From Arthrobacter sp. AK04 (GTDB lineage Bacteria; Actinomycetota; Actinomycetes; Actinomycetales; Micrococcaceae), in NCBI RefSeq assembly GCF_021129155.1, contig NZ_JAJOMC010000016.1, positions 1 through 64,000 of the forward strand: a stretch of DNA of 64,000 nt. Direction: 5' to 3'. Shown in pieces: positions 1 to 64,000 of the stretch. Below the pieces are notes generated by a model, which worked only from the letters and a program-made list of their open reading frames with translations, did no database searches and was not told where the DNA came from. The first letter of the stretch is position 1, and the number at the start of each line of letters is the position of its first letter. Position numbers and translations under genes: made by a program.

Positions 1-110
1 CCCCCCCCCCCCGGGCCCCACCGCCCCCCACCCCCAACCCCGCGGTTTTTGCGCCCCCACCCCCCGCCCCCCCCCCCCCCTGGGTTTGCGGGGCGCTTTG
101 TTTCCGCCAC
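1..110. other. Low-complexity C/G-rich start of window
   Basis: The first ~85 bases are almost only C with short G, A and T interruptions, quite unlike the balanced sequence that follows. This looks like a contig end or low-quality assembly rather than biology. No gene is supported before about position 169. Confidence 0.7.
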
Positions 111-216
111 AGCCGGATTGGGAACGTTAAAGGGACGCAAATGACTGCTTATCGGTAGGCTGGGCCCCATGGCGTCGGGGGACGCGGCGCAGCCGCAGGA
201 ATATCGGTCTAACACG

Positions 217-645
217 ATGGTCCTGGATGCCTACGGGTTCATCAAGGGCTGGCTGATCGCGACTTCGCTCTGGGTAGGTGCACTCCTGCTCGTGGTTGCG
301 GTGTACTTTGGCGTACCTGCCGTGCGGAATGGGACTGACGCCGGCCACGTATGGGGCTTATTGGGCATAGCGGTTTTTTATGGCTTCGGAGTTGCCTTGG
401 TGTTCGCGGCGCCACTTGCCTGGGTGTTGGCCTATGTCTTACGCCCGGTGCGGAATCAATGGGTGCACATTGGAGCCTTCTTCCTTGTACCAACTCTCAC
501 GTTCTGGCTGTTGGGCAGCGTCCTGGGTTTTGGCTGGCAGCCCGTGATGCTAATCCCTTGGGCCACCGTTGGCGTAGCGGCAGCCATCGGTCGTTGGGCG
601 GTCCGCAGGGACGCTCTCTTCAGTTCCGCAGCTCCCCCCGCTTGA
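217..645 (+). CDS. Hypothetical multi-pass membrane protein
   Basis: A 142-residue protein with four hydrophobic stretches: GWLIATSLWVGALLLVV near the N-terminus, then a long segment around FYGFGVALVFAAPLAWVLAYVL, then FFLVPTLTFWLLGSVLGF, and a last one around MLIPWATVGVAAAIG. It is therefore an integral membrane protein with a short charged tail. I do not recognise a family. The frame is also open from an ATG at 169, which would add 16 polar residues. I prefer 217 because the first membrane segment then follows directly, but neither start has a clear ribosome binding site. It lies in the accessory edge, so host function is unknown. Confidence 0.55.
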   Translation: MVLDAYGFIKGWLIATSLWVGALLLVVAVYFGVPAVRNGTDAGHVWGLLGIAVFYGFGVALVFAAPLAWVLAYVLRPVRNQWVHIGAFFLVPTLTFWLLGSVLGFGWQPVMLIPWATVGVAAAIGRWAVRRDALFSSAAPPA

Positions 646-781
646 GCATCCCGCCGCCGGTCATGCGACGAACCCTTGGTGGGACGCTTTGGAGAGATTT
701 GGTGGTGCGCGGGGAGGAACCCATGTCTGCAAAGGATCGGTTCTGATAGGCTCGCCGACACCAGCCTGAGGGGGCAGATGC

Positions 782-1039
782 ATGGGATCCCGACATCGCA
801 ATAGACCGGCCAACCATCACTCCACGAACAGGGAAGCTGCGGCCACGCCTTCCGGAGACCGTAAGCGAATCAAGCTCTCGGCCCGGGTTGGCATTGGCGC
901 CGCCATCTTCGTCATGGTCCCGGCCTTATACCGGCTTGCGACAGAACCTCCTGCCTGGCCGGAGATCATATTCGTAAGCATTGGGGCGGGACTGATCGTC
1001 TTTCACTTGACGCGAGTCATTCGGATACGCCGGAGGTAA
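782..1039 (+). CDS. Small hypothetical membrane protein
   Basis: An 85-residue protein with a basic, polar N-terminal half (about residues 1-38, rich in R, H, N) followed by two hydrophobic segments: ARVGIGAAIFVMVPALY and IIFVSIGAGLIVFHLTRVI. It ends in a basic tail (RIRRR). The arrangement suggests a two-helix hairpin with both ends in the cytoplasm. A GAGGGGG stretch lies just upstream of the ATG and supports the start. No recognised family or partner; it sits between two other unassigned small genes. Confidence 0.5.
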   Translation: MGSRHRNRPANHHSTNREAAATPSGDRKRIKLSARVGIGAAIFVMVPALYRLATEPPAWPEIIFVSIGAGLIVFHLTRVIRIRRR

Positions 1040-1143
1040 CCACACAGCATCGCTCTGCCAAGGCATCAAGTGGGGAAGTTGAGCCGCAACCGTTGGCACG
1101 CCGTCGGGCTTCTGCGATGGAACTTTACCAAGACACAAACGGC

Positions 1144-1296
1144 CTAGTCACGGTCTCGCGAAACGGTTTCAGCAGTTGCGCTGTCTCTTTCGGCCTGCTT
1201 GGCCGCAAGGATGCCGTCCCGTGTCGCCGCCCGAATCACCCCATAGAGAACGTAAAAGAAGATGGCCGGAAAAACGACCAGCAAAATAATCTCCAT
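1144..1296 (-). CDS. Small single-span membrane protein (50 aa)
   Basis: A short minus-strand reading frame starts at ATG 1296-1294 and ends at TAG 1146-1144. It encodes 50 residues: a hydrophobic N-terminal helix (MEIILLVVFPAIFFYVLYGV), then a charged, probably cytoplasmic tail (IRAATRDGILAAKQAERDSA and onward). A purine-rich GGGGGAAG stretch lies just upstream of the ATG. Small one-helix proteins of this shape are common in actinobacteria. I cannot assign a role. Support is the ribosome binding site and the clean helix-plus-tail composition. Confidence 0.45.
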   Translation of the reverse strand: MEIILLVVFPAIFFYVLYGVIRAATRDGILAAKQAERDSATAETVSRDRD

Positions 1297-1504
1297 GACT
1301 CTTCCCCCAAAGATTTAGCTGCCCAGGATGGACCACGCAAGCCTACTTCAGGTGGAGGGAGCGTGGCGTGCTTTGGGTCGCTAGGCGAACCCTCCACGGC
1401 ACAGATCTCGCAAAGTTCCGACGAAAGACCGGAAGCCTCCGCCGCATATCCCTAGCGATTCGAGCCAAAAACGGTTTCGAGACACCACACCGGAGGGGAA
1501 CCTT

Positions 1505-1966
1505 CTACGAAACGATCTTCCTAGTTTGCTGCTCGACTATCCATGCTCGCACCAAATAGCTCTCCACAACTTCCGTGGCCACCAGATCCCTCATACGGCT
1601 CCGGCCATTCGCCTGGACCCGAAACCTATAGACCGACCGTTCCTCGATGGTGCCAATGTTGAGCACATCACCCATCGTTGGCCCATAAAGATTCACCGTG
1701 CCCGGGGGCAACTCAAAATCGAAGTCTTCCCAGGCATCTTCCCAATCACCCGTAGTGTCCTCTGCAGGCTGAGCCGGCAAGACTTCAATCAGTACTTCGA
1801 CCGGCCCCCTGTTGATGCCGGTCTCAAAGAGAATCTCGTTAAATTCCCTTTCCTCATCATGGCCGCGGGCTGCCATGGCCTCGGCCAGCGTTCTGGGCGG
1901 CGGAACAACATCGAGAACCACCGAACCTTCTGCGGCGTATACAACTCCCGTGGAAGACACGATCAT
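1505..1966 (-). CDS. Hypothetical acidic protein
   Basis: A soluble 153-residue protein with no signal peptide or membrane segment. The middle (about residues 60-95) is very acidic (AEDTTGDWEDAWEDFDFELP), then comes a stretch of likely beta structure (TVNLYGPTMGDVLNIG, YRFRVQANGR). It closes with a helix-like VESYLVRAWIVEQ. AGGA lies about 8 nt upstream of the ATG and supports the start. The look is that of small single-copy proteins often found near toxin/immunity or phage loci, but I do not recognise the family and propose no function. Confidence 0.5.
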   Translation of the reverse strand: MIVSSTGVVYAAEGSVVLDVVPPPRTLAEAMAARGHDEEREFNEILFETGINRGPVEVLIEVLPAQPAEDTTGDWEDAWEDFDFELPPGTVNLYGPTMGDVLNIGTIEERSVYRFRVQANGRSRMRDLVATEVVESYLVRAWIVEQQTRKIVS

Positions 1967-2104
1967 GACCCGATCCTAAGTCTCGAGATGACGGAAAGTT
2001 GCTCTAAGGAGGATCGTCCACCGCGAATACGCAGGACAGATGTGCATGGGGTCCATTAGTGCCGCCAACAGCCGGCTCGCTGAACGATGTCTTACATGTG
2101 ATTG

Positions 2105-2386
2105 CTAGCGATGTTCTTCCGTAGTCCCTCCGGCGCTAATTACGCGCACGACGCGACGAGCGAAGTAAACGACGGCCGCCGCGCTTACGACGCCCAAGAT
2201 CCACGTCCCTTCGATCCCGAGCATCGGACCACTAGTGCAGGTACCGGCGGCGCCCGACTCAATCACGTAGTCAAAGCACTCACCTCCCCGTGATCCGATG
2301 AAGAAGGCGTTTAGAACGATTACGCCCAGGATCGCCAGCGCCCAAGGCCACCACCGCGGTGATCGATACATTGCAGTTGCGTCCAT
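2105..2386 (-). CDS. Small hypothetical membrane protein
   Basis: A 93-residue protein with two membrane segments: WWPWALAILGVIVLNAFFIG near the N-terminus and WILGVVSAAAVVYFARRVVRVI near the C-terminus. The loop between them holds two cysteines (GGECFDYV, GTCTSGP) that could form a disulfide outside the cell. The frame stays open upstream to 2446, but those 20 residues are arginine/proline-rich and non-helical, so I take the ATG at 2386. Family not recognised. Confidence 0.45.
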   Translation of the reverse strand: MDATAMYRSPRWWPWALAILGVIVLNAFFIGSRGGECFDYVIESGAAGTCTSGPMLGIEGTWILGVVSAAAVVYFARRVVRVISAGGTTEEHR

Positions 2387-2697
2387 GAACCGACCATACA
2401 CACGGGGCAGCAAAATATCAGGCCTTCTGGGTCTCAATCTGAGCACCTCGAACCACCGGACTGGCAGGCGTTATTAGGCGGCTCGCCAGCGCCCGCAAGC
2501 CGGTCCTCCACCGCCCGCCGTGAAGTCCCATTTAGCGTGCTTCAAAATTCGCGGTGTTCCGGGGTTGCCAGATTCCCGTAAGACCCGCCCGCAAAACTGC
2601 CCGGTCATGGGGCGGCGGATTCCAGCGGTCGATGCAACAGATGAGGCGTTTTCGGACTTTTCGATCGTGCTTTGAGTGTATTGGGAGTGTAAAGAGG

Positions 2698-2714
2698 ACC
2701 GGGCCAGGCCCGGT
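2698..2714. terminator. GC-rich perfect hairpin
   Basis: ACCGGGCC and GGCCCGGT are exact complements separated by one A. The hairpin lies just beyond the 3' end of the minus-strand lipoprotein gene and may end its transcript. There is no T-tract, as is usual in this group. Confidence 0.35.
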
Positions 2715-2731
2715 GAGGGGGTGTGGACGGA

Positions 2732-2962
2732 TCAGCACCAAGGGTTGGGCATGGGCGCGGGTTGAGCGTTCCGCATCCGCTCCTCGGTCCAGTAGGAGGG
2801 ATTCTCGCTGGGAGATCTAGTCTTCGCTGTGGCCTCGGAATCACTTGAAGTATTGCTGTTGGATGTTCTGCAGCCCGCTAATGTCGGAACGACGGCAATC
2901 GCTGCGACAGCCAAAGCGCCGACGATCAGCGCGATGAGTACCTTCCGCCAAACGTTGGTCAT
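2732..2962 (-). CDS. Small predicted lipoprotein
   Basis: With the ATG at 2962 this encodes 76 residues that begin with a textbook lipoprotein signal: basic n-region (MTNVWRK), hydrophobic core (VLIALIVGALAVAAIAVVPT) and lipobox LAGC with the cysteine at residue 31. After the cysteine the chain is serine/threonine/asparagine rich, typical of a flexible tether. It ends in a short region with SYWTEERMRNAQ. The frame extends upstream to 3064, but that part is not signal-like. The mature part is too short for a family assignment. The IS30 copy lies immediately upstream, so its promoter may be displaced or supplied by the element. Confidence 0.5.
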   Translation of the reverse strand: MTNVWRKVLIALIVGALAVAAIAVVPTLAGCRTSNSNTSSDSEATAKTRSPSENPSYWTEERMRNAQPAPMPNPWC

Positions 2963-3039
2963 ATGACAGTGCACCACAAGATGGGGCTCCCCTGAGGGCC
3001 ACGCGCGTAACGATTTTGCAGCCCGCACCGCGCGCACCA

Positions 3040-4880
3040 GGCACCTTTTGACTGCCCTGTGCAAGGGCTAGCGGGGCAGCTTTCGCAGGTGGTGCGCTTG
3101 CTCTTCGGTCCGCAAGATGGCTGCTGGGGTGAGGTAGCCGAGGGACTTCCGTGGTCGGGTGTTGAGCTCCTTACAGACCTGATCGACGTGTTCTTTGGAG
3201 TGCACGGAAAGGTCAGTGCCTTTGGGGAAGTATTGGCGGACCAGTCCGTTGAAGTTTTCGTTGGCTCCGCGCTGCCAGGGGCTGGAGCGCTCAGCGAAGA
3301 AGATCCGCAACCCGGTCGCGGTGGCCAATTCCTGGTGCCTAGCCATTTCCACGCCCTGGTCCCAGGTGAGGGTACGTTTCAGGTGCCTGGGCAGGGTCGA
3401 GAGGGCCGTGATGATTGCCTGGTTGGTCAGGACGGCGGTGTGTCCGTGTGGGAGGTTGATGATGATCCCGTAGTGGGTTTTCCGTTCGCGCAGTGTCACC
3501 ATGGCTGATACGGAGCCGACTCCGACGATGAGGTCGCCTTCCCAATGGCCGGCCTCGGTTCTGGTCTCGATCTCCGCTGGCCTGTCGCTGATCATGGTCA
3601 TGTTTTTCACTACCGCTCCGTGACCGGGGCCGGTCCTCCATCGGTGTTTGCGGATCTTCCGTCCCGTGCGCAGCCGCGGTTTCCCGTCTGTCCTGAGCCC
3701 GCCGTCGTCGTGGAACAGCAGTGCCTGGTAGATGGTCTCCGGACAAAGGCGCAGATGCGGTTCGCTAGGGAACTGGCGCGCTAGCCACCCGCAGATCTGT
3801 TCGGGTGACCAGTGACTGGTGAGCTTGGCCTGCACCAGTGAGCGCAGGCGCGGGCTCGTCTGCAGCTTCCGTTCCCGTGGGCGGCGTCGCTGCCGGCGAG
3901 CATCATGATCGGCGATGCGGGGCAGATACCGGCCCTTACTGTCGCGGTGCCGGTCGAGTTCGCGTTTGATGGTCGACGCATGCCGTCCCAGCTCGCGGCC
4001 GATGGCGCGTAGGGAGCATCCCAAGCGGAGCAGGTCCGCCATCTGTAGCCTCTCCCGCAGACACAGGTACCTGCCCGAGGGAGGCTTGCCGCTGATTCTG
4101 GGTTGTTGCGCTCTCTGGTTCCTAAGCCGTGTCCCGATCACCCTGCTCACGCCCAACATCTTGCAAGCCGCAGCGTTGGAAGCGCCGGAGCCGACCAACT
4201 CCCAATACCGTGTCTCCCGCAGGGCGCGCCGCTTCTGCATCGGCGACAATGGTGCTGCAACTCGCTCGGCCACGATCCTCGCCGTACGGATTGCATCCCG
4301 GTCGAGCTGTTGAAAGCGGGCCTTCTCGGTGTCCGCCTCTTTCCGGCGCTGGGCTTCCCACTTCACCGAGGTGCCCGGTAATAGACGCAGTTCCTTCACC
4401 ACCTGCGTGAAGGAAGAGAGTTTGCGTAGTTCAACGAAACGTCTATAAACCCACCGGTACCCGGTCGTATGCTTTACTCCTGCCGATGCCCCAGCAGCGC
4501 CTACGCTCATGCCCGAGGCATAAGAGGACCAGAATGCCTCCTCAACCGTTGGGTCGACCTGCCGGTGATGGCGCCCGTCATCGTTGAGGAACCGCTCGTT
4601 CCAGTTCTCGGCGTTGCTCGAAGTGAATCCGAGTTGGGTCTGTGCCTCGACATGATCCAGGCCCTCACCACGGAACCGGAGGTATTCATCGCGTAACCAC
4701 CGGTACCCGGTCTCCTTACCAATTCCGATCAGCTGTACTGATTGTCTAAAACTCCTACCTTCCCGAATGAAGGCAAGGAACCTGACGCCCGTAGGCGAAT
4801 CGAACTGCTGATGCATCGAAGGAACTCCCTAATCGGGTGTTGCTTCGACCAACAGAATCCGGGGGGCCCTAAACGCTACA
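3040..4880. mobile_element. IS30-family insertion sequence (ends approximate)
   Basis: The element is defined by its IS30-type transposase (3068-4816). I could not fix the ends: comparing the sequence left of 3068 with the reverse complement of 4817-4880 gives only weak matches (for instance ...TGCAA on the left against ...AGCAA on the right). The stated limits are therefore estimates. It sits between a lipoprotein gene and a broken serine recombinase, and marks this edge as accessory DNA. Confidence 0.5.
3068..4816 (-). CDS. IS30-family transposase, long form with extra N-terminal HTH region
   Basis: A 582-residue DDE transposase. The catalytic core shows GHWEGDLIVG with D428, TWDQGVEM with D486, and PWQRGANENFNG with E520. 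The DD33E spacing and the WQRGxNEN motif are diagnostic of IS30. Residues ~245-300 (LRERLQMADLLRLGCSLRAI...STIKRELDRH) form the usual IS30 helix-turn-helix. The first ~220 residues are additional and contain two more HTH-like blocks (QSVQLIGIGKETGYRWLRDE and GASAGVKHTTGYRWVYRRF). Typical IS30 transposases are ~320-400 residues; a longer form is known in actinobacteria. The frame is intact with all three acidic residues present, so it may be active. The purpose of the N-terminal part, perhaps end recognition, is inferred. Confidence 0.9.
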   Translation of the reverse strand: MHQQFDSPTGVRFLAFIREGRSFRQSVQLIGIGKETGYRWLRDEYLRFRGEGLDHVEAQTQLGFTSSNAENWNERFLNDDGRHHRQVDPTVEEAFWSSYASGMSVGAAGASAGVKHTTGYRWVYRRFVELRKLSSFTQVVKELRLLPGTSVKWEAQRRKEADTEKARFQQLDRDAIRTARIVAERVAAPLSPMQKRRALRETRYWELVGSGASNAAACKMLGVSRVIGTRLRNQRAQQPRISGKPPSGRYLCLRERLQMADLLRLGCSLRAIGRELGRHASTIKRELDRHRDSKGRYLPRIADHDARRQRRRPRERKLQTSPRLRSLVQAKLTSHWSPEQICGWLARQFPSEPHLRLCPETIYQALLFHDDGGLRTDGKPRLRTGRKIRKHRWRTGPGHGAVVKNMTMISDRPAEIETRTEAGHWEGDLIVGVGSVSAMVTLRERKTHYGIIINLPHGHTAVLTNQAIITALSTLPRHLKRTLTWDQGVEMARHQELATATGLRIFFAERSSPWQRGANENFNGLVRQYFPKGTDLSVHSKEHVDQVCKELNTRPRKSLGYLTPAAILRTEEQAHHLRKLPR

Positions 4881-4889
4881 CTCGGCGTC

Positions 4890-5468
4890 ATGCTTATCGG
4901 CTAAGCCCGCGTCTCCACCAACACTCAAGATTTGACCGCCCAGCGTGACGCTCTTGCGGCCGCCGGCGTGGATCCCGACGCTATCTACGTCGATCACGGA
5001 TTCACCGGCACCCAACGCGAACGGCCCGGCCTTGGCAAAGCCCTTGCCGCCTGCCGCAGCGGTGACACCCTCGTAGTGACCAAGCTTGATCGCCTCGCCC
5101 GGTCGCTGCCCGACGCCAGGGACATCGCGGACGAGCTCACCCGCAAAGGGGTCGCCCTCAACCTCGGCGGCAGCGTCTACGACCCGCACGATCCAGTAGG
5201 GAAGCTGCTATTCAACGTCTTAGGCATGGTTGCCGAGTTTGAAGCCGACCTCATCCGCACCAGGACGCGGGAAGGAATGGCAGTGGCAAAAGCCAAGGGC
5301 CGGCTGCGAGGGAAACAACCCAAACTCTCGAAAGCCCAAGAGGCGCACCTCGTTAGCCTCCACCAAGGCGGGGTGCACACCACCACTGAGATTGCCGAAC
5401 TATTCGGCATCGCTCGCTCCACGGTCTACCGCGCCATCCAACGAGCAACACCAACGCCGCCCACGTGA
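4890..5468 (+). pseudogene. Serine recombinase (resolvase/invertase), nonsense-mutated at codon 5
   Basis: Read from the ATG at 4890, the frame gives MLIG-stop-ARVSTNTQDLTAQRDALAAAG, then an uninterrupted resolvase of 192 codons in all. The family N-terminus is normally MxIGYARVST, so TAA at 4902-4904 replaces the tyrosine codon. The serine of ARVST is the catalytic nucleophile and lies just after the stop. The rest is intact: DHGFTGTQRERPGL, VTKLDRLARS, the long E helix, and a C-terminal Hin-type HTH (TTTEIAELFGIARSTVYRAI). A TTG at 4932 could restart translation but would lack the catalytic serine. I therefore call it inactive unless the stop is a sequencing error. The IS30 end lies just upstream. 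Confidence 0.8.
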
Positions 5469-5639
5469 CAAATAGCGCCGCAAAAAGACCGCCATTTATC
5501 ACTGAAAGTCACATGCGGTCACGTCTCGGGGACCACGTTGAGGACCGCAGCGGCACCACTGCAAGAGTCGCAGGATGCTGGAGTTCGTCCCCCGGTTCCG
5601 ATTCCCGTGACTATGTCTGGTAACTTCCAGCTTGAACCC

Positions 5640-6611
5640 CTACCCCAAATCTGCGTTCCCTGCCGAAGCCAGCGGCAGCATGCGTTCCCAGAAGTCCTCC
5701 GGGATGCTCCACTGGGCCAGGTGTGCGGCTTCGGCTACCCGCCCGGGCTCCGCCATCCCCACGATGGTCGACGCGATGCGCGGATCGCGGGTGGAGAACT
5801 GCAGCGCCGCGGCGGCAAGCGGCACCGAGTACTCGCGGCAGAGCTCCTGCATGTCCCGGACCCGGCCCAGCAGTTCCGGGCTGGCCGGCCGGTAGCAGTA
5901 GTTGGCGGTGGCGTCGGGTCCCTTCACCAGCAGGCCGCCGCCAAAAGGCGCGGCATTGATGAAGGCGACGCCCCGCCGTCGTGCGTCCTCAATGAGCGGC
6001 TCCGCCGTCTGGTCCACCAGCGTGTACCGGTTGTGGCTGATGACAACATCGAACACGTCCAGGGCCAGGTACTTCAGCTCCAGGTCAATGGGCCCGCCGG
6101 CCACGCCGAGGTGCCCGATCACCCCTTGGTCCCTCAGGTCAACGAGCGCCTCCAACGGCCCACCGGCGGCCATCCCCTCCCCAAAGCTGATCTTCTCCGG
6201 ATCATGGAGGTGGACCAGCGGCAGCCTGTCCAGCCCCAGCCGCTCAAGGCTCTCCTCCACGCTGCGCCGGACACGGTCCCCGGAGTAGTCCGCCGTCCCC
6301 AGGATGGGATCCACCTTCGTGGACAGGACAAAGCCCGCCAGCAGCCCGCCCGCTTCCCGGATGGCCTGCCCGATCCAGCGCTCGCTGCCGCCGTCGCGCC
6401 CGTATTCGTTGGAGGTGTCCAGGAAGTTGAAGGGCCCGGCCAGGGCGGCGCGGACGGCCGCCACTGCCGTTGCCGTCCGCTCCGCCGCGGTGCCGTTCCG
6501 TGGGTGGTTTCCCAGCGAACTCGTGCCGACGCATACATTGGTGACAGGGAGGCCGGTGCGGCCCAGGGTTTTCATGGCTGCGGGTATCCTCGCCTCGGTA
6601 ACAGGTTCCAT
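5640..6611 (-). CDS. Aldo/keto reductase, L-fucose/D-threo-aldose dehydrogenase type
   Basis: A 323-residue single-domain (alpha/beta)8 oxidoreductase using NAD(P). The N-terminal MKTLGRTGLPVTNVCVGTSSLG is the usual AKR opening. FLDTSNEYG carries the catalytic Asp and Tyr, LSTKV the Lys, and LVHLHDPE the His. Family members of this subgroup oxidise L-fucose, D-arabinose and related aldoses to lactones. The start overlaps the stop of the GH31 gene as TGATG, so it is translationally coupled and the last gene of the glycosidase operon. A role in oxidising a sugar released from the imported oligosaccharide is inferred. A second ATG 12 codons in (MKTLG) is an alternative start. Confidence 0.8.
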   Translation of the reverse strand: MEPVTEARIPAAMKTLGRTGLPVTNVCVGTSSLGNHPRNGTAAERTATAVAAVRAALAGPFNFLDTSNEYGRDGGSERWIGQAIREAGGLLAGFVLSTKVDPILGTADYSGDRVRRSVEESLERLGLDRLPLVHLHDPEKISFGEGMAAGGPLEALVDLRDQGVIGHLGVAGGPIDLELKYLALDVFDVVISHNRYTLVDQTAEPLIEDARRRGVAFINAAPFGGGLLVKGPDATANYCYRPASPELLGRVRDMQELCREYSVPLAAAALQFSTRDPRIASTIVGMAEPGRVAEAAHLAQWSIPEDFWERMLPLASAGNADLG

Positions 6612-8785
6612 CAGACTACGACGGCAGAGACGTCGCCGCCGCTGACGGTCACCTCGAAGGCCGTGGTGAGACCGTCCGGCGAGGGCACTGAAATGCGCCG
6701 TGTCCCGTCCGCCGCGGCGAACGCCCGGAACTGCATGTCCCGCGCCCAGTCGTAGTCCGGCCGGTCCGACACTGTGCCGATGGGCAGCACAGCGCCTTCG
6801 CGGACCCAGGTGGCAGCCTGCATCACCGAATACTCCCTGCGGTGCCAGCGAGGGCCCGCCAGCTGCTCCCCCGTCTCCAGGTGCGTCCACCTGCCCTCGG
6901 GCAGGTAGAAGGACACAGTGCCGGACGGGTCCATGACCGGCGCCACCAGCAGGTCCGGTCCCAGCATGTACTGCCGGTCCAGGTGCGCGCAGCCCGGGTC
7001 CTCCGGGAACTCCATAAAGAGCGGACGCATCAGGGGAATGCCCTCCGCGTATGCCTGCTCCGCCGCCATCAGCAGGTACGGCATGAGCCGCATCTTCTGC
7101 TCCGTAAAGTGCCGGAGCACGTCCACGGACTCCTCGTCCACCAGCCACGGCACACGGTAGGAGTTGGACCCGTGCAGCCTCGAGTGCGAGGACAGCAGGC
7201 CGAACGCAATCCACCGCTTGAAGATTTCCGGCTCGGGCGTGCCCTCAAATCCGCCGATGTCGTGGCTCCAGAAGGAGAAGCCCGACGCCGCCAGGGAAAG
7301 CCCGCCGCGCAGTGATTCAGCCATGGCAGCGAACGTGGATTCGCAGTCCCCGCCCCAGTGGACCGGCATGGTCTGGCCCCCGGCCGTGGCTGAGCGGGCA
7401 AACACCACCGCTTCGCCCTCGCCCAGCTCCTTGGACAGCAGGTCGAAAACCGTCCTGTTGTACAGCTGCGCGTAGTAGTTGTGCATCTTGTCCGGATCGG
7501 AGCCGTCGTGCCACACCACATCCGTGGGGATGCGCTCGCCGAAGTCCGTCTTGAACGAGTCCACGCCCTGGCCGAGCAGGCCGCGGAGCTTGTCCTGGTA
7601 CCAGAGCACGGCGTCCGGGTTGGTGAAGTCCACCAGCCCCATGCCCGCCTGCCACATGTCCCACTGCCACACGGACCCGTCCGCCCGCTTGACCAGGAAG
7701 CCCCGCTCCAGCCCCTCACGGAACAGGTGCGAGCGCTGGGCGATGTACGGGTTGATCCACACGCAGACCTTCAGCCCGCGGTCGTGAAGCCGGGCCAGCA
7801 TGCCCTCAGGGTCCGGGAAAGTGGCGGGGTCCCAGACGAAGTCGCTCCAGTGGAAGGACCTCATCCAGTGGCAGTCGAAGTGGAAGACGGACAGGGGCAG
7901 GTTCCGCTCCTCCATGCCGTCAATGAAGGAGTTAACGGTCTTCTCGTCGTAGTCCGTGGTGAAGGAGGTGGAGAGCCACAGGCCGTAGGACCAGGCCGGA
8001 ATCCGTGATGGCCGTCCGGTCAGCTCGGTATACCGCCGGATGATGTCCTTCGGTGAGGGCCCGTGGATGACGAAGTACTGGAGCTTCTGGCCCTCCACGC
8101 TGAACTGGGTACGGGACACCACCTCCGACCCCACCTCGAAGGACACCTTCTCCGGGTGGTTCACGAACACCCCGTAACCGTCGTTGGTGATAAAGAACGG
8201 CACGTTCTTGTACGCGAGGTCGCTGGAGGTCCCGCCGTCCTCGTTCCAGATGTCCACCGACTGGCCGTTCTTGACGAACGCACCGAACCGCTCGCCCAGG
8301 CCGTACACATTGGTACCCACGCCCAGGCTGAGCTGTTCATGCACAAACGTCCGCCCGCCGTCGTCCGTGATAACGCCGACGCTGCGCGGCGTGGAGGTGG
8401 TCAGCAGCCTGCCGTTCCCCAGGAAATCCACCCCCCAGTCCCCGTCCGTGCTGATCCGCGCCGTGAGCCCGCCGGAGGTGATGCTGGCCGTGTCCCCGTC
8501 CCGGCTGAACTGCGGCGCCGGTCCTGTCCGGTTCACGTCAAAGTGGGGGCCGTTATCCAGCCCGCCCTGGAAGTGCTCGATGGTCACGCCGATGACATCC
8601 GGCAGGGGCGCATCAAAGGTGACCGTCAGCTGCGGAAGGTTCAGGGCATCGCCGCGGGAGTTGATGCGCTTGGTGGGTGCGTATACCGTCAGGCTCCGCC
8701 CGTCCTCCACCACGTCCGAGACGTCGCGCGGGTGCAGCGCCGAGAAGCCTTTGCGGTACAGCCAGTAGCCGTCGGTGAATTTCAT
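6611..8785 (-). CDS. yicI: Alpha-xylosidase, GH31 (YicI type)
   Basis: A 724-residue cytoplasmic GH31 enzyme (no signal peptide) that matches E. coli YicI over its whole length. It removes alpha-1,6-xylosyl residues from the non-reducing end, as in xyloglucan oligosaccharides. The nucleophile is D414 in FKTDFGERIPTD; the acid/base is D480 in HWGGDCES. Other signature blocks are EHFQGGLDNGPHFDVN in the N-terminal beta-sandwich, GLGERFGAFVKNGQ, and HDIGGFEGTPEPEIFKRW. It lies 6 nt downstream of the GH42 gene and is coupled to the aldo/keto reductase. The neighbouring beta-galactosidase and GH3 enzyme fit stepwise dismantling of xyloglucan side chains. Specificity rests on YicI-like motifs and could be isoprimeverose-type. 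Confidence 0.9.
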   Translation of the reverse strand: MKFTDGYWLYRKGFSALHPRDVSDVVEDGRSLTVYAPTKRINSRGDALNLPQLTVTFDAPLPDVIGVTIEHFQGGLDNGPHFDVNRTGPAPQFSRDGDTASITSGGLTARISTDGDWGVDFLGNGRLLTTSTPRSVGVITDDGGRTFVHEQLSLGVGTNVYGLGERFGAFVKNGQSVDIWNEDGGTSSDLAYKNVPFFITNDGYGVFVNHPEKVSFEVGSEVVSRTQFSVEGQKLQYFVIHGPSPKDIIRRYTELTGRPSRIPAWSYGLWLSTSFTTDYDEKTVNSFIDGMEERNLPLSVFHFDCHWMRSFHWSDFVWDPATFPDPEGMLARLHDRGLKVCVWINPYIAQRSHLFREGLERGFLVKRADGSVWQWDMWQAGMGLVDFTNPDAVLWYQDKLRGLLGQGVDSFKTDFGERIPTDVVWHDGSDPDKMHNYYAQLYNRTVFDLLSKELGEGEAVVFARSATAGGQTMPVHWGGDCESTFAAMAESLRGGLSLAASGFSFWSHDIGGFEGTPEPEIFKRWIAFGLLSSHSRLHGSNSYRVPWLVDEESVDVLRHFTEQKMRLMPYLLMAAEQAYAEGIPLMRPLFMEFPEDPGCAHLDRQYMLGPDLLVAPVMDPSGTVSFYLPEGRWTHLETGEQLAGPRWHRREYSVMQAATWVREGAVLPIGTVSDRPDYDWARDMQFRAFAAADGTRRISVPSPDGLTTAFEVTVSGGDVSAVVV

Positions 8786-8791
8786 GGGATG

Positions 8792-10855
8792 TCAGTTTCC
8801 GTTCTCAAGAGGTGCAGTGCTTTCTTTGAGGACCAGGGCGCCGTACGGTTCCAGGGTCAGGTGGGGCCCGCAGGCGTTCCCGGTGAGCAGGTCCACGGAC
8901 TGCCCGGTGAGCGTCACGGTGCGCGGTTCCGGGCTGTGGTTCAGCAGGAAATGGTGGCCGCCGCGGGTGGCGAGTTCGACGTCGTCCGGCAGCATTCCTG
9001 CCACCGGCGAGGGAATGCGGGCTGCCGCCAGGGCCTCCCCCACGATGTGGTCCAGGGCGGCGTCGGGCAGGTCGCACCCGGCGTACCAGGCAGTGCCGCG
9101 GCCGTGGCTGTTGCGGACTAGCGCCGGCTTTCCGGCCAGAGCGCCGGAGGCAAACGAGGCCGCCGCCGCGGCTCCCGCACCGTCCAGGCGCAGGTCCTCG
9201 GACCAGACAGTGGCCTCGAGGCCGGCCGGCACGCTTGCAGAGACGCTTCCCGGTCCGGGCTCCGCGAAATCGAGTCCGATGCCTTCCGCCAGGGGCCGCC
9301 ATTCCTCGCCGCTGGTGCCGAGCATGGAAGCAAGGACTGACGGGAACCGTCCCTGCCGGAGGTGGCCGTTGCTGTCCGCCACCCCGGTAAAGGGCCCCAC
9401 GACGGCGGTCCCGCCCCGGTGCACCCATTCCGTCAGGGCTCCGGCATGGTCCTCCGCCAGGAGGAAGAGGCTGGGAACGAGCACCAGGTCGAAGCGGTCC
9501 AGCGGAGTTGAGGGGTGCACCACTTCCACGGACAGGCCGCGGCGCAGCAGCGGCTTGTAGTAGGCCTGGAGCTGGTCCAGGACGCCGAGCCGGTCCGTGG
9601 GGCAGTCCGGGGACTCCGCCGCCCACCAGCTGTCCCAGTCGAAGAGGATGGCAATCCGGGAGTGCGCCGGGGTGCCGGCGAGGAGCCGCAGGTCCTGCAG
9701 GTGGGAGCCGAGTTCCGCGACCTCACGGAAAACGCGGGTGTCCTCTCCGGCCAGCGGCACCACGGCGGAGTGGAAGCGTTCGGCGCCGAAGGCGGACTGG
9801 CGGAACTGGAAGAAGCAGATGCCGTCGGAACCGCGGGCCAGGGCGGAGAACGAGTCCACGCGGAGGGCCCCGGGTTCCTTGGCGCTGTTGTGGGGCCGCC
9901 AGTTCACCGCGGAGGCTGCGGATTCCATGAGCAGCCAGGGTGTGCCGCCGGCCAGTCCGCGGCAGAGGTCGTGGGTGAGGGCGCCCAGTTCCCAGGTCTG
10001 CGGCTGCCCGGGATCCGTGTACCAGTTGTTGCCCACCAGGTCCGTCTCCCCGGCGAAGCTGAAGTAGTCCGCGCCGCGGAAGAACCCCATCAGGTTGGTG
10101 GTGACCGGGACATCCGGCGAGTACTGGCGGATGATGTCCCGTTCAGCGGTGAAGAGTTTGAGCAGCGACTCCGAGGTAAAGCGCTTGAAGTCCAGGACCT
10201 GGGTGGGGTTGTGCAGGTATGGGGCCGTACGCGGGGGCAGGATTTCCTCCCAGGTGCTGTAGCCCTGGCTCCAGAAGGTGGTTCCCCACGCGGAGTTCAG
10301 GTGTTCCAGGGAGCCGTAGCGGCGCAGGAGCCAGGTACGGAACGCGGCGGCTGTCTCGTCGTCGTAACTGATCTGTCCCAGCTCGTTCCCCACGTGCCAC
10401 ATCACCACGGCGGGGTGCTTGCCGTACCGCTCGGCGAGCGCGGCGGTGACCTGCCGTGCGGCGCTGCGGTACACGGCCGACGACGGCGAGAACTGGTTGC
10501 GGGAGCCGTACCAGAGCGTTGTCCCGGCTGCGTCCGTGGGCAGGGTGCTGGGATAGCGGTGTCCCAGCCAGGGCGGCGGCGATGCGGTGGGCGTGGCCAG
10601 GCAGACCTGGATGTTTGCCTTCTCCAGCAGGGCAAGGATCCGGTCCAGCCAGCCGAAGTCCCAGGTGCCCTCGGTGGGCTGCAGGCGTGCCCAGCTGAAG
10701 ACGCCCAGGGTGACCAGGTTGATGCCGGCCTCCCGCATCAGCCGGATGTCCTCAGGCCAGCTTTCCTCCGGCCACTGCTCGGGGTTGTAGTCGGCGCCGA
10801 AGAGCAGCCCGGCCCGCTCTGTCACGGCGCTCAGGCCGTGGCTTCGAGGATGCAT
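8792..10855 (-). CDS. Beta-galactosidase, GH42
   Basis: A 687-residue GH42 enzyme that hydrolyses terminal beta-galactosides. The TIM barrel begins at GADYNPEQWPEESWPEDIRLM. The acid/base is E158 in WHVGNELG and the nucleophile is E311 in LLMESAASAVNW. The trimerisation/Rossmann-like B domain (about 395-600) and a short C-terminal beta domain follow, giving normal family length. There is no signal peptide, so it acts on imported oligosaccharide. AAGGAATTCC immediately before the ATG is a good ribosome binding site. It is the first gene of the operon with the GH31 and aldo/keto reductase genes and diverges from the LacI gene with only 16 nt between starts. In xyloglucan, galactose decorates xylose, so this would precede the GH31 step. 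Confidence 0.9.
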   Translation of the reverse strand: MHPRSHGLSAVTERAGLLFGADYNPEQWPEESWPEDIRLMREAGINLVTLGVFSWARLQPTEGTWDFGWLDRILALLEKANIQVCLATPTASPPPWLGHRYPSTLPTDAAGTTLWYGSRNQFSPSSAVYRSAARQVTAALAERYGKHPAVVMWHVGNELGQISYDDETAAAFRTWLLRRYGSLEHLNSAWGTTFWSQGYSTWEEILPPRTAPYLHNPTQVLDFKRFTSESLLKLFTAERDIIRQYSPDVPVTTNLMGFFRGADYFSFAGETDLVGNNWYTDPGQPQTWELGALTHDLCRGLAGGTPWLLMESAASAVNWRPHNSAKEPGALRVDSFSALARGSDGICFFQFRQSAFGAERFHSAVVPLAGEDTRVFREVAELGSHLQDLRLLAGTPAHSRIAILFDWDSWWAAESPDCPTDRLGVLDQLQAYYKPLLRRGLSVEVVHPSTPLDRFDLVLVPSLFLLAEDHAGALTEWVHRGGTAVVGPFTGVADSNGHLRQGRFPSVLASMLGTSGEEWRPLAEGIGLDFAEPGPGSVSASVPAGLEATVWSEDLRLDGAGAAAAASFASGALAGKPALVRNSHGRGTAWYAGCDLPDAALDHIVGEALAAARIPSPVAGMLPDDVELATRGGHHFLLNHSPEPRTVTLTGQSVDLLTGNACGPHLTLEPYGALVLKESTAPLENGN

Positions 10856-10871
10856 GGAATTCCTTGGTTAA

Positions 10872-11906
10872 ATGATGGATATGAGTAATCGAAAGGCTTC
10901 AACGGCGGCGACCATCAGTGACGTGGCCAAAGAAGCGGGGGTTTCCACGAGTACCGTGTCCTACGTGATGAGCGGGAACCGTCCCATATCGAAAGAAACC
11001 CGCGAAATCGTCGAAGCGGCGATGCGCCGGCTGAAGTACAGCCCCCGGTCCAGTGCCCGGGCCCTGGCCTCCAGCCGCTCCAATGTGCTGGGCCTGGTGG
11101 TGCCCCTGCGCGCGGACGTCAACGTGGGCGTGGTGATGCAGTTCGTCACCGCCGTGGTGACCACGGCCCGGACGTTCAACCAGGACGTCCTGCTGCTGAC
11201 CCAGGACGATGCCGGCAGCATCGAGCGGGTGACGTCCCAGTCCATGGTGGACGGCCTGGTGATGATGGACATCGAGGCCCGCGATCCGCGCATCCCCGTG
11301 CTGGCCAAGCTGGACAAGCCCGCGGTGCTGATCGGAATGCCGGACGATCCGCGCGGCCTCAGCTGCGTTGACTTCGACTTCGCCGGAGCCTCCCGCACCG
11401 CGGTCCGCCACCTGGCCGAACTGGGCCACCGCGGCATCGCCTTCATCGGTTCCCCGCCCGCCTCGCTGCGCCGGCACGCAACCTACGCGGACCGTGCCCT
11501 CCGCGGTTTCGAGGAGGCGTGCCGCGAACTCGAGGTCACCAACGTTTCGGTGGCCTGCGAGGCAAACTCCAAGGACCTGGCCCGGGCGCTGGAGAAGGTC
11601 TTCGCCGGCCCGGAGGCCATCACTGCCCTCCTGGTGCACAACGAGGGACTGCTGCCCATCCTGCGGGAGAACCTTGCCGCGCACGGCCGGTCCGTCCCGG
11701 AGGACATCTCGGTGGTGGTCATTGCCCCGGCCGATGTGGCCACGGCTGCCTTCCTGCCCTGGACGGCGGTGTCCATCCCGGCGATGGACATCGGCCGCGC
11801 CGCCGTGGAGATGGTGATGGACCGGCTGAGCCTGGCCAAGCCCGCCGAGCTGCGGCTCATTGCCCCCTCCCTTTCCGAGGGGGCAAGCACCGCGGCGGTC
11901 CATTGA
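10872..11906 (+). CDS. LacI-family repressor of the glycosidase locus
   Basis: A 344-residue LacI/GalR regulator. The N-terminal HTH is TISDVAKEAGVSTSTVSYVMSG with hinge LKYSPRSSARALASSRSNVLG, followed by a periplasmic-binding-protein-like effector domain (VLGLVVPL...FDFAGASRTAVRHLAELGHRGIAFIG). It probably senses a sugar from the surrounding pathway. ATGs occur at 10872, 10875 and 10881; none has a convincing ribosome binding site, so the exact start is uncertain. The gene diverges from the GH42 gene by only 16 nt. The promoter of each must therefore overlap the other gene's 5' end, so occupancy by RNA polymerase or repressor would affect both. Confidence 0.85.
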   Translation: MMDMSNRKASTAATISDVAKEAGVSTSTVSYVMSGNRPISKETREIVEAAMRRLKYSPRSSARALASSRSNVLGLVVPLRADVNVGVVMQFVTAVVTTARTFNQDVLLLTQDDAGSIERVTSQSMVDGLVMMDIEARDPRIPVLAKLDKPAVLIGMPDDPRGLSCVDFDFAGASRTAVRHLAELGHRGIAFIGSPPASLRRHATYADRALRGFEEACRELEVTNVSVACEANSKDLARALEKVFAGPEAITALLVHNEGLLPILRENLAAHGRSVPEDISVVVIAPADVATAAFLPWTAVSIPAMDIGRAAVEMVMDRLSLAKPAELRLIAPSLSEGASTAAVH

Positions 11907-11938
11907 GGGCCGCATGAAGGACCCCGACGCCGGGCCGC

Positions 11939-12889
11939 TCATCCCTTGACCGCGCCGATCATCACGCCTTTGGTGAAATGCTTCTGCACGAAGGGGTAGA
12001 CGATCAGGATGGGGATCATGGCCAGCACGATCACGGCCATCTGCAGCGCCGGACCCGCCGCGGCCCCGGTTCCCACATCCACCTGGCCGGGCACCGAGAC
12101 GCCCTGGAGCACGTAGGACCGGAGCACCACCTGCAGCGGGTTCATGGAGCTGTCATTGATGTAGAGGATGGCGTTGAAGAATGCATTCCAGTAGCCCACC
12201 CCGTAGAACAGCGCGATGACGGCGGTGACGGCCTTGGACATGGGCAGCACGATCTGCGTCAGGGTGCGCCATTCGCTGGCGCCGTCAATCCGGGCGCTGT
12301 CCAGGATCCCCCGGTCAATGCCCATGAAGAAGCCGCGCAGGATGATGATGTTGAACACCGAGATGCAGCTGGGCAGGATCAGCGCCCAATAGGTGTTGAT
12401 CAGGCCCAGGCCGGACACCAGCAGGTAGGCCGGGATGATGCCGGCGCTGAAGAACATGGTGATCAGCAGGGTGAACAGGATGGGCGTGTGGGCGAAGGAC
12501 CCCGGCCGGGACAGGCCGTACGCGCAGAGGATGGACACCACCATGCTCAGCGCCGTGCCGGTGGCCGTGACGCCCACGCTGACCAGCACCGCCCTGGTGA
12601 CCACCCCGCCGCTGAGGATCTGCTGGTAGGCGGCGAAGGAAATTTCCCCGGGAACCAGGACCAGTCCGCCGGCCTGGGTGATGGTGGCCTGGGAGGAGAT
12701 GCTGGTGAGGACGATCGTGTACAGCGGCCCCAGGACCGCAAGGACGACGACGGCGAGCACCACGATCTTGCCGGCCTTCGCCGCCGCTCCGGGTTCTTCG
12801 TCCCAGATGGGGCGTTCGGGTTTGGTGCGCGGTTGACGGGGTGGTCTGGCGCTTGCAGGAGCGGGCGCCTTTCTGGTTAGTGTGCTCAT
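11939..12889 (-). CDS. ABC sugar importer permease, LplC/MalG type
   Basis: A 316-residue inner-membrane permease with a ~35-residue proline/arginine-rich cytoplasmic N-terminus and six membrane spans. The first is IVVLAVVVLAVLGPLYTIVL, the last LQMAVIVLAMIPILIVYPFVQKHF. The EAA coupling loop that contacts the ATPase is DSARIDGASEWRTLTQIVLP. It ends FTKGVMIGAVKG, typical of COG0395 carbohydrate permeases. It overlaps the upstream permease gene by 4 nt (ATGA). No ATPase gene is in the locus, so a shared MsiK-type ATPase is likely. Confidence 0.9.
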   Translation of the reverse strand: MSTLTRKAPAPASARPPRQPRTKPERPIWDEEPGAAAKAGKIVVLAVVVLAVLGPLYTIVLTSISSQATITQAGGLVLVPGEISFAAYQQILSGGVVTRAVLVSVGVTATGTALSMVVSILCAYGLSRPGSFAHTPILFTLLITMFFSAGIIPAYLLVSGLGLINTYWALILPSCISVFNIIILRGFFMGIDRGILDSARIDGASEWRTLTQIVLPMSKAVTAVIALFYGVGYWNAFFNAILYINDSSMNPLQVVLRSYVLQGVSVPGQVDVGTGAAAGPALQMAVIVLAMIPILIVYPFVQKHFTKGVMIGAVKG

Positions 12890-14001
12890 TTGGAATAGAC
12901 ACCGCTCTCACCGAAGATGTGGGCAACTTTGTTGGCAGCCAGGATCAGGGCCAGGCTCACCAGGCCCTTGATGAGGCCGGCGGCGGCCGCGTAGCTCCAG
13001 TCGCCGTTCTGCACACCGGTGTAGTACACGAAGGTGTCCAGGACCTCGGAGGCTTCGGCGCCCACGGCGTCCCGCTGCAGGATCATCTGCTCGAAGCCCA
13101 CGGTCAGCGAGTCCCCCAGCCGCAGGATCAGCAGCAGCACAATGACGCTGCGGAGCCCGGGAAGCGTGACATGCCACATCCGCTTCCACCGGCCGGCCCC
13201 GTCCACCGCGGCTGCCTCGTATTGGGCGGGATCGATGGCGCTGAGGGCTGCGAGGAACACGATGATGCCCCAGCCGGCGTCCTTCCAGACGGCCTGGGAG
13301 GTGAGCAGGAACAGGAACGTATCCGGGTTGGTCATGATGTCCACGGCCTGCCAGCCGTTGGCGCGCAGTGACTGGTTCAGCAGCCCGGCGCCGCCGAAGA
13401 TCTGCTGGAAGACGGAGACCACCAGGACCCAGGAAAAGAAGTGCGGCAGGTACACCACGGCCTGGATGGCCGCCCTGAGCCGCGGGTTGACCAGGGAGTT
13501 GAGCAGCATGGCCAGGGCAATGGGGATGGGAAAGAAGAACACCAGCTGGAACGCCGTGATCACCAGGGTGTTCTTGACGGCGTGCCAGAAGTCGGGATCC
13601 GCCAGTACCCGCGCGAAGTTGTCCAGCCCCACCCAGGGGCTGGCCGGAATTCCCACATACGGGGAGTAATCCTGGAAGGCCACCACGTTGCCCAGCATGG
13701 GAAGGTAGGCGAAGACCGCCAGCAGGATCACGGCGGGCAGTGCCATGAACACCAGGGAACGGTCCCTGGTGAACCGCAGTTTGAGGTTGGCCTTGGGCCT
13801 CAGGGCGGGGATTGCCGTGCTGCCGGCCGCTGCGCTCCCGGCCCCCGGGCCGCCGTCACCCTGCGTCCCGGCATCCTGCGCCGCAGCACCCACCCCGCCA
13901 GCCGCCGTCGTACGTCCTGCCGAGTGCCCGCTGTCCTGCGCCGCGGCGACCTCCTGCCGCGGCGCCGCTGTGCGCTCTGTTCCGGTGCTCATCCGTGCCA
14001 T
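12886..14001 (-). CDS. ABC sugar importer permease, LplB type
   Basis: A 371-residue partner permease (COG4209 type). Its first ~85 residues are low-complexity Ala/Gly/Pro/Thr and cytoplasmic; the core starts at LVFMALPAVILLAVFAYLPMLG. The family sequence AFQDYSPYVGIPASPWVGLDNF follows, and the EAA loop is QYEAAAVDGAGRWKRMWHVTLPGL. The start is either ATG at 14001 or the ATG nine bases later. It begins 3 nt after the stop of the binding-protein gene and overlaps the next permease, so the three form one transcription unit. Confidence 0.9.
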   Translation of the reverse strand: MARMSTGTERTAAPRQEVAAAQDSGHSAGRTTAAGGVGAAAQDAGTQGDGGPGAGSAAAGSTAIPALRPKANLKLRFTRDRSLVFMALPAVILLAVFAYLPMLGNVVAFQDYSPYVGIPASPWVGLDNFARVLADPDFWHAVKNTLVITAFQLVFFFPIPIALAMLLNSLVNPRLRAAIQAVVYLPHFFSWVLVVSVFQQIFGGAGLLNQSLRANGWQAVDIMTNPDTFLFLLTSQAVWKDAGWGIIVFLAALSAIDPAQYEAAAVDGAGRWKRMWHVTLPGLRSVIVLLLILRLGDSLTVGFEQMILQRDAVGAEASEVLDTFVYYTGVQNGDWSYAAAAGLIKGLVSLALILAANKVAHIFGESGVYSK

Positions 14002-14004
14002 CGC

Positions 14005-15702
14005 CTAGGCCAGGAATCCGGCGTAGAAGTCCCGGAGTTCGTCGCCGCCCTTGCTCTTCCAGGTGGCGAGCTCGGCGTCGAGGTCCTTCATGCTCTTGCG
14101 TCCGCGGATGATGTCCTTGGCCAGATCGTCAAACGGCTTGGACAGCGAACCGAACTTGGCCGGTTCCTGGATCTGCATGCCAAAGAAGGCGTCCTCCACA
14201 ACGTTGGGTGCCTGGCGTGCCTCCCACTCGGACTGCGACTGCACCAGACCCGGGTACTGGACCATGGAGTTCACGATCGGGGCGTTCACCAGGAACGCGT
14301 AGGTGCTGGTGACCTCTTCGGTGCCCTTGGCCGTGGCCTTCGGGATGCCCTGTGCGTCCCTGGTGAAGTGGACGCCCTCCACGCCGTTGTTGATCAGCAC
14401 GTTCTCCTCGGTGCCGAACGGGGCCGCCATGAAGTTGGCCAGGGCCAGCATCTCCTCCACCTTGGCGGGGTCCGTCTTCCTGATGAAACTGAAGATCGCT
14501 GCCGGCTGGGCCCGGAACAGGACGGGCTTGCCGCCGTCCGGTGCGAAGTAGTCCATGGGCTGCATGTTGAACTTCGGGTTGGAGGGAAGGACGCGGGCCA
14601 GGGCCTCGTGCCAGGAGCCCATGCCGTCCGAGGCCATCAGGGAGGCGCCGGATTCGAAGCGCTGCTTGGACTGCTGCGCGTTGCCGGCCACGGCGTCCGG
14701 GTGGACCGAGCCGTCGGCAAACAGTTTCGCCGTCCACTCAAGCGCCGCCCGGTACTCGTCCGTTTCCACTTTGTTCTGCAGCCTGCCGTCCACCTGCTTC
14801 CACTTGGGGACAACGCCGTGCATGATCTGCGCGCCGGTCCAGACGTCCTCGGAACCCCAGCGGCTCTTCGATTCGTCCGTGAGTTCCTTGGCCAGCGTGC
14901 GGTATTCGTCCGCGGACGTGGGCGGCTTGACGCCGAGTTCCTCGAAGAGGTCCGCGCGGTAGAAGATGGCGTCCGAGATCAGGGCACCGGGGTAGGGCAG
15001 TCCGTAGAGGCCGCCTTCGAAGCAGCCCATCTTCCACGCCGCCGTCGGGATGTTCGCCAGATTGGGGTACTTGTTGACCTTGTCCCCGGCGATGAACTCG
15101 GAGAGGTCCTGGAAGACGCCCGCGGCCGCCTGCCCGAAGCGCGGCGGCAGGTTCCATCCCGGGATGACCATCCAGTCCGGCACGTCCTTGGGCGAGGCCA
15201 GGACTGTCTGCACCTTGTCCGCGTAGGCGTTGCCGTCATTGACCTGGAAGTTGATGGTGGCGCCGAGCTTTTCGTTGACCGCCTGGTAGTAGCTGTTTTG
15301 CGGCAGCGCGGGCGGGACAGCCCACCAGGCGGGCGTCATGGCCGTATAGGTTCCGCCGCTCCCGGGAGGGGTGGGGACGGACTTGACCAGGGACGAGGGG
15401 ATGCTGGTGAAGCCCGGCGTGGAGCCCTTCACGGAGGGGATATCCGGCTTGACCAGCTCCAGCGGTTTGTAGGCAGGGACCAGTTTGGCCACCGTTTCCG
15501 CCAGGCTGCCGGAGGTGGCTGCCTGTGGCGCGGGGCCGCTGGAGCAAGCCGTCAGCGCAGCCGGTGCAGCGGCGAGGAATACTGCGCCGCTGAGGATGCC
15601 GAGGAAGGAGCGGCGGTTGACGCCGGCGGAGGCCTCGTTGAGCAGGTGGCTGGCGGATTTATGGGGGCGTCCCCTTGACGGGTCTACCTGGGAACCAAGC
15701 AT
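14005..15702 (-). CDS. Sugar-binding lipoprotein of ABC importer, LplA type
   Basis: A 565-residue extracellular binding protein. The N-terminus combines a twin-arginine-like motif (NRRSFLG), a hydrophobic stretch (ILSGAVFLAAAPAA) and lipobox LTAC. It is therefore probably exported folded by Tat and lipid-anchored. The long mature domain (~510 residues) fits LplA-type proteins that bind oligosaccharides rather than monosaccharides. Mature motifs include TPAWWAVPPALPQNSYYQ and PYPGALISDAIFYRADLFEEL. AAAGGAG lies 10 nt upstream of the ATG. It is first in the operon with the two permeases and diverges from the GH3 gene; LacI-type palindromes lie between them. Ligand inferred from neighbours: xyloglucan or other beta-glucan oligosaccharides. 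Confidence 0.88.
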   Translation of the reverse strand: MLGSQVDPSRGRPHKSASHLLNEASAGVNRRSFLGILSGAVFLAAAPAALTACSSGPAPQAATSGSLAETVAKLVPAYKPLELVKPDIPSVKGSTPGFTSIPSSLVKSVPTPPGSGGTYTAMTPAWWAVPPALPQNSYYQAVNEKLGATINFQVNDGNAYADKVQTVLASPKDVPDWMVIPGWNLPPRFGQAAAGVFQDLSEFIAGDKVNKYPNLANIPTAAWKMGCFEGGLYGLPYPGALISDAIFYRADLFEELGVKPPTSADEYRTLAKELTDESKSRWGSEDVWTGAQIMHGVVPKWKQVDGRLQNKVETDEYRAALEWTAKLFADGSVHPDAVAGNAQQSKQRFESGASLMASDGMGSWHEALARVLPSNPKFNMQPMDYFAPDGGKPVLFRAQPAAIFSFIRKTDPAKVEEMLALANFMAAPFGTEENVLINNGVEGVHFTRDAQGIPKATAKGTEEVTSTYAFLVNAPIVNSMVQYPGLVQSQSEWEARQAPNVVEDAFFGMQIQEPAKFGSLSKPFDDLAKDIIRGRKSMKDLDAELATWKSKGGDELRDFYAGFLA

Positions 15703-15750
15703 GACGGCACTCCTTTGTGTGAGCCAATGAGGGAAGGATTCAACGATTCA

Positions 15751-15764
15751 TCGAACCGATTCGA
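15751..15764. promoter_or_regulatory. Probable LacI-type operator
   Basis: TCGAACCGATTCGA is a near-perfect 14-bp palindrome (six of seven pairs) with a central CG, the hallmark of LacI-family operators. A degenerate copy (11 of 14 on the opposite strand) lies at 15862-15875. Both sit between the divergent binding-protein and GH3 genes. The LacI protein encoded at 10872 is the obvious candidate ligand. Binding is inferred. Confidence 0.5.
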
Positions 15765-15897
15765 CTTGGATCAGCGTATGACACCAGCACAGGATCGGGC
15801 AAGAGTGAAATGTGTTGCGCCTCACAAGTGGGAGTGCAACACTGGATGTCGCCCGAATTTGTATAAGCGATTCGATACCCCTGCTGATTGGACTGCC

Positions 15898-18807
15898 GTG
15901 CGCAATCAACCCGCCACCCTCGCCTCCCCGGCCGCTGACGCCGGGACTGGACAGACTGCAGAACTGGCCCACCAGATCCTCCGCACACTGTCCCTCGAGC
16001 AGAAGGTGGCCATGCTGCACCAGCACGCCCCGGCTGTTCCGGAGCTGGGGCTGGCGCCTTTCCACACGGGCGCGGAAGCAGCGCACGGTGTTGCCTGGCT
16101 GGGACCGGCCACCGTCTTTCCGCAGCCCGTGGGCATGGCCGCCACCTGGGACGCGGACCTGATCGAACGGCTCGGCGAGGCCACGGGCCGTGAGCTCCGC
16201 GCGAAGAAGGCGGAGGATCCGTCCGTCGGGTTGAACGCCTGGGCACCGGTGGTGAACCCGCTCAGGCATCCCTTGTGGGGCCGCAACGAGGAAGGCTTTT
16301 CCGAGGACCCGCACCTCACGGCGGAACTGGCCGGCGCCTACTGCCGCGGCCTCAAGGGAAAGGACCCGCACACGTGGCTGACGGTGCCTACCCTCAAGCA
16401 TTTCCTCGGCTACAACAATGAGCTGGACAGGAACGTCACCTCCAGCAACCTCAGCCCCCGGGTCCTGCACGAATATGAGCTCCCCGCCTACCGCTCCCCC
16501 ATCGAGGAGGGCGTGGCAGGGGCGGTGATGCTCTCCTACAACCTGGTGAACGGCCGGCCCGCGCACGTCTCGGACCTGGTGCAGTCCGAGCTGCGGCAGT
16601 GGCACAACGGGGAGTCGGTCACCATCGTGACGGACGCCGGCGCGCCCGGCTCCCTCTTCCGGGCGGAGAAGTATTTCGACGACGGCGCGGCAGCCTATGC
16701 GGCCGCCCTCCACGCAGGAGTGGACAGCTTCACGGACGACGGCGACAACCCGGCGCCGTCCATCGCCTACCTCAATGAGGCGCTTGAGAAGGGCCTGATC
16801 AGCGAGGCCGACGTTGACCGGGCTGTGCTGCGGCTCCTCACGCTCCGTGCCAGGACCGGCGAGTTCACGCCGGAAAGTGATCCTTATGCCGCGATCGGGA
16901 CGGACGCCATCGGCGCGACCGCCCACGTGCAGCTGGCACGGGAAGCAGCGGCAAAGTCCGTGGTGGTGCTGCGCAACGCTGCCGGGACCGGGGACGCCTC
17001 CGACACCGGCACCGGCCTGCTCCCGCTGGGCAGCGGCCCCGGAACCATCGCCGTCATCGGGACCATGGGGTCACGGGTGCTGAGCGACTGGTACAGCGGA
17101 ACCCTGCAGGACGAGGTCAGCATTGCCGAAGGCCTCGCCCGCCGCTACGGCGGAAGCACGGGAGCCGGCGTCGTTGCCGAGGAGGCTGCCGACATCGTGG
17201 CCCTGCGGAGCGTCCGGACCGGAGGCTACCTGGGCGGGGACGGAACTGCTGTCCTGACCGCAAAGGCCGCTGTTCCTGGTGCGGCGGAGCGGTTTATCGT
17301 CAAGGACTGGGGCCAGGGAGAGCTGACCCTCCAGTCCGAACTGACCGGAAAGTTCGTGACCGGCACCGGGGACGGATACCTGCGCGCCACGGCGGAGCGG
17401 GTGGGCGGCTGGGTTGTGCAGGAGACGTTCCGGCTGGACCGCGGCACGGACGGCACTGCCGCACTGCAGCATGTGGGGACCGGGAAATGGCTGCGGATTG
17501 AAGCCGGCACCGCGAGCGCAGCCCTTGTTCCCGGCGCCGGCACAGCCGACCGCTTTGTGCTCCGTACGCTCAAGTCCGGCCACGAGGCCGCCCGGCAGGC
17601 CGCCTCCGCTGCCCGCACCGCCGTCGTGGTGGTGGGAAACGACCCCCACCTCGGGGGCCGGGAGACGCTGGACCGCACCACGCTGGACCTCCCGCTGGCA
17701 GAGCAGGAGCTGGTCCGCATAGTGCGCGAGGCCAACCCGCGCACGGTGCTGGTGATTGTGTCCTCCTACCCTTATGCACTCGGGGCGCTCGCGGATACGC
17801 CGGCCATCGTCTGGACGTCCCACGGCGGGCAGGAGCTGGGCAACGGCGTGGCGGATGTCCTGAGCGGCGACACCGAGCCGTCCGGGCGGCTGCCGCAGAC
17901 CTGGTTCCGCCGGGACGGGGACCTGGCCGACATCCTGGACTACGACATCATCACCTCGCGCTCCACCTACCTGTACAGCCGCGCGGAACCCTTGTTCCCG
18001 CTGGGGCACGGCCTGACGTACGGCGAGGTGCACTACGAATCTGTGGCCCTGCGCCAACTGCCGGCCGAAGGCCGCCAGGGCGCGGACCAGGCGGAACTGG
18101 CGGTGGAGCTGCGCAACACCGGCACGCGCCCGGCGTCGGAACTGGTGCAGGTGTACGCGTCGGCTCCGGACCACCGCTTCGAGTTCCCCCGCCGCCTGCT
18201 GGTGGGCCACCAGCGCGTGGAGGTTCCGCCGGGAGGCGCGGCCACGGCGAGGATCCGGGTTCCGCTTCACAGGCTGGCAACCTACAGCGTGGTGGAGGAG
18301 CGGATGCTGGTGGAACCCGGCCTGTACCAGCTTCTGGTGGGTGCGTCCGCAGAGGATCTTCCGCTGGCAGTGCCGCTTACCGTCGCTGGAAAGGCCGGTC
18401 CCGGGCGCCGCTCTGGGCGATGGTTCCGGGCGGAGAACTTCGATTCCTGCCACAACCTGGCTCTGGTGCCCGAGACGCCACTGGCCGGCACGGCGGCAGC
18501 TCCGGCGGACACCACCCGGCCCGGCTGGGCGGTCTACCACGGCTGGGATCCGGCCCCTGCCGACGGCAACCAGGTGTTGCTTGATGTAGTTTCCAGCGAA
18601 CCCACAGGCGCTGCCGGCCGGGTGCGCATCCAAGTACCCGGACCAGCGGACACCTGGAACACCGTGGGGAGCGCCAAGGTTGTCCCGGGCTACGGCGGAG
18701 AGCTTGTGGTTCGGCTTCGTTCCGGCACAGCATTCGGCGAGGGCAGCGGCGCCTTCCGGCTGGTGCTGGAAGGCGCCGTTACGGTGGGCCGGGTGCAGCT
18801 GGGGTAG
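15898..18807 (+). CDS. GH3 beta-glycosidase with beta-trefoil insertion
   Basis: From a GTG at 15898 this gives 969 residues. Domain 1 is the GH3 barrel (about 20-330): RNEEGFSEDPHLTAELAGAY, TLKHFLGYNNE, and the nucleophile D246 in TIVTDAGAP. Domain 2 is the alpha/beta sandwich, interrupted at ~432-560 by a trefoil-like block (ALRSVRTGGYLG, FIVKDWGQGELTLQS, ALQHVGTGKWLRIEAG) resembling fascin or ricin repeats, then resumed at HEAARQAASAARTAVVVVGND. A fibronectin-like domain (from ~720) and a further beta domain end the protein. There is no signal peptide, so the substrate is imported. The frame is open upstream to 15715, but that stretch is AT-richer and contains operator palindromes, so I place the start downstream; GGA lies near the GTG. 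Activity is beta-glucosidase or beta-xylosidase. Confidence 0.82.
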   Translation: MRNQPATLASPAADAGTGQTAELAHQILRTLSLEQKVAMLHQHAPAVPELGLAPFHTGAEAAHGVAWLGPATVFPQPVGMAATWDADLIERLGEATGRELRAKKAEDPSVGLNAWAPVVNPLRHPLWGRNEEGFSEDPHLTAELAGAYCRGLKGKDPHTWLTVPTLKHFLGYNNELDRNVTSSNLSPRVLHEYELPAYRSPIEEGVAGAVMLSYNLVNGRPAHVSDLVQSELRQWHNGESVTIVTDAGAPGSLFRAEKYFDDGAAAYAAALHAGVDSFTDDGDNPAPSIAYLNEALEKGLISEADVDRAVLRLLTLRARTGEFTPESDPYAAIGTDAIGATAHVQLAREAAAKSVVVLRNAAGTGDASDTGTGLLPLGSGPGTIAVIGTMGSRVLSDWYSGTLQDEVSIAEGLARRYGGSTGAGVVAEEAADIVALRSVRTGGYLGGDGTAVLTAKAAVPGAAERFIVKDWGQGELTLQSELTGKFVTGTGDGYLRATAERVGGWVVQETFRLDRGTDGTAALQHVGTGKWLRIEAGTASAALVPGAGTADRFVLRTLKSGHEAARQAASAARTAVVVVGNDPHLGGRETLDRTTLDLPLAEQELVRIVREANPRTVLVIVSSYPYALGALADTPAIVWTSHGGQELGNGVADVLSGDTEPSGRLPQTWFRRDGDLADILDYDIITSRSTYLYSRAEPLFPLGHGLTYGEVHYESVALRQLPAEGRQGADQAELAVELRNTGTRPASELVQVYASAPDHRFEFPRRLLVGHQRVEVPPGGAATARIRVPLHRLATYSVVEERMLVEPGLYQLLVGASAEDLPLAVPLTVAGKAGPGRRSGRWFRAENFDSCHNLALVPETPLAGTAAAPADTTRPGWAVYHGWDPAPADGNQVLLDVVSSEPTGAAGRVRIQVPGPADTWNTVGSAKVVPGYGGELVVRLRSGTAFGEGSGAFRLVLEGAVTVGRVQLG

Positions 18808-18827
18808 GCCTGGCCGGGACGGCCGTC

Positions 18828-19682
18828 CTAGGCCTCGGCCATCTCAGCGCCTGCTTCCTCGAACTCCACGGCCGCCACGATTTCCTGTGTTTCGGGGTTG
18901 ATCATGAAGGCTTCGTCCTCCTCTTCGACCATCAGGAACCCGCCGTGGTCGGTTGAGAAGTGCCAGGCCAGGGCACGTTCGCCGTTGTGGACGTAGTTGG
19001 GATCGCCCATGGTGATCTTCAGGAGTTCATACCCGGCAATGCTGCACAGCTCGCGGATGATGATTTCGAAGTCGGGCGCATCCTCCAGGGCCTCGGCGTC
19101 CGCCTCCGCCTGGCGCTCCGGCAGATCGGGAATCATTGACGCAAGCCGCTCGATGTAGGCGCCGACCTCTTCGTCGTCCAGCACCAGCAGCTCCGCCTGG
19201 CCGCGGAGCCAGGCGGCGTTGAGTGCCGTGATGTTTTCCCGTTCCAGCAGCTCCTCGAACTCGCCGTCGAGCTCCTCCATCCGGAGGACGCCGTCGGGAA
19301 CTTCCTCGGAGTCCTCATCCAGGCCGCCGTCCAGGTAGCGCTCCTCGTCTTCCTCGGACAAATCATCAAATGCCTCCACTGCCCGGTTGAAGAGGTCAAG
19401 ATGGGCAGGGGCGCCCATGCCAGCCATGCCTTCGCGGACCAGGGTGTCCGTTTCGGAGCGGTCGACGGCGGTGAAGACGTACTGCGAGAAGCCTCCCTCC
19501 AGTGCCTGGGCCAGGTAGAAATCCACATAGTAGCTGCGGACGGCGACAGGCGACATCTCCTCGGTCCGCAGCAGGGCGGCGTGCATGGCATCCACGATGC
19601 CGACGTTGGCCTCCACCACGTCCTCGTCACTCGAGTCGATACTGCTGCTGGTCAGGACGACGGGCTGCTGGCTGGTGATCAT
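18828..19682 (-). CDS. DMP19/DUF4375-like acidic cytoplasmic protein
   Basis: A 284-residue highly acidic protein. The stretch MSPVAVRSYYVDFYLAQALEGGFSQYVFTA resembles the conserved core of the DMP19/DUF4375 family (SYYVDxYLAQxxNGGFSQ). DMP19 of Neisseria is reported as a DNA mimic. Acidic runs such as LSEEDEERYLDGGLDEDSEE would suit that, but the charge may simply reflect this branch. The C-terminal part (FSTDHGGFLMVEEEDEAFMI) looks like a small beta sheet. The ATG at 19682 is preceded by GAGG at a proper distance; a GTG four codons upstream is less likely. It is a stand-alone gene between two regulated loci. Confidence 0.6.
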   Translation of the reverse strand: MITSQQPVVLTSSSIDSSDEDVVEANVGIVDAMHAALLRTEEMSPVAVRSYYVDFYLAQALEGGFSQYVFTAVDRSETDTLVREGMAGMGAPAHLDLFNRAVEAFDDLSEEDEERYLDGGLDEDSEEVPDGVLRMEELDGEFEELLERENITALNAAWLRGQAELLVLDDEEVGAYIERLASMIPDLPERQAEADAEALEDAPDFEIIIRELCSIAGYELLKITMGDPNYVHNGERALAWHFSTDHGGFLMVEEEDEAFMINPETQEIVAAVEFEEAGAEMAEA

Positions 19683-19784
19683 GGCAATCCTCACGGCTGT
19701 TGACGGGTGGTTCTCGGAACGTTTTTCACGCTACGCGGACCGGGCAGGCCCACCGTTGAGGGGGAAATGAACGTCCGGCGAAGT

Positions 19785-20900
19785 TTACGTCGCTGGCAGG
19801 TTTTCCTTCCGCCGGCCGTGGTGGCTGCCCTTGCCGCCGGACGGCCCGCCCACCGAGCCGCGCTTGACGAGGGTCGCGGCAAATTCGGGTTTGGCCGCCG
19901 GCGCCTTCCTGCCCTGGATCTGCCGGATGAGGGCCTCGGCGGCTGCGACGCCCATCTCGTACACAGGCTGCGCGATCACGGTCAATGGGGGCCTGGTGAG
20001 GCGGGTCCAGGCGAAATCGTCGTACATGAGGAAAGAGACGTCATCCGGGATAGCGAGGCCGAGGTCCTGGATGGCCTCCACAACACTGAGTCCGATCAGG
20101 CCGTCCGAGGCGATGATGGCCGTCGCAGGGTCCGGCTGCTGCAGCAGTTCACGCGTGATCTTCTTGATGGTTTCCGGCCCGTCGGCATTGAAGCGCACCA
20201 GATCCTCGGGTTCCTTGAGGCCCGCTTCCCGGAACGCCCGCATGATTCCGTCCCGCCGGTCCGAGATCTGGGAAGAGCCCAGGGACAGGCCCGTGGCGTA
20301 GGAGTCATCCGTCCGGAGCGTGGAAATGAAGGCGATCCGGCTGTGTCCGGCCGCAATCAAATAGCGGGTTGATTCATGGGAGATGCTTTCCATGTCCACG
20401 GCCACCGTGTCCACGTCCAGGCCCTTGGCCGTGCGGTCCAGCAGGACCAGCGGCCTTCCCGAATGGTGGACGTCCTGGAGGTGCCGGGTCTCAACGGAGG
20501 ACGCGGGGGCGACGATCAGGCCATCAACCCGCTTGTCCAGCAGCACCCTGACGGCGTCCACTTCCGCCGCCCAGTCTTCGTCCGTATTGACCAGGATGAC
20601 GTTGAAGCCGCTCTTCTTGGCGGTGTCCGTGATTCCCCGGGTGGCCAGGCCGAAATGGGGGTTTTCGATGTCGCCCACCACCACGCCGATGGTGTTGGAC
20701 TTTCCCGTGTTCATGCTGCGGGCAAGCTCGTTGGGCCGGTAGTTCAACTCCTCCGCTGCAGCCAGCACCCGCTCGCGCACGTCCTCGCTCACCGCCCCGT
20801 AGTTGCCCAGGGCGCGGGCGGCCTGAGCTTTGGACACCTGCGCGGCTTTGGCGACGTCGGCAACAGTGACGTCGCGTCGACGTGAAGCATCAGTACTCAT
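19785..20900 (-). CDS. LacI-family repressor of the amino-acid-type ABC locus
   Basis: A 371-residue LacI/GalR repressor. The HTH is [22 protein letters not shown] with hinge [21 protein letters not shown], then a two-lobed effector domain ([47 protein letters not shown]). The C-terminal ~35 residues are Gly/Lys/Arg-rich and unusual for the family. The ATG at 20900 is preceded by GAAAGG at about 8 nt. The frame remains open to 21119, but that would run through the operator region. It diverges from the binding-protein gene across two TGAGnCCGGnCTCA sites, its likely targets. A LacI protein controlling an amino-acid-type importer is uncommon and suggests a sugar-derived or sugar-amine ligand. 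Confidence 0.85.
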
Positions 20901-20965
20901 GTCGGCCTTTCGTAATGGACCCTTGACGCCCTTAGTGGCGTCGATTACATTTCTATCCATCGATG

Positions 20966-21004
20966 TGAGTCCGGTCTCAATCGTAGGCATTGAGACCGGA
21001 CTCA
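20966..21004. promoter_or_regulatory. Pair of 14-bp operators forming a 16-bp perfect inverted repeat
   Basis: The left arm TGAGTCCGGTCTCAAT (20966-20981) and right arm ATTGAGACCGGACTCA (20989-21004) are exact reverse complements separated by 7 nt. Each arm holds a quasi-palindrome TGAGnCCGGnCTCA with central CG, a LacI-type operator, so there are two sites 25 bp apart centre to centre. The location between the divergent LacI and binding-protein genes supports an operator rather than a terminator. Confidence 0.7.
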
Positions 21005-21081
21005 GCAAGGGTTTCCGGCAAACCCGCACGGCGGATCTCGATCCTCCATCTCCCCGCTTCCTCACGATTGGAAAACTCGCT

Positions 21082-21951
21082 GTGATTACTCGAACCACTG
21101 TGCGCCCCGCGGCGCTCATTGCCGCGGCTGTTGCCGCCGTCCTGGCCCTCTCCGGCTGCGGCGGCTCCTCTTCAGCCTCATCCTCGCCGGCCGAAAACCC
21201 CTACGGCCTGATCGAGCCCGGATCCATCCGCGTAGCGAGCCTGGGCGATTCGAAGCCCTACACCTTCACGGACGCCCAGGGTAAGTTCACCGGCTTCGAC
21301 GTGGAGCTCTTCACGGACGTTGCCGCCCGCGCCGGTGTGGACAACGTGGTCTTCACCGGGCAGGACTTCTCAGGCCTGCTGGCCGCCGTCGCAAACGGGC
21401 AGTTCGACGCCGGCGTGGCCGCCATCGGCATCACGGACAAGCGCAAGGAAACGGTGGATTTCTCTGACGGCTACCTGGCCGGATACCTGACGGTCATCAC
21501 CACCAAGTCCTCCGGCATCAACAACGCCGACGGACTGTCCGGAAAGCGCCTTGGCGTGGTGCAGGGCACGCTGCAGGAAGCCTACGCGGTGAAGAATTTC
21601 ACCTCGGCAAGCCTGGTGCGGTTCCCGGACAACAACACGGCAGTCTCCGCCGTCAACAGCGGTTCCGTGGATGCGCACTTCCTGGACTACGAGGCCGCAA
21701 AGTCCTACCAGGAACAGTTCGGCCTGGTCAGCGCCGCGGACATCCCGTCCTTCGACGCGCCGGCCGGGTTCGCCGTCGCCAAGGGCAAGACTGCCCTCAA
21801 GGAAGCCCTGAACAAGGGGCTGGCCGAGGCCATGGAGGACGGCACCTGGAAGAAGCTCTACGAGAAGTGGTTCCCGGGTTCCCCAATGCCCGAGCAGTAC
21901 CTCCCGAAGGCAGAACAGACCGCAACCCCGGCCCCGACAGCAAGCAAGTAG
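21082..21951 (+). CDS. Family-3 (polar amino acid type) binding lipoprotein
   Basis: With the GTG at 21082 this is a 289-residue lipoprotein. Signal: [20 protein letters not shown], lipobox LSGC. The mature domain is SBP family 3: [35 protein letters not shown], then [21 protein letters not shown] and [11 protein letters not shown]. These are the glutamine/arginine/opine-binding motifs. It captures a small polar solute outside the membrane for the permease and ATPase that follow. Upstream in-frame codons run back across the operators and into the LacI gene and are not translated in my view. A weak GGA-containing site precedes the GTG. The lipobox placement is the main evidence for the start. 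Confidence 0.85.
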
Positions 21952-22038
21952 ACCATGGGTATGCCCGGGCGGGCCGAACGTTTCCACACCAAGGCCCGCC
22001 CGGCTGCCACCGGCACAACTAACACCTGAGAGCATTCA

Positions 22039-22827
22039 ATGGACTGGCTCAACACCATCATCCGCACCTTCTTCGACTTCGGCGCCATGGCTGAAGTCCT
22101 GCCCCAGCTTCTGGCGGTAGGCCTCCTCAACACCCTCATCATCTCCGTCGCCGCCACCGTCATTGGCGTGGTCCTGGGCATGGTGGTGGCCGTCATGGGC
22201 ATCTCACCGTCCAGGTGGCTGCGCATCCCGGCCCGCATCTACACCGACCTCTTCCGCGGCCTGCCGGCCATCCTGACCATCCTCCTGATCGGCCAGGGCT
22301 TTGCCCGCCTCAGCCAGTCGATCTTTGGCCCCTCTCCCTACCCCCTGGGCATCATCGCCCTCAGCCTGATTGCCAGCGCCTACATCGGCGAAATTTTCCG
22401 CGCCGGCATCCAGAGCGTGGACAAGGGCCAGGGCGAGGCATGCCGCGCCCTGGGGATGAGCTACGGCAAATCCATGGCACTGGTGGTCATCCCCCAGGGC
22501 ATCCGCCGCGTACTGCCGGCCCTGGTGAACCAGTTCATCGCCATCGTCAAGGACTCCTCGCTGGTCTACTTCCTGGGGCTGCTGGTCAGCGAACGCGAAC
22601 TCTTCCGTGTTGGCCAGGATGCCGCGGTACTCTCCGGCAACCTCTCTCCCCTGGTGATGGCGGGCGTCTTCTACCTCATCATCACCGTGCCGCTCACCCA
22701 CTTGGTGAACTACTTCGACAGCCGCTTCCGGGCAGGAAAGCGCCGCCCCTCGGCCCCCACCAGCGGCCTCAACGAAGTCAAGGAACTGGACGCGGCCTCG
22801 CCGCTCACTACCGGGAGCAACACATGA
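22039..22827 (+). CDS. Amino-acid-type ABC permease (HisM/GlnP family)
   Basis: A 262-residue permease of the His/Glu/Gln/Arg/opine family. Membrane segments include [26 protein letters not shown] and [21 protein letters not shown]. The EAA loop is [37 protein letters not shown], characteristic of this family. A single permease gene implies a homodimer. Its stop overlaps the ATPase start as ATGA. It follows the binding protein by 87 nt; the spacer has no obvious promoter. Confidence 0.9.
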
Positions 22828-23597
22828 TCACCACCACCAGCGCCAACCCCACCGCTGACATCGAAACCTTCCACGGCTCCAGCCTGGAGCTGAAGAACCT
22901 GACCATGGCCTACGGGGACATCGAGGTCCTCCGCAACGTCAGCCTTACCGTGGCACCCGGCACCACCACCTGCATCATCGGGCCGTCCGGTTCCGGCAAG
23001 TCCACCCTCCTCCGTGGCGTCAACAGGCTGCATGAACCCAAAAGCGGGGATGTTGTCCTGGCCGGGGACAGCGCACTGAAGGTCAACCCGGACATCCTGC
23101 GCAGCCGGATCGGGATGGTGTTCCAGCACTTCAACCTCTTCCCGGACCACACCGCCCTGGAAAACGTGGCCCTCGCACTCTGGAGCGTCAAGAAGATGTC
23201 CAAGGCGGAGGCAAGGGAACGCGCACGCCGCCGCCTGGCCGAAGTGGGACTCGCCGAACGCGCCGACCACCGCCCCCGGGACCTTTCTGGCGGCCAGCAG
23301 CAGCGTGTGGCCATTGCCCGCGCCCTCGCCATGGAGCCGGAAGTGATGCTCTTCGACGAAGCCACCAGCGCCCTGGACCCCGAGCTCGTCAAAGGAGTCC
23401 TGACCCTCATGGCTTCGCTCGCCAAACGGGGAATGACTATGGTGGTGGTGACGCATGAGATGGGCTTCGCCCGGAAGGTTGCCGACCAGGTGGTCTTCAT
23501 GGACGAAGGCGAAGTGGTGGAAGCGGGCACGCCCGCGGAGATCTTCGACAACCCGCGCAGCGAACGCCTGCAGCGCTTCCTCTCCGAGGTCCTCTGA
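22824..23597 (+). CDS. Amino-acid-type ABC ATPase (GlnQ/HisP family)
   Basis: A 257-residue nucleotide-binding subunit. It has Walker [19 protein letters not shown]-loop [16 protein letters not shown], signature [16 protein letters not shown], Walker [17 protein letters not shown] and switch histidine [15 protein letters not shown]. The [15 protein letters not shown] block is typical of polar amino-acid importers. It starts in a 4-nt overlap with the permease, and its stop overlaps the next gene (TGATG), so all are co-translated. Unlike the sugar loci in this window, this importer brings its own ATPase. Confidence 0.93.
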
Positions 23598-24640
23598 TGG
23601 GCACCGCAGGACAGGGACCTATCCGCACCGCCGTCGTCGGCTTCGGCATCTCGGGACGGGTCTTCCATGCACCCCTCATTGAGGCAGACCCGTCCTTTTC
23701 ACTCGATGTCATTGTCACCGCAGACCCGGACCGCGCCGCCGCGGCGGCAGCCCGCTACCCGAACGCGCGCATCGTCCCCACGGCGGAGGCCATGTTCGCG
23801 CTGGCGGCAGACCTGGACCTGGTGGTCCTTGGTACCCCTCCGGCCACCCATTTTGGGATGGCTTCGACGGCGATCGCCCACAAGCTGAATGTGGTGGTGG
23901 ACAAGCCGTTCGTCACCACCTCGGCCCATGGGGAGGAACTCATGGCCCGGGCGGCCGACGCCGGCGTGCAGCTGACGGTCTTCCAGAACCGCCGCTGGGA
24001 CGCTGATTTCCTCACCCTCAGGAAGCTCCTGGATGCAGGCGCACTCGGCGAGGTCCGGACCTTCGAATCCCGCTTCGAGTGGTGGCGCCCCGAAGGCTTC
24101 GGGAACTGGCGCGACTCCGCCACCACAGCCGAAGGCGGAGGGATCCTCCACGACCTTGGCGCCCACCTCATTGACCAGGCGGTCCAGCTGTTCGGACCCG
24201 TGGCGCACAGCTACGGCGAAACAGCACACCGGGGGCTGGCCCCGGACGCGGCGGACACGGAAGCCTTCGTGTCCCTGCTGCACGATTCGGGGGTGCGCTC
24301 CCGGCTGTGGATGAACGGCATGGCTGCCCAGGCGGGGCCGCGCTTCCACGTCCTGGGCTCAGACGCCGGCTACGCAAAGTGGGGACTGGACAGCCAGGAA
24401 CCCGCGCTCGACGCCGGACTGCCGCCGTCGGACCCGGCATACGGCGTCGAGTCCCAGGAGTCTTGGGGGCTCCTGGGAGTCGACGGCGCAACGCGCGCAG
24501 TCCCCGCTGAACGGGGCGCGTATCCCCAGTTCTACCGGCTCCTCGCCGGAGCCCTCCTGCACGGCGGGCCGGTCCCTGTTGACCCGGCGGACGCCGTCGC
24601 GGCCCTCAAAGTCATCGAAGAAATCCATGCCCTCACCTGA
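23597..24640 (+). CDS. Gfo/Idh/MocA-family NAD(P)-dependent oxidoreductase
   Basis: A 347-residue dehydrogenase. The N-terminal Rossmann fold starts TAVVGFGISGRVFHAPLIEA; the catalytic-lysine motif is VVDKPFV (usually EKP, here DKP). The C-terminal alpha/beta domain contains FESRFEWWRPEGFGNWRD and GGGILHDLGAHLIDQAVQLFG, where the H of HDLGAHLID is normally catalytic. Members act on sugars, inositols and sugar amines. Overlap with the ATPase stop (TGATG) ties it to uptake. It probably oxidises the imported compound or a product of the FAD enzyme encoded next. Substrate unknown. Confidence 0.85.
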   Translation: MGTAGQGPIRTAVVGFGISGRVFHAPLIEADPSFSLDVIVTADPDRAAAAAARYPNARIVPTAEAMFALAADLDLVVLGTPPATHFGMASTAIAHKLNVVVDKPFVTTSAHGEELMARAADAGVQLTVFQNRRWDADFLTLRKLLDAGALGEVRTFESRFEWWRPEGFGNWRDSATTAEGGGILHDLGAHLIDQAVQLFGPVAHSYGETAHRGLAPDAADTEAFVSLLHDSGVRSRLWMNGMAAQAGPRFHVLGSDAGYAKWGLDSQEPALDAGLPPSDPAYGVESQESWGLLGVDGATRAVPAERGAYPQFYRLLAGALLHGGPVPVDPADAVAALKVIEEIHALT

Positions 24641-24701
24641 CGTACGTTGCCACGGCACATCTTCACACCACCAATCATTTACACCAGGAAAGCGAGCCAC
24701 C

Positions 24702-25883
24702 ATGTCCTCCACGAGCCCCGCCAGGAAAGTCGCCGTCATCGGCGGCGGAATCCTGGGCGTTTCCACCGCCGTCCATCTGGCAAAGGGAGGCGCGCAAGTA
24801 ACGCTTGCCACCTCCGGCCCGTTGGCGAGCGGAGCCTCCGGCCGCTCAATCGCATGGCTCAACTCCTCCGGTGCCCGCTCCGCCGCCTACCACTACCTGC
24901 GGATGCTTGCGATCGACCGCTACCGCACCTGGAGCGCACACCATCCCGAAAGCCGCGGCTACCTGAGGTTCGATGGTGCACTGAAATGGGCCGGCCCGGA
25001 CGAAACCTTCCGCGAAACCTTCGCCTTCGAACGTTCGGGCGGATACCACTCCGTCTGGGTGGACAGCAGTAACGTGGCCCGTGTCGCCCCGGATGTGGAC
25101 GCCGCTGCCGTGGCCAGCGAGGGTGCCATCTACAACCCAGGTGAAGGCTGGGTCAACATGCCCGACTTCATCGCGGCATTGGCTTCCGAGGCGGCGGACA
25201 ACGGGGCGGTGATCATCCAGAATGCCGGGGATGTCCGGGTGGATATGCACGACGGCGCCGCGGCCGGCGTCATCCTGGGCGACGGGACGCGGCTGGAAGC
25301 CGACCAGGTGGTGCTGGCAACCGGGGGTGAGGTCCCGGCCCAGCTCGCAGCCCTGGGTGTGACGGTTCCGGATGCCACCCCGGCCGCCTTCGTGGTGTTC
25401 ACAGAACCGCTCGACATGAAAGTGCAGACCGTGCTGAACACCCCCCGCGTCGCTGTGCGCCCCATGCCTGACGGCAGGCTGGTACTTGATGCGGACTGGG
25501 CAGAGCAGTCCGTGATCATCGAAGATGACGGATCCTTCACGGTTCCCGAGGAGTCCGTCCAGGGCCTGCTCGAGGAGGCCTCGAAGGTACTCGCGGGGAA
25601 TCCCCGGCTGGCCGCCCAGCGGGTAGCTGCCGGCCTGAAACCCATTCCCGGTGACGGTGAGCCGGTGGTGGGCCCCGTCTCTTCGATACCGGGCCTGCAC
25701 ACGGTTTTCACCCACTCGGGCGCGACGCTGGGGCTGATCCTCGGTGAGCTCCTCGCGGAGGAAATCCTTACCGGAACCCCCTCTCCCGTGCTCGCCGCCT
25801 TCCGGCTTGACCGGTTCGACGCCGGCGCCCCTGCCCGGGATGCCGTGGGGACGGGCGCCTGGGCGCCGGTGCACCAGAGCTAG
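24702..25883 (+). CDS. FAD-dependent amino acid/amine oxidoreductase (DadA type)
   Basis: A 393-residue flavoenzyme. The ATG at 24702 is preceded by AGGAAAG. The dinucleotide-binding motif is KVAVIGGGILGVSTAVHLAKGG, followed by ASGASGRSIAWLNSSGARS, a pattern typical of DAO-family oxidoreductases. The C-terminal FAD block is AGLKPIPGDGEPVVGPVSSIPGLHTVFTHSGATLGLILGELLA. Family reactions oxidise C-N bonds of D-amino acids, sarcosine-like or N-substituted amino acids. With a LacI regulator, a polar-amino-acid importer and a Gfo/Idh enzyme, an N-glycosylated amino acid (Amadori/opine-like) is an attractive but unproven substrate. It is the last gene of the unit and is followed by a strong hairpin. 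Confidence 0.85.
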   Translation: MSSTSPARKVAVIGGGILGVSTAVHLAKGGAQVTLATSGPLASGASGRSIAWLNSSGARSAAYHYLRMLAIDRYRTWSAHHPESRGYLRFDGALKWAGPDETFRETFAFERSGGYHSVWVDSSNVARVAPDVDAAAVASEGAIYNPGEGWVNMPDFIAALASEAADNGAVIIQNAGDVRVDMHDGAAAGVILGDGTRLEADQVVLATGGEVPAQLAALGVTVPDATPAAFVVFTEPLDMKVQTVLNTPRVAVRPMPDGRLVLDADWAEQSVIIEDDGSFTVPEESVQGLLEEASKVLAGNPRLAAQRVAAGLKPIPGDGEPVVGPVSSIPGLHTVFTHSGATLGLILGELLAEEILTGTPSPVLAAFRLDRFDAGAPARDAVGTGAWAPVHQS

Positions 25884-25887
25884 CAGG

Positions 25888-25925
25888 CCGGGAGGTGGGG
25901 CGGGCCTGGGCCCCACCCCTCCCGG
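25888..25925. terminator. Strong GC hairpin after FAD oxidoreductase gene
   Basis: CCGGGAGGTGGGGC (25888-25901) pairs with GCCCCACCCCTCCCGG (25910-25925) with a 2-nt bulge and a short loop. It starts 4 nt after the stop codon. It lacks a T-tract but the position fits a terminator of the 21-25.9 kb operon. Confidence 0.65.
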
Positions 25926-26094
25926 GCCGGTTGCGGCATCCCGGCTGCAGTTGCATCCCTGGTTGTCCGTCTGATCCCATCCTGCCGCCCTCAAAGAGCC
26001 GGCGGCGCTCCCCGCCCCGCCGGCGAACTAAGATGGATCAGATGACCAACCACCGGCCCGGCCCCGCCGTGGCCTGCTGAAAGTAGCGCGCACC

Positions 26095-29000
26095 ATGCCA
26101 TCCCAACCGGACGAGAGTGCGGCACTGGCAATACAGACTCCCGCCATCAACGACCGCTCCCTGGCGGCCGGGCTGGCGTATGCCATGGGAAGCCGCGTCT
26201 CGGGCATCTCATTCGACGCCGCCACCGGGCTCATGCTGGGCAAGGTCCGCGGCGGCGCGGACCTCCCCTACTCCACCACGGCCAAGCTGGTCCGCAAGGG
26301 CGGCGGCTGGAGCTGCACCGTGGGCGTCTGCAGCTGCCCGGTCCGCAAGGACTGCAAGCACGTGGCGGCGCTGCTCTTCGCCGCCGAGGACAACCCTGCC
26401 ATCCGGGTCCAGCTGCTCACGCCGTCAACATCCACCCAGGTGTCCCGCAACCCCTCGGTCTCTGCGCTGTCCGACTGGGAGCAGGCCCTCAGCCCGCTGA
26501 TCTCCCAGCCGGGGGCCACCCCATCCAACGCCGGGGTTCCGCTGGCGCTCCAGTTCGAGGTGGAAGAACCGGCGCCGCACTTTTCCTACACAGGCCGGCG
26601 TGATCCGCAGCGCAGCGTCCGCCAGCTCAAGGCCCGGCCCGTCATCATGGGCGCCAAGGGCAAGTGGATCCGCGGCGATGTTTCCTGGACCACGCTGAAC
26701 TACCTGAACTTCCGGCGCGAGTGCAACCCCGCGCACGTGGAATGGCTGCAGGAGTTCCTGGCTGCCCACTCCGTTGCGTCAGGCCGGACCTACAACTCCT
26801 CAGGCTTCTGGCTGGGGCTGAACTCCTTTGCCGGGAAGAACCTGTGGAGCCTGCTGGAAGACGCAGGCAAAATCGGCCTCGCACTCGTCCACTCGCGCGG
26901 CACTGAGCCGGTCCGCCTCGCAGCGTCGCCCGCCGCCGTCGGCCTTAATTTGAGCCGTTACGGCTCCCCGTTGGCCGCTCCTTCCGCAGCGGACGCGGCG
27001 GCACCTGCCGCACCGGCCGCACCCGTCGCACCGGCCAAGGACAAGACGTCCGACCGCGGGCTGGAACTTTCGCCCACCATCGCCGTTGAGGGCGTGGAGA
27101 TTGATCCGGCGTCAGTGGGAACCATCGGCCGCCCCGCCCACGGGATTTTCTTCACCACCGATGCCCTGGCCGCCGACGGCGGTGCGCTGCCCGGTGTTGG
27201 AGAGGCACCGCCGGGCGAGAACCTGATTACGCTGGCTGCCCTGGAAGGTGGCCTGAGCGAGGAACTGCTGACGTTCGTGACCGCGGGCGGCACGCTGCAT
27301 ATCCCGGCCAAGGATGAATCGCGCTTCCTTACGGGTTTCTACCCGAAGCTGAAGCAGACGGCCCGGGTCACCGCCCGGGACGAGTCCGTGGAGCTCCCGG
27401 CGCTGGCCGTCCCCACCCTGTCCCTGCTGGCCAACTACGGCGCGGACCACAGGGTGCGGCTGCACTGGGAGTGGCACTACAAGAGCGGAAACCTGGTCAC
27501 GGCGCAGCCCCTCTGGCGGCACCCCGGCGACCACGGCTACCGCGACGACACCGCCGAGGCCCGGATCCTGGAAGGCCTCGGCCAGCCGTGGGACGTGGTG
27601 CCGGCCCTGGGTGAGTCCGCCACCGGCGGCTGGGGCACGCCGCGGCTGGCGGCGTCCGCGGAACTGAAGGGCCTGGACACCCTGGCGTTCACTGAGGAGG
27701 TCCTCCCCCGGCTGCGCGAAGCCCCGGACGTCGAGGTGGACACCGCCGGCGAGATCGCTGAGTACCGTGAGGCCGAGGAAGCGCCGGTGGTGTCCATTTC
27801 CACCAAGGCCACCGAACAGCGCGACTGGTTCGACCTCGGCATCCAGATCACGCTGGAGGGGCAGCCGGTCTCCTTCGCGGCCGTCTTCTCCGCGCTGGCG
27901 TCCGGCCAGACCAAGATGCTGCTGCCCAGCGGCGCCTACTTCTCCCTGGACCTGCCCGAGCTGCACCAGCTGCGCGCACTGATCGAGGAGGCGCGCTCCC
28001 TGCAGGACAACAAGGACGCACCCCTGCAGATCAGCCGGTTCCAGGCTGGGCTGTGGGACGAGCTTGCCCAGCTGGGCATCGTGGATGAGCAGGCGGCCGC
28101 GTGGCGTTCAGCGGTGGGCGGCCTGCTGGAGGGCGGCGTGGACGGCCTGCCGTTGCCCGCCACCCTTAATGCAGAGCTCCGGCCGTACCAGCTGGAGGGC
28201 TTTAACTGGCTCACGTTCCTGTATCGGCACAGCCTGGGCGGGATCCTGGCCGACGACATGGGCCTGGGCAAGACGGTGCAGGCGCTCGCCCTGATGTGCG
28301 CGGCGAAGGAGCTCTCGCTGGCGGCAGCAGATGCTTCAGCAGGCCAATCCGACGCCGGTGCTCCCTTTTTGGTGGTTGCCCCCACCAGCGTGGTGGGCAA
28401 CTGGGCAGCGGAAGCGGCGCGTTTCGCCCCGGGCCTGAAAGTCCACGCCGTCAGCGAGACGTTCGCCAAGAGCAACCAGACCCCGACGGAGGCACTGGCC
28501 GGCGCCGACATTGTGATCACCTCCTACGCACTGTTCCGCATCGACTACGAGGCCTACGCCTCCCGCACCTGGTCCGGCCTGGTGCTGGACGAGGCGCAGT
28601 TCGTGAAGAACCACCAGTCCAAGGCATACCAGTGCGCCCGCAAACTCCCGGCGGCCTTCAAGCTGGCCATCACGGGCACGCCGCTGGAGAACAACCTGAT
28701 GGAGTTCTGGGCGCTTACCTCGATCGTTGCGCCGGGCCTGTTCTCCAGCCCCAAGCGCTTTGCCGAGTACTACCAGAAGCCCGTGGAGAAGAACGGTGAC
28801 AAGGGGCAGCTGGACAAGCTCCGCCGTCGGGTCCGTCCGCTGATGATGCGCCGCACCAAGGACCAGGTGATCAAGGACCTGCCGCCCAAGCAGGAGCAGA
28901 TCCTGGAAGTGGTGCTCAACCCGCGCCACCAGAAGGTGTACCAGACGCACCTGCAGCGCGAACGGCAGAAGATCCTGGGGCTGATCGAGGACGTGAACAA

Positions 29001-29598
29001 GAACCGGTTCACGATCTTCCAGTCACTGACCCTGCTGCGGCAGCTCAGCCTGGACGCGTCCCTGGTGGACCCGGCGCTTTCTGCGGTGCGGTCGAGCAAG
29101 CTGGACGTGCTGTTCGAGCAGCTGGAGGACCTGGTGGCAGAGGGGCACCGGGCACTGATCTTCAGCCAGTTCACGGGCTTCCTGGGGAAGGTCCGGGAGC
29201 GGCTGGACGAGGAAAAGATCGAGTACTGCTACCTCGACGGCGGCACCCGCAACCGCGCGGACGTGGTCAACGAGTTCAAGAACGGCAGCGCCCCGGTGTT
29301 CCTGATTTCGCTAAAGGCCGGCGGGTTTGGCCTAAACCTCACCGAGGCCGACTACGTGTTCCTGCTGGACCCGTGGTGGAACCCGGCTTCCGAAGCGCAG
29401 GCCGTGGACCGGACCCACCGCATTGGCCAGGCACGGAACGTGATGGTCTACCGGCTGGTTGCCAAGGACACCATCGAGGAAAAGGTCATGGCGCTCAAGG
29501 CCCGGAAGTCGCAGCTGTTTTCCGATGTCATGGAAGGCGATGCCCTGGCCGGCGGCGCCATCACGGCGGAGGACCTGGCGGGGCTGTTCAAGGAGTAG
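26095..29598 (+). CDS. SWIM zinc-finger SNF2-family DNA helicase/translocase
   Basis: A 1167-residue protein. The N-terminal SWIM zinc finger (about residues 75-92) shows VGVCSCPVRKDCKHVAALLFA, matching CxCx(n)CxH. A long middle region (about 120-680), including an Ala/Pro linker near 295-320, is typical of bacterial SNF2 proteins. The SNF2 motor begins at LRPYQLEGFNWLTFLYRHSLGG. Motif I is DDMGLGKTVQAL (near residue 720), motif II VLDEAQFVKN and motif III ITGTPLENNL. The helicase C lobe holds LISLKAGGFGLNLTEADYV and DPWWNPASEAQAVDRTHRIGQ. Such proteins translocate on duplex DNA; the bacterial role is probably transcription or repair related. It is complete and stands alone. Confidence 0.9.
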   Translation: MPSQPDESAALAIQTPAINDRSLAAGLAYAMGSRVSGISFDAATGLMLGKVRGGADLPYSTTAKLVRKGGGWSCTVGVCSCPVRKDCKHVAALLFAAEDNPAIRVQLLTPSTSTQVSRNPSVSALSDWEQALSPLISQPGATPSNAGVPLALQFEVEEPAPHFSYTGRRDPQRSVRQLKARPVIMGAKGKWIRGDVSWTTLNYLNFRRECNPAHVEWLQEFLAAHSVASGRTYNSSGFWLGLNSFAGKNLWSLLEDAGKIGLALVHSRGTEPVRLAASPAAVGLNLSRYGSPLAAPSAADAAAPAAPAAPVAPAKDKTSDRGLELSPTIAVEGVEIDPASVGTIGRPAHGIFFTTDALAADGGALPGVGEAPPGENLITLAALEGGLSEELLTFVTAGGTLHIPAKDESRFLTGFYPKLKQTARVTARDESVELPALAVPTLSLLANYGADHRVRLHWEWHYKSGNLVTAQPLWRHPGDHGYRDDTAEARILEGLGQPWDVVPALGESATGGWGTPRLAASAELKGLDTLAFTEEVLPRLREAPDVEVDTAGEIAEYREAEEAPVVSISTKATEQRDWFDLGIQITLEGQPVSFAAVFSALASGQTKMLLPSGAYFSLDLPELHQLRALIEEARSLQDNKDAPLQISRFQAGLWDELAQLGIVDEQAAAWRSAVGGLLEGGVDGLPLPATLNAELRPYQLEGFNWLTFLYRHSLGGILADDMGLGKTVQALALMCAAKELSLAAADASAGQSDAGAPFLVVAPTSVVGNWAAEAARFAPGLKVHAVSETFAKSNQTPTEALAGADIVITSYALFRIDYEAYASRTWSGLVLDEAQFVKNHQSKAYQCARKLPAAFKLAITGTPLENNLMEFWALTSIVAPGLFSSPKRFAEYYQKPVEKNGDKGQLDKLRRRVRPLMMRRTKDQVIKDLPPKQEQILEVVLNPRHQKVYQTHLQRERQKILGLIEDVNKNRFTIFQSLTLLRQLSLDASLVDPALSAVRSSKLDVLFEQLEDLVAEGHRALIFSQFTGFLGKVRERLDEEKIEYCYLDGGTRNRADVVNEFKNGSAPVFLISLKAGGFGLNLTEADYVFLLDPWWNPASEAQAVDRTHRIGQARNVMVYRLVAKDTIEEKVMALKARKSQLFSDVMEGDALAGGAITAEDLAGLFKE

Positions 29599-29702
29599 CG
29601 GTGAAGGCGGGGCTTTGTGCCCTACATCCGTATCCGGCCGGACCGTAGTCTGGGACCAGCAGAGCGACTGGCGGGCGCCTGCCGAATCCCGGGAGGCAAT
29701 CC

Positions 29703-30377
29703 GTGAAATCGGCCAACGCGAGCATCATCGCCGGCATCGTCCTGATCTCGGCGGGCGTACTGCTGCTGCTGGATCTGCTCAATGTCATCGAGAGCGCCGC
29801 CTATGTGCCGATGCTGATCTTCGCCGCCATAGGGGCCGTGTTCCTGTCCGTCTTCATCCGCAGCCCGGAGAACTGGTGGGCCGCAATCCCGGGCTCGGTG
29901 TTCCTGGGCCTGGCAGCCGTGATCGCCGCCTCCCAGTTTACGGACGGCGGCGCCGGCGCGAGTTTCCTGTTCCTCTTCATGGCCGCCGGGTTCGCCGCGG
30001 TCTACTTGCGCCAGCGGGGCAACTGGTGGGCGGTAATCCCCAGCGGCGTGATGCTCACGCTGGCAGTTATTGTTACCCTCCCGCAGGATCTGCAGGGCAT
30101 GCCGGTGGCGGCCGTCCTGTTCCTGGGCCTGGCGGCCACCTTCGGCGCGCTGTCCCTGGTTCCCGTTCCCGACGCCGGTGCCGCCGGGCGGATGAAGTGG
30201 CCCCTGATCCCGGCGTCCGCCCTGGGCGTACTGGGCGTGATCTTCGCCCTGCAATCAACGGCACTGCTCATCGCCGCGGACATCCTGGTCCTGACCCTCA
30301 TGATCCTGGCGGGCGTCGCCCTGCTGGTCTACGCCTACCTTGCCCTTCATGGCGGGCACGGCAAGGCCCACGGCTAA
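29703..30377 (+). CDS. Hypothetical membrane protein, about seven spans
   Basis: A 224-residue, very hydrophobic protein starting at GTG 29703, preceded by GGGAGG. The segments are evenly spaced: ASIIAGIVLISAGVLLLLDLL, YVPMLIFAAIGAVFLSVFI, WAAIPGSVFLGLAAVIAAS, ASFLFLFMAAGFAAVYL, WAVIPSGVMLTLAVIVTLP, VAAVLFLGLAATFGALSLV, and two close to the C-terminus. The repeats ENWWAAIPG and GNWWAVIPS suggest an internal duplication. It ends in a His/Gly/Lys tail. No family recognised. Confidence 0.7.
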   Translation: MKSANASIIAGIVLISAGVLLLLDLLNVIESAAYVPMLIFAAIGAVFLSVFIRSPENWWAAIPGSVFLGLAAVIAASQFTDGGAGASFLFLFMAAGFAAVYLRQRGNWWAVIPSGVMLTLAVIVTLPQDLQGMPVAAVLFLGLAATFGALSLVPVPDAGAAGRMKWPLIPASALGVLGVIFALQSTALLIAADILVLTLMILAGVALLVYAYLALHGGHGKAHG

Positions 30378-30415
30378 GCTGGAAGTTCCAAGGAAACTAC
30401 AACGTTGGAGAACCA

Positions 30416-31396
30416 GTGCAAGAGCCCCTCACTCCCCTGCGCCCGGACGCCTTCGGGACGCCCTACCGTGACCCCGTCTGGGACGGCCCAACGGATCCCA
30501 TCCTGGTTCCTGACCACCTCACCGGCGACTGGGTGCTTTTCTACACCCAGCGCCGGGCCACGGCGCCGGGGTTGTCAGGCGTGGAGTGGGTGCACGGCAC
30601 GGCCATCGGAGCGGCCCGCTCATCCGACGGCGGCGCAACCTGGCAGTACCAGGGCACCGTGGGCGGACTGGTGCCGCCCGAAAGTGAACTTCCGGCAACC
30701 CTCTGGGCGCCCGACGTCGTTCGCATCGGAGACGAGTGGCTGATGTACCTCAGCGTCCTGGGCGGGGTGCGGAAGGACTGGACCGGCAAGGCAGACATCG
30801 TGCAGTTCGCCAGCAAGGACCTGGTGCACTGGGAGTACCTCGGCCCCATCAACCTCAATTCGCCACGGGTAATTGACGCCGCCGTCGCACGCTGCGGGGA
30901 CGGCCGCCACCGGCTCTGGTTCAAGGACGAGGCACGCGGCTCCAACACGTACAGCGCGGTGAGCGATACCCCGCGTGACCCCTCGTCCTGGACGCTGGAA
31001 GGCCTCACCATTCCCGGCCGCCCGCACGAAGGGCCCAAGGTCTTTGTGCTTGAGGGAACGTACTGGATGATCGTGGACGAGTGGCGGGGCCAGGGCATTT
31101 ACCGTTCGGCGGACGCCACCGGCAACTGGGTCCGGCAGGAGCACCTCGACGGCCTGATCCTTACCCAGCCCGAGCACGTGGACGGGCGGCCCGTCGTCGG
31201 ACGCCACGCGGACGTGGTGCCCCTCGAACCGGGTGATGACGGTAAAGAGCGGGCCCTTCTGGCCTACTTCACCCACCCTCACTGGGGCGGCGAGGAGATC
31301 GACACCATGGCCCCGGACCCCAAAACCTGCCTGAGCCACGTCCGCGGTGCCGTTCTGGAGGTCCGGGACGGGAACCTTGTCTGCAGCGAGCACTGA
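30416..31396 (+). CDS. GH43-like five-bladed beta-propeller glycosidase
   Basis: A 326-residue protein starting at GTG 30416, with TTGGAG a few nt upstream. Repeated propeller blades are visible: DPVWDGPTDPILVPDHLTGDWVLFYTQRR, LWAPDVVRIGDEWLMYLSVLGG, and DLVHWEYLGPINLNSPRVIDAAVARCGDGRHRLWFKDEA. A later block, RPHEGPKVFVLEGTYWMIVDEWRG, carries a Glu in the usual acid position. Acidic residues recur at the blade starts, as in GH43/GH32-type folds. There is no signal peptide. The likely activity is an exo-acting arabinosidase, xylosidase or fructosidase; the motif set does not separate these. Confidence 0.65.
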   Translation: MQEPLTPLRPDAFGTPYRDPVWDGPTDPILVPDHLTGDWVLFYTQRRATAPGLSGVEWVHGTAIGAARSSDGGATWQYQGTVGGLVPPESELPATLWAPDVVRIGDEWLMYLSVLGGVRKDWTGKADIVQFASKDLVHWEYLGPINLNSPRVIDAAVARCGDGRHRLWFKDEARGSNTYSAVSDTPRDPSSWTLEGLTIPGRPHEGPKVFVLEGTYWMIVDEWRGQGIYRSADATGNWVRQEHLDGLILTQPEHVDGRPVVGRHADVVPLEPGDDGKERALLAYFTHPHWGGEEIDTMAPDPKTCLSHVRGAVLEVRDGNLVCSEH

Positions 31397-31438
31397 ACAC
31401 TGAGTTCCGGACAAACCAGGCGCTTCATAACATGACAA

Positions 31439-31495
31439 AGGGCCAACCCTGGAACTATAAGCCGGCTGCTGCCGGCACCGGTCCAGGGTGGCCCT
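31439..31495. terminator. Bidirectional terminator hairpin between convergent genes
   Basis: AGGGCCAACCCTGGA (31439-31453) pairs with TCCAGGGTGGCCCT (31482-31495), one bulged base. An inner hairpin, GCCGGC-TGCT-GCCGGC, sits in the loop. It lies between the convergent GH43-like and amt genes and could end both. Confidence 0.7.
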
Positions 31496-31544
31496 CTGCC
31501 TGACTCGTGCTCCGGATAACGCCCATCCGGAATCCTTGGGAAAC

Positions 31545-32834
31545 CTAAGCGCGCTGCGGAGAGCCCAGCTCCACCGGATCCTCATCCGTAAGGTAAGCGA
31601 GCTCGGAGTGTGCCGCCAGGTCGATTCCGCGCATCTCGTCCTCCGGGTTGATCCGCAGGCCGATCGTCTTGTCCAGGATCTTGGCGAGCACCCAGGTGAT
31701 GCCGAAGGAGTACACCAGCACGGTCACCGTTGCCAGGGACTGGACGCCGAGCAGTTCCACGCCGCCGCCGTAGAAGAGCCCGCTGACACCGTTCGGCGCC
31801 ACATCGGTGGCAAAGAAGCCGATCAGCAGCGTGCCCAGGATGCCGCCCACCAGGTGGACACCCACGACGTCGAGCGAGTCGTCGTAGCCCAGGCGGTACT
31901 TCAGTTCAATGGCCAGCGAGCAGACGGCCCCGGCGATCGCGCCGATGGCCACCGCGCCCAGCGGGGTCACAGCACCGCAGGCGGGGGTAATGGCCACGAG
32001 TGCTGAGATCAGGCCGGAGGCTGCACCCATGCTGGTGGCTGCGCCGCGGCGGAGCCGTTCCACGAGGGCCCAGGCCAGGAGGCCGGCTGAAGCAGCCACA
32101 GCGGTGTTGAGGAAGACCACCGACGCCGAGTGGCCGGCGGACAGCGCCGAGCCGGCGTTGAAACCGAACCAGCCAACCCACAGCAGGCCTGCACCAACCA
32201 GCACCAGCGGCCGGCTGTGCGGCTTCGCGTGCTCCACCTTGGGCCAGCCCGAGCTCTTGCCCAGGACCAGCGCCAGGGCCAGGGCGGCCGCGCCGGCGTT
32301 CATGTGCACCGCGGTGCCGCCGGCAAAGTCGATGGCCTCGATGCCGCTGGCAATCCAGCCGCCGGTCACGCTGCCGTCCTCGGAGGAGAAGGCGAACACC
32401 CAGTGCGCCACCGGGAAGTAGACGATGGTGGCCCAGATGCCGGCAAACAGCATCCACGCGCCGAACTTCATGCGTCCGGCAGCCGCGCCGGCCACCAGCG
32501 CGGTGGTGACGCAGGCGAAGAACAGCTGGAAGGCCGCGAACAGTGCCACCGGAATGGACGCCTCTGCGTCCTCGGCCATCAGCTGCCCCAGGCCGGGGAA
32601 CTCTGTGACGTCACCGATCAGGCCCAGCCCGCCCACTGAATTGCCGAAGGCCAGCGAGTATCCGAACAGTGCCCAGAGGACGGCCACCAGGCTGGCGCCG
32701 CCGAAGCACATCATCATCATGTTGAGAATGCGGCGCGAGCCCACCATGCCCCCGTAGAACAGGGCAAGGGCGGGGATCATCATGCAGACCAGCGCTGCGC
32801 TGGCCAAAATCCAAGCGACATTTCCCGAATCCAT
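31545..32834 (-). CDS. amt: Ammonium/methylammonium transporter Amt
   Basis: A 429-residue Amt/MEP/Rh channel with eleven expected spans. Opening block: AWILASAALVCMMIPALALFYGGMV. The pore twin histidines are visible in FAGGTAVHMNAGAAALALAL and VGVHLVGGILGTLLIGFF. Family motifs such as WVGWFGFNAGSA are present. It moves ammonia/ammonium and, in many bacteria, methylammonium. It lies downstream of the XRE-cupin gene on the same strand but 288 nt away. That gap holds the 17-nt motif also found before the ligase gene at 39444, which suggests shared control. In this setting it may serve amine uptake as well as ammonium scavenging. Confidence 0.95.
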   Translation of the reverse strand: MDSGNVAWILASAALVCMMIPALALFYGGMVGSRRILNMMMMCFGGASLVAVLWALFGYSLAFGNSVGGLGLIGDVTEFPGLGQLMAEDAEASIPVALFAAFQLFFACVTTALVAGAAAGRMKFGAWMLFAGIWATIVYFPVAHWVFAFSSEDGSVTGGWIASGIEAIDFAGGTAVHMNAGAAALALALVLGKSSGWPKVEHAKPHSRPLVLVGAGLLWVGWFGFNAGSALSAGHSASVVFLNTAVAASAGLLAWALVERLRRGAATSMGAASGLISALVAITPACGAVTPLGAVAIGAIAGAVCSLAIELKYRLGYDDSLDVVGVHLVGGILGTLLIGFFATDVAPNGVSGLFYGGGVELLGVQSLATVTVLVYSFGITWVLAKILDKTIGLRINPEDEMRGIDLAAHSELAYLTDEDPVELGSPQRA

Positions 32835-32991
32835 GGGAAACCCCTTTCGTGATGCGAGGAGAGAACGCCAAATCGCCCGTTGGAGCCACTCCGGAGGAGG
32901 GACGCGGAGTCAGTACCACGTTCATCGGAGGGCAGCTATTGCCGTCTGGTTCCAACTGTATGGCGGCAGGAATGGACTGGGTTTCCGGTGT

Positions 32992-33008
32992 GTTAAATGA
33001 TCGTTTCG
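32992..33008. promoter_or_regulatory. Motif GTTAAAT-N4-GTTTCG upstream of amt
   Basis: GTTAAATGATCGTTTCG lies 158 nt before the amt start. The same 17-nt arrangement (13 identical positions plus a 4-nt variable spacer) occurs at 40964-40980 before the type III glutamine-synthetase-like gene, in the same orientation relative to that gene. I infer a common regulator, possibly the XRE-cupin protein encoded between them. Confidence 0.45.
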
Positions 33009-33122
33009 GTCATCCACACGCGAGTTTCAACCGTCCCGCTGACCGCAGGAGTGCTGCGCAGCAGTGCTGAAGCCGGAGTGCTGGGCCAGGGGTGGGGAAG
33101 ACAGGGCGGAGGAAGAAGGACC

Positions 33123-33791
33123 CTACTTGGCGGAGATGGCCAGGAACGTGATGGGAAGGTCCAGCAGCTCCAGCGGCCCGTGCGGCCCTTCGCCGTCCAG
33201 CAGCAGGGAATCGCCGGGCTCCATGGCGTACTCGTAGGAGCCGTGGCCGTACACCATCCTGCCGGCGAGCATGTAGATGAACTCCGTGCCGGGGTGCTGG
33301 AACAGCGGGAACACGTCGGAGGCGTCCGTGAGCGTCACCAGCGTGGGTTCCAGGGCATCGGTCCGGCCCTTCAGAGTGCCCAGGACGCGGTATTCGTGGC
33401 CGTGCTGGGTGCCGCTGCGGACGGTGAGGCTCCCCTGGCCGCTCTTGGTGAAGGTGGCGTCGCGGTCTGTGTCCGCGCCACGGAACAATGCGGTGACCGG
33501 CACTTTCAGTCCGTCAGCAAGGCGCTGCAGCGTGGTCAGGGAACATGAGGTGGTGGCAGTTTCCACACGCGAAATCATTGCCTTGGAGAGGCCTGTCCGG
33601 GCGGCCAGTTCCGCCGAGGACAGCCCGGCCGCCGTGCGGTAGTGGCGCACCTGGGCTGCGATGACCTGCTCCAGCCGGCCCGCAGCCTGCCCGTCAGCCC
33701 GCGCCCCTTCGTGCGGCGCTTCCGGCTCCTCTTCCTGCCCGCTGGCGGAATCGGCTGCCTGTTCGGCTGCGTGGTCGGTCATAGCAGCCAT
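33123..33791 (-). CDS. XRE-family regulator with C-terminal cupin
   Basis: A 222-residue regulator. A charged, disordered N-terminus (~50 residues) precedes an XRE HTH (VRHYRTAAGLSSAELAARTGLSKAMISRVETATTSCSL and on). The C-terminal cupin holds FPLFQHPGTEFIYMLAGRMVYGHGSYEYAMEPGDSLLLDGEGPHGPL, a barrel that binds a small ligand. HTH-cupin proteins of this build (e.g. PuuR) commonly control amine and amino acid catabolism. The start is uncertain: ATG at 33791 or 33782, neither with a clear ribosome binding site. It lies 40 nt after the M20 hydrolase gene and is probably the last gene of the amine operon, hence its likely regulator. Confidence 0.82.
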   Translation of the reverse strand: MAAMTDHAAEQAADSASGQEEEPEAPHEGARADGQAAGRLEQVIAAQVRHYRTAAGLSSAELAARTGLSKAMISRVETATTSCSLTTLQRLADGLKVPVTALFRGADTDRDATFTKSGQGSLTVRSGTQHGHEYRVLGTLKGRTDALEPTLVTLTDASDVFPLFQHPGTEFIYMLAGRMVYGHGSYEYAMEPGDSLLLDGEGPHGPLELLDLPITFLAISAK

Positions 33792-33831
33792 CTTAGGCAC
33801 GGAACCGGGCGGGAGGACGACGACGGCGGCG

Positions 33832-35130
33832 CTACCTGGGTGCGCGGGTGTCGCCTGCCAGCCCCGCGAGGGAGTCCGCCAGCGCAAGTGCGCCGGCCTC
33901 GGCATCCCGGTCCTCCACCAGTTCCTCGGGGGAATGCGAGATGCCGGTGGGATTGCGGACGAAGATCATGGCCGTCGGCAGGTGGGAGCTGAGGACGCCG
34001 GCGTCGTGCCCGGCGCCGGTGGCCAGAATTGGCGCAGCCGGAAGCAGTTCCACCAGCCGGTCGCGCAGCCCGCCGTCGAAATGCACGGTGGGGCTGAGCG
34101 ATTCCATGGTCAGGTCCGCGGTGCAGCCCTCCTCCGCGGCGAACACCTGGGCAGTCAGCCCAATGGCTTCCACCAGTGCCGCGGTGACGGAGTCGTCGGG
34201 GTGCCGGGCATCGATCCACAGGTCCACACGGGAGGCGATGACATTGGTGCCGCCGGGCACCGGCTGGACCCTGCCCACGGTGGCCCTGGCGTCGCGGTAC
34301 TTCCGGGCGGTATCGCGGATGCCGACCACCACCTTGGCTGCCGCAATCATCGGGTCCCTGCGGTCCTTCATCAGGGTGGTGCCGGCGTGGTTGCCCTGGC
34401 CGCTGATGCTCAGCTTCCAGCGGCCGTGGCCCAGGATGGAGGAGCCGATTGCCACGGGCTGGTCCAGGTCAATCAGTCCCCTCCCCTGTTCCACGTGCAG
34501 CTCCACAAAGACGCCCAGCTGCTGGAGCGTCCCGTAGTCCGCTCCGATCAGGCGCGGGTCCTGGCCGTTCGCAGCCGCGACGTCGGCGTAGGTGTTGCCA
34601 TCGGGGTCCTTGAGCCGGCGGGCTTTGTCCGGGTCCAGGGCTCCGGTGAGGAGGCGGGAACCCAGGCAGGCAACGCCGAACCGGGAGCCTTCCTCTTCCG
34701 GGAAGACCGCGATGGCCAGCGGACGCCGGGGCCGCAGGCCGCGGGTTTTGAGGATGTCGACGGCGACCAGCGCCGATGCGACGCCGAGCGGGCCGTCGTA
34801 CTCGCCGCCGCCGGGAACGGAATCCAGGTGGCTTCCGGTGACGACGGCGTCCTTCCGGGTGCGTGCTGCGGTATCCCACCAGGCCCAGATGATGCCGTTG
34901 TGGTCCGTGTGGACATCCAGGCCGCGCCGTTCTGCCTGCTCAATGAACCAGCCGCGGAGGTCCGTCTCTGCGGTGGAGAACACCGGACGCGAGTACCCGC
35001 CCCGTGAGGCGTCCCTGCCGATGGTGGAGATATCACGAAGGAGGCCGGCAACCGTGGGGGTGCTTGTCCGGCCGGAAGGCAGGGCATCCGCTGTGGGGTC
35101 GGCCGTGGGTATTGTCTGTGGAAGGCTCAC
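33832..35130 (-). CDS. M20-family allantoate/N-carbamoyl-amino-acid amidohydrolase
   Basis: A 432-residue enzyme of the AllC/HyuC group. It starts at GTG 35130 (VSLPQTIPT), 11 nt after the sarcosine-oxidase-like gene. Metal-site motifs: VTGSHLDSVPGGGEYDGPLGV, FPEEEGSRFGVACLGS, ELHVEQGRGL, and the closing ATGAGHDAGVLSSHLPTAMIFV. Family members use two metal ions to split N-carbamoyl or ureido groups, releasing ammonia and CO2. In this operon it could liberate nitrogen from an N-carbamoyl or amide intermediate; the true substrate is not given by the sequence. The dimerisation domain (about 210-320) is present, so the protein is full length. Confidence 0.85.
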   Translation of the reverse strand: MSLPQTIPTADPTADALPSGRTSTPTVAGLLRDISTIGRDASRGGYSRPVFSTAETDLRGWFIEQAERRGLDVHTDHNGIIWAWWDTAARTRKDAVVTGSHLDSVPGGGEYDGPLGVASALVAVDILKTRGLRPRRPLAIAVFPEEEGSRFGVACLGSRLLTGALDPDKARRLKDPDGNTYADVAAANGQDPRLIGADYGTLQQLGVFVELHVEQGRGLIDLDQPVAIGSSILGHGRWKLSISGQGNHAGTTLMKDRRDPMIAAAKVVVGIRDTARKYRDARATVGRVQPVPGGTNVIASRVDLWIDARHPDDSVTAALVEAIGLTAQVFAAEEGCTADLTMESLSPTVHFDGGLRDRLVELLPAAPILATGAGHDAGVLSSHLPTAMIFVRNPTGISHSPEELVEDRDAEAGALALADSLAGLAGDTRAPR

Positions 35131-35141
35131 TGGTATCCGTT

Positions 35142-36374
35142 CTAGGTGGTCACAGCTGCCGGGGACGCTGTCCGGAACCGGTCCGGAACACCGCCGGAGC
35201 CGTCGGCCAGGTCCGCCGCCCACTGCCCGATCAGCGGCGCGAATTTGGCGCCGTGGCCGGAACAGGGGGAGACGATTGTCAGGTTGTCCACGCGGTCGAT
35301 GAGGAAGTCCTCGTTGGGTGTGTTGGTGAACAGGCAGGTTGTTTCGGCGTAGGGCTTCGGGTCCAGGCCGGGCAGGTAGCGCTGCACGTAATCCACCACC
35401 CGGCGGCGGTTGGCGGGGTCCACTTTCCCGGTCTGCCGTGCCGCGGAAGGAATCAGCTTGCCGCCGTTGTACTCCGCCACTTTCTGCCCGGCGAAGCCGG
35501 CGTCCCGCCCGCCGGGAAGGCCATAGGCCTGGATGTCCGCAGCCTTGTGGATGAAGGTAGGCCAGCCGCCGGCACCCGGCGCAGCGCCGCCGTCGTCATC
35601 CTTGGAGGCGTGGTCCGCTGGGGCGTGATCTTTGGGGGCGTGGTCCGCAGGGGCGTGGTCGCGGTATTTGAAGTGGAAGGCCTGCTCCTGCCGGACGGTG
35701 ACCTCCGGGAGCCCGGCCAGGAAACCTGTCGGAAGGGACAGACTCCCCAGCAGTGCCGGCAGCCACCCGCCGGCGCTGATCACCACGTTGCCGGCGTCGT
35801 GCGTTTGCCCGGTGGTGGAGTGCAGCCGGTAACCGGCGCCCGTCCGCTCCACGCTTTGCAGCTCCCAGCCGGCCAGCAGCCGGGCGCCGTGCTCGACGGC
35901 GAGGCTTACCGTCGCGTTGACGGCGCCTTCCGCGTCGATCACCCCCGCGCCGGGGTGCCAGAGGACGTCGGTATCGAAGGCGATCTGCGGCCAGCGTGCG
36001 CGGGCGTCGGCCGCGGACAGGAGTTCGTGCTCGATCCCTTGCCCAGCCAGCACCGAGGCCAGCAGCCGGGGATTGCGCTCCGGGCCGTAGTCCACGGCGC
36101 CGAACGGAGTGATCAGGGGCGTCCCGCACGCGGCAGAGAGTCCGTCCCACAGGCCCACCGATTCCACCACTGCGCGGGTGTAGAAGGGGTCGGGGTAGGC
36201 ATAGCGGAAGATCCGGGCGGACCCGTGGGAACTGCCGTCGTGGCTGGCCGGGACGTTGCGTTCCAGGATGGTCACCTGGTGCCCGCGGGCGGCCAGCTGC
36301 CAGGCGGTGGCGGCACCGGCCAGCCCGGCGCCCACCACCACAAAATCTGACGCGCCGGAAAAAGCCTCAGGCAT
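35142..36374 (-). CDS. Monomeric sarcosine oxidase/N-methyltryptophan oxidase-type flavoenzyme
   Basis: A 410-residue flavoenzyme. The FAD fold opens DFVVVGAGLAGAATAWQLAARGHQV. The diagnostic GSSHGSARIFRYAY follows, and the covalent-flavin cysteine is C371 in VSPCSGHGAKFAP. Family members oxidise N-methyl amino acids (sarcosine, N-methyltryptophan) to the amino acid plus formaldehyde and H2O2. The start ATG overlaps the stop of the FMN glutamate-synthase-like gene (TGATG). In the amine pathway it could oxidise an N-alkylated glutamate. A repeated insert, DHAPADHAPKDHAPADHASK, interrupts the middle of the chain (near residues 238-258) and is absent from family members I recall. Confidence 0.85.
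   Translation of the reverse strand: MPEAFSGASDFVVVGAGLAGAATAWQLAARGHQVTILERNVPASHDGSSHGSARIFRYAYPDPFYTRAVVESVGLWDGLSAACGTPLITPFGAVDYGPERNPRLLASVLAGQGIEHELLSAADARARWPQIAFDTDVLWHPGAGVIDAEGAVNATVSLAVEHGARLLAGWELQSVERTGAGYRLHSTTGQTHDAGNVVISAGGWLPALLGSLSLPTGFLAGLPEVTVRQEQAFHFKYRDHAPADHAPKDHAPADHASKDDDGGAAPGAGGWPTFIHKAADIQAYGLPGGRDAGFAGQKVAEYNGGKLIPSAARQTGKVDPANRRRVVDYVQRYLPGLDPKPYAETTCLFTNTPNEDFLIDRVDNLTIVSPCSGHGAKFAPLIGQWAADLADGSGGVPDRFRTASPAAVTT
35601..35661. repeat. In-frame 15-nt tandem repeat inside the oxidase gene
   Basis: About four copies of a GGGGCGTGGTCCGCA-like 15-mer encode consecutive DHAPx pentapeptides (x = A, K or S). The copies differ at few positions, indicating recent slippage expansion. 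The reading frame is kept. The histidine/acid-rich loop may be a variable surface element. Confidence 0.75.
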
Positions 36375-37735
36375 CAGAAGCTTCCCTGCACTCCGGGGAT
36401 CCACGAGGTGCCGGCCAGCGGCACGCGGGCCATGGCGGACGCCTCGATGGTGAGCGCCACCAGGTCCTCGGGCTCCAGGTTGTGCAGGTGCGACTTCCCG
36501 CAGGCCCTGGCAATGGTCTGGGCCTCCATGGTGAGGACGCGCAGGTAGTTTGCCAGCCGCTTGCCGGCAGCCACCGGGTCCAGCCGGGAGGACAGCTCCG
36601 GGTCCTGGGTGGTGATGCCGGCGGGGTCGCGGCCGTCCTGGAAGTCATCGTAGAAACCGGCGGCGGAGCCGAGCGCGGAGTACTCGGCGGCAAAACGGGG
36701 ATCGTTGTCGCCGAGGGCGATCAGCGCAGCCGTGCCAATGGCCACGGCGTCAGCGCCGAGGGCCATGGCCTTGGCGACGTCCGCCCCGGTACGGATGCCG
36801 CCGGAGACGATGAGCTGGACCTTCCGGTGCACACCGAGCTCCTGCAGTGCCTGGACGGCCTGCGGGATGGCGGCAAGGGTGGGGATCCCGACGTTTTCGA
36901 TGAACACCTGCTGCGTCGCCGCCGTCCCGCCCTGCATGCCATCCACCACAACAACGTCCGCACCGGACTTCACCGCGAGCGCGGTGTCGTAGTACGGCCG
37001 GGAGGCGCCGATTTTGACGTAGATGGGGGTCTTCCAGTCGGTGATTTCGCGCAGTTCGCCGATCTTGATTTCGAGGTCGTCCGGGCCGGTCCAGTCCGGG
37101 TGGCGGCTCGCCGAACGCTGGTCGATCCCGACCGGCAGGGTGCGCATCCCGGCGACGCGTTCGGTGATCTTCTGGCCCAGCAGCATGCCGCCGCCGCCGG
37201 GCTTGGCGCCCTGGCCCAGCACGATCTCGATGGCGTCGGCCTTGCGGAGGTCGTCCGGGTTCATACCGTAGCGGGACGGGAGGTACTGGTACACCAGGTG
37301 CTTGGACTGGCCGCGCTCCTCAGGCGTCATGCCGCCGTCGCCCGTTGTTGTGGAGGTTCCCACCTCCGAAGCGCCGCGGCCCAGCGCCTCCTTGGCGTTG
37401 GCGGAGAGGGCGCCGAAGCTCATGCCGGCGATGGTCACCGGGGTCTGCAGGTGCAGCGGGCGGGTGGCGTGCCGGTCGCCGAGGACGACGTCGGTATCGC
37501 ACTTTTCGCGGTAGCCCTCCAGGGGGTAGCGGGACATGGAGGCGCCGAGGAACAGGAGGTCATCAAAGTGCGGGACCTTGCGCTTGGCACCCCAGCCGCG
37601 GATGTCGTAGACGCCGGTGGCGGCGGCACGCTGGATGTCCGCGATGGTGGCGCGGTCGAACGTGGCGGATTCGCGCAGGCCCAGTTCAGCAATGTTCTGG
37701 GTGGGCGCCTGCTGCGGAACGGAGGTGATGGTCAT
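36374..37735 (-). CDS. FMN-binding glutamate-synthase-like protein (GlxD/MgsC type)
   Basis: A 453-residue stand-alone version of the FMN domain of glutamate synthase. Phosphate/FMN-binding features: VTIAGMSFGALSANAKEALGRGASEVG, STTTGDGGM, GQGAKPGGGGMLLGQKI, then VDGMQGGTAATQQVFIENVG and the GGIRTGADVAKAMALGADAVAIG phosphate loop. In N-methylglutamate synthase (MgsABC) and the Rhizobium Glx set, GltB is split in this way into GATase, FMN and GXGXG proteins. It lies 9 nt after the GXGXG gene and is coupled to the oxidase gene. Predicted job: reductive transfer of nitrogen or an alkylamine to 2-oxoglutarate together with the two neighbours. Confidence 0.88.
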   Translation of the reverse strand: MTITSVPQQAPTQNIAELGLRESATFDRATIADIQRAAATGVYDIRGWGAKRKVPHFDDLLFLGASMSRYPLEGYREKCDTDVVLGDRHATRPLHLQTPVTIAGMSFGALSANAKEALGRGASEVGTSTTTGDGGMTPEERGQSKHLVYQYLPSRYGMNPDDLRKADAIEIVLGQGAKPGGGGMLLGQKITERVAGMRTLPVGIDQRSASRHPDWTGPDDLEIKIGELREITDWKTPIYVKIGASRPYYDTALAVKSGADVVVVDGMQGGTAATQQVFIENVGIPTLAAIPQAVQALQELGVHRKVQLIVSGGIRTGADVAKAMALGADAVAIGTAALIALGDNDPRFAAEYSALGSAAGFYDDFQDGRDPAGITTQDPELSSRLDPVAAGKRLANYLRVLTMEAQTIARACGKSHLHNLEPEDLVALTIEASAMARVPLAGTSWIPGVQGSF

Positions 37736-37744
37736 GGTGGGCTC

Positions 37745-38482
37745 CTAGTACTGCGTCGAGTTGTCGACGTGGAAGTGGTAGAGGTTCCGGGCTGAGCCGT
37801 AGCGCTTGAAGTCGGCAGGATTGTCCGTGCGGCCGGCGGCGGCGAGCAGCTCCGCGAGTTCTGCGAGGTGCTCTGGCATCACCGGTTTTTCGATGCAGTC
37901 CGCGCCGAGGGAGGCCACAGTGCCTTTGACGTAGATCCGTGCCTCGTAGATGGAGTCGCCCAGGGCGTCCCCGGCGTCGCCGCAGACCACCAGCCGCCCG
38001 GCCTGCGCCATGAATGCGGACATGTGGCCGATGTTGCCGCCCACCACGATGTCCACGCCCTTCATCGAGATCCCGCAGCGGGCGCCGGCGTTGCCGTCGA
38101 TGACCACCAGGCCACCGTGGCCGGTGGCGGCTGCTGACTGGGAAGCATCTCCCTTGACGTGGACGCGGCCGGACATGATGTTCTCCGCAAGGCCGACGCC
38201 GGCGTTGCCGTTGATGGTGACGTCGCCTTTTTGGTGCATCCCGGCTGCGTAGTAGCCGGCGTGGCCGTCGATGGTCACCTGGATGTCCGCGTCGATGCCG
38301 ACGGCGAGGCTGTGCTTGCCGCCGGGGCTGGCCACGGCCCAGGATTGCCCGTCAACCGCGTTGTGGACGGCCTGGTTCAGTTCCCGGACGCTGGTGACGG
38401 CAAGGTCCACGGTGGTCGCCTCCGGCTCCCGGGCTTCAGGGGCGGTGGTTGCCGTGCTTTCGGGGGCTGTCAGAGTGACCAT
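37745..38482 (-). CDS. GXGXG-motif protein (GltB C-terminal domain; GlxC/MgsB type)
   Basis: A 245-residue right-handed beta-helix protein corresponding to the C-terminal domain of glutamate synthase. Repeats of the G-x-x-G-x-G pattern run from about residue 60 to 190: IDGHAGYYAAGMHQKGDVTINGNAGVGLAENIMSG, VIDGNAGARCGISMKGVDIVVGGNIGHM and CGDAGDALGDSIYEARIYVKG. In the full enzyme this domain is structural and bridges the active sites. The first ~25 residues are Thr/Ala/Glu-rich and flexible. It overlaps the GATase gene by 13 nt. Confidence 0.88.
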   Translation of the reverse strand: MVTLTAPESTATTAPEAREPEATTVDLAVTSVRELNQAVHNAVDGQSWAVASPGGKHSLAVGIDADIQVTIDGHAGYYAAGMHQKGDVTINGNAGVGLAENIMSGRVHVKGDASQSAAATGHGGLVVIDGNAGARCGISMKGVDIVVGGNIGHMSAFMAQAGRLVVCGDAGDALGDSIYEARIYVKGTVASLGADCIEKPVMPEHLAELAELLAAAGRTDNPADFKRYGSARNLYHFHVDNSTQY

Positions 38483-39390
38483 GTGTAGACCTTTCCGGGT
38501 TCCGGTTCAAAGATGCGGGCGTTGCTGATGCCGGGCAGGCCGGCAAGGGCGCGGTATTCGGAGGCCATGGCCACGTAGTCGTCCGTTTCGGCGATGATGG
38601 CGGGCTTGCAGGCGATGGGGTCCCGGACCACGGCCATGCTGTCCGCGGTGGTGACCACCAGGGTGTAGAAACCGTCCAGGACCTTGCCGAGGTTCACCAG
38701 GGCTTCCTCGAGGGTGTCGCCCTGCTTCAGCCGGGAGGCGACGTAGCGGGCGCCCACTTCGGTGTCGTTTTCGGAGTCGAACACCACGCCTTCGCGCCTG
38801 AGCTCGCGCCGGACAGTGGCGTGGTTGGAGAATGAGCCGTTGTGGACCAGGCAGAGGTCGTCGGCCACGGAGAACGGGTGGGAGCCGCCGGCGGTAACGG
38901 CGGACTCGGTGGCCATCCGGGTGTGGGACAGTCCCTGGCTTCCCGCCATCGCCTCCAGGCCGTGCTCGGCGGCGATTTCCATGGGGTGGCCCACGCTTTT
39001 CATGACCGCCACATGCTCGCCGCGGCCAATGATGGTGGCGCCGGGCAGGGTTTCGCTGACCGCTTTCACCAGCAGGTCAGTCCCGACGGCAGCGCTCACC
39101 AGGGTGGTATCGCCCACAACTTTGACGGCTGCTGCCGCACCCGCCGGAAGCGCGCCGGCAAGGAGAGCCGCGACGCCGGCGGTGATGTCCGCCGTCGTCA
39201 TTCCCTGGTCCTTGCCCAGCAGGCTGAGGGTGGACGCACCCGGCGAAACCAGGCCGGGGGTGTTGTAGACGGCCAGGCCGGCGGAGTCCGGTCCGCGGTC
39301 CACGATCTGGCACAGCATGGAGGACAGCAGGCTGCCCATTTGGGGGTGCAGCGAAGGGTTGCGCAGCTGCAGCGCGGCGATTCCGCACAT
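38470..39390 (-). CDS. Class II glutamine amidotransferase (GlxB/MgsA type)
   Basis: A 306-residue Ntn-type amidotransferase. It begins MCGIAALQLRN, so cleavage of Met1 exposes the catalytic Cys2. Other class II features: QIVDRGPDSAGLAVY, GLSHTRMATESAV and LVHNGSFSNHATVRRELR. It strips the gamma-amide of glutamine, or in MgsA the alkylamide of gamma-glutamylalkylamide, for transfer at the FMN subunit. It overlaps the GXGXG gene and follows the ligase gene by 53 nt. The order ligase-GATase-GXGXG-FMN matches known amine-assimilating clusters. Confidence 0.88.
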   Translation of the reverse strand: MCGIAALQLRNPSLHPQMGSLLSSMLCQIVDRGPDSAGLAVYNTPGLVSPGASTLSLLGKDQGMTTADITAGVAALLAGALPAGAAAAVKVVGDTTLVSAAVGTDLLVKAVSETLPGATIIGRGEHVAVMKSVGHPMEIAAEHGLEAMAGSQGLSHTRMATESAVTAGGSHPFSVADDLCLVHNGSFSNHATVRRELRREGVVFDSENDTEVGARYVASRLKQGDTLEEALVNLGKVLDGFYTLVVTTADSMAVVRDPIACKPAIIAETDDYVAMASEYRALAGLPGISNARIFEPEPGKVYTWSL

Positions 39391-39443
39391 GGTGGGGGTC
39401 CTTACTCAATAGCGTCTGGTGGTGTGACTGGATGGAGGACTGG

Positions 39444-40874
39444 TCAGATCGACGTCAAATACGTGCGGATTTCCCAGTCGCTGACCTGGTTGTGCCAGCT
39501 CAGGAATTCCTCTTCCTTTGCGTCCGCGTAGTACCTGCCGATCTCCGGGTTGCCGCTGAGGCTGGCCAGGATGACGGGGTCCTGCCGCAGTGCTTCCACG
39601 GCGTGGAGCAGGGTGGCCGGCAGCTGGTGCGCGTCAGGCCGGGACTCGCCGGGACCGGACGGGGCACCCGGATCGGCGGCTTTCTCCACGCCGTCCAGCC
39701 CGGCGGAAATCGCGGTGGCAATGGCCAGGTACGGGTTGGCTGAGCCGTCCCCGGAGCGCAGCTCGATCCGTTTGTTGTCCGGGACGCGGATCATGTGGGT
39801 GCGGTCGTTGCCGCCGAAGGATGCCTTGCGGGGTGACCACGTGGCACCCGAGGAACTGGTGGTGGCGCCTGTCCTTTTGTAGGAATTCACTGTCGGGGCG
39901 AGGAACGCCTGAAGTGCCGGAGCGTGCTCCAGGATGCCGGCGATGAAGGAGTAGGCGAGGCCGGAAATCCCAAGGCCCCTGCCGTCGTCGTTGTTTCCTT
40001 CGCCGGTTGCGCCGCCGTCGCCTGCACCGCTGCCCGCTGCCGGGAACAGTGCCTCGGACCCGGACCACAGGGACAGGTGGAAGTGCAGGCCGGTGCCGGT
40101 GCGGTCGGTGAAGGGCTTGGGCATGAAGGTGGCCGTCATGCCGCGCTGTTCGGCCAGGATGTTCAGGATGTAGCGGAGGGTGACCACCCGGTCCGCCGTG
40201 GTGAGGGCATCTGCGTAGTTGAAGTTCTGCTCGAACTGGCCGGCGGCGTCCTCGTGGTCATTGGCATAGTTGCCCCAGCCCAGGCCGTTCATCGCCTCGG
40301 AAATGCCGGTGAGGTGGTCATACATGCGGGTGACGCCGCGGGCGTCGTAGCAGGGGCGGGGCGAATCGTCCCGGCCGTCGGCGGTACTCAGCGTCCCGTC
40401 GTCGTTCTTTTTCACCAGGAAGTACTCCACCTCGGCCCCCACCTTTGCCTGCATGCCCTTCTCCGCCAGGCGGGCCAGGGTGTTCTTCAGGATCACCCGC
40501 GGCGCGTAGGGCCAGGGCTTGCCGTTGACGTGCGGGTCGCAGTGGATGATGGCCAGGCCCTCCTTGATGAAGGGGACAGGGGTGAAAGAGGCGAGGTCCG
40601 GCACAGCGATCAGGTCCGGGTCCTGCGGCTTCTGGCCCATCAGGCCCGCAGCATAGCCGGCGAAGCCCATGGCACCGTCTTCGAGTTCTTCGGAGGCTTC
40701 AACGGGGACCAGCTTGGCGCAGGGTTTGCCGGTCATGTCCACGAAGGTGGCCAGCAGGAAGCGGACGCCGTGGGCCTTGGCGATGTCCGCCAGGGAAATC
40801 GTGGGCGCCCCGGATACTTCGCGTTCTTCGGCGAAGGGCGGAGCGGTTACAGCAGGGGTTGCGACACTGGTCAT
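39444..40874 (-). CDS. Type III glutamine-synthetase-like ligase (GlnT/GmaS-like)
   Basis: A 476-residue glutamine synthetase homologue. The ATG at 40874 is preceded by AGGAACG; another ATG lies at 40892. Beta-grasp domain: VRFLLATFVDMTGKPCAKLVPV. Catalytic domain: AKVGAEVEYFLV, GQFEQNFNYADAL, MTATFMPKPFTDRTGTGLHFHLSLW, NSYKRTGATTSSSGATWSPRKASFGGNDRTHMIRVP and ELRSGDGSANPYLAIA. It joins ammonia, or in GmaS a methyl/alkylamine, to the gamma-carboxyl of glutamate using ATP. It lacks the C-terminal adenylylation signature I expect in GlnA-I. Position at the head of the MgsABC-like genes favours gamma-glutamylalkylamide synthesis, but ordinary glutamine synthesis cannot be excluded. Confidence 0.85.
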   Translation of the reverse strand: MTSVATPAVTAPPFAEEREVSGAPTISLADIAKAHGVRFLLATFVDMTGKPCAKLVPVEASEELEDGAMGFAGYAAGLMGQKPQDPDLIAVPDLASFTPVPFIKEGLAIIHCDPHVNGKPWPYAPRVILKNTLARLAEKGMQAKVGAEVEYFLVKKNDDGTLSTADGRDDSPRPCYDARGVTRMYDHLTGISEAMNGLGWGNYANDHEDAAGQFEQNFNYADALTTADRVVTLRYILNILAEQRGMTATFMPKPFTDRTGTGLHFHLSLWSGSEALFPAAGSGAGDGGATGEGNNDDGRGLGISGLAYSFIAGILEHAPALQAFLAPTVNSYKRTGATTSSSGATWSPRKASFGGNDRTHMIRVPDNKRIELRSGDGSANPYLAIATAISAGLDGVEKAADPGAPSGPGESRPDAHQLPATLLHAVEALRQDPVILASLSGNPEIGRYYADAKEEEFLSWHNQVSDWEIRTYLTSI

Positions 40875-40937
40875 CGAAACGTTCCTGTCCATTAGGGTTA
40901 GCTATCAGTAAACCTTGTTGCATCAGAGTATCCAAAG

Positions 40938-40982
40938 CGGTGTTTCGCCCGATTGGCGGCAACGTTAAATCGGTGTTTCGCC
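40938..40982. promoter_or_regulatory. Direct repeats CGGTGTTTCGCC and the shared GTTAAAT-N4-GTTTCG motif
   Basis: CGGTGTTTCGCC occurs at 40938-40949 and again at 40971-40982, 33 bp apart (about three helical turns). The second copy is part of GTTAAATCGGTGTTTCG (40964-40980), which recurs in degenerate form upstream of amt. It lies 90 nt before the ligase start and is a probable activator or repressor site for the amine operon. Confidence 0.55.
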
Positions 40983-41157
40983 GTTGGCCCGCCGGCACTG
41001 GGCGGAGCCGGAGGGCCGCAGCAGCTCCCACCCATGCCAACCGGCCACCACGGGACAGCTAAGCTGGGGAAAACCCGGCAGCACGGCGAGTGCACGGCAC
41101 GGGTTCGGTGGGTCCGGCAGTGAGGATCCTCGTCACTGGCCGCGGGAGGAATACGTA

Positions 41158-42156
41158 ATGGCGCGAGCGACAGTCCAGGACGTCGCTAAGACGGCCGGGG
41201 TCTCCGTGGGGACCGTCTCCCGCGTCCTCAACGGCAGCCCGGCCGTCAGTGAGTCGAGCAAGGCAAAGGTGGCCGCGGCCATCCGCCAGCTCAACTACCG
41301 GCCCCTCGCCTCCGCCCGCGACCTGCGCCGGGACCGCACCATGCGGATCCTTGCCCTGGCCAAGAACTTGTACTCGCCGGTCATCAGCGAAGTCTTCCGC
41401 GGCGCCGGGGATGCCGCCGCCCTGTCCGGCTACGTCACCCTCATCGCCCCGACAGCCGGGGACAGGGAGCGCGAACAGCAGCTGGTGGACATGCTGCGCA
41501 ACGGCTCGGTGGACGGGCTGATCATGTTTTCGCCAACGATGCCGGACGAAGACGTCGAGGAGATGGCTGAGCAGCTGAGCGTGGTCCAGGTTTGCGAGAT
41601 CGCTGACGCCGAGGCAGCATTCGGCGTCTCCATCGACGACCGGCAGGCAGCCTTCGACATCACAAGGCACCTCATCAGGACCGGCGGCCGGCGGATGGCG
41701 ATGATCGGCACCAGGGTGGCCCGGTCCGGCCGGCTCCGCGAGGAAGGCTTCCGCAAGGCTGTGGCCGAAGCGGGGTTGTCTCCCGACCACATGCTTTTCA
41801 CGGACGGGGACTTCGATTTCCATGCCGGCCGGCGCCTCGCCCGGGAGCTTCTCGGTTTGCGCCCCCTGCCCGACGCCGTGTTCTGCGGCAGCGACACAGT
41901 GGCTGCCGGATGCGTCCGCGAAATTACCGACGCAGGGTTGCGGGTACCCGGCGACATCGCTGTGGCAGGGTTTGACGACTCCATCCAGGCGGAGATGTGC
42001 GTCCCGGAGCTCACCACCATCAGGCAGCCGGCCTACGCCATGGGGCAGCTGGCTTTCGAAGCACTCCTGGCGCGGATGACCGAGCCGGAAGGGTACCGCC
42101 GCGGGCGGACCTTCCTCCCCCACGAGCTGGTGGTCCGGGACTCCACCAACGGCTGA
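41158..42156 (+). CDS. LacI-family repressor of the Thu-type operon
   Basis: A 332-residue LacI/GalR regulator. The ATG at 41158 is preceded by GGAGGA. The HTH is TVQDVAKTAGVSVGTVSRVLNGSPAV with hinge LNYRPLASARDLRRDRTMRILALAK. The effector domain has LYSPVISEVFRGAGDAAALSG, GLIMFSPTM and DIAVAGFDDSIQAEMCVPELTTIRQP. It is transcribed in the same direction as the transporter genes, 146 nt before them, across two TGGAATCGATTCCA operators that are its likely targets. The frame is open upstream, but no start there has a binding site. Confidence 0.88.
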   Translation: MARATVQDVAKTAGVSVGTVSRVLNGSPAVSESSKAKVAAAIRQLNYRPLASARDLRRDRTMRILALAKNLYSPVISEVFRGAGDAAALSGYVTLIAPTAGDREREQQLVDMLRNGSVDGLIMFSPTMPDEDVEEMAEQLSVVQVCEIADAEAAFGVSIDDRQAAFDITRHLIRTGGRRMAMIGTRVARSGRLREEGFRKAVAEAGLSPDHMLFTDGDFDFHAGRRLARELLGLRPLPDAVFCGSDTVAAGCVREITDAGLRVPGDIAVAGFDDSIQAEMCVPELTTIRQPAYAMGQLAFEALLARMTEPEGYRRGRTFLPHELVVRDSTNG

Positions 42157-42165
42157 GGCCAAGGG

Positions 42166-42195
42166 TTGACAGTCCAACGTGGCTCCTGTCACACT
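42166..42195 (+). promoter_or_regulatory. Likely promoter of the Thu-type operon
   Basis: TTGACA at 42166-42171 is a perfect -35 element. CACACT at 42190-42195 is a plausible -10 with 18-bp spacing. The first operator begins 3 bp downstream, so repressor binding would block initiation. Confidence 0.5.
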
Positions 42196-42197
42196 TC

Positions 42198-42258
42198 TTT
42201 GGAATCGATTCCAAACACGGGCGGGCGTTGCTTTTCCTCCGTCGTGGAATCGATTCCA
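42198..42258. promoter_or_regulatory. Two LacI-type operators (TGGAATCGATTCCA)
   Basis: TTTGGAATCGATTCCAAA at 42198-42215 is a perfect 18-bp palindrome. The core TGGAATCGATTCCA recurs at 42245-42258. Centres are 45 bp apart (just over four helical turns), compatible with cooperative or looping repression. The central ATCGAT is typical of LacI-family sites. Confidence 0.8.
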
Positions 42259-42302
42259 AACTGACCCTCGAAAAAGAAGCCAGCCAGGCAAAGGAGCCAC
42301 TC

Positions 42303-43667
42303 GTGGACTTGATTCGACCTTCCTCTCCGTCGCAGGAGGACACCACCGCCGCATCCGTGCCCAGCGCACGCAAGACCGAAACGGGCGGCGCATCCCGGCG
42401 GCGCACGCGCATCACCGCGGCCGCGGCTGCGGCCATGGCTGCCGGCCTGCTGCTGACCGCGTGCGGTGGCGGAGCTGCCACCCAGGCAACGGAGGCACCC
42501 GCCGCGGATCCGGCGTCGGCCGCCAATGCCACCGGCAGCCTCAACGTCTGCGGCGGCAAGGACGCCTCCGGCATCTACAAGGGCACGGTCGAGGCCTTCA
42601 CCAAGGCCAACGGCAAGGTCACCGCCAAATACACCGAAATCGGGGCCACCACCGATGAGGCCCGCACGCAGGCCGTGCAGCGGCTCGAAGGCAAGTCCTC
42701 GGAGTGCGACATCTTCGTCACGGACGTCATCTGGACCTCCGAGTTCGCGTCCCAGGGCTGGATCCTTGACCAGACCGAGCTCGTCGAGGCCAACAAGGAC
42801 CGCTTTATCCCCTCCACGGTGGAGACCGCCAAGTACGAGGACAAGTACTGGGCTTCCCCGTTCTTCACCAACGCCGGACTGGTCTACTACCAGAAGGACA
42901 AGGTGGCCAAACCCGAAACCTGGCAGCAGCTCTATGCTGAAGCGGCCGGGGCTGAGGGGAACAGCTTCGTCTACCAGGGCAAGCAGTACGAGGGCCTTAC
43001 GGTGAACTTCCTTGAAATGCTCTACAGCGCCGGCGGAGAGGTGCTGGACGAAAACGGCGATGTCAAGATCGATTCACCGGAGACCCGTGAAGTCCTCGAC
43101 TTCATGGTGCAGGGCCTCGAGGATGGGGCGGCGGACCGCGCCGTGCTGACCTACAACGAGGACCCGGCACGCCTGGCCTACGAGTCCGGCAACTTTGGCT
43201 ACCAGCGCAACTGGCCGCACGTCTACCGCCTGCTCAACGCCACCCCGCTGGCGGGCACCTTCGGCGTTGCCCCGCTTCCGGCCTGGGAAGGCGGCAAGGC
43301 CTCCGGCGTCCTGGGCGGCTGGAACCTGGCCATCTCGGCCCACTCGGCAAACCAGGCCGGCGCTGTGGCCTTCATTGATTTCGCCACCACCCCGGACTGG
43401 CAGAAGCACGTGGCCATGGACTTCTCGCAGGCCCCCGTCAGCGAGGCAGCCTATGCAGACCCCGAGGTCCTGGCCAAGATGCCGTTTGCCACCGAGCTGC
43501 TCGCCTCGGTGAAGGGTGCCAAGCCGCGCCCGATCTCCCCGGTCTACCCGCAGATCTCCCAGGCGATCTACAAGAACGTCTACGCCGTGCTCTCCGGCAC
43601 CGCCACCACCGAGGATGCGGTGAAGACGATGGCCGAAGAGCTCACGGCCGCAAAGGCGAGCTTCTGA
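42303..43667 (+). CDS. Disaccharide-binding lipoprotein of ABC importer (ThuE-like)
   Basis: A 454-residue family-1 binding protein. GTG start at 42303 with AAAGGAG upstream. Signal: a long polar lead, then RRRTRITAAAAAAMAAGLLL and lipobox LTAC. Mature motifs: TVEAFTKANGKVTAKYTEIGA, QRLEGKSSECDIFVTDVIWTSEFASQGWI, and the C-terminal LGGWNLAISAHSANQAGAVAFIDF, which is typical of maltose/trehalose-type binders. It captures the sugar outside the membrane. Two repressor sites lie directly upstream, and the permease gene follows after 2 nt. Trehalose or a similar disaccharide is inferred from ThuA and ThuB downstream. Confidence 0.87.
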   Translation: MDLIRPSSPSQEDTTAASVPSARKTETGGASRRRTRITAAAAAAMAAGLLLTACGGGAATQATEAPAADPASAANATGSLNVCGGKDASGIYKGTVEAFTKANGKVTAKYTEIGATTDEARTQAVQRLEGKSSECDIFVTDVIWTSEFASQGWILDQTELVEANKDRFIPSTVETAKYEDKYWASPFFTNAGLVYYQKDKVAKPETWQQLYAEAAGAEGNSFVYQGKQYEGLTVNFLEMLYSAGGEVLDENGDVKIDSPETREVLDFMVQGLEDGAADRAVLTYNEDPARLAYESGNFGYQRNWPHVYRLLNATPLAGTFGVAPLPAWEGGKASGVLGGWNLAISAHSANQAGAVAFIDFATTPDWQKHVAMDFSQAPVSEAAYADPEVLAKMPFATELLASVKGAKPRPISPVYPQISQAIYKNVYAVLSGTATTEDAVKTMAEELTAAKASF

Positions 43668-43669
43668 GC

Positions 43670-44617
43670 ATGGCAACCAAGTCCCTGTCCCCCGTCCGCC
43701 GGGGATCCAGCCGCGGCGTCAGCGGCCGTGACCGGGAGGAGCGGCGCCTGGCGTTCCGGATGACCGCTCCGTCCCTGGTCCTCATGGCCCTGGTGGCGGC
43801 GGTCCCCATCGGCTACGCCCTCTGGCTGTCCCTCAACCAGTACAGCGTCCGTACCGCCGGCCTGTCACGCTTCGTCGGGCTGGAAAATTACATCGCAGCC
43901 CTCACCGGGCCGCACTGGTGGGCTGCCTTCGGCCAGACCTTCCTCTTTGCAGGGCTTTCGGTCTCACTCGAACTGGTGCTTGGCACGGCCATGGCACTGC
44001 TGCTCAACCTTGCCTTCAAGGGCCGCGCACTCCTGCGCACCGTGGTGCTGCTGCCCTATGCGGTGGTGACGGTTGTCAGCGCCATCACCTGGGAAACGAT
44101 GTTCCAGCCCAACCTGGGCCTGGTCACCAATGTCCTGTCAACGCTGGGCCTTCCCGGCGGGGACGTCGTCTGGCTCGGCGAGCACGGCTATGCAATGGCC
44201 GTGATCGTCCTTGCCGATGTCTGGAAGACGACGCCGTTCGCGGCCCTCATCATCCTGGCCGGTTTGCAGGTCATTTCGTCCGAGACCTACGAGGCCGCGG
44301 AACTTGACGGCGCCAGCAAGTGGCAGGCCTTCCTTTACGTCACCCTGCCCCTGCTCCGTCCGGCGATTGTGCTGGCGGCGATCTTCCGCACCATGGATGC
44401 CCTGCGCGTCTTCGACCTGCCGTTCGTGCTGACCCGCGGCGCGAACGGCACCGAGTCGATGTCCATGCTGGCCTACACCGAGTTGCGCGAAAACCGTTTG
44501 GTGGGTGAAGGATCGGCCCTGTCCATCCTCACCTTCCTCACGGTCATGGTGGTCTCAGTGGTGTACATCCGCTTCGCAGGGGGCAACATCCGTGAAGTTG
44601 CCAAGGAGGAACAATGA
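43670..44617 (+). CDS. ABC sugar permease, MalF/ThuF type
   Basis: A 315-residue permease with a basic N-terminal tail and six spans, starting at FRMTAPSLVLMALVAAVPIGYALWLSL. The ATPase-contact loop is SSETYEAAELDGASKWQAFLYVTLPLLRPAI. The family block SLNQYSVRTAGLSRFVGLENYIAAL precedes the second span. It starts 2 nt after the binding-protein stop and overlaps the next permease by 4 nt. No ATPase is encoded in the operon. Confidence 0.92.
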   Translation: MATKSLSPVRRGSSRGVSGRDREERRLAFRMTAPSLVLMALVAAVPIGYALWLSLNQYSVRTAGLSRFVGLENYIAALTGPHWWAAFGQTFLFAGLSVSLELVLGTAMALLLNLAFKGRALLRTVVLLPYAVVTVVSAITWETMFQPNLGLVTNVLSTLGLPGGDVVWLGEHGYAMAVIVLADVWKTTPFAALIILAGLQVISSETYEAAELDGASKWQAFLYVTLPLLRPAIVLAAIFRTMDALRVFDLPFVLTRGANGTESMSMLAYTELRENRLVGEGSALSILTFLTVMVVSVVYIRFAGGNIREVAKEEQ

Positions 44618-45516
44618 GCACGCTGACCCCACAGCGCACGGCGGCGGAACCCGCGGCCCCGGGCGCACGGACAACCAGGCGCAGGACGCGCGGCAGGGCA
44701 CAGCTTCATCCGGTGGTGTGGGTATTCGTCATCGCAGTGATGGGCTTCTCGCTCATACCGTTCTACTGGCTGGTCAACACCTCGCTCAAGAAAGGCGTGA
44801 GCCTGTCCCAGGGGGAACTCTTCCCAAGCCAGCCGACCTTCGAGAACTATGCGGCCGTGTTCCAGAACGCGGAGTTCCTCCTGGCCCTGCGCAACTCGGT
44901 GATCATCGCCGTCGTCACCACCACGGTGGCCCTGGTGCTGGCATCCTTCGCCGCCTATGCCCTGGCCAGGCTCAAAATGCGCCGCAAGGCGCTGATCCTT
45001 ACCCTCATCCTGTCTGTCACCACCTTCCCGGCCATTGCCATCGCGGCCCCGCTGTTCTCCATCTGGCGGGAAATCGGTTTGTACGACACGCTCCTGGGCC
45101 TGATCATCCCGAAACTGACTTTCGCGTTGCCCCTGGCGATCTACACGCTGACCTCCTTCTTCAAGGAGATCCCGCGCGAACTGGAGGAATCGGCCTACAT
45201 GGACGGCGCAACGCCGTTCACCGCCTTCCGCAAAGTCATCCTGCCCCTGGCCGTCCCGGGCCTTGCCACGACGGCGATCCTCGTGTTCATCTCGGTATGG
45301 AACGAATTCCTGCTTGCCGTCACCCTGACCACGTCCCCGGAGGCCCGTCCGGTCCCCGTGGCCATAGCGTTCTTCAGCGGGACCAGCGAGTTTGACCAGC
45401 CGCTCGGCACCATCAGTGCGGCGTCGGTGATCATCACGGTCCCGCTGGTGGTCCTGGTGCTCCTGTGCCAGAAGCGCATTGTCTCCGGCATGACCGCCGG
45501 TGCCGTCAAGGGCTAG
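44614..45516 (+). CDS. ABC sugar permease, MalG/ThuG type
   Basis: A 300-residue partner permease. The first span is VVWVFVIAVMGFSLIPFYWLVNTSLK. The EAA loop is IPRELEESAYMDGATPFTAFRKVILPLAVPG, and the C-terminus is QKRIVSGMTAGAVKG, the usual MalG-type ending. Its start is embedded in the stop of the previous gene (ATGA), giving equal translation of the two halves of the transmembrane channel. Confidence 0.92.
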   Translation: MSTLTPQRTAAEPAAPGARTTRRRTRGRAQLHPVVWVFVIAVMGFSLIPFYWLVNTSLKKGVSLSQGELFPSQPTFENYAAVFQNAEFLLALRNSVIIAVVTTTVALVLASFAAYALARLKMRRKALILTLILSVTTFPAIAIAAPLFSIWREIGLYDTLLGLIIPKLTFALPLAIYTLTSFFKEIPRELEESAYMDGATPFTAFRKVILPLAVPGLATTAILVFISVWNEFLLAVTLTTSPEARPVPVAIAFFSGTSEFDQPLGTISAASVIITVPLVVLVLLCQKRIVSGMTAGAVKG

Positions 45517-45558
45517 AAACCCCCTAAGTTCACACCCACAAGAAAAAGGAAAAACCCC

Positions 45559-46692
45559 GTGAGTAACGAGCAGTCCCCCAGCCTGCAGGCTTCTGCCCTG
45601 CAAGAACCACACTCCAAGGAACTGAGGGTAGGCGTTGTCGGCATCGGCTGGGCCGGACAGCAGCACCTCATGGCCTACAACGCCCTGGACGGCGTACGTA
45701 TCGTGGCGCTGGCGGGGATGGAGGAGGAACTCCGCAACTCCCTGCAGGCCGAATATTCCATTCCCAACGCGTTCGCTGACTGGAAGGACATGCTGGAGCA
45801 CGGCGGGCTGGACGCGATCAGCGTGGCAGTGCCCACCTTCCTGCACGCGCCTATCGCCATCGCCGCCCTGGAACGGGGAATCCACGTGCTGAGCGAGAAG
45901 CCCATCGCACGCAACGCCGTTGAAGGCCAGGCCATGGTGGATGCCGCCCGCAAGGCGGGGCGCGTCCTGGACGTCGCCTTCAACCACCGCCGCCGCGGCG
46001 ACATCAAGGCGCTCAAGGGTGTCATTGACGACGGCGGGCTGGGCCGGCCGTACTACGCCAAGGCCTCCTGGCTCCGCCGCTCCGGCATCCCCACGCTGGG
46101 CAGCTGGTTCACCAACCCGGAGCTCGCCGGCGGCGGACCGCTGGCGGACATCGGCGTCCACGCGCTGGACTATGCCCTGCACCTTCTCGGTGAGCCCAAG
46201 GTGGTGGCCGTCTCCGCCGCCACGCACTCTGAGCTGGGCCCCCAGGGGCGGGGCGGCGGAAGCCGGTACTCGGCGCAGGCCACCAGCCACGCGTTCGAGG
46301 TTGAGGACTTCGCGTCGGCGTTCCTCCGGCTGGAGGGCGGCGGCACGCTGGTGATCGAGGCCAGCTGGGCAACCTACCGGGAAACGGACGACCTTTTGGA
46401 TTTCACCGTCTACGGCACCGACGGCGGAGCCGAGCTCAAGGTGCAGGGCGCGCCCTTCCCGCCCGTGGGCCAGCTGCGGGTCTTCACCGACAAGGAGGGC
46501 GAATCGGCCGATTACGTGCCGCCGGTGCTTCCGGGCCGCGCCCATGACGCCGTGGTGGAAGACTTCGTAACGGCAGTGCGCGGCGGCGAGCAGGCCTGGG
46601 GCGAGCACGACGGCTCCCTGGCGCTGTACCGGGCACAGATCATCGATGCGTGCTACCAGTCGGCACGCGAACAGAGGGAGGTTCGTCTCTAA
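45559..46692 (+). CDS. Gfo/Idh/MocA oxidoreductase, ThuB-like
   Basis: A 377-residue NAD(P)-dependent dehydrogenase. GTG start at 45559 after an AAGGA site. Rossmann motif: [22 protein letters not shown]. Catalytic-lysine motif: [18 protein letters not shown]-terminal domain: [36 protein letters not shown] and [21 protein letters not shown]. ThuB with ThuA converts trehalose-like disaccharides to 3-keto derivatives in rhizobia. The same pairing follows an importer here. Its stop overlaps the ThuA start as TAATG. Confidence 0.87.
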
Positions 46693-47441
46693 TGAGCGAC
46701 AAGCTGAGAATCCGCGTCTGGAACGAGGGCGTCCACGAGGCCATCAACGAGCCCTCGCACATCGGGGAGATCTACCCCGACGGCATCCACGGCGCCATCG
46801 CCGCCGGGCTCCGCTCCCACTACCCCGACGCGGAAATCACGACGGCGGTGCTGGCCACCGACGACGAGCACGGCCTGGACGAGGAGGTGCTCGCGGAGAC
46901 GGACGTCCTGCTCTGGTGGGGACACATGGCCCACCACGAGGTGAGCGACGCCGTCGTCGAACGCGTCCACCGGCATGTGCTCGGCGGCATGGGGCTCATC
47001 GTGCTCCACTCGGGGCACTTCGCCAAGGTCTTCACCAAGCTGCTGGGCACCACCTGCTCGCTGGCATGGCGGAACGACGGCGAGCGCGAGCTCGTGTGGA
47101 CCGTGAAGCCGTCACATCCCATTGCCGAAGGCGTGGACAGCCCCATTGTCATCCCCGAGCAGGAGATGTACGGGGAGCTGTTCGACATTCCGGACCCGGA
47201 CGACCTGATCTTCATCAGCTCGTTCGCAGGCGGCGAGGTGTTCCGTTCCGGCGTGACCTTCACCCGCGGCAAGGGACGCATCTTCTACTTCAGCCCGGGC
47301 GACCAGGAGTACCCGGTGTACCACCACCCGCAAATCCAGCGGGTCCTGGCCAACGGCGTGAAGTGGGCGGCCCAGCCGGAGCTGCACCGTGCCGTTCCGG
47401 AGGTCACCAACCCCGCGCGGAACTGGTTCGGGGAGGCCTAG
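46692..47441 (+). CDS. thuA: ThuA-family protein (trehalose utilisation)
   Basis: A 249-residue ThuA protein with a class I GATase-like fold. Motifs: [84 protein letters not shown] and [31 protein letters not shown]. ThuA works with ThuB in the 3-keto route for trehalose and related disaccharides. The ATG at 46692 overlaps the ThuB stop. It is the last gene of the operon, which ends in a long inverted repeat. Confidence 0.9.
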
Positions 47442-47505
47442 GAGTTTTTGTCCAGGTATGCAGGCTTCCGAGGCCTTTAAGTCGTCTTATCTGGACAAAA
47501 ACTCC
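47441..47505. repeat. 15-bp perfect inverted repeat after thuA, possible terminator or dispersed element
   Basis: GGAGTTTTTGTCCAG (47441-47455) and CTGGACAAAAACTCC (47491-47505) are exact complements around a 35-nt loop. The left arm overlaps the thuA stop codon. The run of T/A inside the arms gives a partial intrinsic-terminator look, yet the large loop is unlike a standard terminator. Confidence 0.65.
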
Positions 47506-47562
47506 ATTGCCGCAACGGATTTCCCCATAGCCGGGGCGGGTTCCAGCAGGTAAAACTGAGAG

Positions 47563-50705
<3,143 letters not shown>

Positions 50706-50784
50706 CTAATCTCCGTAATGTGACAAAAACATTCCACTTTATGAGATTCTTCGCTGCCATTCCCACGAGCATCGGAGCCCGCTG

Positions 50785-51432
50785 ATGCCGTACGTCTGCC
50801 TCCTCCTCTCCGGCGCCGCCCTCCTGGTCAACGGGCTCGCTGCCCTGGGGCACCTGCCCCGCCGCGACGCAGCCGTTTTGAGCCTGCTGGTAGGAACCCT
50901 GCAACTGGTGCTCGGCGTCGTCGTACTGTCCCTCGACGGTGCCGCCGGCACAGCGCCGGCGGCCGCCGGGATCCTCCTCTTCGGGCTGACCTACGCCTAT
51001 GGGGGCCTGGACACCCTGCTGGGCCTTGGGGCGAAGGGGCTGGGCTGGTTCTGCGGGATGGTTGCCTTTGTTGCCGTGCTGCTTGCCTTCTTCTGGCTTC
51101 CTGCCGATCCCCTCCTCGCCGTGCTGTGGCTTGCGTGGGCGGTGCTCTGGGGACTGATGTTCGTTTCCCTGGCCCTGGGCCGGAGCCGGCTGGACCCCTT
51201 CATCGGCTGGGCGCTCGTCCTGGCAAGCCAGGTGACGGCCACCGTACCGGCCTTCCTGGGGATCACCGGGTTCTGGCCGTACAGTGCCCAGGTTGCCGCC
51301 GGCGCCGCCGGCCTGCTGGGACTTCTGTTCCTCGCCGCAGGGGTATTGGCCCGGCGCCGGCCGCCAGGGGAATGGCCCGCACCGGACAAACCCGGAACGC
51401 TGGCCGCACTGCCCCGGGAGGCACGGCGCTAG
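50785..51432 (+). CDS. AmiS/UreI-family amide or urea channel
   Basis: A 215-residue, six-span membrane protein: YVCLLLSGAALLVNGLAALG, AAVLSLLVGTLQLVLGVVVLSLDG, AAGILLFGLTYAYGGLDTLLGLG, WFCGMVAFVAVLLAFFWL, LLAVLWLAWAVLWGLMFVSLALG and GFWPYSAQVAAGAAGLLGLLF. The TYAYGGL and GFWPYS sequences fit the AmiS/UreI family, which passes short amides or urea. It lies next to glutamate dehydrogenase, consistent with nitrogen supply, but no amidase or urease is in the window. Confidence 0.75.
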   Translation: MPYVCLLLSGAALLVNGLAALGHLPRRDAAVLSLLVGTLQLVLGVVVLSLDGAAGTAPAAAGILLFGLTYAYGGLDTLLGLGAKGLGWFCGMVAFVAVLLAFFWLPADPLLAVLWLAWAVLWGLMFVSLALGRSRLDPFIGWALVLASQVTATVPAFLGITGFWPYSAQVAAGAAGLLGLLFLAAGVLARRRPPGEWPAPDKPGTLAALPREARR

Positions 51433-51464
51433 GAGGCACGGCACTGGGCGGCGCGGCACTGGGC
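51420..51464. repeat. Three tandem 15-bp repeats at gene end
   Basis: GGCACGGCGCTAGGA, GGCACGGCACTGGGC and GGCGCGGCACTGGGC follow each other directly, starting within the last codons of the AmiS/UreI-like gene (stop at 51430-51432). Likely slippage expansion with no evident function. Confidence 0.6.
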
Positions 51465-51529
51465 GCCGTGGCATACTGCCGTAACCAGTGCCTGCCGGAT
51501 TCGCCGGCTGACGGCCGGAAGGGGTTTCG

Positions 51530-53440
51530 ATGCAGGAATTCGTCATGGTGGACGAAACGGTGCGGCAGCATGTCCTTGACGCCCTGGCGCGGGCGGGCGA
51601 CTCCGCAGATCCTGACTTCCGGCGGAGGTTCGAGGCTCACTTCCCGGACCTGTGCCGCCTCTTCCGGTCCCTCTACGGATCCCGGCAGGACTGGCTGGAC
51701 CAGCTGACCGCCCTGGTGGTGGAAAGCGCACGCTCCTGGCAGGAGCGCGCCGCCGAACTGAAGGTCCTGGACGCCCAGCGGGAGGCGGACAGCGGCTGGT
51801 TCCTGTCCAACACCATGCTGGGCGGGGTCTGCTACGTGGACAGGTACGCGGAAAGCCTGGAGGGGCTCCGCACCCACATCCCGTATTTCAAGGAACTGGG
51901 CCTGACCTACCTGCACCTCATGCCGCTGTTCCTCGCACCGGAGCCGCACTCCGACGGCGGCTACGCGGTTTCGAGCTACCGCCAGGTGAACCCGAAGCTG
52001 GGCACCATGGAGCAGCTCCGCGGCCTTGCCGCCGAATTCCGCAGCCACGGCATCAGCCTGGTGGTGGACTTCATCTTCAACCACACCTCCGACGAGCACG
52101 AATGGGCCCGGCGCGCGGCCGCAGGCGACCCCAAGTACAGCGACTACTACTGGATCTACCCCGACCGGGCCATGCCGGACGCCTTCGAGCAGAACGTGCG
52201 CGAGATCTTCCCGGAGAACCACCCGGGGTCCTTCATCCGGATGGAGGACGGCCGCTGGGTGTGGGCCACCTTCCACACGTACCAGTGGGACCTGAACTAC
52301 TCCAACCCGGACGTGTTCCGGGCCATGGCCGGGGAGATGCTGTTCCTGGCCAACCAGGGCGTGGACATCCTGCGGATGGATGCGGTGGCCTTCATCTGGA
52401 AGCAGCTGGGCACCCCCTGCGAGAACCTCCCCGAGGCGCACGTCCTCCTCCAGGCCTTCAACGCGGTGTGCCGGCTGGCCGCGCCGTCGCTGCTGTTCAA
52501 GTCCGAGGCAATCGTTCATCCGGACGAGGTGGCGCTCTACATCGACCCCGCCGAATGCCAGCTCTCCTACAACCCGCTGCAGATGGCGCTCATCTGGGAA
52601 TCCCTGGCCACCCGGGACGCCTCGCTCCTGGCCCAGGCGCTGGAGCGGCGGCACAACATCCCCGCCGGCACCTCGTGGGTGAATTACGTCCGCAGCCATG
52701 ACGACATCGGTTGGACGTTCGCCGATGAGGACGCGGCTGAACTGGGGATCAACGGCTTCGACCACCGTCGCTTCCTGAACTCCTTCTACGTCAACCGTTT
52801 CCCCGGCAGCTTCGCCCGCGGGGTGCCGTTCCAGGACAACCCCAAGACCGGTGACTGCCGCATCTCAGGGACGACGGCGTCGCTGTGCGGCATGGAGGTG
52901 GAGCCGGCTGAGGCGGTGGAGCGGATCCTCCTGGCCCACTCGGTTGCCTTCAGCACCGGCGGCATCCCCCTGCTGTACCTCGGCGACGAGGTGGGGCAGC
53001 TTAACGACTACGGCTACGCGAAGGAGGAAGGGCACGACGCCGACAGCCGCTGGGTGCACCGGCCCCACTATCCGGAGGAGCAGTACGCCCGGCGGCACGA
53101 TGCTGCCACGCCCGAAGCGGCGGTATACGCGGGCCTGAAGCGGATGATCGAGGTGCGCGCGGCCGCTCCCGAACTCGCGGGAACAACGCTTCTCGACTTC
53201 GATACCCACAACAGGGGCGTCCTGGCCTACCAGCGTCCGGCAAGTGCGGCCGACGGCGGCCTGGCACGGGTCCTGGCCCTGGCGAACTTCAGCGACGAAC
53301 CCCAGTCCCTGCCCGCCGAAACCTTCGCCGGCTTCTCGGGCGCCGCCGTCGACCTTCTCTCCGAAGCCGCGCTGCAGTTGGACGAGGGCGTCACGCTCCT
53401 CCCCCGCCAGTACCTCTGGCTTCGCGTCACCCCCGTTTAA
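51530..53440 (+). CDS. Amylosucrase, GH13
   Basis: A 636-residue GH13 enzyme matching Neisseria amylosucrase along its full length. It uses sucrose to build alpha-1,4-glucan and releases fructose. Family-specific blocks: MLGGVCYVDRYAESLEGLR, LGLTYLHLMPLFLAPEPHSDGGYAVSSYR and VVDFIFNHTSDEHEWA. The nucleophile Asp is in DILRMDAVAFIWKQLG, the acid/base Glu in LLFKSEAIVHPDEVA, and the third Asp in VRSHDDIGWTFADEDAA. GGAAGGGG precedes the ATG at 51530; an in-frame ATG at 51545 is possible. There is no signal peptide. The gene stands alone, so its sucrose source is not shown; the Thu-type importer nearby could bring in sucrose. Confidence 0.93.
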   Translation: MQEFVMVDETVRQHVLDALARAGDSADPDFRRRFEAHFPDLCRLFRSLYGSRQDWLDQLTALVVESARSWQERAAELKVLDAQREADSGWFLSNTMLGGVCYVDRYAESLEGLRTHIPYFKELGLTYLHLMPLFLAPEPHSDGGYAVSSYRQVNPKLGTMEQLRGLAAEFRSHGISLVVDFIFNHTSDEHEWARRAAAGDPKYSDYYWIYPDRAMPDAFEQNVREIFPENHPGSFIRMEDGRWVWATFHTYQWDLNYSNPDVFRAMAGEMLFLANQGVDILRMDAVAFIWKQLGTPCENLPEAHVLLQAFNAVCRLAAPSLLFKSEAIVHPDEVALYIDPAECQLSYNPLQMALIWESLATRDASLLAQALERRHNIPAGTSWVNYVRSHDDIGWTFADEDAAELGINGFDHRRFLNSFYVNRFPGSFARGVPFQDNPKTGDCRISGTTASLCGMEVEPAEAVERILLAHSVAFSTGGIPLLYLGDEVGQLNDYGYAKEEGHDADSRWVHRPHYPEEQYARRHDAATPEAAVYAGLKRMIEVRAAAPELAGTTLLDFDTHNRGVLAYQRPASAADGGLARVLALANFSDEPQSLPAETFAGFSGAAVDLLSEAALQLDEGVTLLPRQYLWLRVTPV

Positions 53441-53452
53441 CCCCGCCCCCTC

Positions 53453-53516
53453 CCAACTAGGTCGCAGCAGATGTCCTTTTGGGTCCCGAAACCGACATCT
53501 GCTGCTACCCAGTTGG
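53453..53516. repeat. 23-bp near-perfect inverted repeat between amylosucrase and pheA
   Basis: The left arm 53453-53475 and right arm 53494-53516 match at 21 of 23 positions as complements (core GCAGCAGATGTC / GACATCTGCTGC) with an 18-nt loop. It lies 12 nt after the amylosucrase stop and 34 nt before the pheA start. It could terminate the first gene or be a copy of a dispersed intergenic element. Confidence 0.7.
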
Positions 53517-53550
53517 GCCCACGGGCACGGGTCGTGAAACCATACGGATC

Positions 53551-54408
53551 ATGGCCCAGAAGATTGCGTACCAGGGTGAGCCCGGCGCCAACTCCAATAT
53601 CGCGTGCAAGCAGATGTTCCCGGACATGGAAAGCGTGCCCTGCGCGAGTTTCGAGGACGCCTTCGAACTGGTGTCCAGCGGCGAGGCGGAGCTGGCCATG
53701 ATCCCTATCGAGAACTCCATTGCCGGCCGGGTGGCGGACATCCATATCCTGCTGCCCCAGTCCAACCTGCAGATCGTGGGCGAGTTCTTCCTGCCCATCC
53801 ACTTCGACCTGCTGGGCATCCCGGGCAGCACCATCGGGGAGGCCACCGAGGTCCACAGCCACATCCATGCCCTGGGCCAGTGCCGGAAGCTCATCCGCGA
53901 GCACGGCCTCAAACCCGTCATCGCCGGCGACACCGCAGGTTCCGCCCGGGAAGTGGCCGAGTGGAACGATCCGCGCAAGCTGTCCCTGGCGCCGCCGCTC
54001 GCCGCGCAGATCTACGGCCTGGAAGTCCTGGCCTCACGGGTTGAGGACGACCCCTCCAACACCACCCGCTTCGTGGTCCTGGCCCGCGAAAAGGAGCTGC
54101 CGGCCCGGGATGAACTCTCCGGACCGGCCGTCACCAGCTTTGTGTTCCGCGTCCGCAACGTCCCCTCCGCCCTGTACAAGGCACTGGGCGGCTTCGCCAC
54201 CAACGGCGTCAACATGACACGGCTGGAAAGCTACATGGTGGGCAATGAGTTTGCCGCCACCATGTTCATGGCCGACGTCGAGGGCCACCCCGGGGACCTG
54301 CCGCTCAAGCTTGCCCTGGAGGAACTGGACTTTTTCACCACGGAGGTGCGGATCCTGGGCGTCTATGCGGCCGCGGAGTACCGGACGGGTCAGACGGTCA
54401 GCGGCTGA
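53551..54408 (+). CDS. pheA: Prephenate dehydratase
   Basis: A 285-residue enzyme converting prephenate to phenylpyruvate in phenylalanine synthesis. The PDT domain (1-180) has KIAYQGEPGANSNIACKQMF, LAMIPIENSIAGRVADIH, LLGIPGSTIGEATEVHSHIHALGQC and the catalytic NTTRFVVL. The C-terminal ACT domain (200-285) contains NVPSALYKALGGFATNGVNMTRLESYMVG. The usual phenylalanine-binding ESRP is replaced by ESYM, so feedback inhibition may differ. The ATG at 53551 lacks a strong ribosome binding site; the frame is open back to 53479, but that lies in the inverted repeat. It converges with the monooxygenase gene, overlapping by 19 nt. Confidence 0.92.
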   Translation: MAQKIAYQGEPGANSNIACKQMFPDMESVPCASFEDAFELVSSGEAELAMIPIENSIAGRVADIHILLPQSNLQIVGEFFLPIHFDLLGIPGSTIGEATEVHSHIHALGQCRKLIREHGLKPVIAGDTAGSAREVAEWNDPRKLSLAPPLAAQIYGLEVLASRVEDDPSNTTRFVVLAREKELPARDELSGPAVTSFVFRVRNVPSALYKALGGFATNGVNMTRLESYMVGNEFAATMFMADVEGHPGDLPLKLALEELDFFTTEVRILGVYAAAEYRTGQTVSG

Positions 54409-56297
54409 CCTGCCCCCTGCCGTTTCAGGAGCGGCCCGAAGAACTCCGCCAGCTCAGTGGTGGCCGTCAGCGGCAGGATGTTGGCCACGTACTGGTCCGG
54501 CCGCACCACCACCACAACACCCCCGCGGTCCAGGCCCCGCAGCTCGAAGATGTCAGCCTTGGGGTCTGTGCCGTAGACCTTCTCGTAGTCCGTCAGCTTG
54601 AACGGGCCCACCTGAGGCTTGAAGAGTGCCGGCACCGCGTTGATGTCCAGTTCTGTGTGCGGCTGCTGGTAAACCACCTTCACGTCGAACCAGGCGTCAG
54701 GATCAGCGTCCGACGGCGTTGCGGCCAGCGGCGATTCCGTCGCCTCCGCGAGCCATGCGGCCAGCTTGTCCGTGGCGGACCCTGTGCCCGGAAGGGCGGG
54801 ATCGGCGAAGACGTAGATCCGCCACCGGCCGTCCGCCGTGGCGTGGTGGCCCAAGTGGATGGGGTTGGTGTCGCCCACCCGCACCACGGGGGCCGACTTG
54901 AAGCGTTTGCCCACCGGGAAACCTGCGGCCAGGTCCTGGTGGTCCGGGCTGCCGACAATGAGCGAGGGCGTGTACTGCGTCATGAAGCCCGCCGGGAACT
55001 CGGCGGTGCTGACGTAGAAGTCCTCCAGGTCCGAAGGGTTGGCGAATTCCTCGGGCTTCTTGGCCATCATGGTGGACCACTCTTTATCGAAGTCGATGAG
55101 GTTTTTCGCCACCACCTGGCGCTCCTCCGAGTAGGTGGACAGCAGGCCTTCCGGGCTGCGGCCTTCCAACACGTGCCCCAGCTTCCAGGCCAGGTTGAAA
55201 CCGTCCTGCATCGAGACGTTCATGCCCTGCCCAGCCTTCGCACTGTGCGTGTGGCAGGCGTCGCCCGTGATGAACACCCGCGGCGTCTGCTTGCCGCGCT
55301 GGTCTGGAAGGACGTCGTCGAACCTGTCGGTGAGGCGGTGGCCCACCTCGTACACGCTGTGCCACGCCACGTTCCGGACATCAAGGGTGTAGGGGTGGAG
55401 GATTTCGTTGGCTTGGTGGATGATCTGCTCGATTGTGGTGGCGCGCACGGCGCCCTTGTTGTCCGGATCCACCACGCCTAGGTCCACATACATGCGGAAC
55501 AGGAAGCCGCCCTCACGGGGGATCAGCAGGATGCTGCCCTTTTCGCCCTGGATGGCGCATTTGGTGCGGATGTCCGGGAAGTCCGTGGCCGCCAGGACGT
55601 CCATGACGCCCCAGGCATGGTTGGCGGCATCGCCGGCAAGGTGGCAGCCGATCGCGTCCCGGACCTTGCTCCGCGCGCCGTCCGCACCGATGACGTACTT
55701 GGCGCGGACCACCCGTTCCTGGCCTTCGCCGGCACCGTCGGCGTGCGCCAGGGTCACGGTGACGGGATACTCCCCCTGCCCGGTGACCTCAAGGCCGCGG
55801 AACTCGTAGCCGTAGTCCGGCACCATGCGGGTGGGCGAGTTGGCCATGAACTCCGCGAAGTAGTCAAGGACCCGGGCCTGGTTGACGATCAGGTGCGGGA
55901 ATTCGCTGATTCCCATTTCGTCGTCCACGGCGCGGGCGGCCCGGACGATGCGGGAGTGGTCCGCGGGGTCCGGCTTCCAGAAGGCCATCTCGGTGATCCG
56001 GTAGGCCTCGGCAATGATGCGCTCGGCGAACCCGAACGCCTGGAAGGTCTCAACGCTGCGGGCCTGGATCCCGTCGGCCTGGCCGATGGGAAGCCGTCCC
56101 GCCCGGCGCTCGATAATGCGGGTGGTCACGTTGGGGAACTGTGAGAGCTGCGCGGCGGCGAGCATGCCGGCGGGCCCGGTGCCCACAATGAGCACGTCAA
56201 CCTCGTCCGGGAGCTCAGCTGGGCGGTTGATGCCGACGCCGGCTGCCGGCCTGACGCGCGGGTCTCCGGATACATAGCCGTGGTGGTGGAACTGCAC
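54390..56297 (-). CDS. FAD-dependent aromatic hydroxylase (phenol hydroxylase/MobA type)
   Basis: A 635-residue class A flavin monooxygenase that adds a hydroxyl ortho to a phenolic OH using NADPH and O2. FAD motif: EVDVLIVGTGPAGMLAAAQLSQF. The DG motif is YVIGADGARSKVRDAIG and the second FAD contact is RVFITGDACHTHSAKAGQGMNVSMQDGFNLAWKL. The thioredoxin-like C-terminal domain of phenol-hydroxylase-type enzymes follows (from ~450). GTG start at 56297 with GTGAGGA upstream. Length and motifs resemble 3-hydroxybenzoate 4-monooxygenase. Divergence from a homoprotocatechuate operon suggests instead hydroxylation of 3- or 4-hydroxyphenylacetate to homoprotocatechuate. Which acid is used cannot be read from sequence. 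A TATTAT -10 lies at 56348-56343. Confidence 0.85.
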   Translation of the reverse strand: MQFHHHGYVSGDPRVRPAAGVGINRPAELPDEVDVLIVGTGPAGMLAAAQLSQFPNVTTRIIERRAGRLPIGQADGIQARSVETFQAFGFAERIIAEAYRITEMAFWKPDPADHSRIVRAARAVDDEMGISEFPHLIVNQARVLDYFAEFMANSPTRMVPDYGYEFRGLEVTGQGEYPVTVTLAHADGAGEGQERVVRAKYVIGADGARSKVRDAIGCHLAGDAANHAWGVMDVLAATDFPDIRTKCAIQGEKGSILLIPREGGFLFRMYVDLGVVDPDNKGAVRATTIEQIIHQANEILHPYTLDVRNVAWHSVYEVGHRLTDRFDDVLPDQRGKQTPRVFITGDACHTHSAKAGQGMNVSMQDGFNLAWKLGHVLEGRSPEGLLSTYSEERQVVAKNLIDFDKEWSTMMAKKPEEFANPSDLEDFYVSTAEFPAGFMTQYTPSLIVGSPDHQDLAAGFPVGKRFKSAPVVRVGDTNPIHLGHHATADGRWRIYVFADPALPGTGSATDKLAAWLAEATESPLAATPSDADPDAWFDVKVVYQQPHTELDINAVPALFKPQVGPFKLTDYEKVYGTDPKADIFELRGLDRGGVVVVVRPDQYVANILPLTATTELAEFFGPLLKRQGAGQPLTV

Positions 56298-56342
56298 GGG
56301 TTTCCTCACTTCGTTGTGTGGGTTCAGGCGAATTGGTGTTCG

Positions 56343-56348
56343 ATAATA
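56343..56348 (-). promoter_or_regulatory. Probable -10 box of the monooxygenase gene
   Basis: On the minus strand the hexamer is TATTAT (five of six consensus positions), preceded 17 bp upstream by TTCTTA, a weak -35. It lies about 46 nt before the GTG start. This stretch is the most AT-rich part of the divergent spacer. Confidence 0.4.
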
Positions 56349-56448
56349 GAATTTCAGTTTCCATATAAGAAAGCTGTGCGCCTGAGCACCACAGTACGCC
56401 ACCTGCGACGCGGACGACAAGGGTGCCCGGATGCGCCAAAATTCGGGG

Positions 56449-56490
56449 TTGACGGACGGCCCGGCGAGCGCGAGAGTGATCGTATACGAT
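56449..56490 (+). promoter_or_regulatory. Operon promoter region with GntR-type palindrome
   Basis: TTGACG at 56449-56454 is a good -35. ATCGTATACGAT at 56479-56490 is a perfect 12-bp palindrome with a GTATAC centre, as seen for FCD-type GntR regulators. It would overlap or follow the -10 region, fitting repression by the GntR protein encoded in the operon. Confidence 0.55.
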
Positions 56491-56513
56491 TTCGTACCTC
56501 GCAAGGAGATGCA

Positions 56514-57980
56514 TTGGAGCACGTCAACGGAGACACCCTGGCAGGGGCCCGCAAGGTGATCGCGGTGCACATCAACTACCCCAGCCGGGCAGCCCAGCGG
56601 GGGCGCACTCCGGCGCAGCCGTCCTACTTTCTGAAGCCGTCGTCGTCGCTCGCCCTCAGCGGCAGCGCTGTTGAACGGCCGGCGGGCTGTGAACTGCTCG
56701 GCTACGAGGGCGAGATTGCCCTGGTCATCGGCAAGGCCGCCCGGCGTGTCAGCCTTGAGGACGCCTGGAGCCACGTTGCCGCCGTGACCGCCAGCAACGA
56801 TCTTGGCGTCTACGACCTCCGCTACGCGGACAAGGGTTCCAACCTGCGCTCCAAGGGCGGCGACGGGTTCACGCCGGTGGGCCCGGCACTGATCCCGGCA
56901 GACGCCGTCGACCCCTCCCGCCTGCGCCTCCGCACCTGGCACAACGGCCAGCTGGTCCAGGATGACACCACCGGGGACCTGCTCTTCCCGTTCGGCCGGC
57001 TGGTGGCGGACCTTTCGCAGCTGCTCACGCTCGAAGAAGGGGACATCATCCTCACCGGCACTCCGGCGGGCGCGTCCGTGGCCAGGCCCGGCGATGTGCT
57101 GGAGGTGGAGGTGGGCACCGCTGACGGCAGCCTCACCACCGGCCGGCTGGTCACCCGGGTGGAGGAAGGCACGACGCCGTTCGCGGACTTTGGTGCCGGC
57201 CCCAAAGTTGATGACCTGCAAAGGGAGGAGGCGTGGGGTTCGCGCGAGGCTGCGGGGTTGGCTGCCCCTGCCAGCGTCCTTACCCATGAGCTGAAAGCCA
57301 AGCTGGAGTCCGTGGCCACGGCCACCCTGTCCTCGCAGCTGCGCAAGCGCGGCCTCAACAACGTGAGCATTGACGGCCTGCAGGCCACCCGGCCTGACCG
57401 CCGCGTGGTGGGCCTGGCCCGGACCCTGCGCTACGTGCCCAACCGGGAGGACCTCTTCAAGACCCACGGCGGCGGCTTCAACGCCCAGAAACGGGCCATC
57501 GACTCCGTGAACGAGGGCGAGATCCTGGTCATGGAGGCGCGCGGCGAAAAGGGCACCGGAACCGTGGGCGACATCCTGGCCTTGCGTGCCCAGGTCCGCG
57601 GCGCCGCAGCGATCATTACCGACGGCGGCGTCCGCGACTCCACCGCCGTTGCCGGGCTGGAGATGCCCACCTACTTCGCCAACCCGCACCCCGCGGTGCT
57701 GGGCCGCCGCCATATCCCCTGGGACACGGACATCACCATCGCCTGCGGCGGCGCCACCGTCCAGCCCGGGGACATCATCGTGGCCGACTCCGACGGCATC
57801 CTGGTGATCCCGCCGGCCATCGCCGAAGAACTCGTGGATGACTGCATCCTGCAGGAACAGGAAGAAGCCTTCATCTTCGAGATGGTCAAGCAGGGCAACA
57901 GCGTGGACGGCCTCTACCCGATGAACGCCGAGTGGCAGGCACGGTATGAGGAGTGGAAAGCAGGCAAGGCCAATGGCTGA
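56514..57980 (+). CDS. Fusion: FAH-family isomerase (HpaG-like) plus RraA-family domain
   Basis: A 488-residue fusion. The start is a TTG at 56514 with AAGGAG five nt upstream. Residues ~1-250 form a fumarylacetoacetate-hydrolase domain: NYPSRAAQRGRTPAQPSYFLKP, GYEGEIALVIGKAA (metal-binding E-x-E), then SNDLGVYDLRYADKGSN and EEGDIILTGTPAG. Residues ~255-488 are RraA/HMG-aldolase-like: LSSQLRKRGLNN, then AIITDGGVRDSTAVAG with R374 and D375. Canonical HpaG has two FAH halves, one isomerase and one decarboxylase. Here the partner fold is RraA, whose relatives decarboxylate oxaloacetate-type acids. I infer one protein doing both steps after ring cleavage. It overlaps the GntR start by 8 nt. Confidence 0.82.
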   Translation: MEHVNGDTLAGARKVIAVHINYPSRAAQRGRTPAQPSYFLKPSSSLALSGSAVERPAGCELLGYEGEIALVIGKAARRVSLEDAWSHVAAVTASNDLGVYDLRYADKGSNLRSKGGDGFTPVGPALIPADAVDPSRLRLRTWHNGQLVQDDTTGDLLFPFGRLVADLSQLLTLEEGDIILTGTPAGASVARPGDVLEVEVGTADGSLTTGRLVTRVEEGTTPFADFGAGPKVDDLQREEAWGSREAAGLAAPASVLTHELKAKLESVATATLSSQLRKRGLNNVSIDGLQATRPDRRVVGLARTLRYVPNREDLFKTHGGGFNAQKRAIDSVNEGEILVMEARGEKGTGTVGDILALRAQVRGAAAIITDGGVRDSTAVAGLEMPTYFANPHPAVLGRRHIPWDTDITIACGGATVQPGDIIVADSDGILVIPPAIAEELVDDCILQEQEEAFIFEMVKQGNSVDGLYPMNAEWQARYEEWKAGKANG

Positions 57981-58635
57981 AACAGTACTGGCCGCAGGCA
58001 GCAAGTCCCAACAGGCCTACGAAGCGGTGAAGGCCCGGATCGTGGAGGGCACCTACTCCCCCGGCTACAGGCTGGTCCTGGGGAGCATCGCCAAGGACCT
58101 CGGGGTCAGTGTGGTTCCGGTCCGGGAAGCCATCCGGCGGCTGGAGGCAGAGGGGCTGGTTACGTTTGAACGGAACGTCGGCGCCACCGTGGCCGGGATC
58201 GATCCCACCGAATACCTCTACACGATGCAGACCCTGAGCATCGTGGAGGGTGCCGCCACCGCGCTGTCCGCTCCCCTGATCGATGCGGTGGCCATTGCCC
58301 GTGCCCGGGCCGTGAACGAGGAGATGCGTGAATGCCTCAACCACTTTGACCCCGTCAGGTTCACCAGGCTCAACCAGGATTTCCACAGCATCCTGTTCGA
58401 ACACTGCCCCAACCCGCACATCCTGGATTTGGTCCACCGCGGCTGGAACCGGCTGGCAGCACTGCGGTCCTCCACCTTCCGTTTTGTCCCGGGCCGCGCC
58501 CATGAATCGGTGAACGAGCACGAGGCGCTGCTCCAGCTCATCGAGTCCGGAGCCACCGCCGACGAGATCGAAAAAGCCGCGCGGCTCCACCGCTCCGCCA
58601 CCCTGGACGCCTACCTGGCACAAAGCAAGCAGTAA
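57973..58635 (+). CDS. GntR-family (FCD) regulator of the aromatic operon
   Basis: A 220-residue regulator. The winged HTH is SQQAYEAVKARIVEGTYSPGYRLVLGSIAKDLGVSVVPVREAIRRLEAEGLVTFERNVG. The FCD effector domain follows, with metal/ligand residues in RFTRLNQDFHSILFEHCPNPHILDLV and the later HESVNEHEALLQLIESG. It probably binds a pathway acid and controls the operon through the ATCGTATACGAT site. Its ATG lies inside the end of the fusion gene, so it is co-translated within the catabolic operon rather than separately expressed. Confidence 0.88.
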   Translation: MAETVLAAGSKSQQAYEAVKARIVEGTYSPGYRLVLGSIAKDLGVSVVPVREAIRRLEAEGLVTFERNVGATVAGIDPTEYLYTMQTLSIVEGAATALSAPLIDAVAIARARAVNEEMRECLNHFDPVRFTRLNQDFHSILFEHCPNPHILDLVHRGWNRLAALRSSTFRFVPGRAHESVNEHEALLQLIESGATADEIEKAARLHRSATLDAYLAQSKQ

Positions 58636-58654
58636 ACGTACAAGTTAGGACTCA

Positions 58655-60199
58655 ATGATGACGTCTCCCGTAGGAAGCCCCAGCACCCATTACGTGCCGC
58701 AGGACCTCCCCACCCACATCCAGCACTACATCAACGGGAAGTTCGTTGACTCCGTGGGCGGGGCGACCTTCGATGTCCTGGATCCGGTGTCCAACAGGAA
58801 CTACGCCACCGCCGCGGCAGGCCAGAAGGAGGACATCGACCTCGCCGTCGCCGCCGCCCGCGAGGCCTTTGTCAACGGCCCGTGGCCCCGGATGAAGCCC
58901 CGCGAACGCGCCCGGGTGCTGAACAGGATCGCCGACGCCGTCGAGGCGCAGGAAGCCCGGCTTGCGGAGCTCGAAACCTTTGACACCGGCCTGCCCATTA
59001 CGCAGGCCAAGGGCCAGGCCCTGCGGGCCGCGGAGAACTTCCGCTTTTTCGCGGACCTGATCGTGGCCCAGTTCGACGACGCCATGAAGGTCCCCGGCTC
59101 GCAGATCAACTACGTGAACCGGAAGCCGATCGGCGTCGCCGGGTTGATCACCCCTTGGAACACGCCGTTCATGCTCGAGTCCTGGAAGCTGGCACCGGCC
59201 CTGGCCACCGGCAACACCGTGGTCCTCAAACCGGCCGAGTTCACCCCGCTCTCGGCATCGCTGTGGGCCACCATCTTCAAGGACGCAGGCCTGCCCGACG
59301 GCGTCTTCAACCTGGTCAACGGACTGGGCGAGGAAGCCGGCGACGCCCTGGTCAAGCACCCGGACGTGCCGCTGATCTCCTTCACCGGCGAGACCACCAC
59401 CGGCCAGACCATCTTCCGGAACGCGGCTGAGAACCTTAAGGGCCTGTCCATGGAGCTCGGCGGCAAGTCCCCCTGCGTGGTGTTTGCCGACGCCGACCTG
59501 GACGCTGCCATTGATTCCGCGTTGTTCGGCGTCTTCTCCCTCAACGGCGAGCGCTGCACCGCCGGCTCCCGCATCCTGGTGGAGCGCGCGATCTACGACG
59601 AATTCTGCGAAAAGTACGCCGCCCGTGCCAAGAACATCGTGGTGGGCGATCCGCACGACCCCAAAACCGAGGTGGGTGCCCTGGTCCACCCGGAGCACTA
59701 CGAAAAGGTGGCCTCGTACGTGGAGATCGGCAAGTCCGAAGGCCGTCTCCTGGCGGGCGGCGGCCGCCCCGACCACCTGCCCGAAGGCAACTACATCGCA
59801 CCCACCGTGTTTGCCGACGTCGCACCCGATGCGCGGATCTTCCAGGAGGAAATCTTCGGACCCGTCGTGGCCATCACCCCGTTCGACAACGACGACGAGG
59901 CCCTCGCCCTGGCCAACAACACCAAGTACGGGCTGGCGGCCTACATCTGGACGCAGAACCTGACCCGGGCGCACAACTTCTCCCAGAACGTCGAAGCCGG
60001 CATGGTGTGGCTGAACAGCCACAACGTCCGTGACCTGCGCACCCCGTTCGGCGGCGTCAAGGCCTCAGGCCTGGGCCACGAGGGCGGCTACCGCTCCATC
60101 GACTTCTACACCGACCAGCAGGCTGTGCACATCACCCTCGGCACCGTCCACACCCCAAAGTTCGGCAGCATCGAGGACTCCGCCGCCAACGAAGGCTGA
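58655..60199 (+). CDS. hpaE: 5-carboxymethyl-2-hydroxymuconate-semialdehyde dehydrogenase (HpaE-like)
   Basis: A 514-residue NAD-dependent aldehyde dehydrogenase that oxidises the ring-cleavage semialdehyde. Motifs: GVAGLITPWNTPFMLESWKLAPALATGNTVVLKPAEFTPL, the general base in LSMELGGKSPCVVF, and nucleophile C301 in LNGERCTAGSR. The C-terminal EEIFGPVVAITPFDNDDEALALAN and NSHNVRDLRTPFGGVKASGLGHEGG are typical of the HpaE/hydroxymuconic-semialdehyde group. Two ATGs (58655, 58658) are possible starts. It sits between the regulator and the dioxygenase gene, which fixes the specificity by context. Confidence 0.9.
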   Translation: MMTSPVGSPSTHYVPQDLPTHIQHYINGKFVDSVGGATFDVLDPVSNRNYATAAAGQKEDIDLAVAAAREAFVNGPWPRMKPRERARVLNRIADAVEAQEARLAELETFDTGLPITQAKGQALRAAENFRFFADLIVAQFDDAMKVPGSQINYVNRKPIGVAGLITPWNTPFMLESWKLAPALATGNTVVLKPAEFTPLSASLWATIFKDAGLPDGVFNLVNGLGEEAGDALVKHPDVPLISFTGETTTGQTIFRNAAENLKGLSMELGGKSPCVVFADADLDAAIDSALFGVFSLNGERCTAGSRILVERAIYDEFCEKYAARAKNIVVGDPHDPKTEVGALVHPEHYEKVASYVEIGKSEGRLLAGGGRPDHLPEGNYIAPTVFADVAPDARIFQEEIFGPVVAITPFDNDDEALALANNTKYGLAAYIWTQNLTRAHNFSQNVEAGMVWLNSHNVRDLRTPFGGVKASGLGHEGGYRSIDFYTDQQAVHITLGTVHTPKFGSIEDSAANEG

Positions 60200-60267
60200 G
60201 CGCCCGCACCCACGCCAGCCCACCGGCGTCGTCCGTTCCAAAAACCTTTCAAAGAAGAGAGACCATC

Positions 60268-61353
60268 ATGACCAACTTCGTTCCCACCCCCTCTGTCCCG
60301 GCACCGGACATTGTCCGCTGCGCCTACATGGAAGTCGTGGTCACGGACCTCGCCAAGTCCCGCGCCTTCTACGTGGACATGCTCGGCCTGCACGTCACCG
60401 AGGAGGACGACAACGCGATCTACCTGCGGACCCTCGAGGAGTTCATCCACCACAACCTGGTGCTGCGCAAGGGACCAGTCGCCGCCGTGGCAGCATTCGC
60501 CTACCGGGTGAAGTCCCCCGCCGAGGTGGACGCCGCCGAGGCGTATTACAAGGAACTGGGCTGCCGCACCGAGCGCCGCAAGGAAGGCTTCACCAAGGGG
60601 GTGGGCGACTCCGTCCGCGTGGAGGATCCGCTGGGCTTCCCATATGAGTTCTTCTACGAGGTGGAGCACGTGGAGCGCCTCACCCAGCGCTACGATCTCT
60701 ACTCCGCCGGCGAACTGGTCCGCCTGGACCACTTTAACCAGGTCACCCCGGACGTCCCCCGCGGCCGCAAGTACCTGGAGGACCTGGGCTTCCGCGTCTC
60801 CGAGGACATCCAGGATTCCGACGGCGTCACGTACGCCGCGTGGATGCACCGCAAGCAGACGGTCCACGACACCGCCCTGACCGGCGGCAACGGCCCCCGG
60901 ATGCACCACATCGCGTTTGCCACGCATGAGAAGCACAACATCATCCAGATCTGCGACAAGATGGGCGCCCTGCGCATCAGCGACAGGATTGAGCGCGGGC
61001 CCGGCCGGCACGGGGTGTCCAACGCGTTCTACCTGTACATCCTGGATCCTGACGGCCACCGTGTGGAGATCTACACCCAGGACTACTACACCGGAGATCC
61101 GGACAACCCCACCATCACCTGGGATGTGCACGACAACCAGCGCCGCGACTGGTGGGGCAACCCGGTGGTCCCGTCCTGGTACACCGAGGCCTCCCTGGTC
61201 CTGGACCTGGACGGCAACCCGCAGCCCGTCATCGAGCGCGAGGAAAAATCGGAGATGGCCGTCACGGTGGGCGCCGACGGCTTCTCCTACACCCGCAAGG
61301 ATGGAGCTCCTGAAGAGGACCGGACCGGCTTCAAGCTTGGGGCGCAGCTGTAG
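60268..61353 (+). CDS. hpaD: Homoprotocatechuate (3,4-dihydroxyphenylacetate) 2,3-dioxygenase
   Basis: A 361-residue type I extradiol dioxygenase that opens the ring of 3,4-dihydroxyphenylacetate next to the diol. The sequence aligns without gaps to the Brevibacterium fuscum and Arthrobacter globiformis (MndD) enzymes as I recall them. By that numbering the metal ligands are H155 (RLDHFNQVTPD), H214 (RMHHIAFATHE) and E267 (HRVEIYTQDYY). H200 (VHDTALTGG) is the active-site acid. Two vicinal-oxygen-chelate modules are present. Whether the native metal is Fe(II) or Mn(II) cannot be told: both enzymes share these ligands. It has AGAAGAGA upstream and is followed 2 nt later by the hydratase gene. 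Confidence 0.95.
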   Translation: MTNFVPTPSVPAPDIVRCAYMEVVVTDLAKSRAFYVDMLGLHVTEEDDNAIYLRTLEEFIHHNLVLRKGPVAAVAAFAYRVKSPAEVDAAEAYYKELGCRTERRKEGFTKGVGDSVRVEDPLGFPYEFFYEVEHVERLTQRYDLYSAGELVRLDHFNQVTPDVPRGRKYLEDLGFRVSEDIQDSDGVTYAAWMHRKQTVHDTALTGGNGPRMHHIAFATHEKHNIIQICDKMGALRISDRIERGPGRHGVSNAFYLYILDPDGHRVEIYTQDYYTGDPDNPTITWDVHDNQRRDWWGNPVVPSWYTEASLVLDLDGNPQPVIEREEKSEMAVTVGADGFSYTRKDGAPEEDRTGFKLGAQL

Positions 61354-61355
61354 CC

Positions 61356-62141
61356 ATGCTGGATGACAAGACGATCGAGGCCATCGCGGACGAGCTGGTG
61401 GAGGCCGGCCGGAACCGGAAGCCCGTTCCGCGCCTGACGGCCCGGTACCCGGAGATGACCGTGGAGGACTCCTACGCGGTGCAGCAGTTGTGGCGGCGGC
61501 GGAACGAGGAAGCCGGCCGGACCCTGGTGGGGCGCAAGATCGGCCTGACGTCCAAGGCCATGCAGGCCGCTACCGGCATCACCGAACCTGATTACGGCGC
61601 TATCTTCGATGACATGGTGCTGGAAACCGGGTGCTCGGTCGAGTGGGACCAGTACACCCACCCCCGGGTGGAGGTGGAGCTGGCGTTCGTGTTGAAGGAC
61701 GGGTTGAAAGGCCCCGGTGTCACTCTCTTCGATGTCCTGAATGCCACCGACTACGTGGTTCCGGCCCTGGAGATCCTTGATTCGCGGATTGAGATGGAGG
61801 GCCGGACCATCGTGGACACCATCTCCGACAACGCCGCCATGGGCGCCATGGTGGTGGGCGGCCGTCCCGTCAAACCCGACGCCGTGGACCTCCGCTGGGT
61901 TTCGGCCATCCTCTACAAGAACCAGACAGTGGAGGAAACCGGCGTCGCCGCCGGCGTCCTGGACCACCCCGCCAACGGCGTGCACTGGCTGGCCAACAAG
62001 ATCGCCGCCCACGGGGATTCACTGCAGGCCGGGGACATCATCCTGGCAGGGTCCTTTACCCGCCCGCTCTGGGTGTACAAAGGCGATACCGTGCACGCAG
62101 ACTACGGACCCTTGGGGAGTGTGACATGCCATTTCGACTAG
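61356..62141 (+). CDS. hpaH: 2-oxo-hept-4-ene-1,7-dioate hydratase
   Basis: A 261-residue enzyme of the FAH-related hydratase family (HpaH/MhpD). It adds water to the oxo-heptenedioate left after decarboxylation. Motifs: DSYAVQQLWRRRNEEAGRTLVGRKIGLTSKAMQ, HPRVEVELAFVLKDGL with the metal-binding E-x-E, ALEILDSRIEMEGRTIVDTISDNAAMGAMVVGG and DIILAGSFTRPLWVYKGDTVHADYG. It starts 2 nt after the dioxygenase stop and overlaps the aldolase gene by 16 nt. Confidence 0.92.
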   Translation: MLDDKTIEAIADELVEAGRNRKPVPRLTARYPEMTVEDSYAVQQLWRRRNEEAGRTLVGRKIGLTSKAMQAATGITEPDYGAIFDDMVLETGCSVEWDQYTHPRVEVELAFVLKDGLKGPGVTLFDVLNATDYVVPALEILDSRIEMEGRTIVDTISDNAAMGAMVVGGRPVKPDAVDLRWVSAILYKNQTVEETGVAAGVLDHPANGVHWLANKIAAHGDSLQAGDIILAGSFTRPLWVYKGDTVHADYGPLGSVTCHFD

Positions 62142-62956
62142 GGGACACCTTCCGGGATGCACTTGCTGCACAAAAGGGTAAAGCAGGCCGGCCGCTGGCA
62201 GGAATGTGGGTCTGCTCCGGCAGCCCGCTGATCGCCGAGCTCTGCGCCGGGTCCGGGCTGGACTGGCTGCTGGTGGATGCCGAGCACAGCCCCAACGGAC
62301 TCGAATCCATCCTGTCCCAGCTGCAGGCCATCCACGGCTACCCGGTCCAGGTGATGGTCCGCCCGCCCGTGAACGACCCCGTGGTGATCAAGCAGTACCT
62401 GGACCTTGGCGTGCAGAACCTGCTCGTCCCCATGGTGAACTCGGTTGCCGAGGCGGAGGCTGCGGTGGCAGCAACCCGCTACCCGCCGCACGGCGTGCGG
62501 GGCGTGGGTTCTGCGCTGGCCCGGGCCGCGCGCTGGAACCGGGTGCCGGACTACCTGGCCCGCGCCAGTGAGACCATCAGTGTCACGGTGCAGATCGAAT
62601 CGACGGCGGCGGTGGACGCGGTGGAGGACATCCTGAAGGTGGACGGCGTGGACGCCATCTTTGTCGGCCCGTCGGACCTTGCCGCCTCCATGGGCCTGCT
62701 GGGACAGCAGGAACACCCCGAGGTGCGCGCCGCCGTCGAACACTGCCTTGCCGCCGCCAAAGCTGCCGGCAAGCCCGCCGGCGTCAACGCCTTCAATCCG
62801 GATACTGCCCGGCACTATCTCGACGCCGGGGCCAACTTCATCCTGGTGGGCGCCGACGTCGCGCTCCTGGCGAGGGGTTCCGAAGCCCTCGCCGCTCGGT
62901 ACGTCCAGGCGGCGAACACCAAGCCGGCCGACGGCGGCGCACCCGCCAGCTACTGA
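62126..62956 (+). CDS. hpaI: 4-hydroxy-2-oxoheptanedioate aldolase
   Basis: A 276-residue class II, metal-dependent HpcH/HpaI aldolase giving pyruvate and succinic semialdehyde. Motifs: RPLAGMWVCSGSPLIAELCAGSGLDWLLVDAEHSPNG, with E and H of the active site, then QVMVRPPVNDP, VPMVNSVAEAEAAVAATRYPPHGVRGVGSALARAARW, VQIESTAAVDAVEDIL and DAIFVGPSDLAASMG. It ends the operon. The succinic semialdehyde dehydrogenase that would finish the route is not in this window. Confidence 0.93.
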   Translation: MPFRLGDTFRDALAAQKGKAGRPLAGMWVCSGSPLIAELCAGSGLDWLLVDAEHSPNGLESILSQLQAIHGYPVQVMVRPPVNDPVVIKQYLDLGVQNLLVPMVNSVAEAEAAVAATRYPPHGVRGVGSALARAARWNRVPDYLARASETISVTVQIESTAAVDAVEDILKVDGVDAIFVGPSDLAASMGLLGQQEHPEVRAAVEHCLAAAKAAGKPAGVNAFNPDTARHYLDAGANFILVGADVALLARGSEALAARYVQAANTKPADGGAPASY

Positions 62957-62971
62957 CTTAAACACAAAGGA

Positions 62972-63010
62972 CCGCGCCGGGGCAGTTTGGGGGACCTGCC
63001 CGCGGCGCGG
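62972..63010. terminator. Terminator hairpin between hpaI and the CstR-like gene
   Basis: CCGCGCCGGGGCAG pairs with CTGCCCGCGGCGCGG across a short T/G loop. It lies 15 nt beyond the hpaI stop, and the convergent regulator gene ends at 63030, so it can serve both directions. Confidence 0.6.
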
Positions 63011-63029
63011 GGTCTGTTGTTCCGCCTGG

Positions 63030-63369
<340 letters not shown>

Positions 63370-63409
63370 TCGGTGGGGTATTCATCCTTCCCCTATCGAG
63401 AGGCCAGCA

Positions 63410-64000
63410 ATGACTTCCCCTTCCACGGCACCCACTGTTACTGCACTCGCCCCTGAAACCCTCCAGTCCTGGTTCAAAGAGCACCAGGACCTCGTGGTGC
63501 TCGATGTGCGTTCGGCCGCTGAGTTCGAGTCCATGCATATCCGCGGCTCCTACAACGTCCCGCTGCCGCTTTTGTCCGAGCACACCGACGAGCTCGCTGC
63601 CCGGCTGGGTTCCCGTGTTGTCCTGGTCTGCCAGTCCGGTGTGCGCGCCGAGCAGGCCCGCCAGCGCCTTGCCAAGGCCGGGATCGAGACCGCCTACGTC
63701 CTGACCGGCGGCGCGCCCGATTTCGCCGCTGCCGGCGGTGACGTGGTCAAGGGCAAGGACCGCTGGGATCTCGAGCGGCAGGTCCGCCTGGTGGCCGGGT
63801 CCCTGGTGGTCCTGGGCCTGGCCGGCGGCAAGTTCGTCTCCCCCAAGATCCGGACCCTCGCCGGGGTCATCGGCACGGGCCTGACCTTCTCCGCAGCCAC
63901 CAACACCTGCGCCATGGGCCAGGCGATCTCGGCCATGCCGTGGAACAAGGCCGCCAAGGAGCCCACCCGCGAAAGCGCCATCCTCGCCCTGCCCGTCAAC
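63410..64000 (+). CDS. Rhodanese-domain membrane protein (3' end beyond window)
   Basis: The frame opens at ATG 63410 and remains open for 197 codons to the window end. The rhodanese domain (about 10-115) has LVVLDVRSAAEFESMHIRGSYNVPLPLL and active-site C74 in VVLVCQSGVRAEQARQRL. It transfers sulfane sulfur. A YgaP/DUF2892-type region follows: RQVRLVAGSLVVLGLAGG and RTLAGVIGTGLTFSAATNTCAMGQAI, two likely membrane helices. The gene is under the CstR-like operators, so expression probably rises with reactive sulfur. Confidence 0.85.
   Translation, partial: MTSPSTAPTVTALAPETLQSWFKEHQDLVVLDVRSAAEFESMHIRGSYNVPLPLLSEHTDELAARLGSRVVLVCQSGVRAEQARQRLAKAGIETAYVLTGGAPDFAAAGGDVVKGKDRWDLERQVRLVAGSLVVLGLAGGKFVSPKIRTLAGVIGTGLTFSAATNTCAMGQAISAMPWNKAAKEPTRESAILALPVN

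Follow-up and report, generated by a model that had tools for sequence, protein, structure and literature searches.

In the N-methylglutamate pathway of the Methylobacterium extorquens DM4 type (gmaS-mgsABC-mgdABCD), a GmaS-type ligase is combined with a synthase of three separate subunits, MgsA (glutamine amidotransferase, GATase), MgsB (GXGXG) and MgsC (FMN), and with a heterotetrameric N-methylglutamate dehydrogenase made up of SoxB, SoxD, SoxA and SoxG type subunits. The annotated plasmid set of Methylobacterium sp. DM1 has the gene order given for mgsABC-gmaS of M. extorquens DM4 in PMC6237917, which also describes the redox cofactor of N-methylglutamate synthase as not yet identified. 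In the actinobacteria, the pathway was proposed for two methylotrophic Mycobacterium genomes that carry gma and mgsABC-like genes together with mgdA-D homologues (PMC5023230). A like gene run in M. smegmatis, msmeg_6259-6264 (amt1-glnT-GATase-x-glutamate synthase-oxidoreductase), compared here by its published description only, belongs to the nitrogen-starvation regulon under GlnR control (PMC4222082; PMC3662644), and, in nitrogen-starved cells, a glnR mutation reduced its expression from amt1 to the oxidoreductase (PMC4222082).

The stretch of DNA analysed here, hereafter the window, comprises 64,000 nt (positions 1-64,000 of NZ_JAJOMC010000016.1, assembly GCF_021129155.1) from the soil actinobacterium Arthrobacter sp. 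AK04. Analysis of ORFs with Pfam and NCBIfam delineated a set of eight genes on the minus strand at 31545-40892. The preliminary description of this DNA had reported ligase, GATase, GXGXG and FMN genes laid out as in MgsABC clusters, and all four (here, the core) were found in place by their domains: GlnT, a GmaS-like gamma-glutamyl-alkylamide synthetase of type III (39444..40892; TIGR03105, 571 bits against a cut-off of 469.6), an MgsA-like class II glutamine amidotransferase (38470..39390; GATase_6/7), an MgsB-like GXGXG protein, GlxC (37745..38482; PF01493), whose gene starts inside the 3' end of the GATase gene, and an MgsC-like FMN-binding glutamate synthase domain protein (36374..37735; PF01645). 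A DAO-domain flavoenzyme of the monomeric sarcosine oxidase (MSOX) type, named OX, follows at 35142..36374; its longest ORF begins at 36404, and at its likely ATG (36374) it shares an A with the TGA stop of mgsC in the overlap TGATG, in agreement with the translational coupling described earlier. The other three genes assigned to the cluster are likewise present on the minus strand: an M20 amidohydrolase of the allantoate amidohydrolase/carbamoylase family (33832..35130, longest ORF from 35223; NF006770, 617.7 bits, cut-off 372), which likely starts at a GTG directly past the OX stop, an XRE-cupin regulator (33123..33905; HTH_31 and Cupin_2) and an Amt ammonium/methylammonium transporter (31545..32834; TIGR00836, 421 bits).

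The cluster is probably a nitrogen-scavenging version of the N-methylglutamate pathway with OX in place of MgdABCD. Amt would admit methylammonium or a short alkylammonium, GlnT would join the amine to glutamate with the use of ATP, giving gamma-glutamylmethylamide, the MgsABC-like synthase would convert this to N-methylglutamate, and OX would use O2 to oxidise the C-N bond of the N-methyl group, which would yield glutamate, formaldehyde and H2O2; the operon would be controlled by the XRE-cupin protein and perhaps by GlnR. M20 may set free an amine or an N-methylated amino acid from a precursor of the carbamoyl or acyl kind. The four-subunit dehydrogenase was said to be absent, which is true of the locus, where there are no genes for MgdABCD or for subunits of the SoxB, SoxD, SoxA and SoxG type; the cluster is therefore filed as a variant of the pathway and not as a plain member.

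The reading of the core as MgsABC and GmaS holds at the level of sequence. The three synthase subunits are separate proteins and resemble those of Methylobacterium sp. DM1, MgsC with 82.6% identity over 431 aa, MgsB with 63.4% identity to 'protein glxC' and MgsA with 49.7% identity to the glutamine amidotransferase. MgsC lacks the [3Fe-4S] cysteines of GOGAT, having Asp343, Tyr362 and Asp370 where Cys-bearing relatives have Cys. This loss was rejected as an actinobacterial invention, since these cysteines are missing as well from the protein of Methylobacterium sp. DM1 and from three further close homologues in Proteobacteria; three more distant ones (39-53%) do have cysteines. GlnT is 39.6% identical to its counterpart in the DM1 set and carries the GmaS signature, keeping K30', A48, Y147, D177, E179, E186, N188, R288, W300 and R312, with Q175 replaced by Ala as the one exception; Asp50' and the flap Glu of ammonia-dependent glutamine synthetase (GS) are missing. 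The roles of these residues in the methylamine site and the contrast with GS are taken from PMC7948447. All 15 GlnTs read from MSOX-type clusters have the same pattern, and one of the genome's own GS has Asp and Glu at the ammonia-GS positions.

The predicted structure of OX has the MSOX fold (pLDDT 88.5), with sarcosine oxidases as its best PDB matches. Cys357, Lys308, Arg67 and Lys387 are invariant in 39 of 39 alignment rows. We take their MSOX equivalents to be Cys315 (covalent flavin), Lys265 (O2 activation) and Arg52/Lys348 (binding of the substrate carboxylate), so that OX has both the flavin and oxygen residues and the carboxylate pair of the MSOX/MTOX family. It scores below the curated NCBIfam cut-offs (TIGR01377, 189 against 479.65 bits; NF008425, 224 against 257 bits), and is therefore placed in the same superfamily as MSOX and MTOX but in a distinct subfamily.

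All eight genes occur together in six of the 36 congeners searched, and the order GlnT-GATase-GXGXG-FMN-OX recurs in Arthrobacter and in other genera and families, Cryobacterium, Sinomonas, Salinibacterium and Streptomyces among them, which is more than chance would explain. OX adjoins the core in 16 of 55 OX loci and also in three more families; the only plasmid-borne OX among 72,556 plasmids (E 1e-50) does so too, and in one locus (L181) mgsC and OX overlap by 4 bases. The slot behind mgsC is variable: among 19 MgsC loci fetched, MgsC is followed directly by a lone SoxB-like flavoprotein in five, seven have SoxBDAG-type subunits and seven have neither in the stretch read. This recurrence, together with the other oxidases found in the same slot elsewhere, supports the earlier proposal that a single oxidase stands in for MgdABCD. 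In three genomes, a close MgsC (89-94%) is accompanied by no oxidase in the stretch read, and an OX-M20 pair is found elsewhere in the genome. Several loci have an XRE-cupin homologue in the neighbourhood of the core, and the XRE-cupin protein is probably the regulator of the pathway.

OX is not confined to the N-methylglutamate pathway: among 36 genomes whose OX lies apart from the core, 31 gave no MgsC match (E 1e-60), and the idea of a dedicated pathway enzyme was not upheld. Co-occurrence across the order is modest (395 genomes, 16 with MgsC, 37 with OX and five with both; p = 0.011, with kinship ignored); no OX was found in ten MgsC genomes of one family. An unexpected SbnB-like gene of the OCD family is present, with the core absent, in nine of the 55 OX loci, and in six of these nine it stands before OX, at the position of GlnT-MgsABC; in 24 of the 55, no core, M20 or OCD gene lies near OX. 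A tentative extension of the pathway reading is that amine assimilation is modular, with OX as a common back end for two interchangeable front ends making the same N-alkyl amino acid, either the ATP-driven GlnT-MgsABC or a single SbnB-like enzyme that reductively alkylaminates 2-oxoglutarate; MgsC, with its [3Fe-4S] ligands missing, might in addition carry out a redox-neutral amine exchange within FMN that needs no external electrons.

The same pathway logic could serve a larger amine, such as ethylamine, isopropylamine or amino alcohols, yielding not formaldehyde but another aldehyde or a ketone, and this we consider rather unlikely. Because Q175 of GmaS is Ala in GlnT, the amine may indeed be larger than methylamine; Ala occupies this position in all 15 MSOX-type clusters read, and even RhGmaS accepts ethylamine and propylamine (PMC7948447). 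However, Ala is also found in three of five clusters with four-subunit dehydrogenase genes, and Q175 was for this reason rejected as a marker of oxidase type. Formaldehyde is further suggested by Streptomyces sp. NBC_01320, where a mycothiol-dependent formaldehyde dehydrogenase directly follows OX; FrmA/FrmB (Lampropedia) or Fae (Methylobacterium) is encoded close to core clusters that lack OX. A scan with four queries placed a formaldehyde gene beside only one of 20 core-OX clusters (L199, itself the source of one of the queries), and formaldehyde genes were not upheld as general neighbours, with matches in five of 94 loci, three of them query sources and one (L094) only 28-30% identical. The four-query scan detected no formaldehyde gene in the window; the genome has an MscR homologue on a different contig.

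Less probable still is that OX is a general oxidase of N-methyl amino acids or sarcosine fed by M20 (e.g. N-carbamoylsarcosine to sarcosine to glycine), its place behind mgsC being a convenience of co-regulated nitrogen scavenging. The carbamoylase/allantoate family of M20 fits this. In 14 of the 55 loci OX and M20 are paired in the absence of the core, and eight of these also have the OCD gene; in Brevibacterium oceani the two read through as a single frame of 824 aa, which would be a fusion provided that the assembly is correct, and in Saccharopolyspora a hydantoinase A gene lies near the pair. Against this, core-OX clusters exist without M20 (L107, L108, L111 and L114, with none annotated in L199), and OX is coupled to mgsC in the window and overlaps it in L181. 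The genome moreover already has a SoxBDAG set on another contig, holding its only SoxD match; this set is more likely a sarcosine oxidase, because it adjoins glyA- and sdaA-like genes (neighbours named by eye).

An ordinary ammonia-assimilating GS/GOGAT-like set with an unrelated OX is very improbable: NCBIfam names GlnT a type III glutamate-ammonia ligase, Amt lies alongside and the M. smegmatis run responds to nitrogen starvation, but the ammonia-binding Asp and flap Glu are missing from GlnT, and MgsC is close to its Methylobacterium homologue and devoid of the GOGAT cysteines.

Nitrogen control of the proposed pathway variant is hinted at by a GlnR-box-like motif, GATACTCTGATGCAAC, upstream of GlnT (40917..40932, minus strand; motif Gn2AC-n6-GnAAC, PMC3662644), which also precedes glnT in another locus (L039) and, differing by one base, in a further one (L081). 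Across 42 upstream stretches the motif search scored 12 matches, compared with a mean of 2.1 after shuffling, and none of 200 shuffles reached as many; this excess is only suggestive, as mononucleotide shuffling was used and relatives contribute many of the stretches. The directly repeated GGTGTTTCGC, at 40939 and 40972, was rejected as the regulator's operator, its 10-base core not being found in the 15 other loci scanned.

Among the matches listed in the open-access literature, there was no account of an MSOX-type enzyme with MgsABC, which does not in itself show absence from print, nor was there mention in that literature of N-methylglutamate oxidase, N-alkylglutamate, N-ethylglutamate or N-isopropylglutamate. 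If the proposed pathway is correct, a range of actinobacteria would assimilate methylamine via a one-gene oxidase that produces H2O2, and surveys using mgdABCD as marker would miss them. It would also hint at the function of the glnT run that GlnR controls in M. smegmatis, and OX might find use as a reagent for N-alkylglutamates. The missing Fe-S ligands of MgsC bear on the redox cofactor of the synthase.

In comparison with known systems, the locus has the GmaS-like ligase and MgsA, MgsB and MgsC in common with the M. extorquens DM4 type pathway, and its MgsC shares the lack of Fe-S cysteines with that of Methylobacterium sp. DM1. It differs from the proteobacterial pathway in the lack of MgdABCD, the single MSOX-type oxidase after mgsC and the addition of M20, XRE-cupin and Amt. 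The mycobacterial clusters compared by sequence (L146-L150) have a single oxidoreductase that, unlike OX, is SoxB-like and without the MSOX Cys and Lys; that of a Mycobacterium plasmid (L198) is also SoxB-like and 73% identical to the one in L146. With the MSOX, MTOX/SolA and NikD family OX shares the fold, the flavin Cys and the equivalents of Lys265 and Arg52/Lys348, but it is only 22-31% identical to the solved MSOX, MTOX and NikD, has an extra loop after Tyr294 with a near-invariant Arg and an invariant Asp, and is distinguished from them as an operon partner of mgsC.

Eight genes of an amine cluster lie on the minus strand of the window at 31545-40892 (contig C38 of a 4.70-Mb genome), namely GlnT, a class II GATase, a GXGXG protein, an FMN glutamate-synthase domain protein, the DAO-family flavoenzyme OX, an M20 amidohydrolase, an XRE-cupin regulator and Amt, and the observation of such a cluster with a single OX in the preliminary description is borne out. 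The FMN gene's TGA stop and the ATG of OX overlap by one base (TGATG), and the GXGXG gene starts within the 3' end of the GATase gene. The cluster is likely to be a recurrent variant of the known N-methylglutamate pathway, with OX in the oxidase slot; the earlier interpretation as an MgsABC/GmaS-type variant with a one-subunit oxidase was right for the most part, and its amine is most likely methylamine. As far as searches of the open access literature show, a variant with an oxidase of the monomeric sarcosine oxidase (MSOX) type is new. Elsewhere in the window, a glutamate dehydrogenase-family gene (49245-50696) lies about 8 kb off the cluster, and 54390-62956 holds genes for a phenol hydroxylase-type monooxygenase, an aldehyde dehydrogenase, a glyoxalase/dioxygenase-family protein, an FAA hydrolase and an HpcH/HpaI aldolase, probably an aromatic meta-cleavage set.

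Among solved structures, GlnT aligned best with 7cql, the chain of a type III ligase that we take to be the RhGmaS of PMC7948447, and with a 'Glutamate--methylamine ligase'. Within the GmaS site set drawn from the available text of PMC7948447, the window GlnT keeps Lys30', Ala48, Tyr147, Asp177, Glu179, Glu186, Asn188, Arg288, Trp300 and Arg312; the exception is Gln175, replaced by Ala, and at columns 182 and 187, neighbours of published sites, it is also unlike RhGmaS. Ammonia-dependent GS has Asp instead of Ala48 and Glu instead of Trp300, as does one GS of the same genome at these two diagnostic sites, whereas all 15 GlnTs from MSOX-type clusters agree at the published GmaS sites. The order GATase-glxC-FMN-glnT on a Methylobacterium sp. 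DM1 plasmid matches the arrangement of mgsABC-gmaS that the accessible part of PMC6237917 gives for M. extorquens DM4. Identities of the window proteins to those of the DM1 plasmid were 82.6% for the FMN protein (431 aa), 63.4% for GXGXG, 49.7% for GATase and 39.6% for GlnT.

Three cysteines that match the Fe-S ligand positions in glutamate synthase (2vdc), as traced through an alignment of the cysteine-bearing homologue L157, are missing from the window MgsC (the FMN protein, 36374-37735), in which residues 343, 362 and 370 are Asp, Tyr and Asp in place of the [3Fe-4S] cysteines. They are absent from 26 of 35 MgsC-like rows, and likewise from the MgsC of Methylobacterium sp. DM1 (L197, 8965-10299); nine rows have them, and a more distant MgsC-like group (L157-L164) has kept them. 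According to the available portion of PMC6237917, the redox cofactor of N-methylglutamate synthase is still to be identified, and the synthase reaction is likened to one in which glutamate and methylamine yield N-methylglutamate. A redox-neutral exchange on the FMN of MgsC would be consistent with the missing cysteines.

The sequence of OX (35142-36374) and its modelled fold (mean pLDDT 88.5; top PDB matches 7exs, 9u3e and 1zov) both come closest to sarcosine oxidase, MTOX and NikD. Cys357, Lys308, Arg67 and Lys387, which we take to be MSOX Cys315, Lys265, Arg52 and Lys348, are invariant in a 39-row alignment. An extra loop of the OX subfamily, missing in the genome's own paralogue, carries a nearly invariant Arg300 and an invariant Asp301; as a guess, Arg300 could hold the side-chain carboxylate of glutamate; it is also present in most OX homologues outside the GlnT-MgsABC core. 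A period-30 tandem repeat inside the OX gene (35594-35660) gives a low-complexity Asp-His-Ala insert at about residues 251-280, of low pLDDT and gapped in the other 11 rows of a separate, smaller alignment, except for two residues in L046.

Searches of 36 congeners returned a close OX (69-82%) in seven, only a 33-37% match, a paralogue, in 19, and no match at E 1e-30 in ten. The eight genes are together in six of the seven, the placement of XRE and Amt differing in some; the seventh has OX alone. Fifty-five OX loci were compiled (the window, ten from genome searches and 44 from a scan, 21 of whose 65 loci, L124, L125 and L127-L145, were dropped as weak matches). Their neighbours were the core in 16, an OCD-family gene in nine, M20 alone in six and none of these in 24, several loci being near contig ends and L083, counted as core-linked, having just the end of the FMN gene. 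The order GlnT-GATase-GXGXG-FMN-OX-M20 recurs in three further families (L179, L180 and L181), two of which encode HutD ahead of OX, and the only one of 72,556 plasmids with OX at E 1e-50, from Streptomyces sp. NBC_01320, carries glnT-GATase-GXGXG-FMN-OX. HutD, otherwise known from histidine utilisation, is encoded either immediately ahead of OX or in the interval from M20 to Amt at L179 8228-8728, L180 7124-7567, L183 8235-8699 and L046 7450-7947.

Core-linked OX falls in several separate parts of a 53-row OX tree, with at least four label changes; the well supported branches alone are compatible with one origin, and the bootstrap was not settled. OX also occurs outside the pathway: of 36 genomes whose OX is away from the core, 31 gave no MgsC match at E 1e-60 (L118, L119 and L120 not included). 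Among 395 genomes of the order, the window's excluded, MgsC (E 1e-150) was present in 16, OX (E 1e-55) in 37 and both in five (p = 0.011, uncorrected for kinship), the genes being neighbours in three of these five genomes and lying on separate contigs in the other two; ten of the 16 MgsC genomes, all from a single family, lack OX. In three genomes where the stretch read around a close MgsC showed no oxidase, OX-M20 lies at another place, as would be expected of a split pathway.

The nine OCD-linked loci have the SbnB-like gene within 8 kb of OX and no core, six before OX on the same strand and three after it. The order is OCD-OX-M20-Amt in L093 (8820-14029), L097 and L046, with PII next in the first two and HutD before Amt in the third, and OCD-Amt-OX-M20 in L094, and L103 likewise groups an OCD gene with OX, M20 and Amt; the core-bearing Cryobacterium locus L087 reads GlnT-GATase-GXGXG-FMN-Amt-OX-M20. 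The two OCD proteins that were scanned score above the cut-off of NF004848 ('tyramine oxidase subunit B'), and the best solved match of the one compared is 4m54, which we take to be SbnB, an enzyme splitting an N-substituted glutamate. MgsC was not found in any of the nine OCD-linked genomes, and none of 19 core-OX genomes had an OCD above the NF004848 cut-off (weaker matches in seven; both OCD-bearing controls pass); for most genomes of these two sets completeness is not given. This exchange of OCD and GlnT-MgsABC across OX loci suggests that both may supply OX with one type of substrate. M20 adjoins OX in 26 of the 55 loci, and 14 of these 26 lack the core; in Brevibacterium oceani (L103, 10001-12475) one open frame of 824 aa spans both, an apparent gene fusion unless the assembly is wrong; because of this adjacency and the single frame, M20 probably works in one substrate stream with OX.

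In Streptomyces sp. NBC_01320, OX is followed by S-(hydroxymethyl)mycothiol dehydrogenase (MscR; TIGR03451, 665 bits against a cut-off of 512.9), and formaldehyde genes also stand beside cores without OX, FrmA and FrmB in Lampropedia and Fae in Methylobacterium. When these four proteins served as queries in a homology scan of 94 loci, five loci matched, three of them query sources and the others L195 (38-39% identity) and L094 (28-30%). Just one of 20 core-OX clusters (16 + 3 + 1) has a formaldehyde gene, that of the Streptomyces plasmid, itself a query source, which makes the pathway reading slightly less secure; an MscR homologue (74% identity) is encoded elsewhere in the window's genome.

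In M. smegmatis, wild-type/glnR-mutant ratios were 11.67 for msmeg_6259 (amt1), 16.11 for 6260 (glnT), 10.36 for 6261, 7.01 for 6263 and 5.06 for 6264, a putative oxidoreductase (excerpts of PMC4222082), and a GlnR ChIP peak lies at amt1 (excerpts of PMC3662644). The accessible part of PMC5023230 lists two Mycobacterium genomes with gma, mgsABC-like and mgdA-D-like genes and two Arthrobacter strains with homologues of mgdA-D; for its other genomes it reports no gma-mgs cluster. Our phylum sample held 30 MgsC-like places besides the window's, and the surroundings of 19 were read. Five have a single SoxB-like flavoprotein, which lacks the Cys and Lys of MSOX, directly 3' of MgsC; seven have SoxBDAG-type subunits (L153 ends at a contig end); seven have neither in the stretch read, several stretches being cut short and one locus (L154) encoding a distant DAO protein at 3.6 kb from MgsC; and MSOX-type OX was found at none of the 19. 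In L185 (2993-8264) the core is followed, after the FMN gene, by genes for an Fe-S protein, for ETF beta and ETF alpha and for a DAO flavoprotein, and in L186 (547-3539) by an Fe-S oxidoreductase and ETF beta, genes named by their likeness to those of L185; these sets possibly encode an ETF-linked N-methylglutamate dehydrogenase. The oxidation step that follows MgsABC therefore seems to have been filled in at least three ways.
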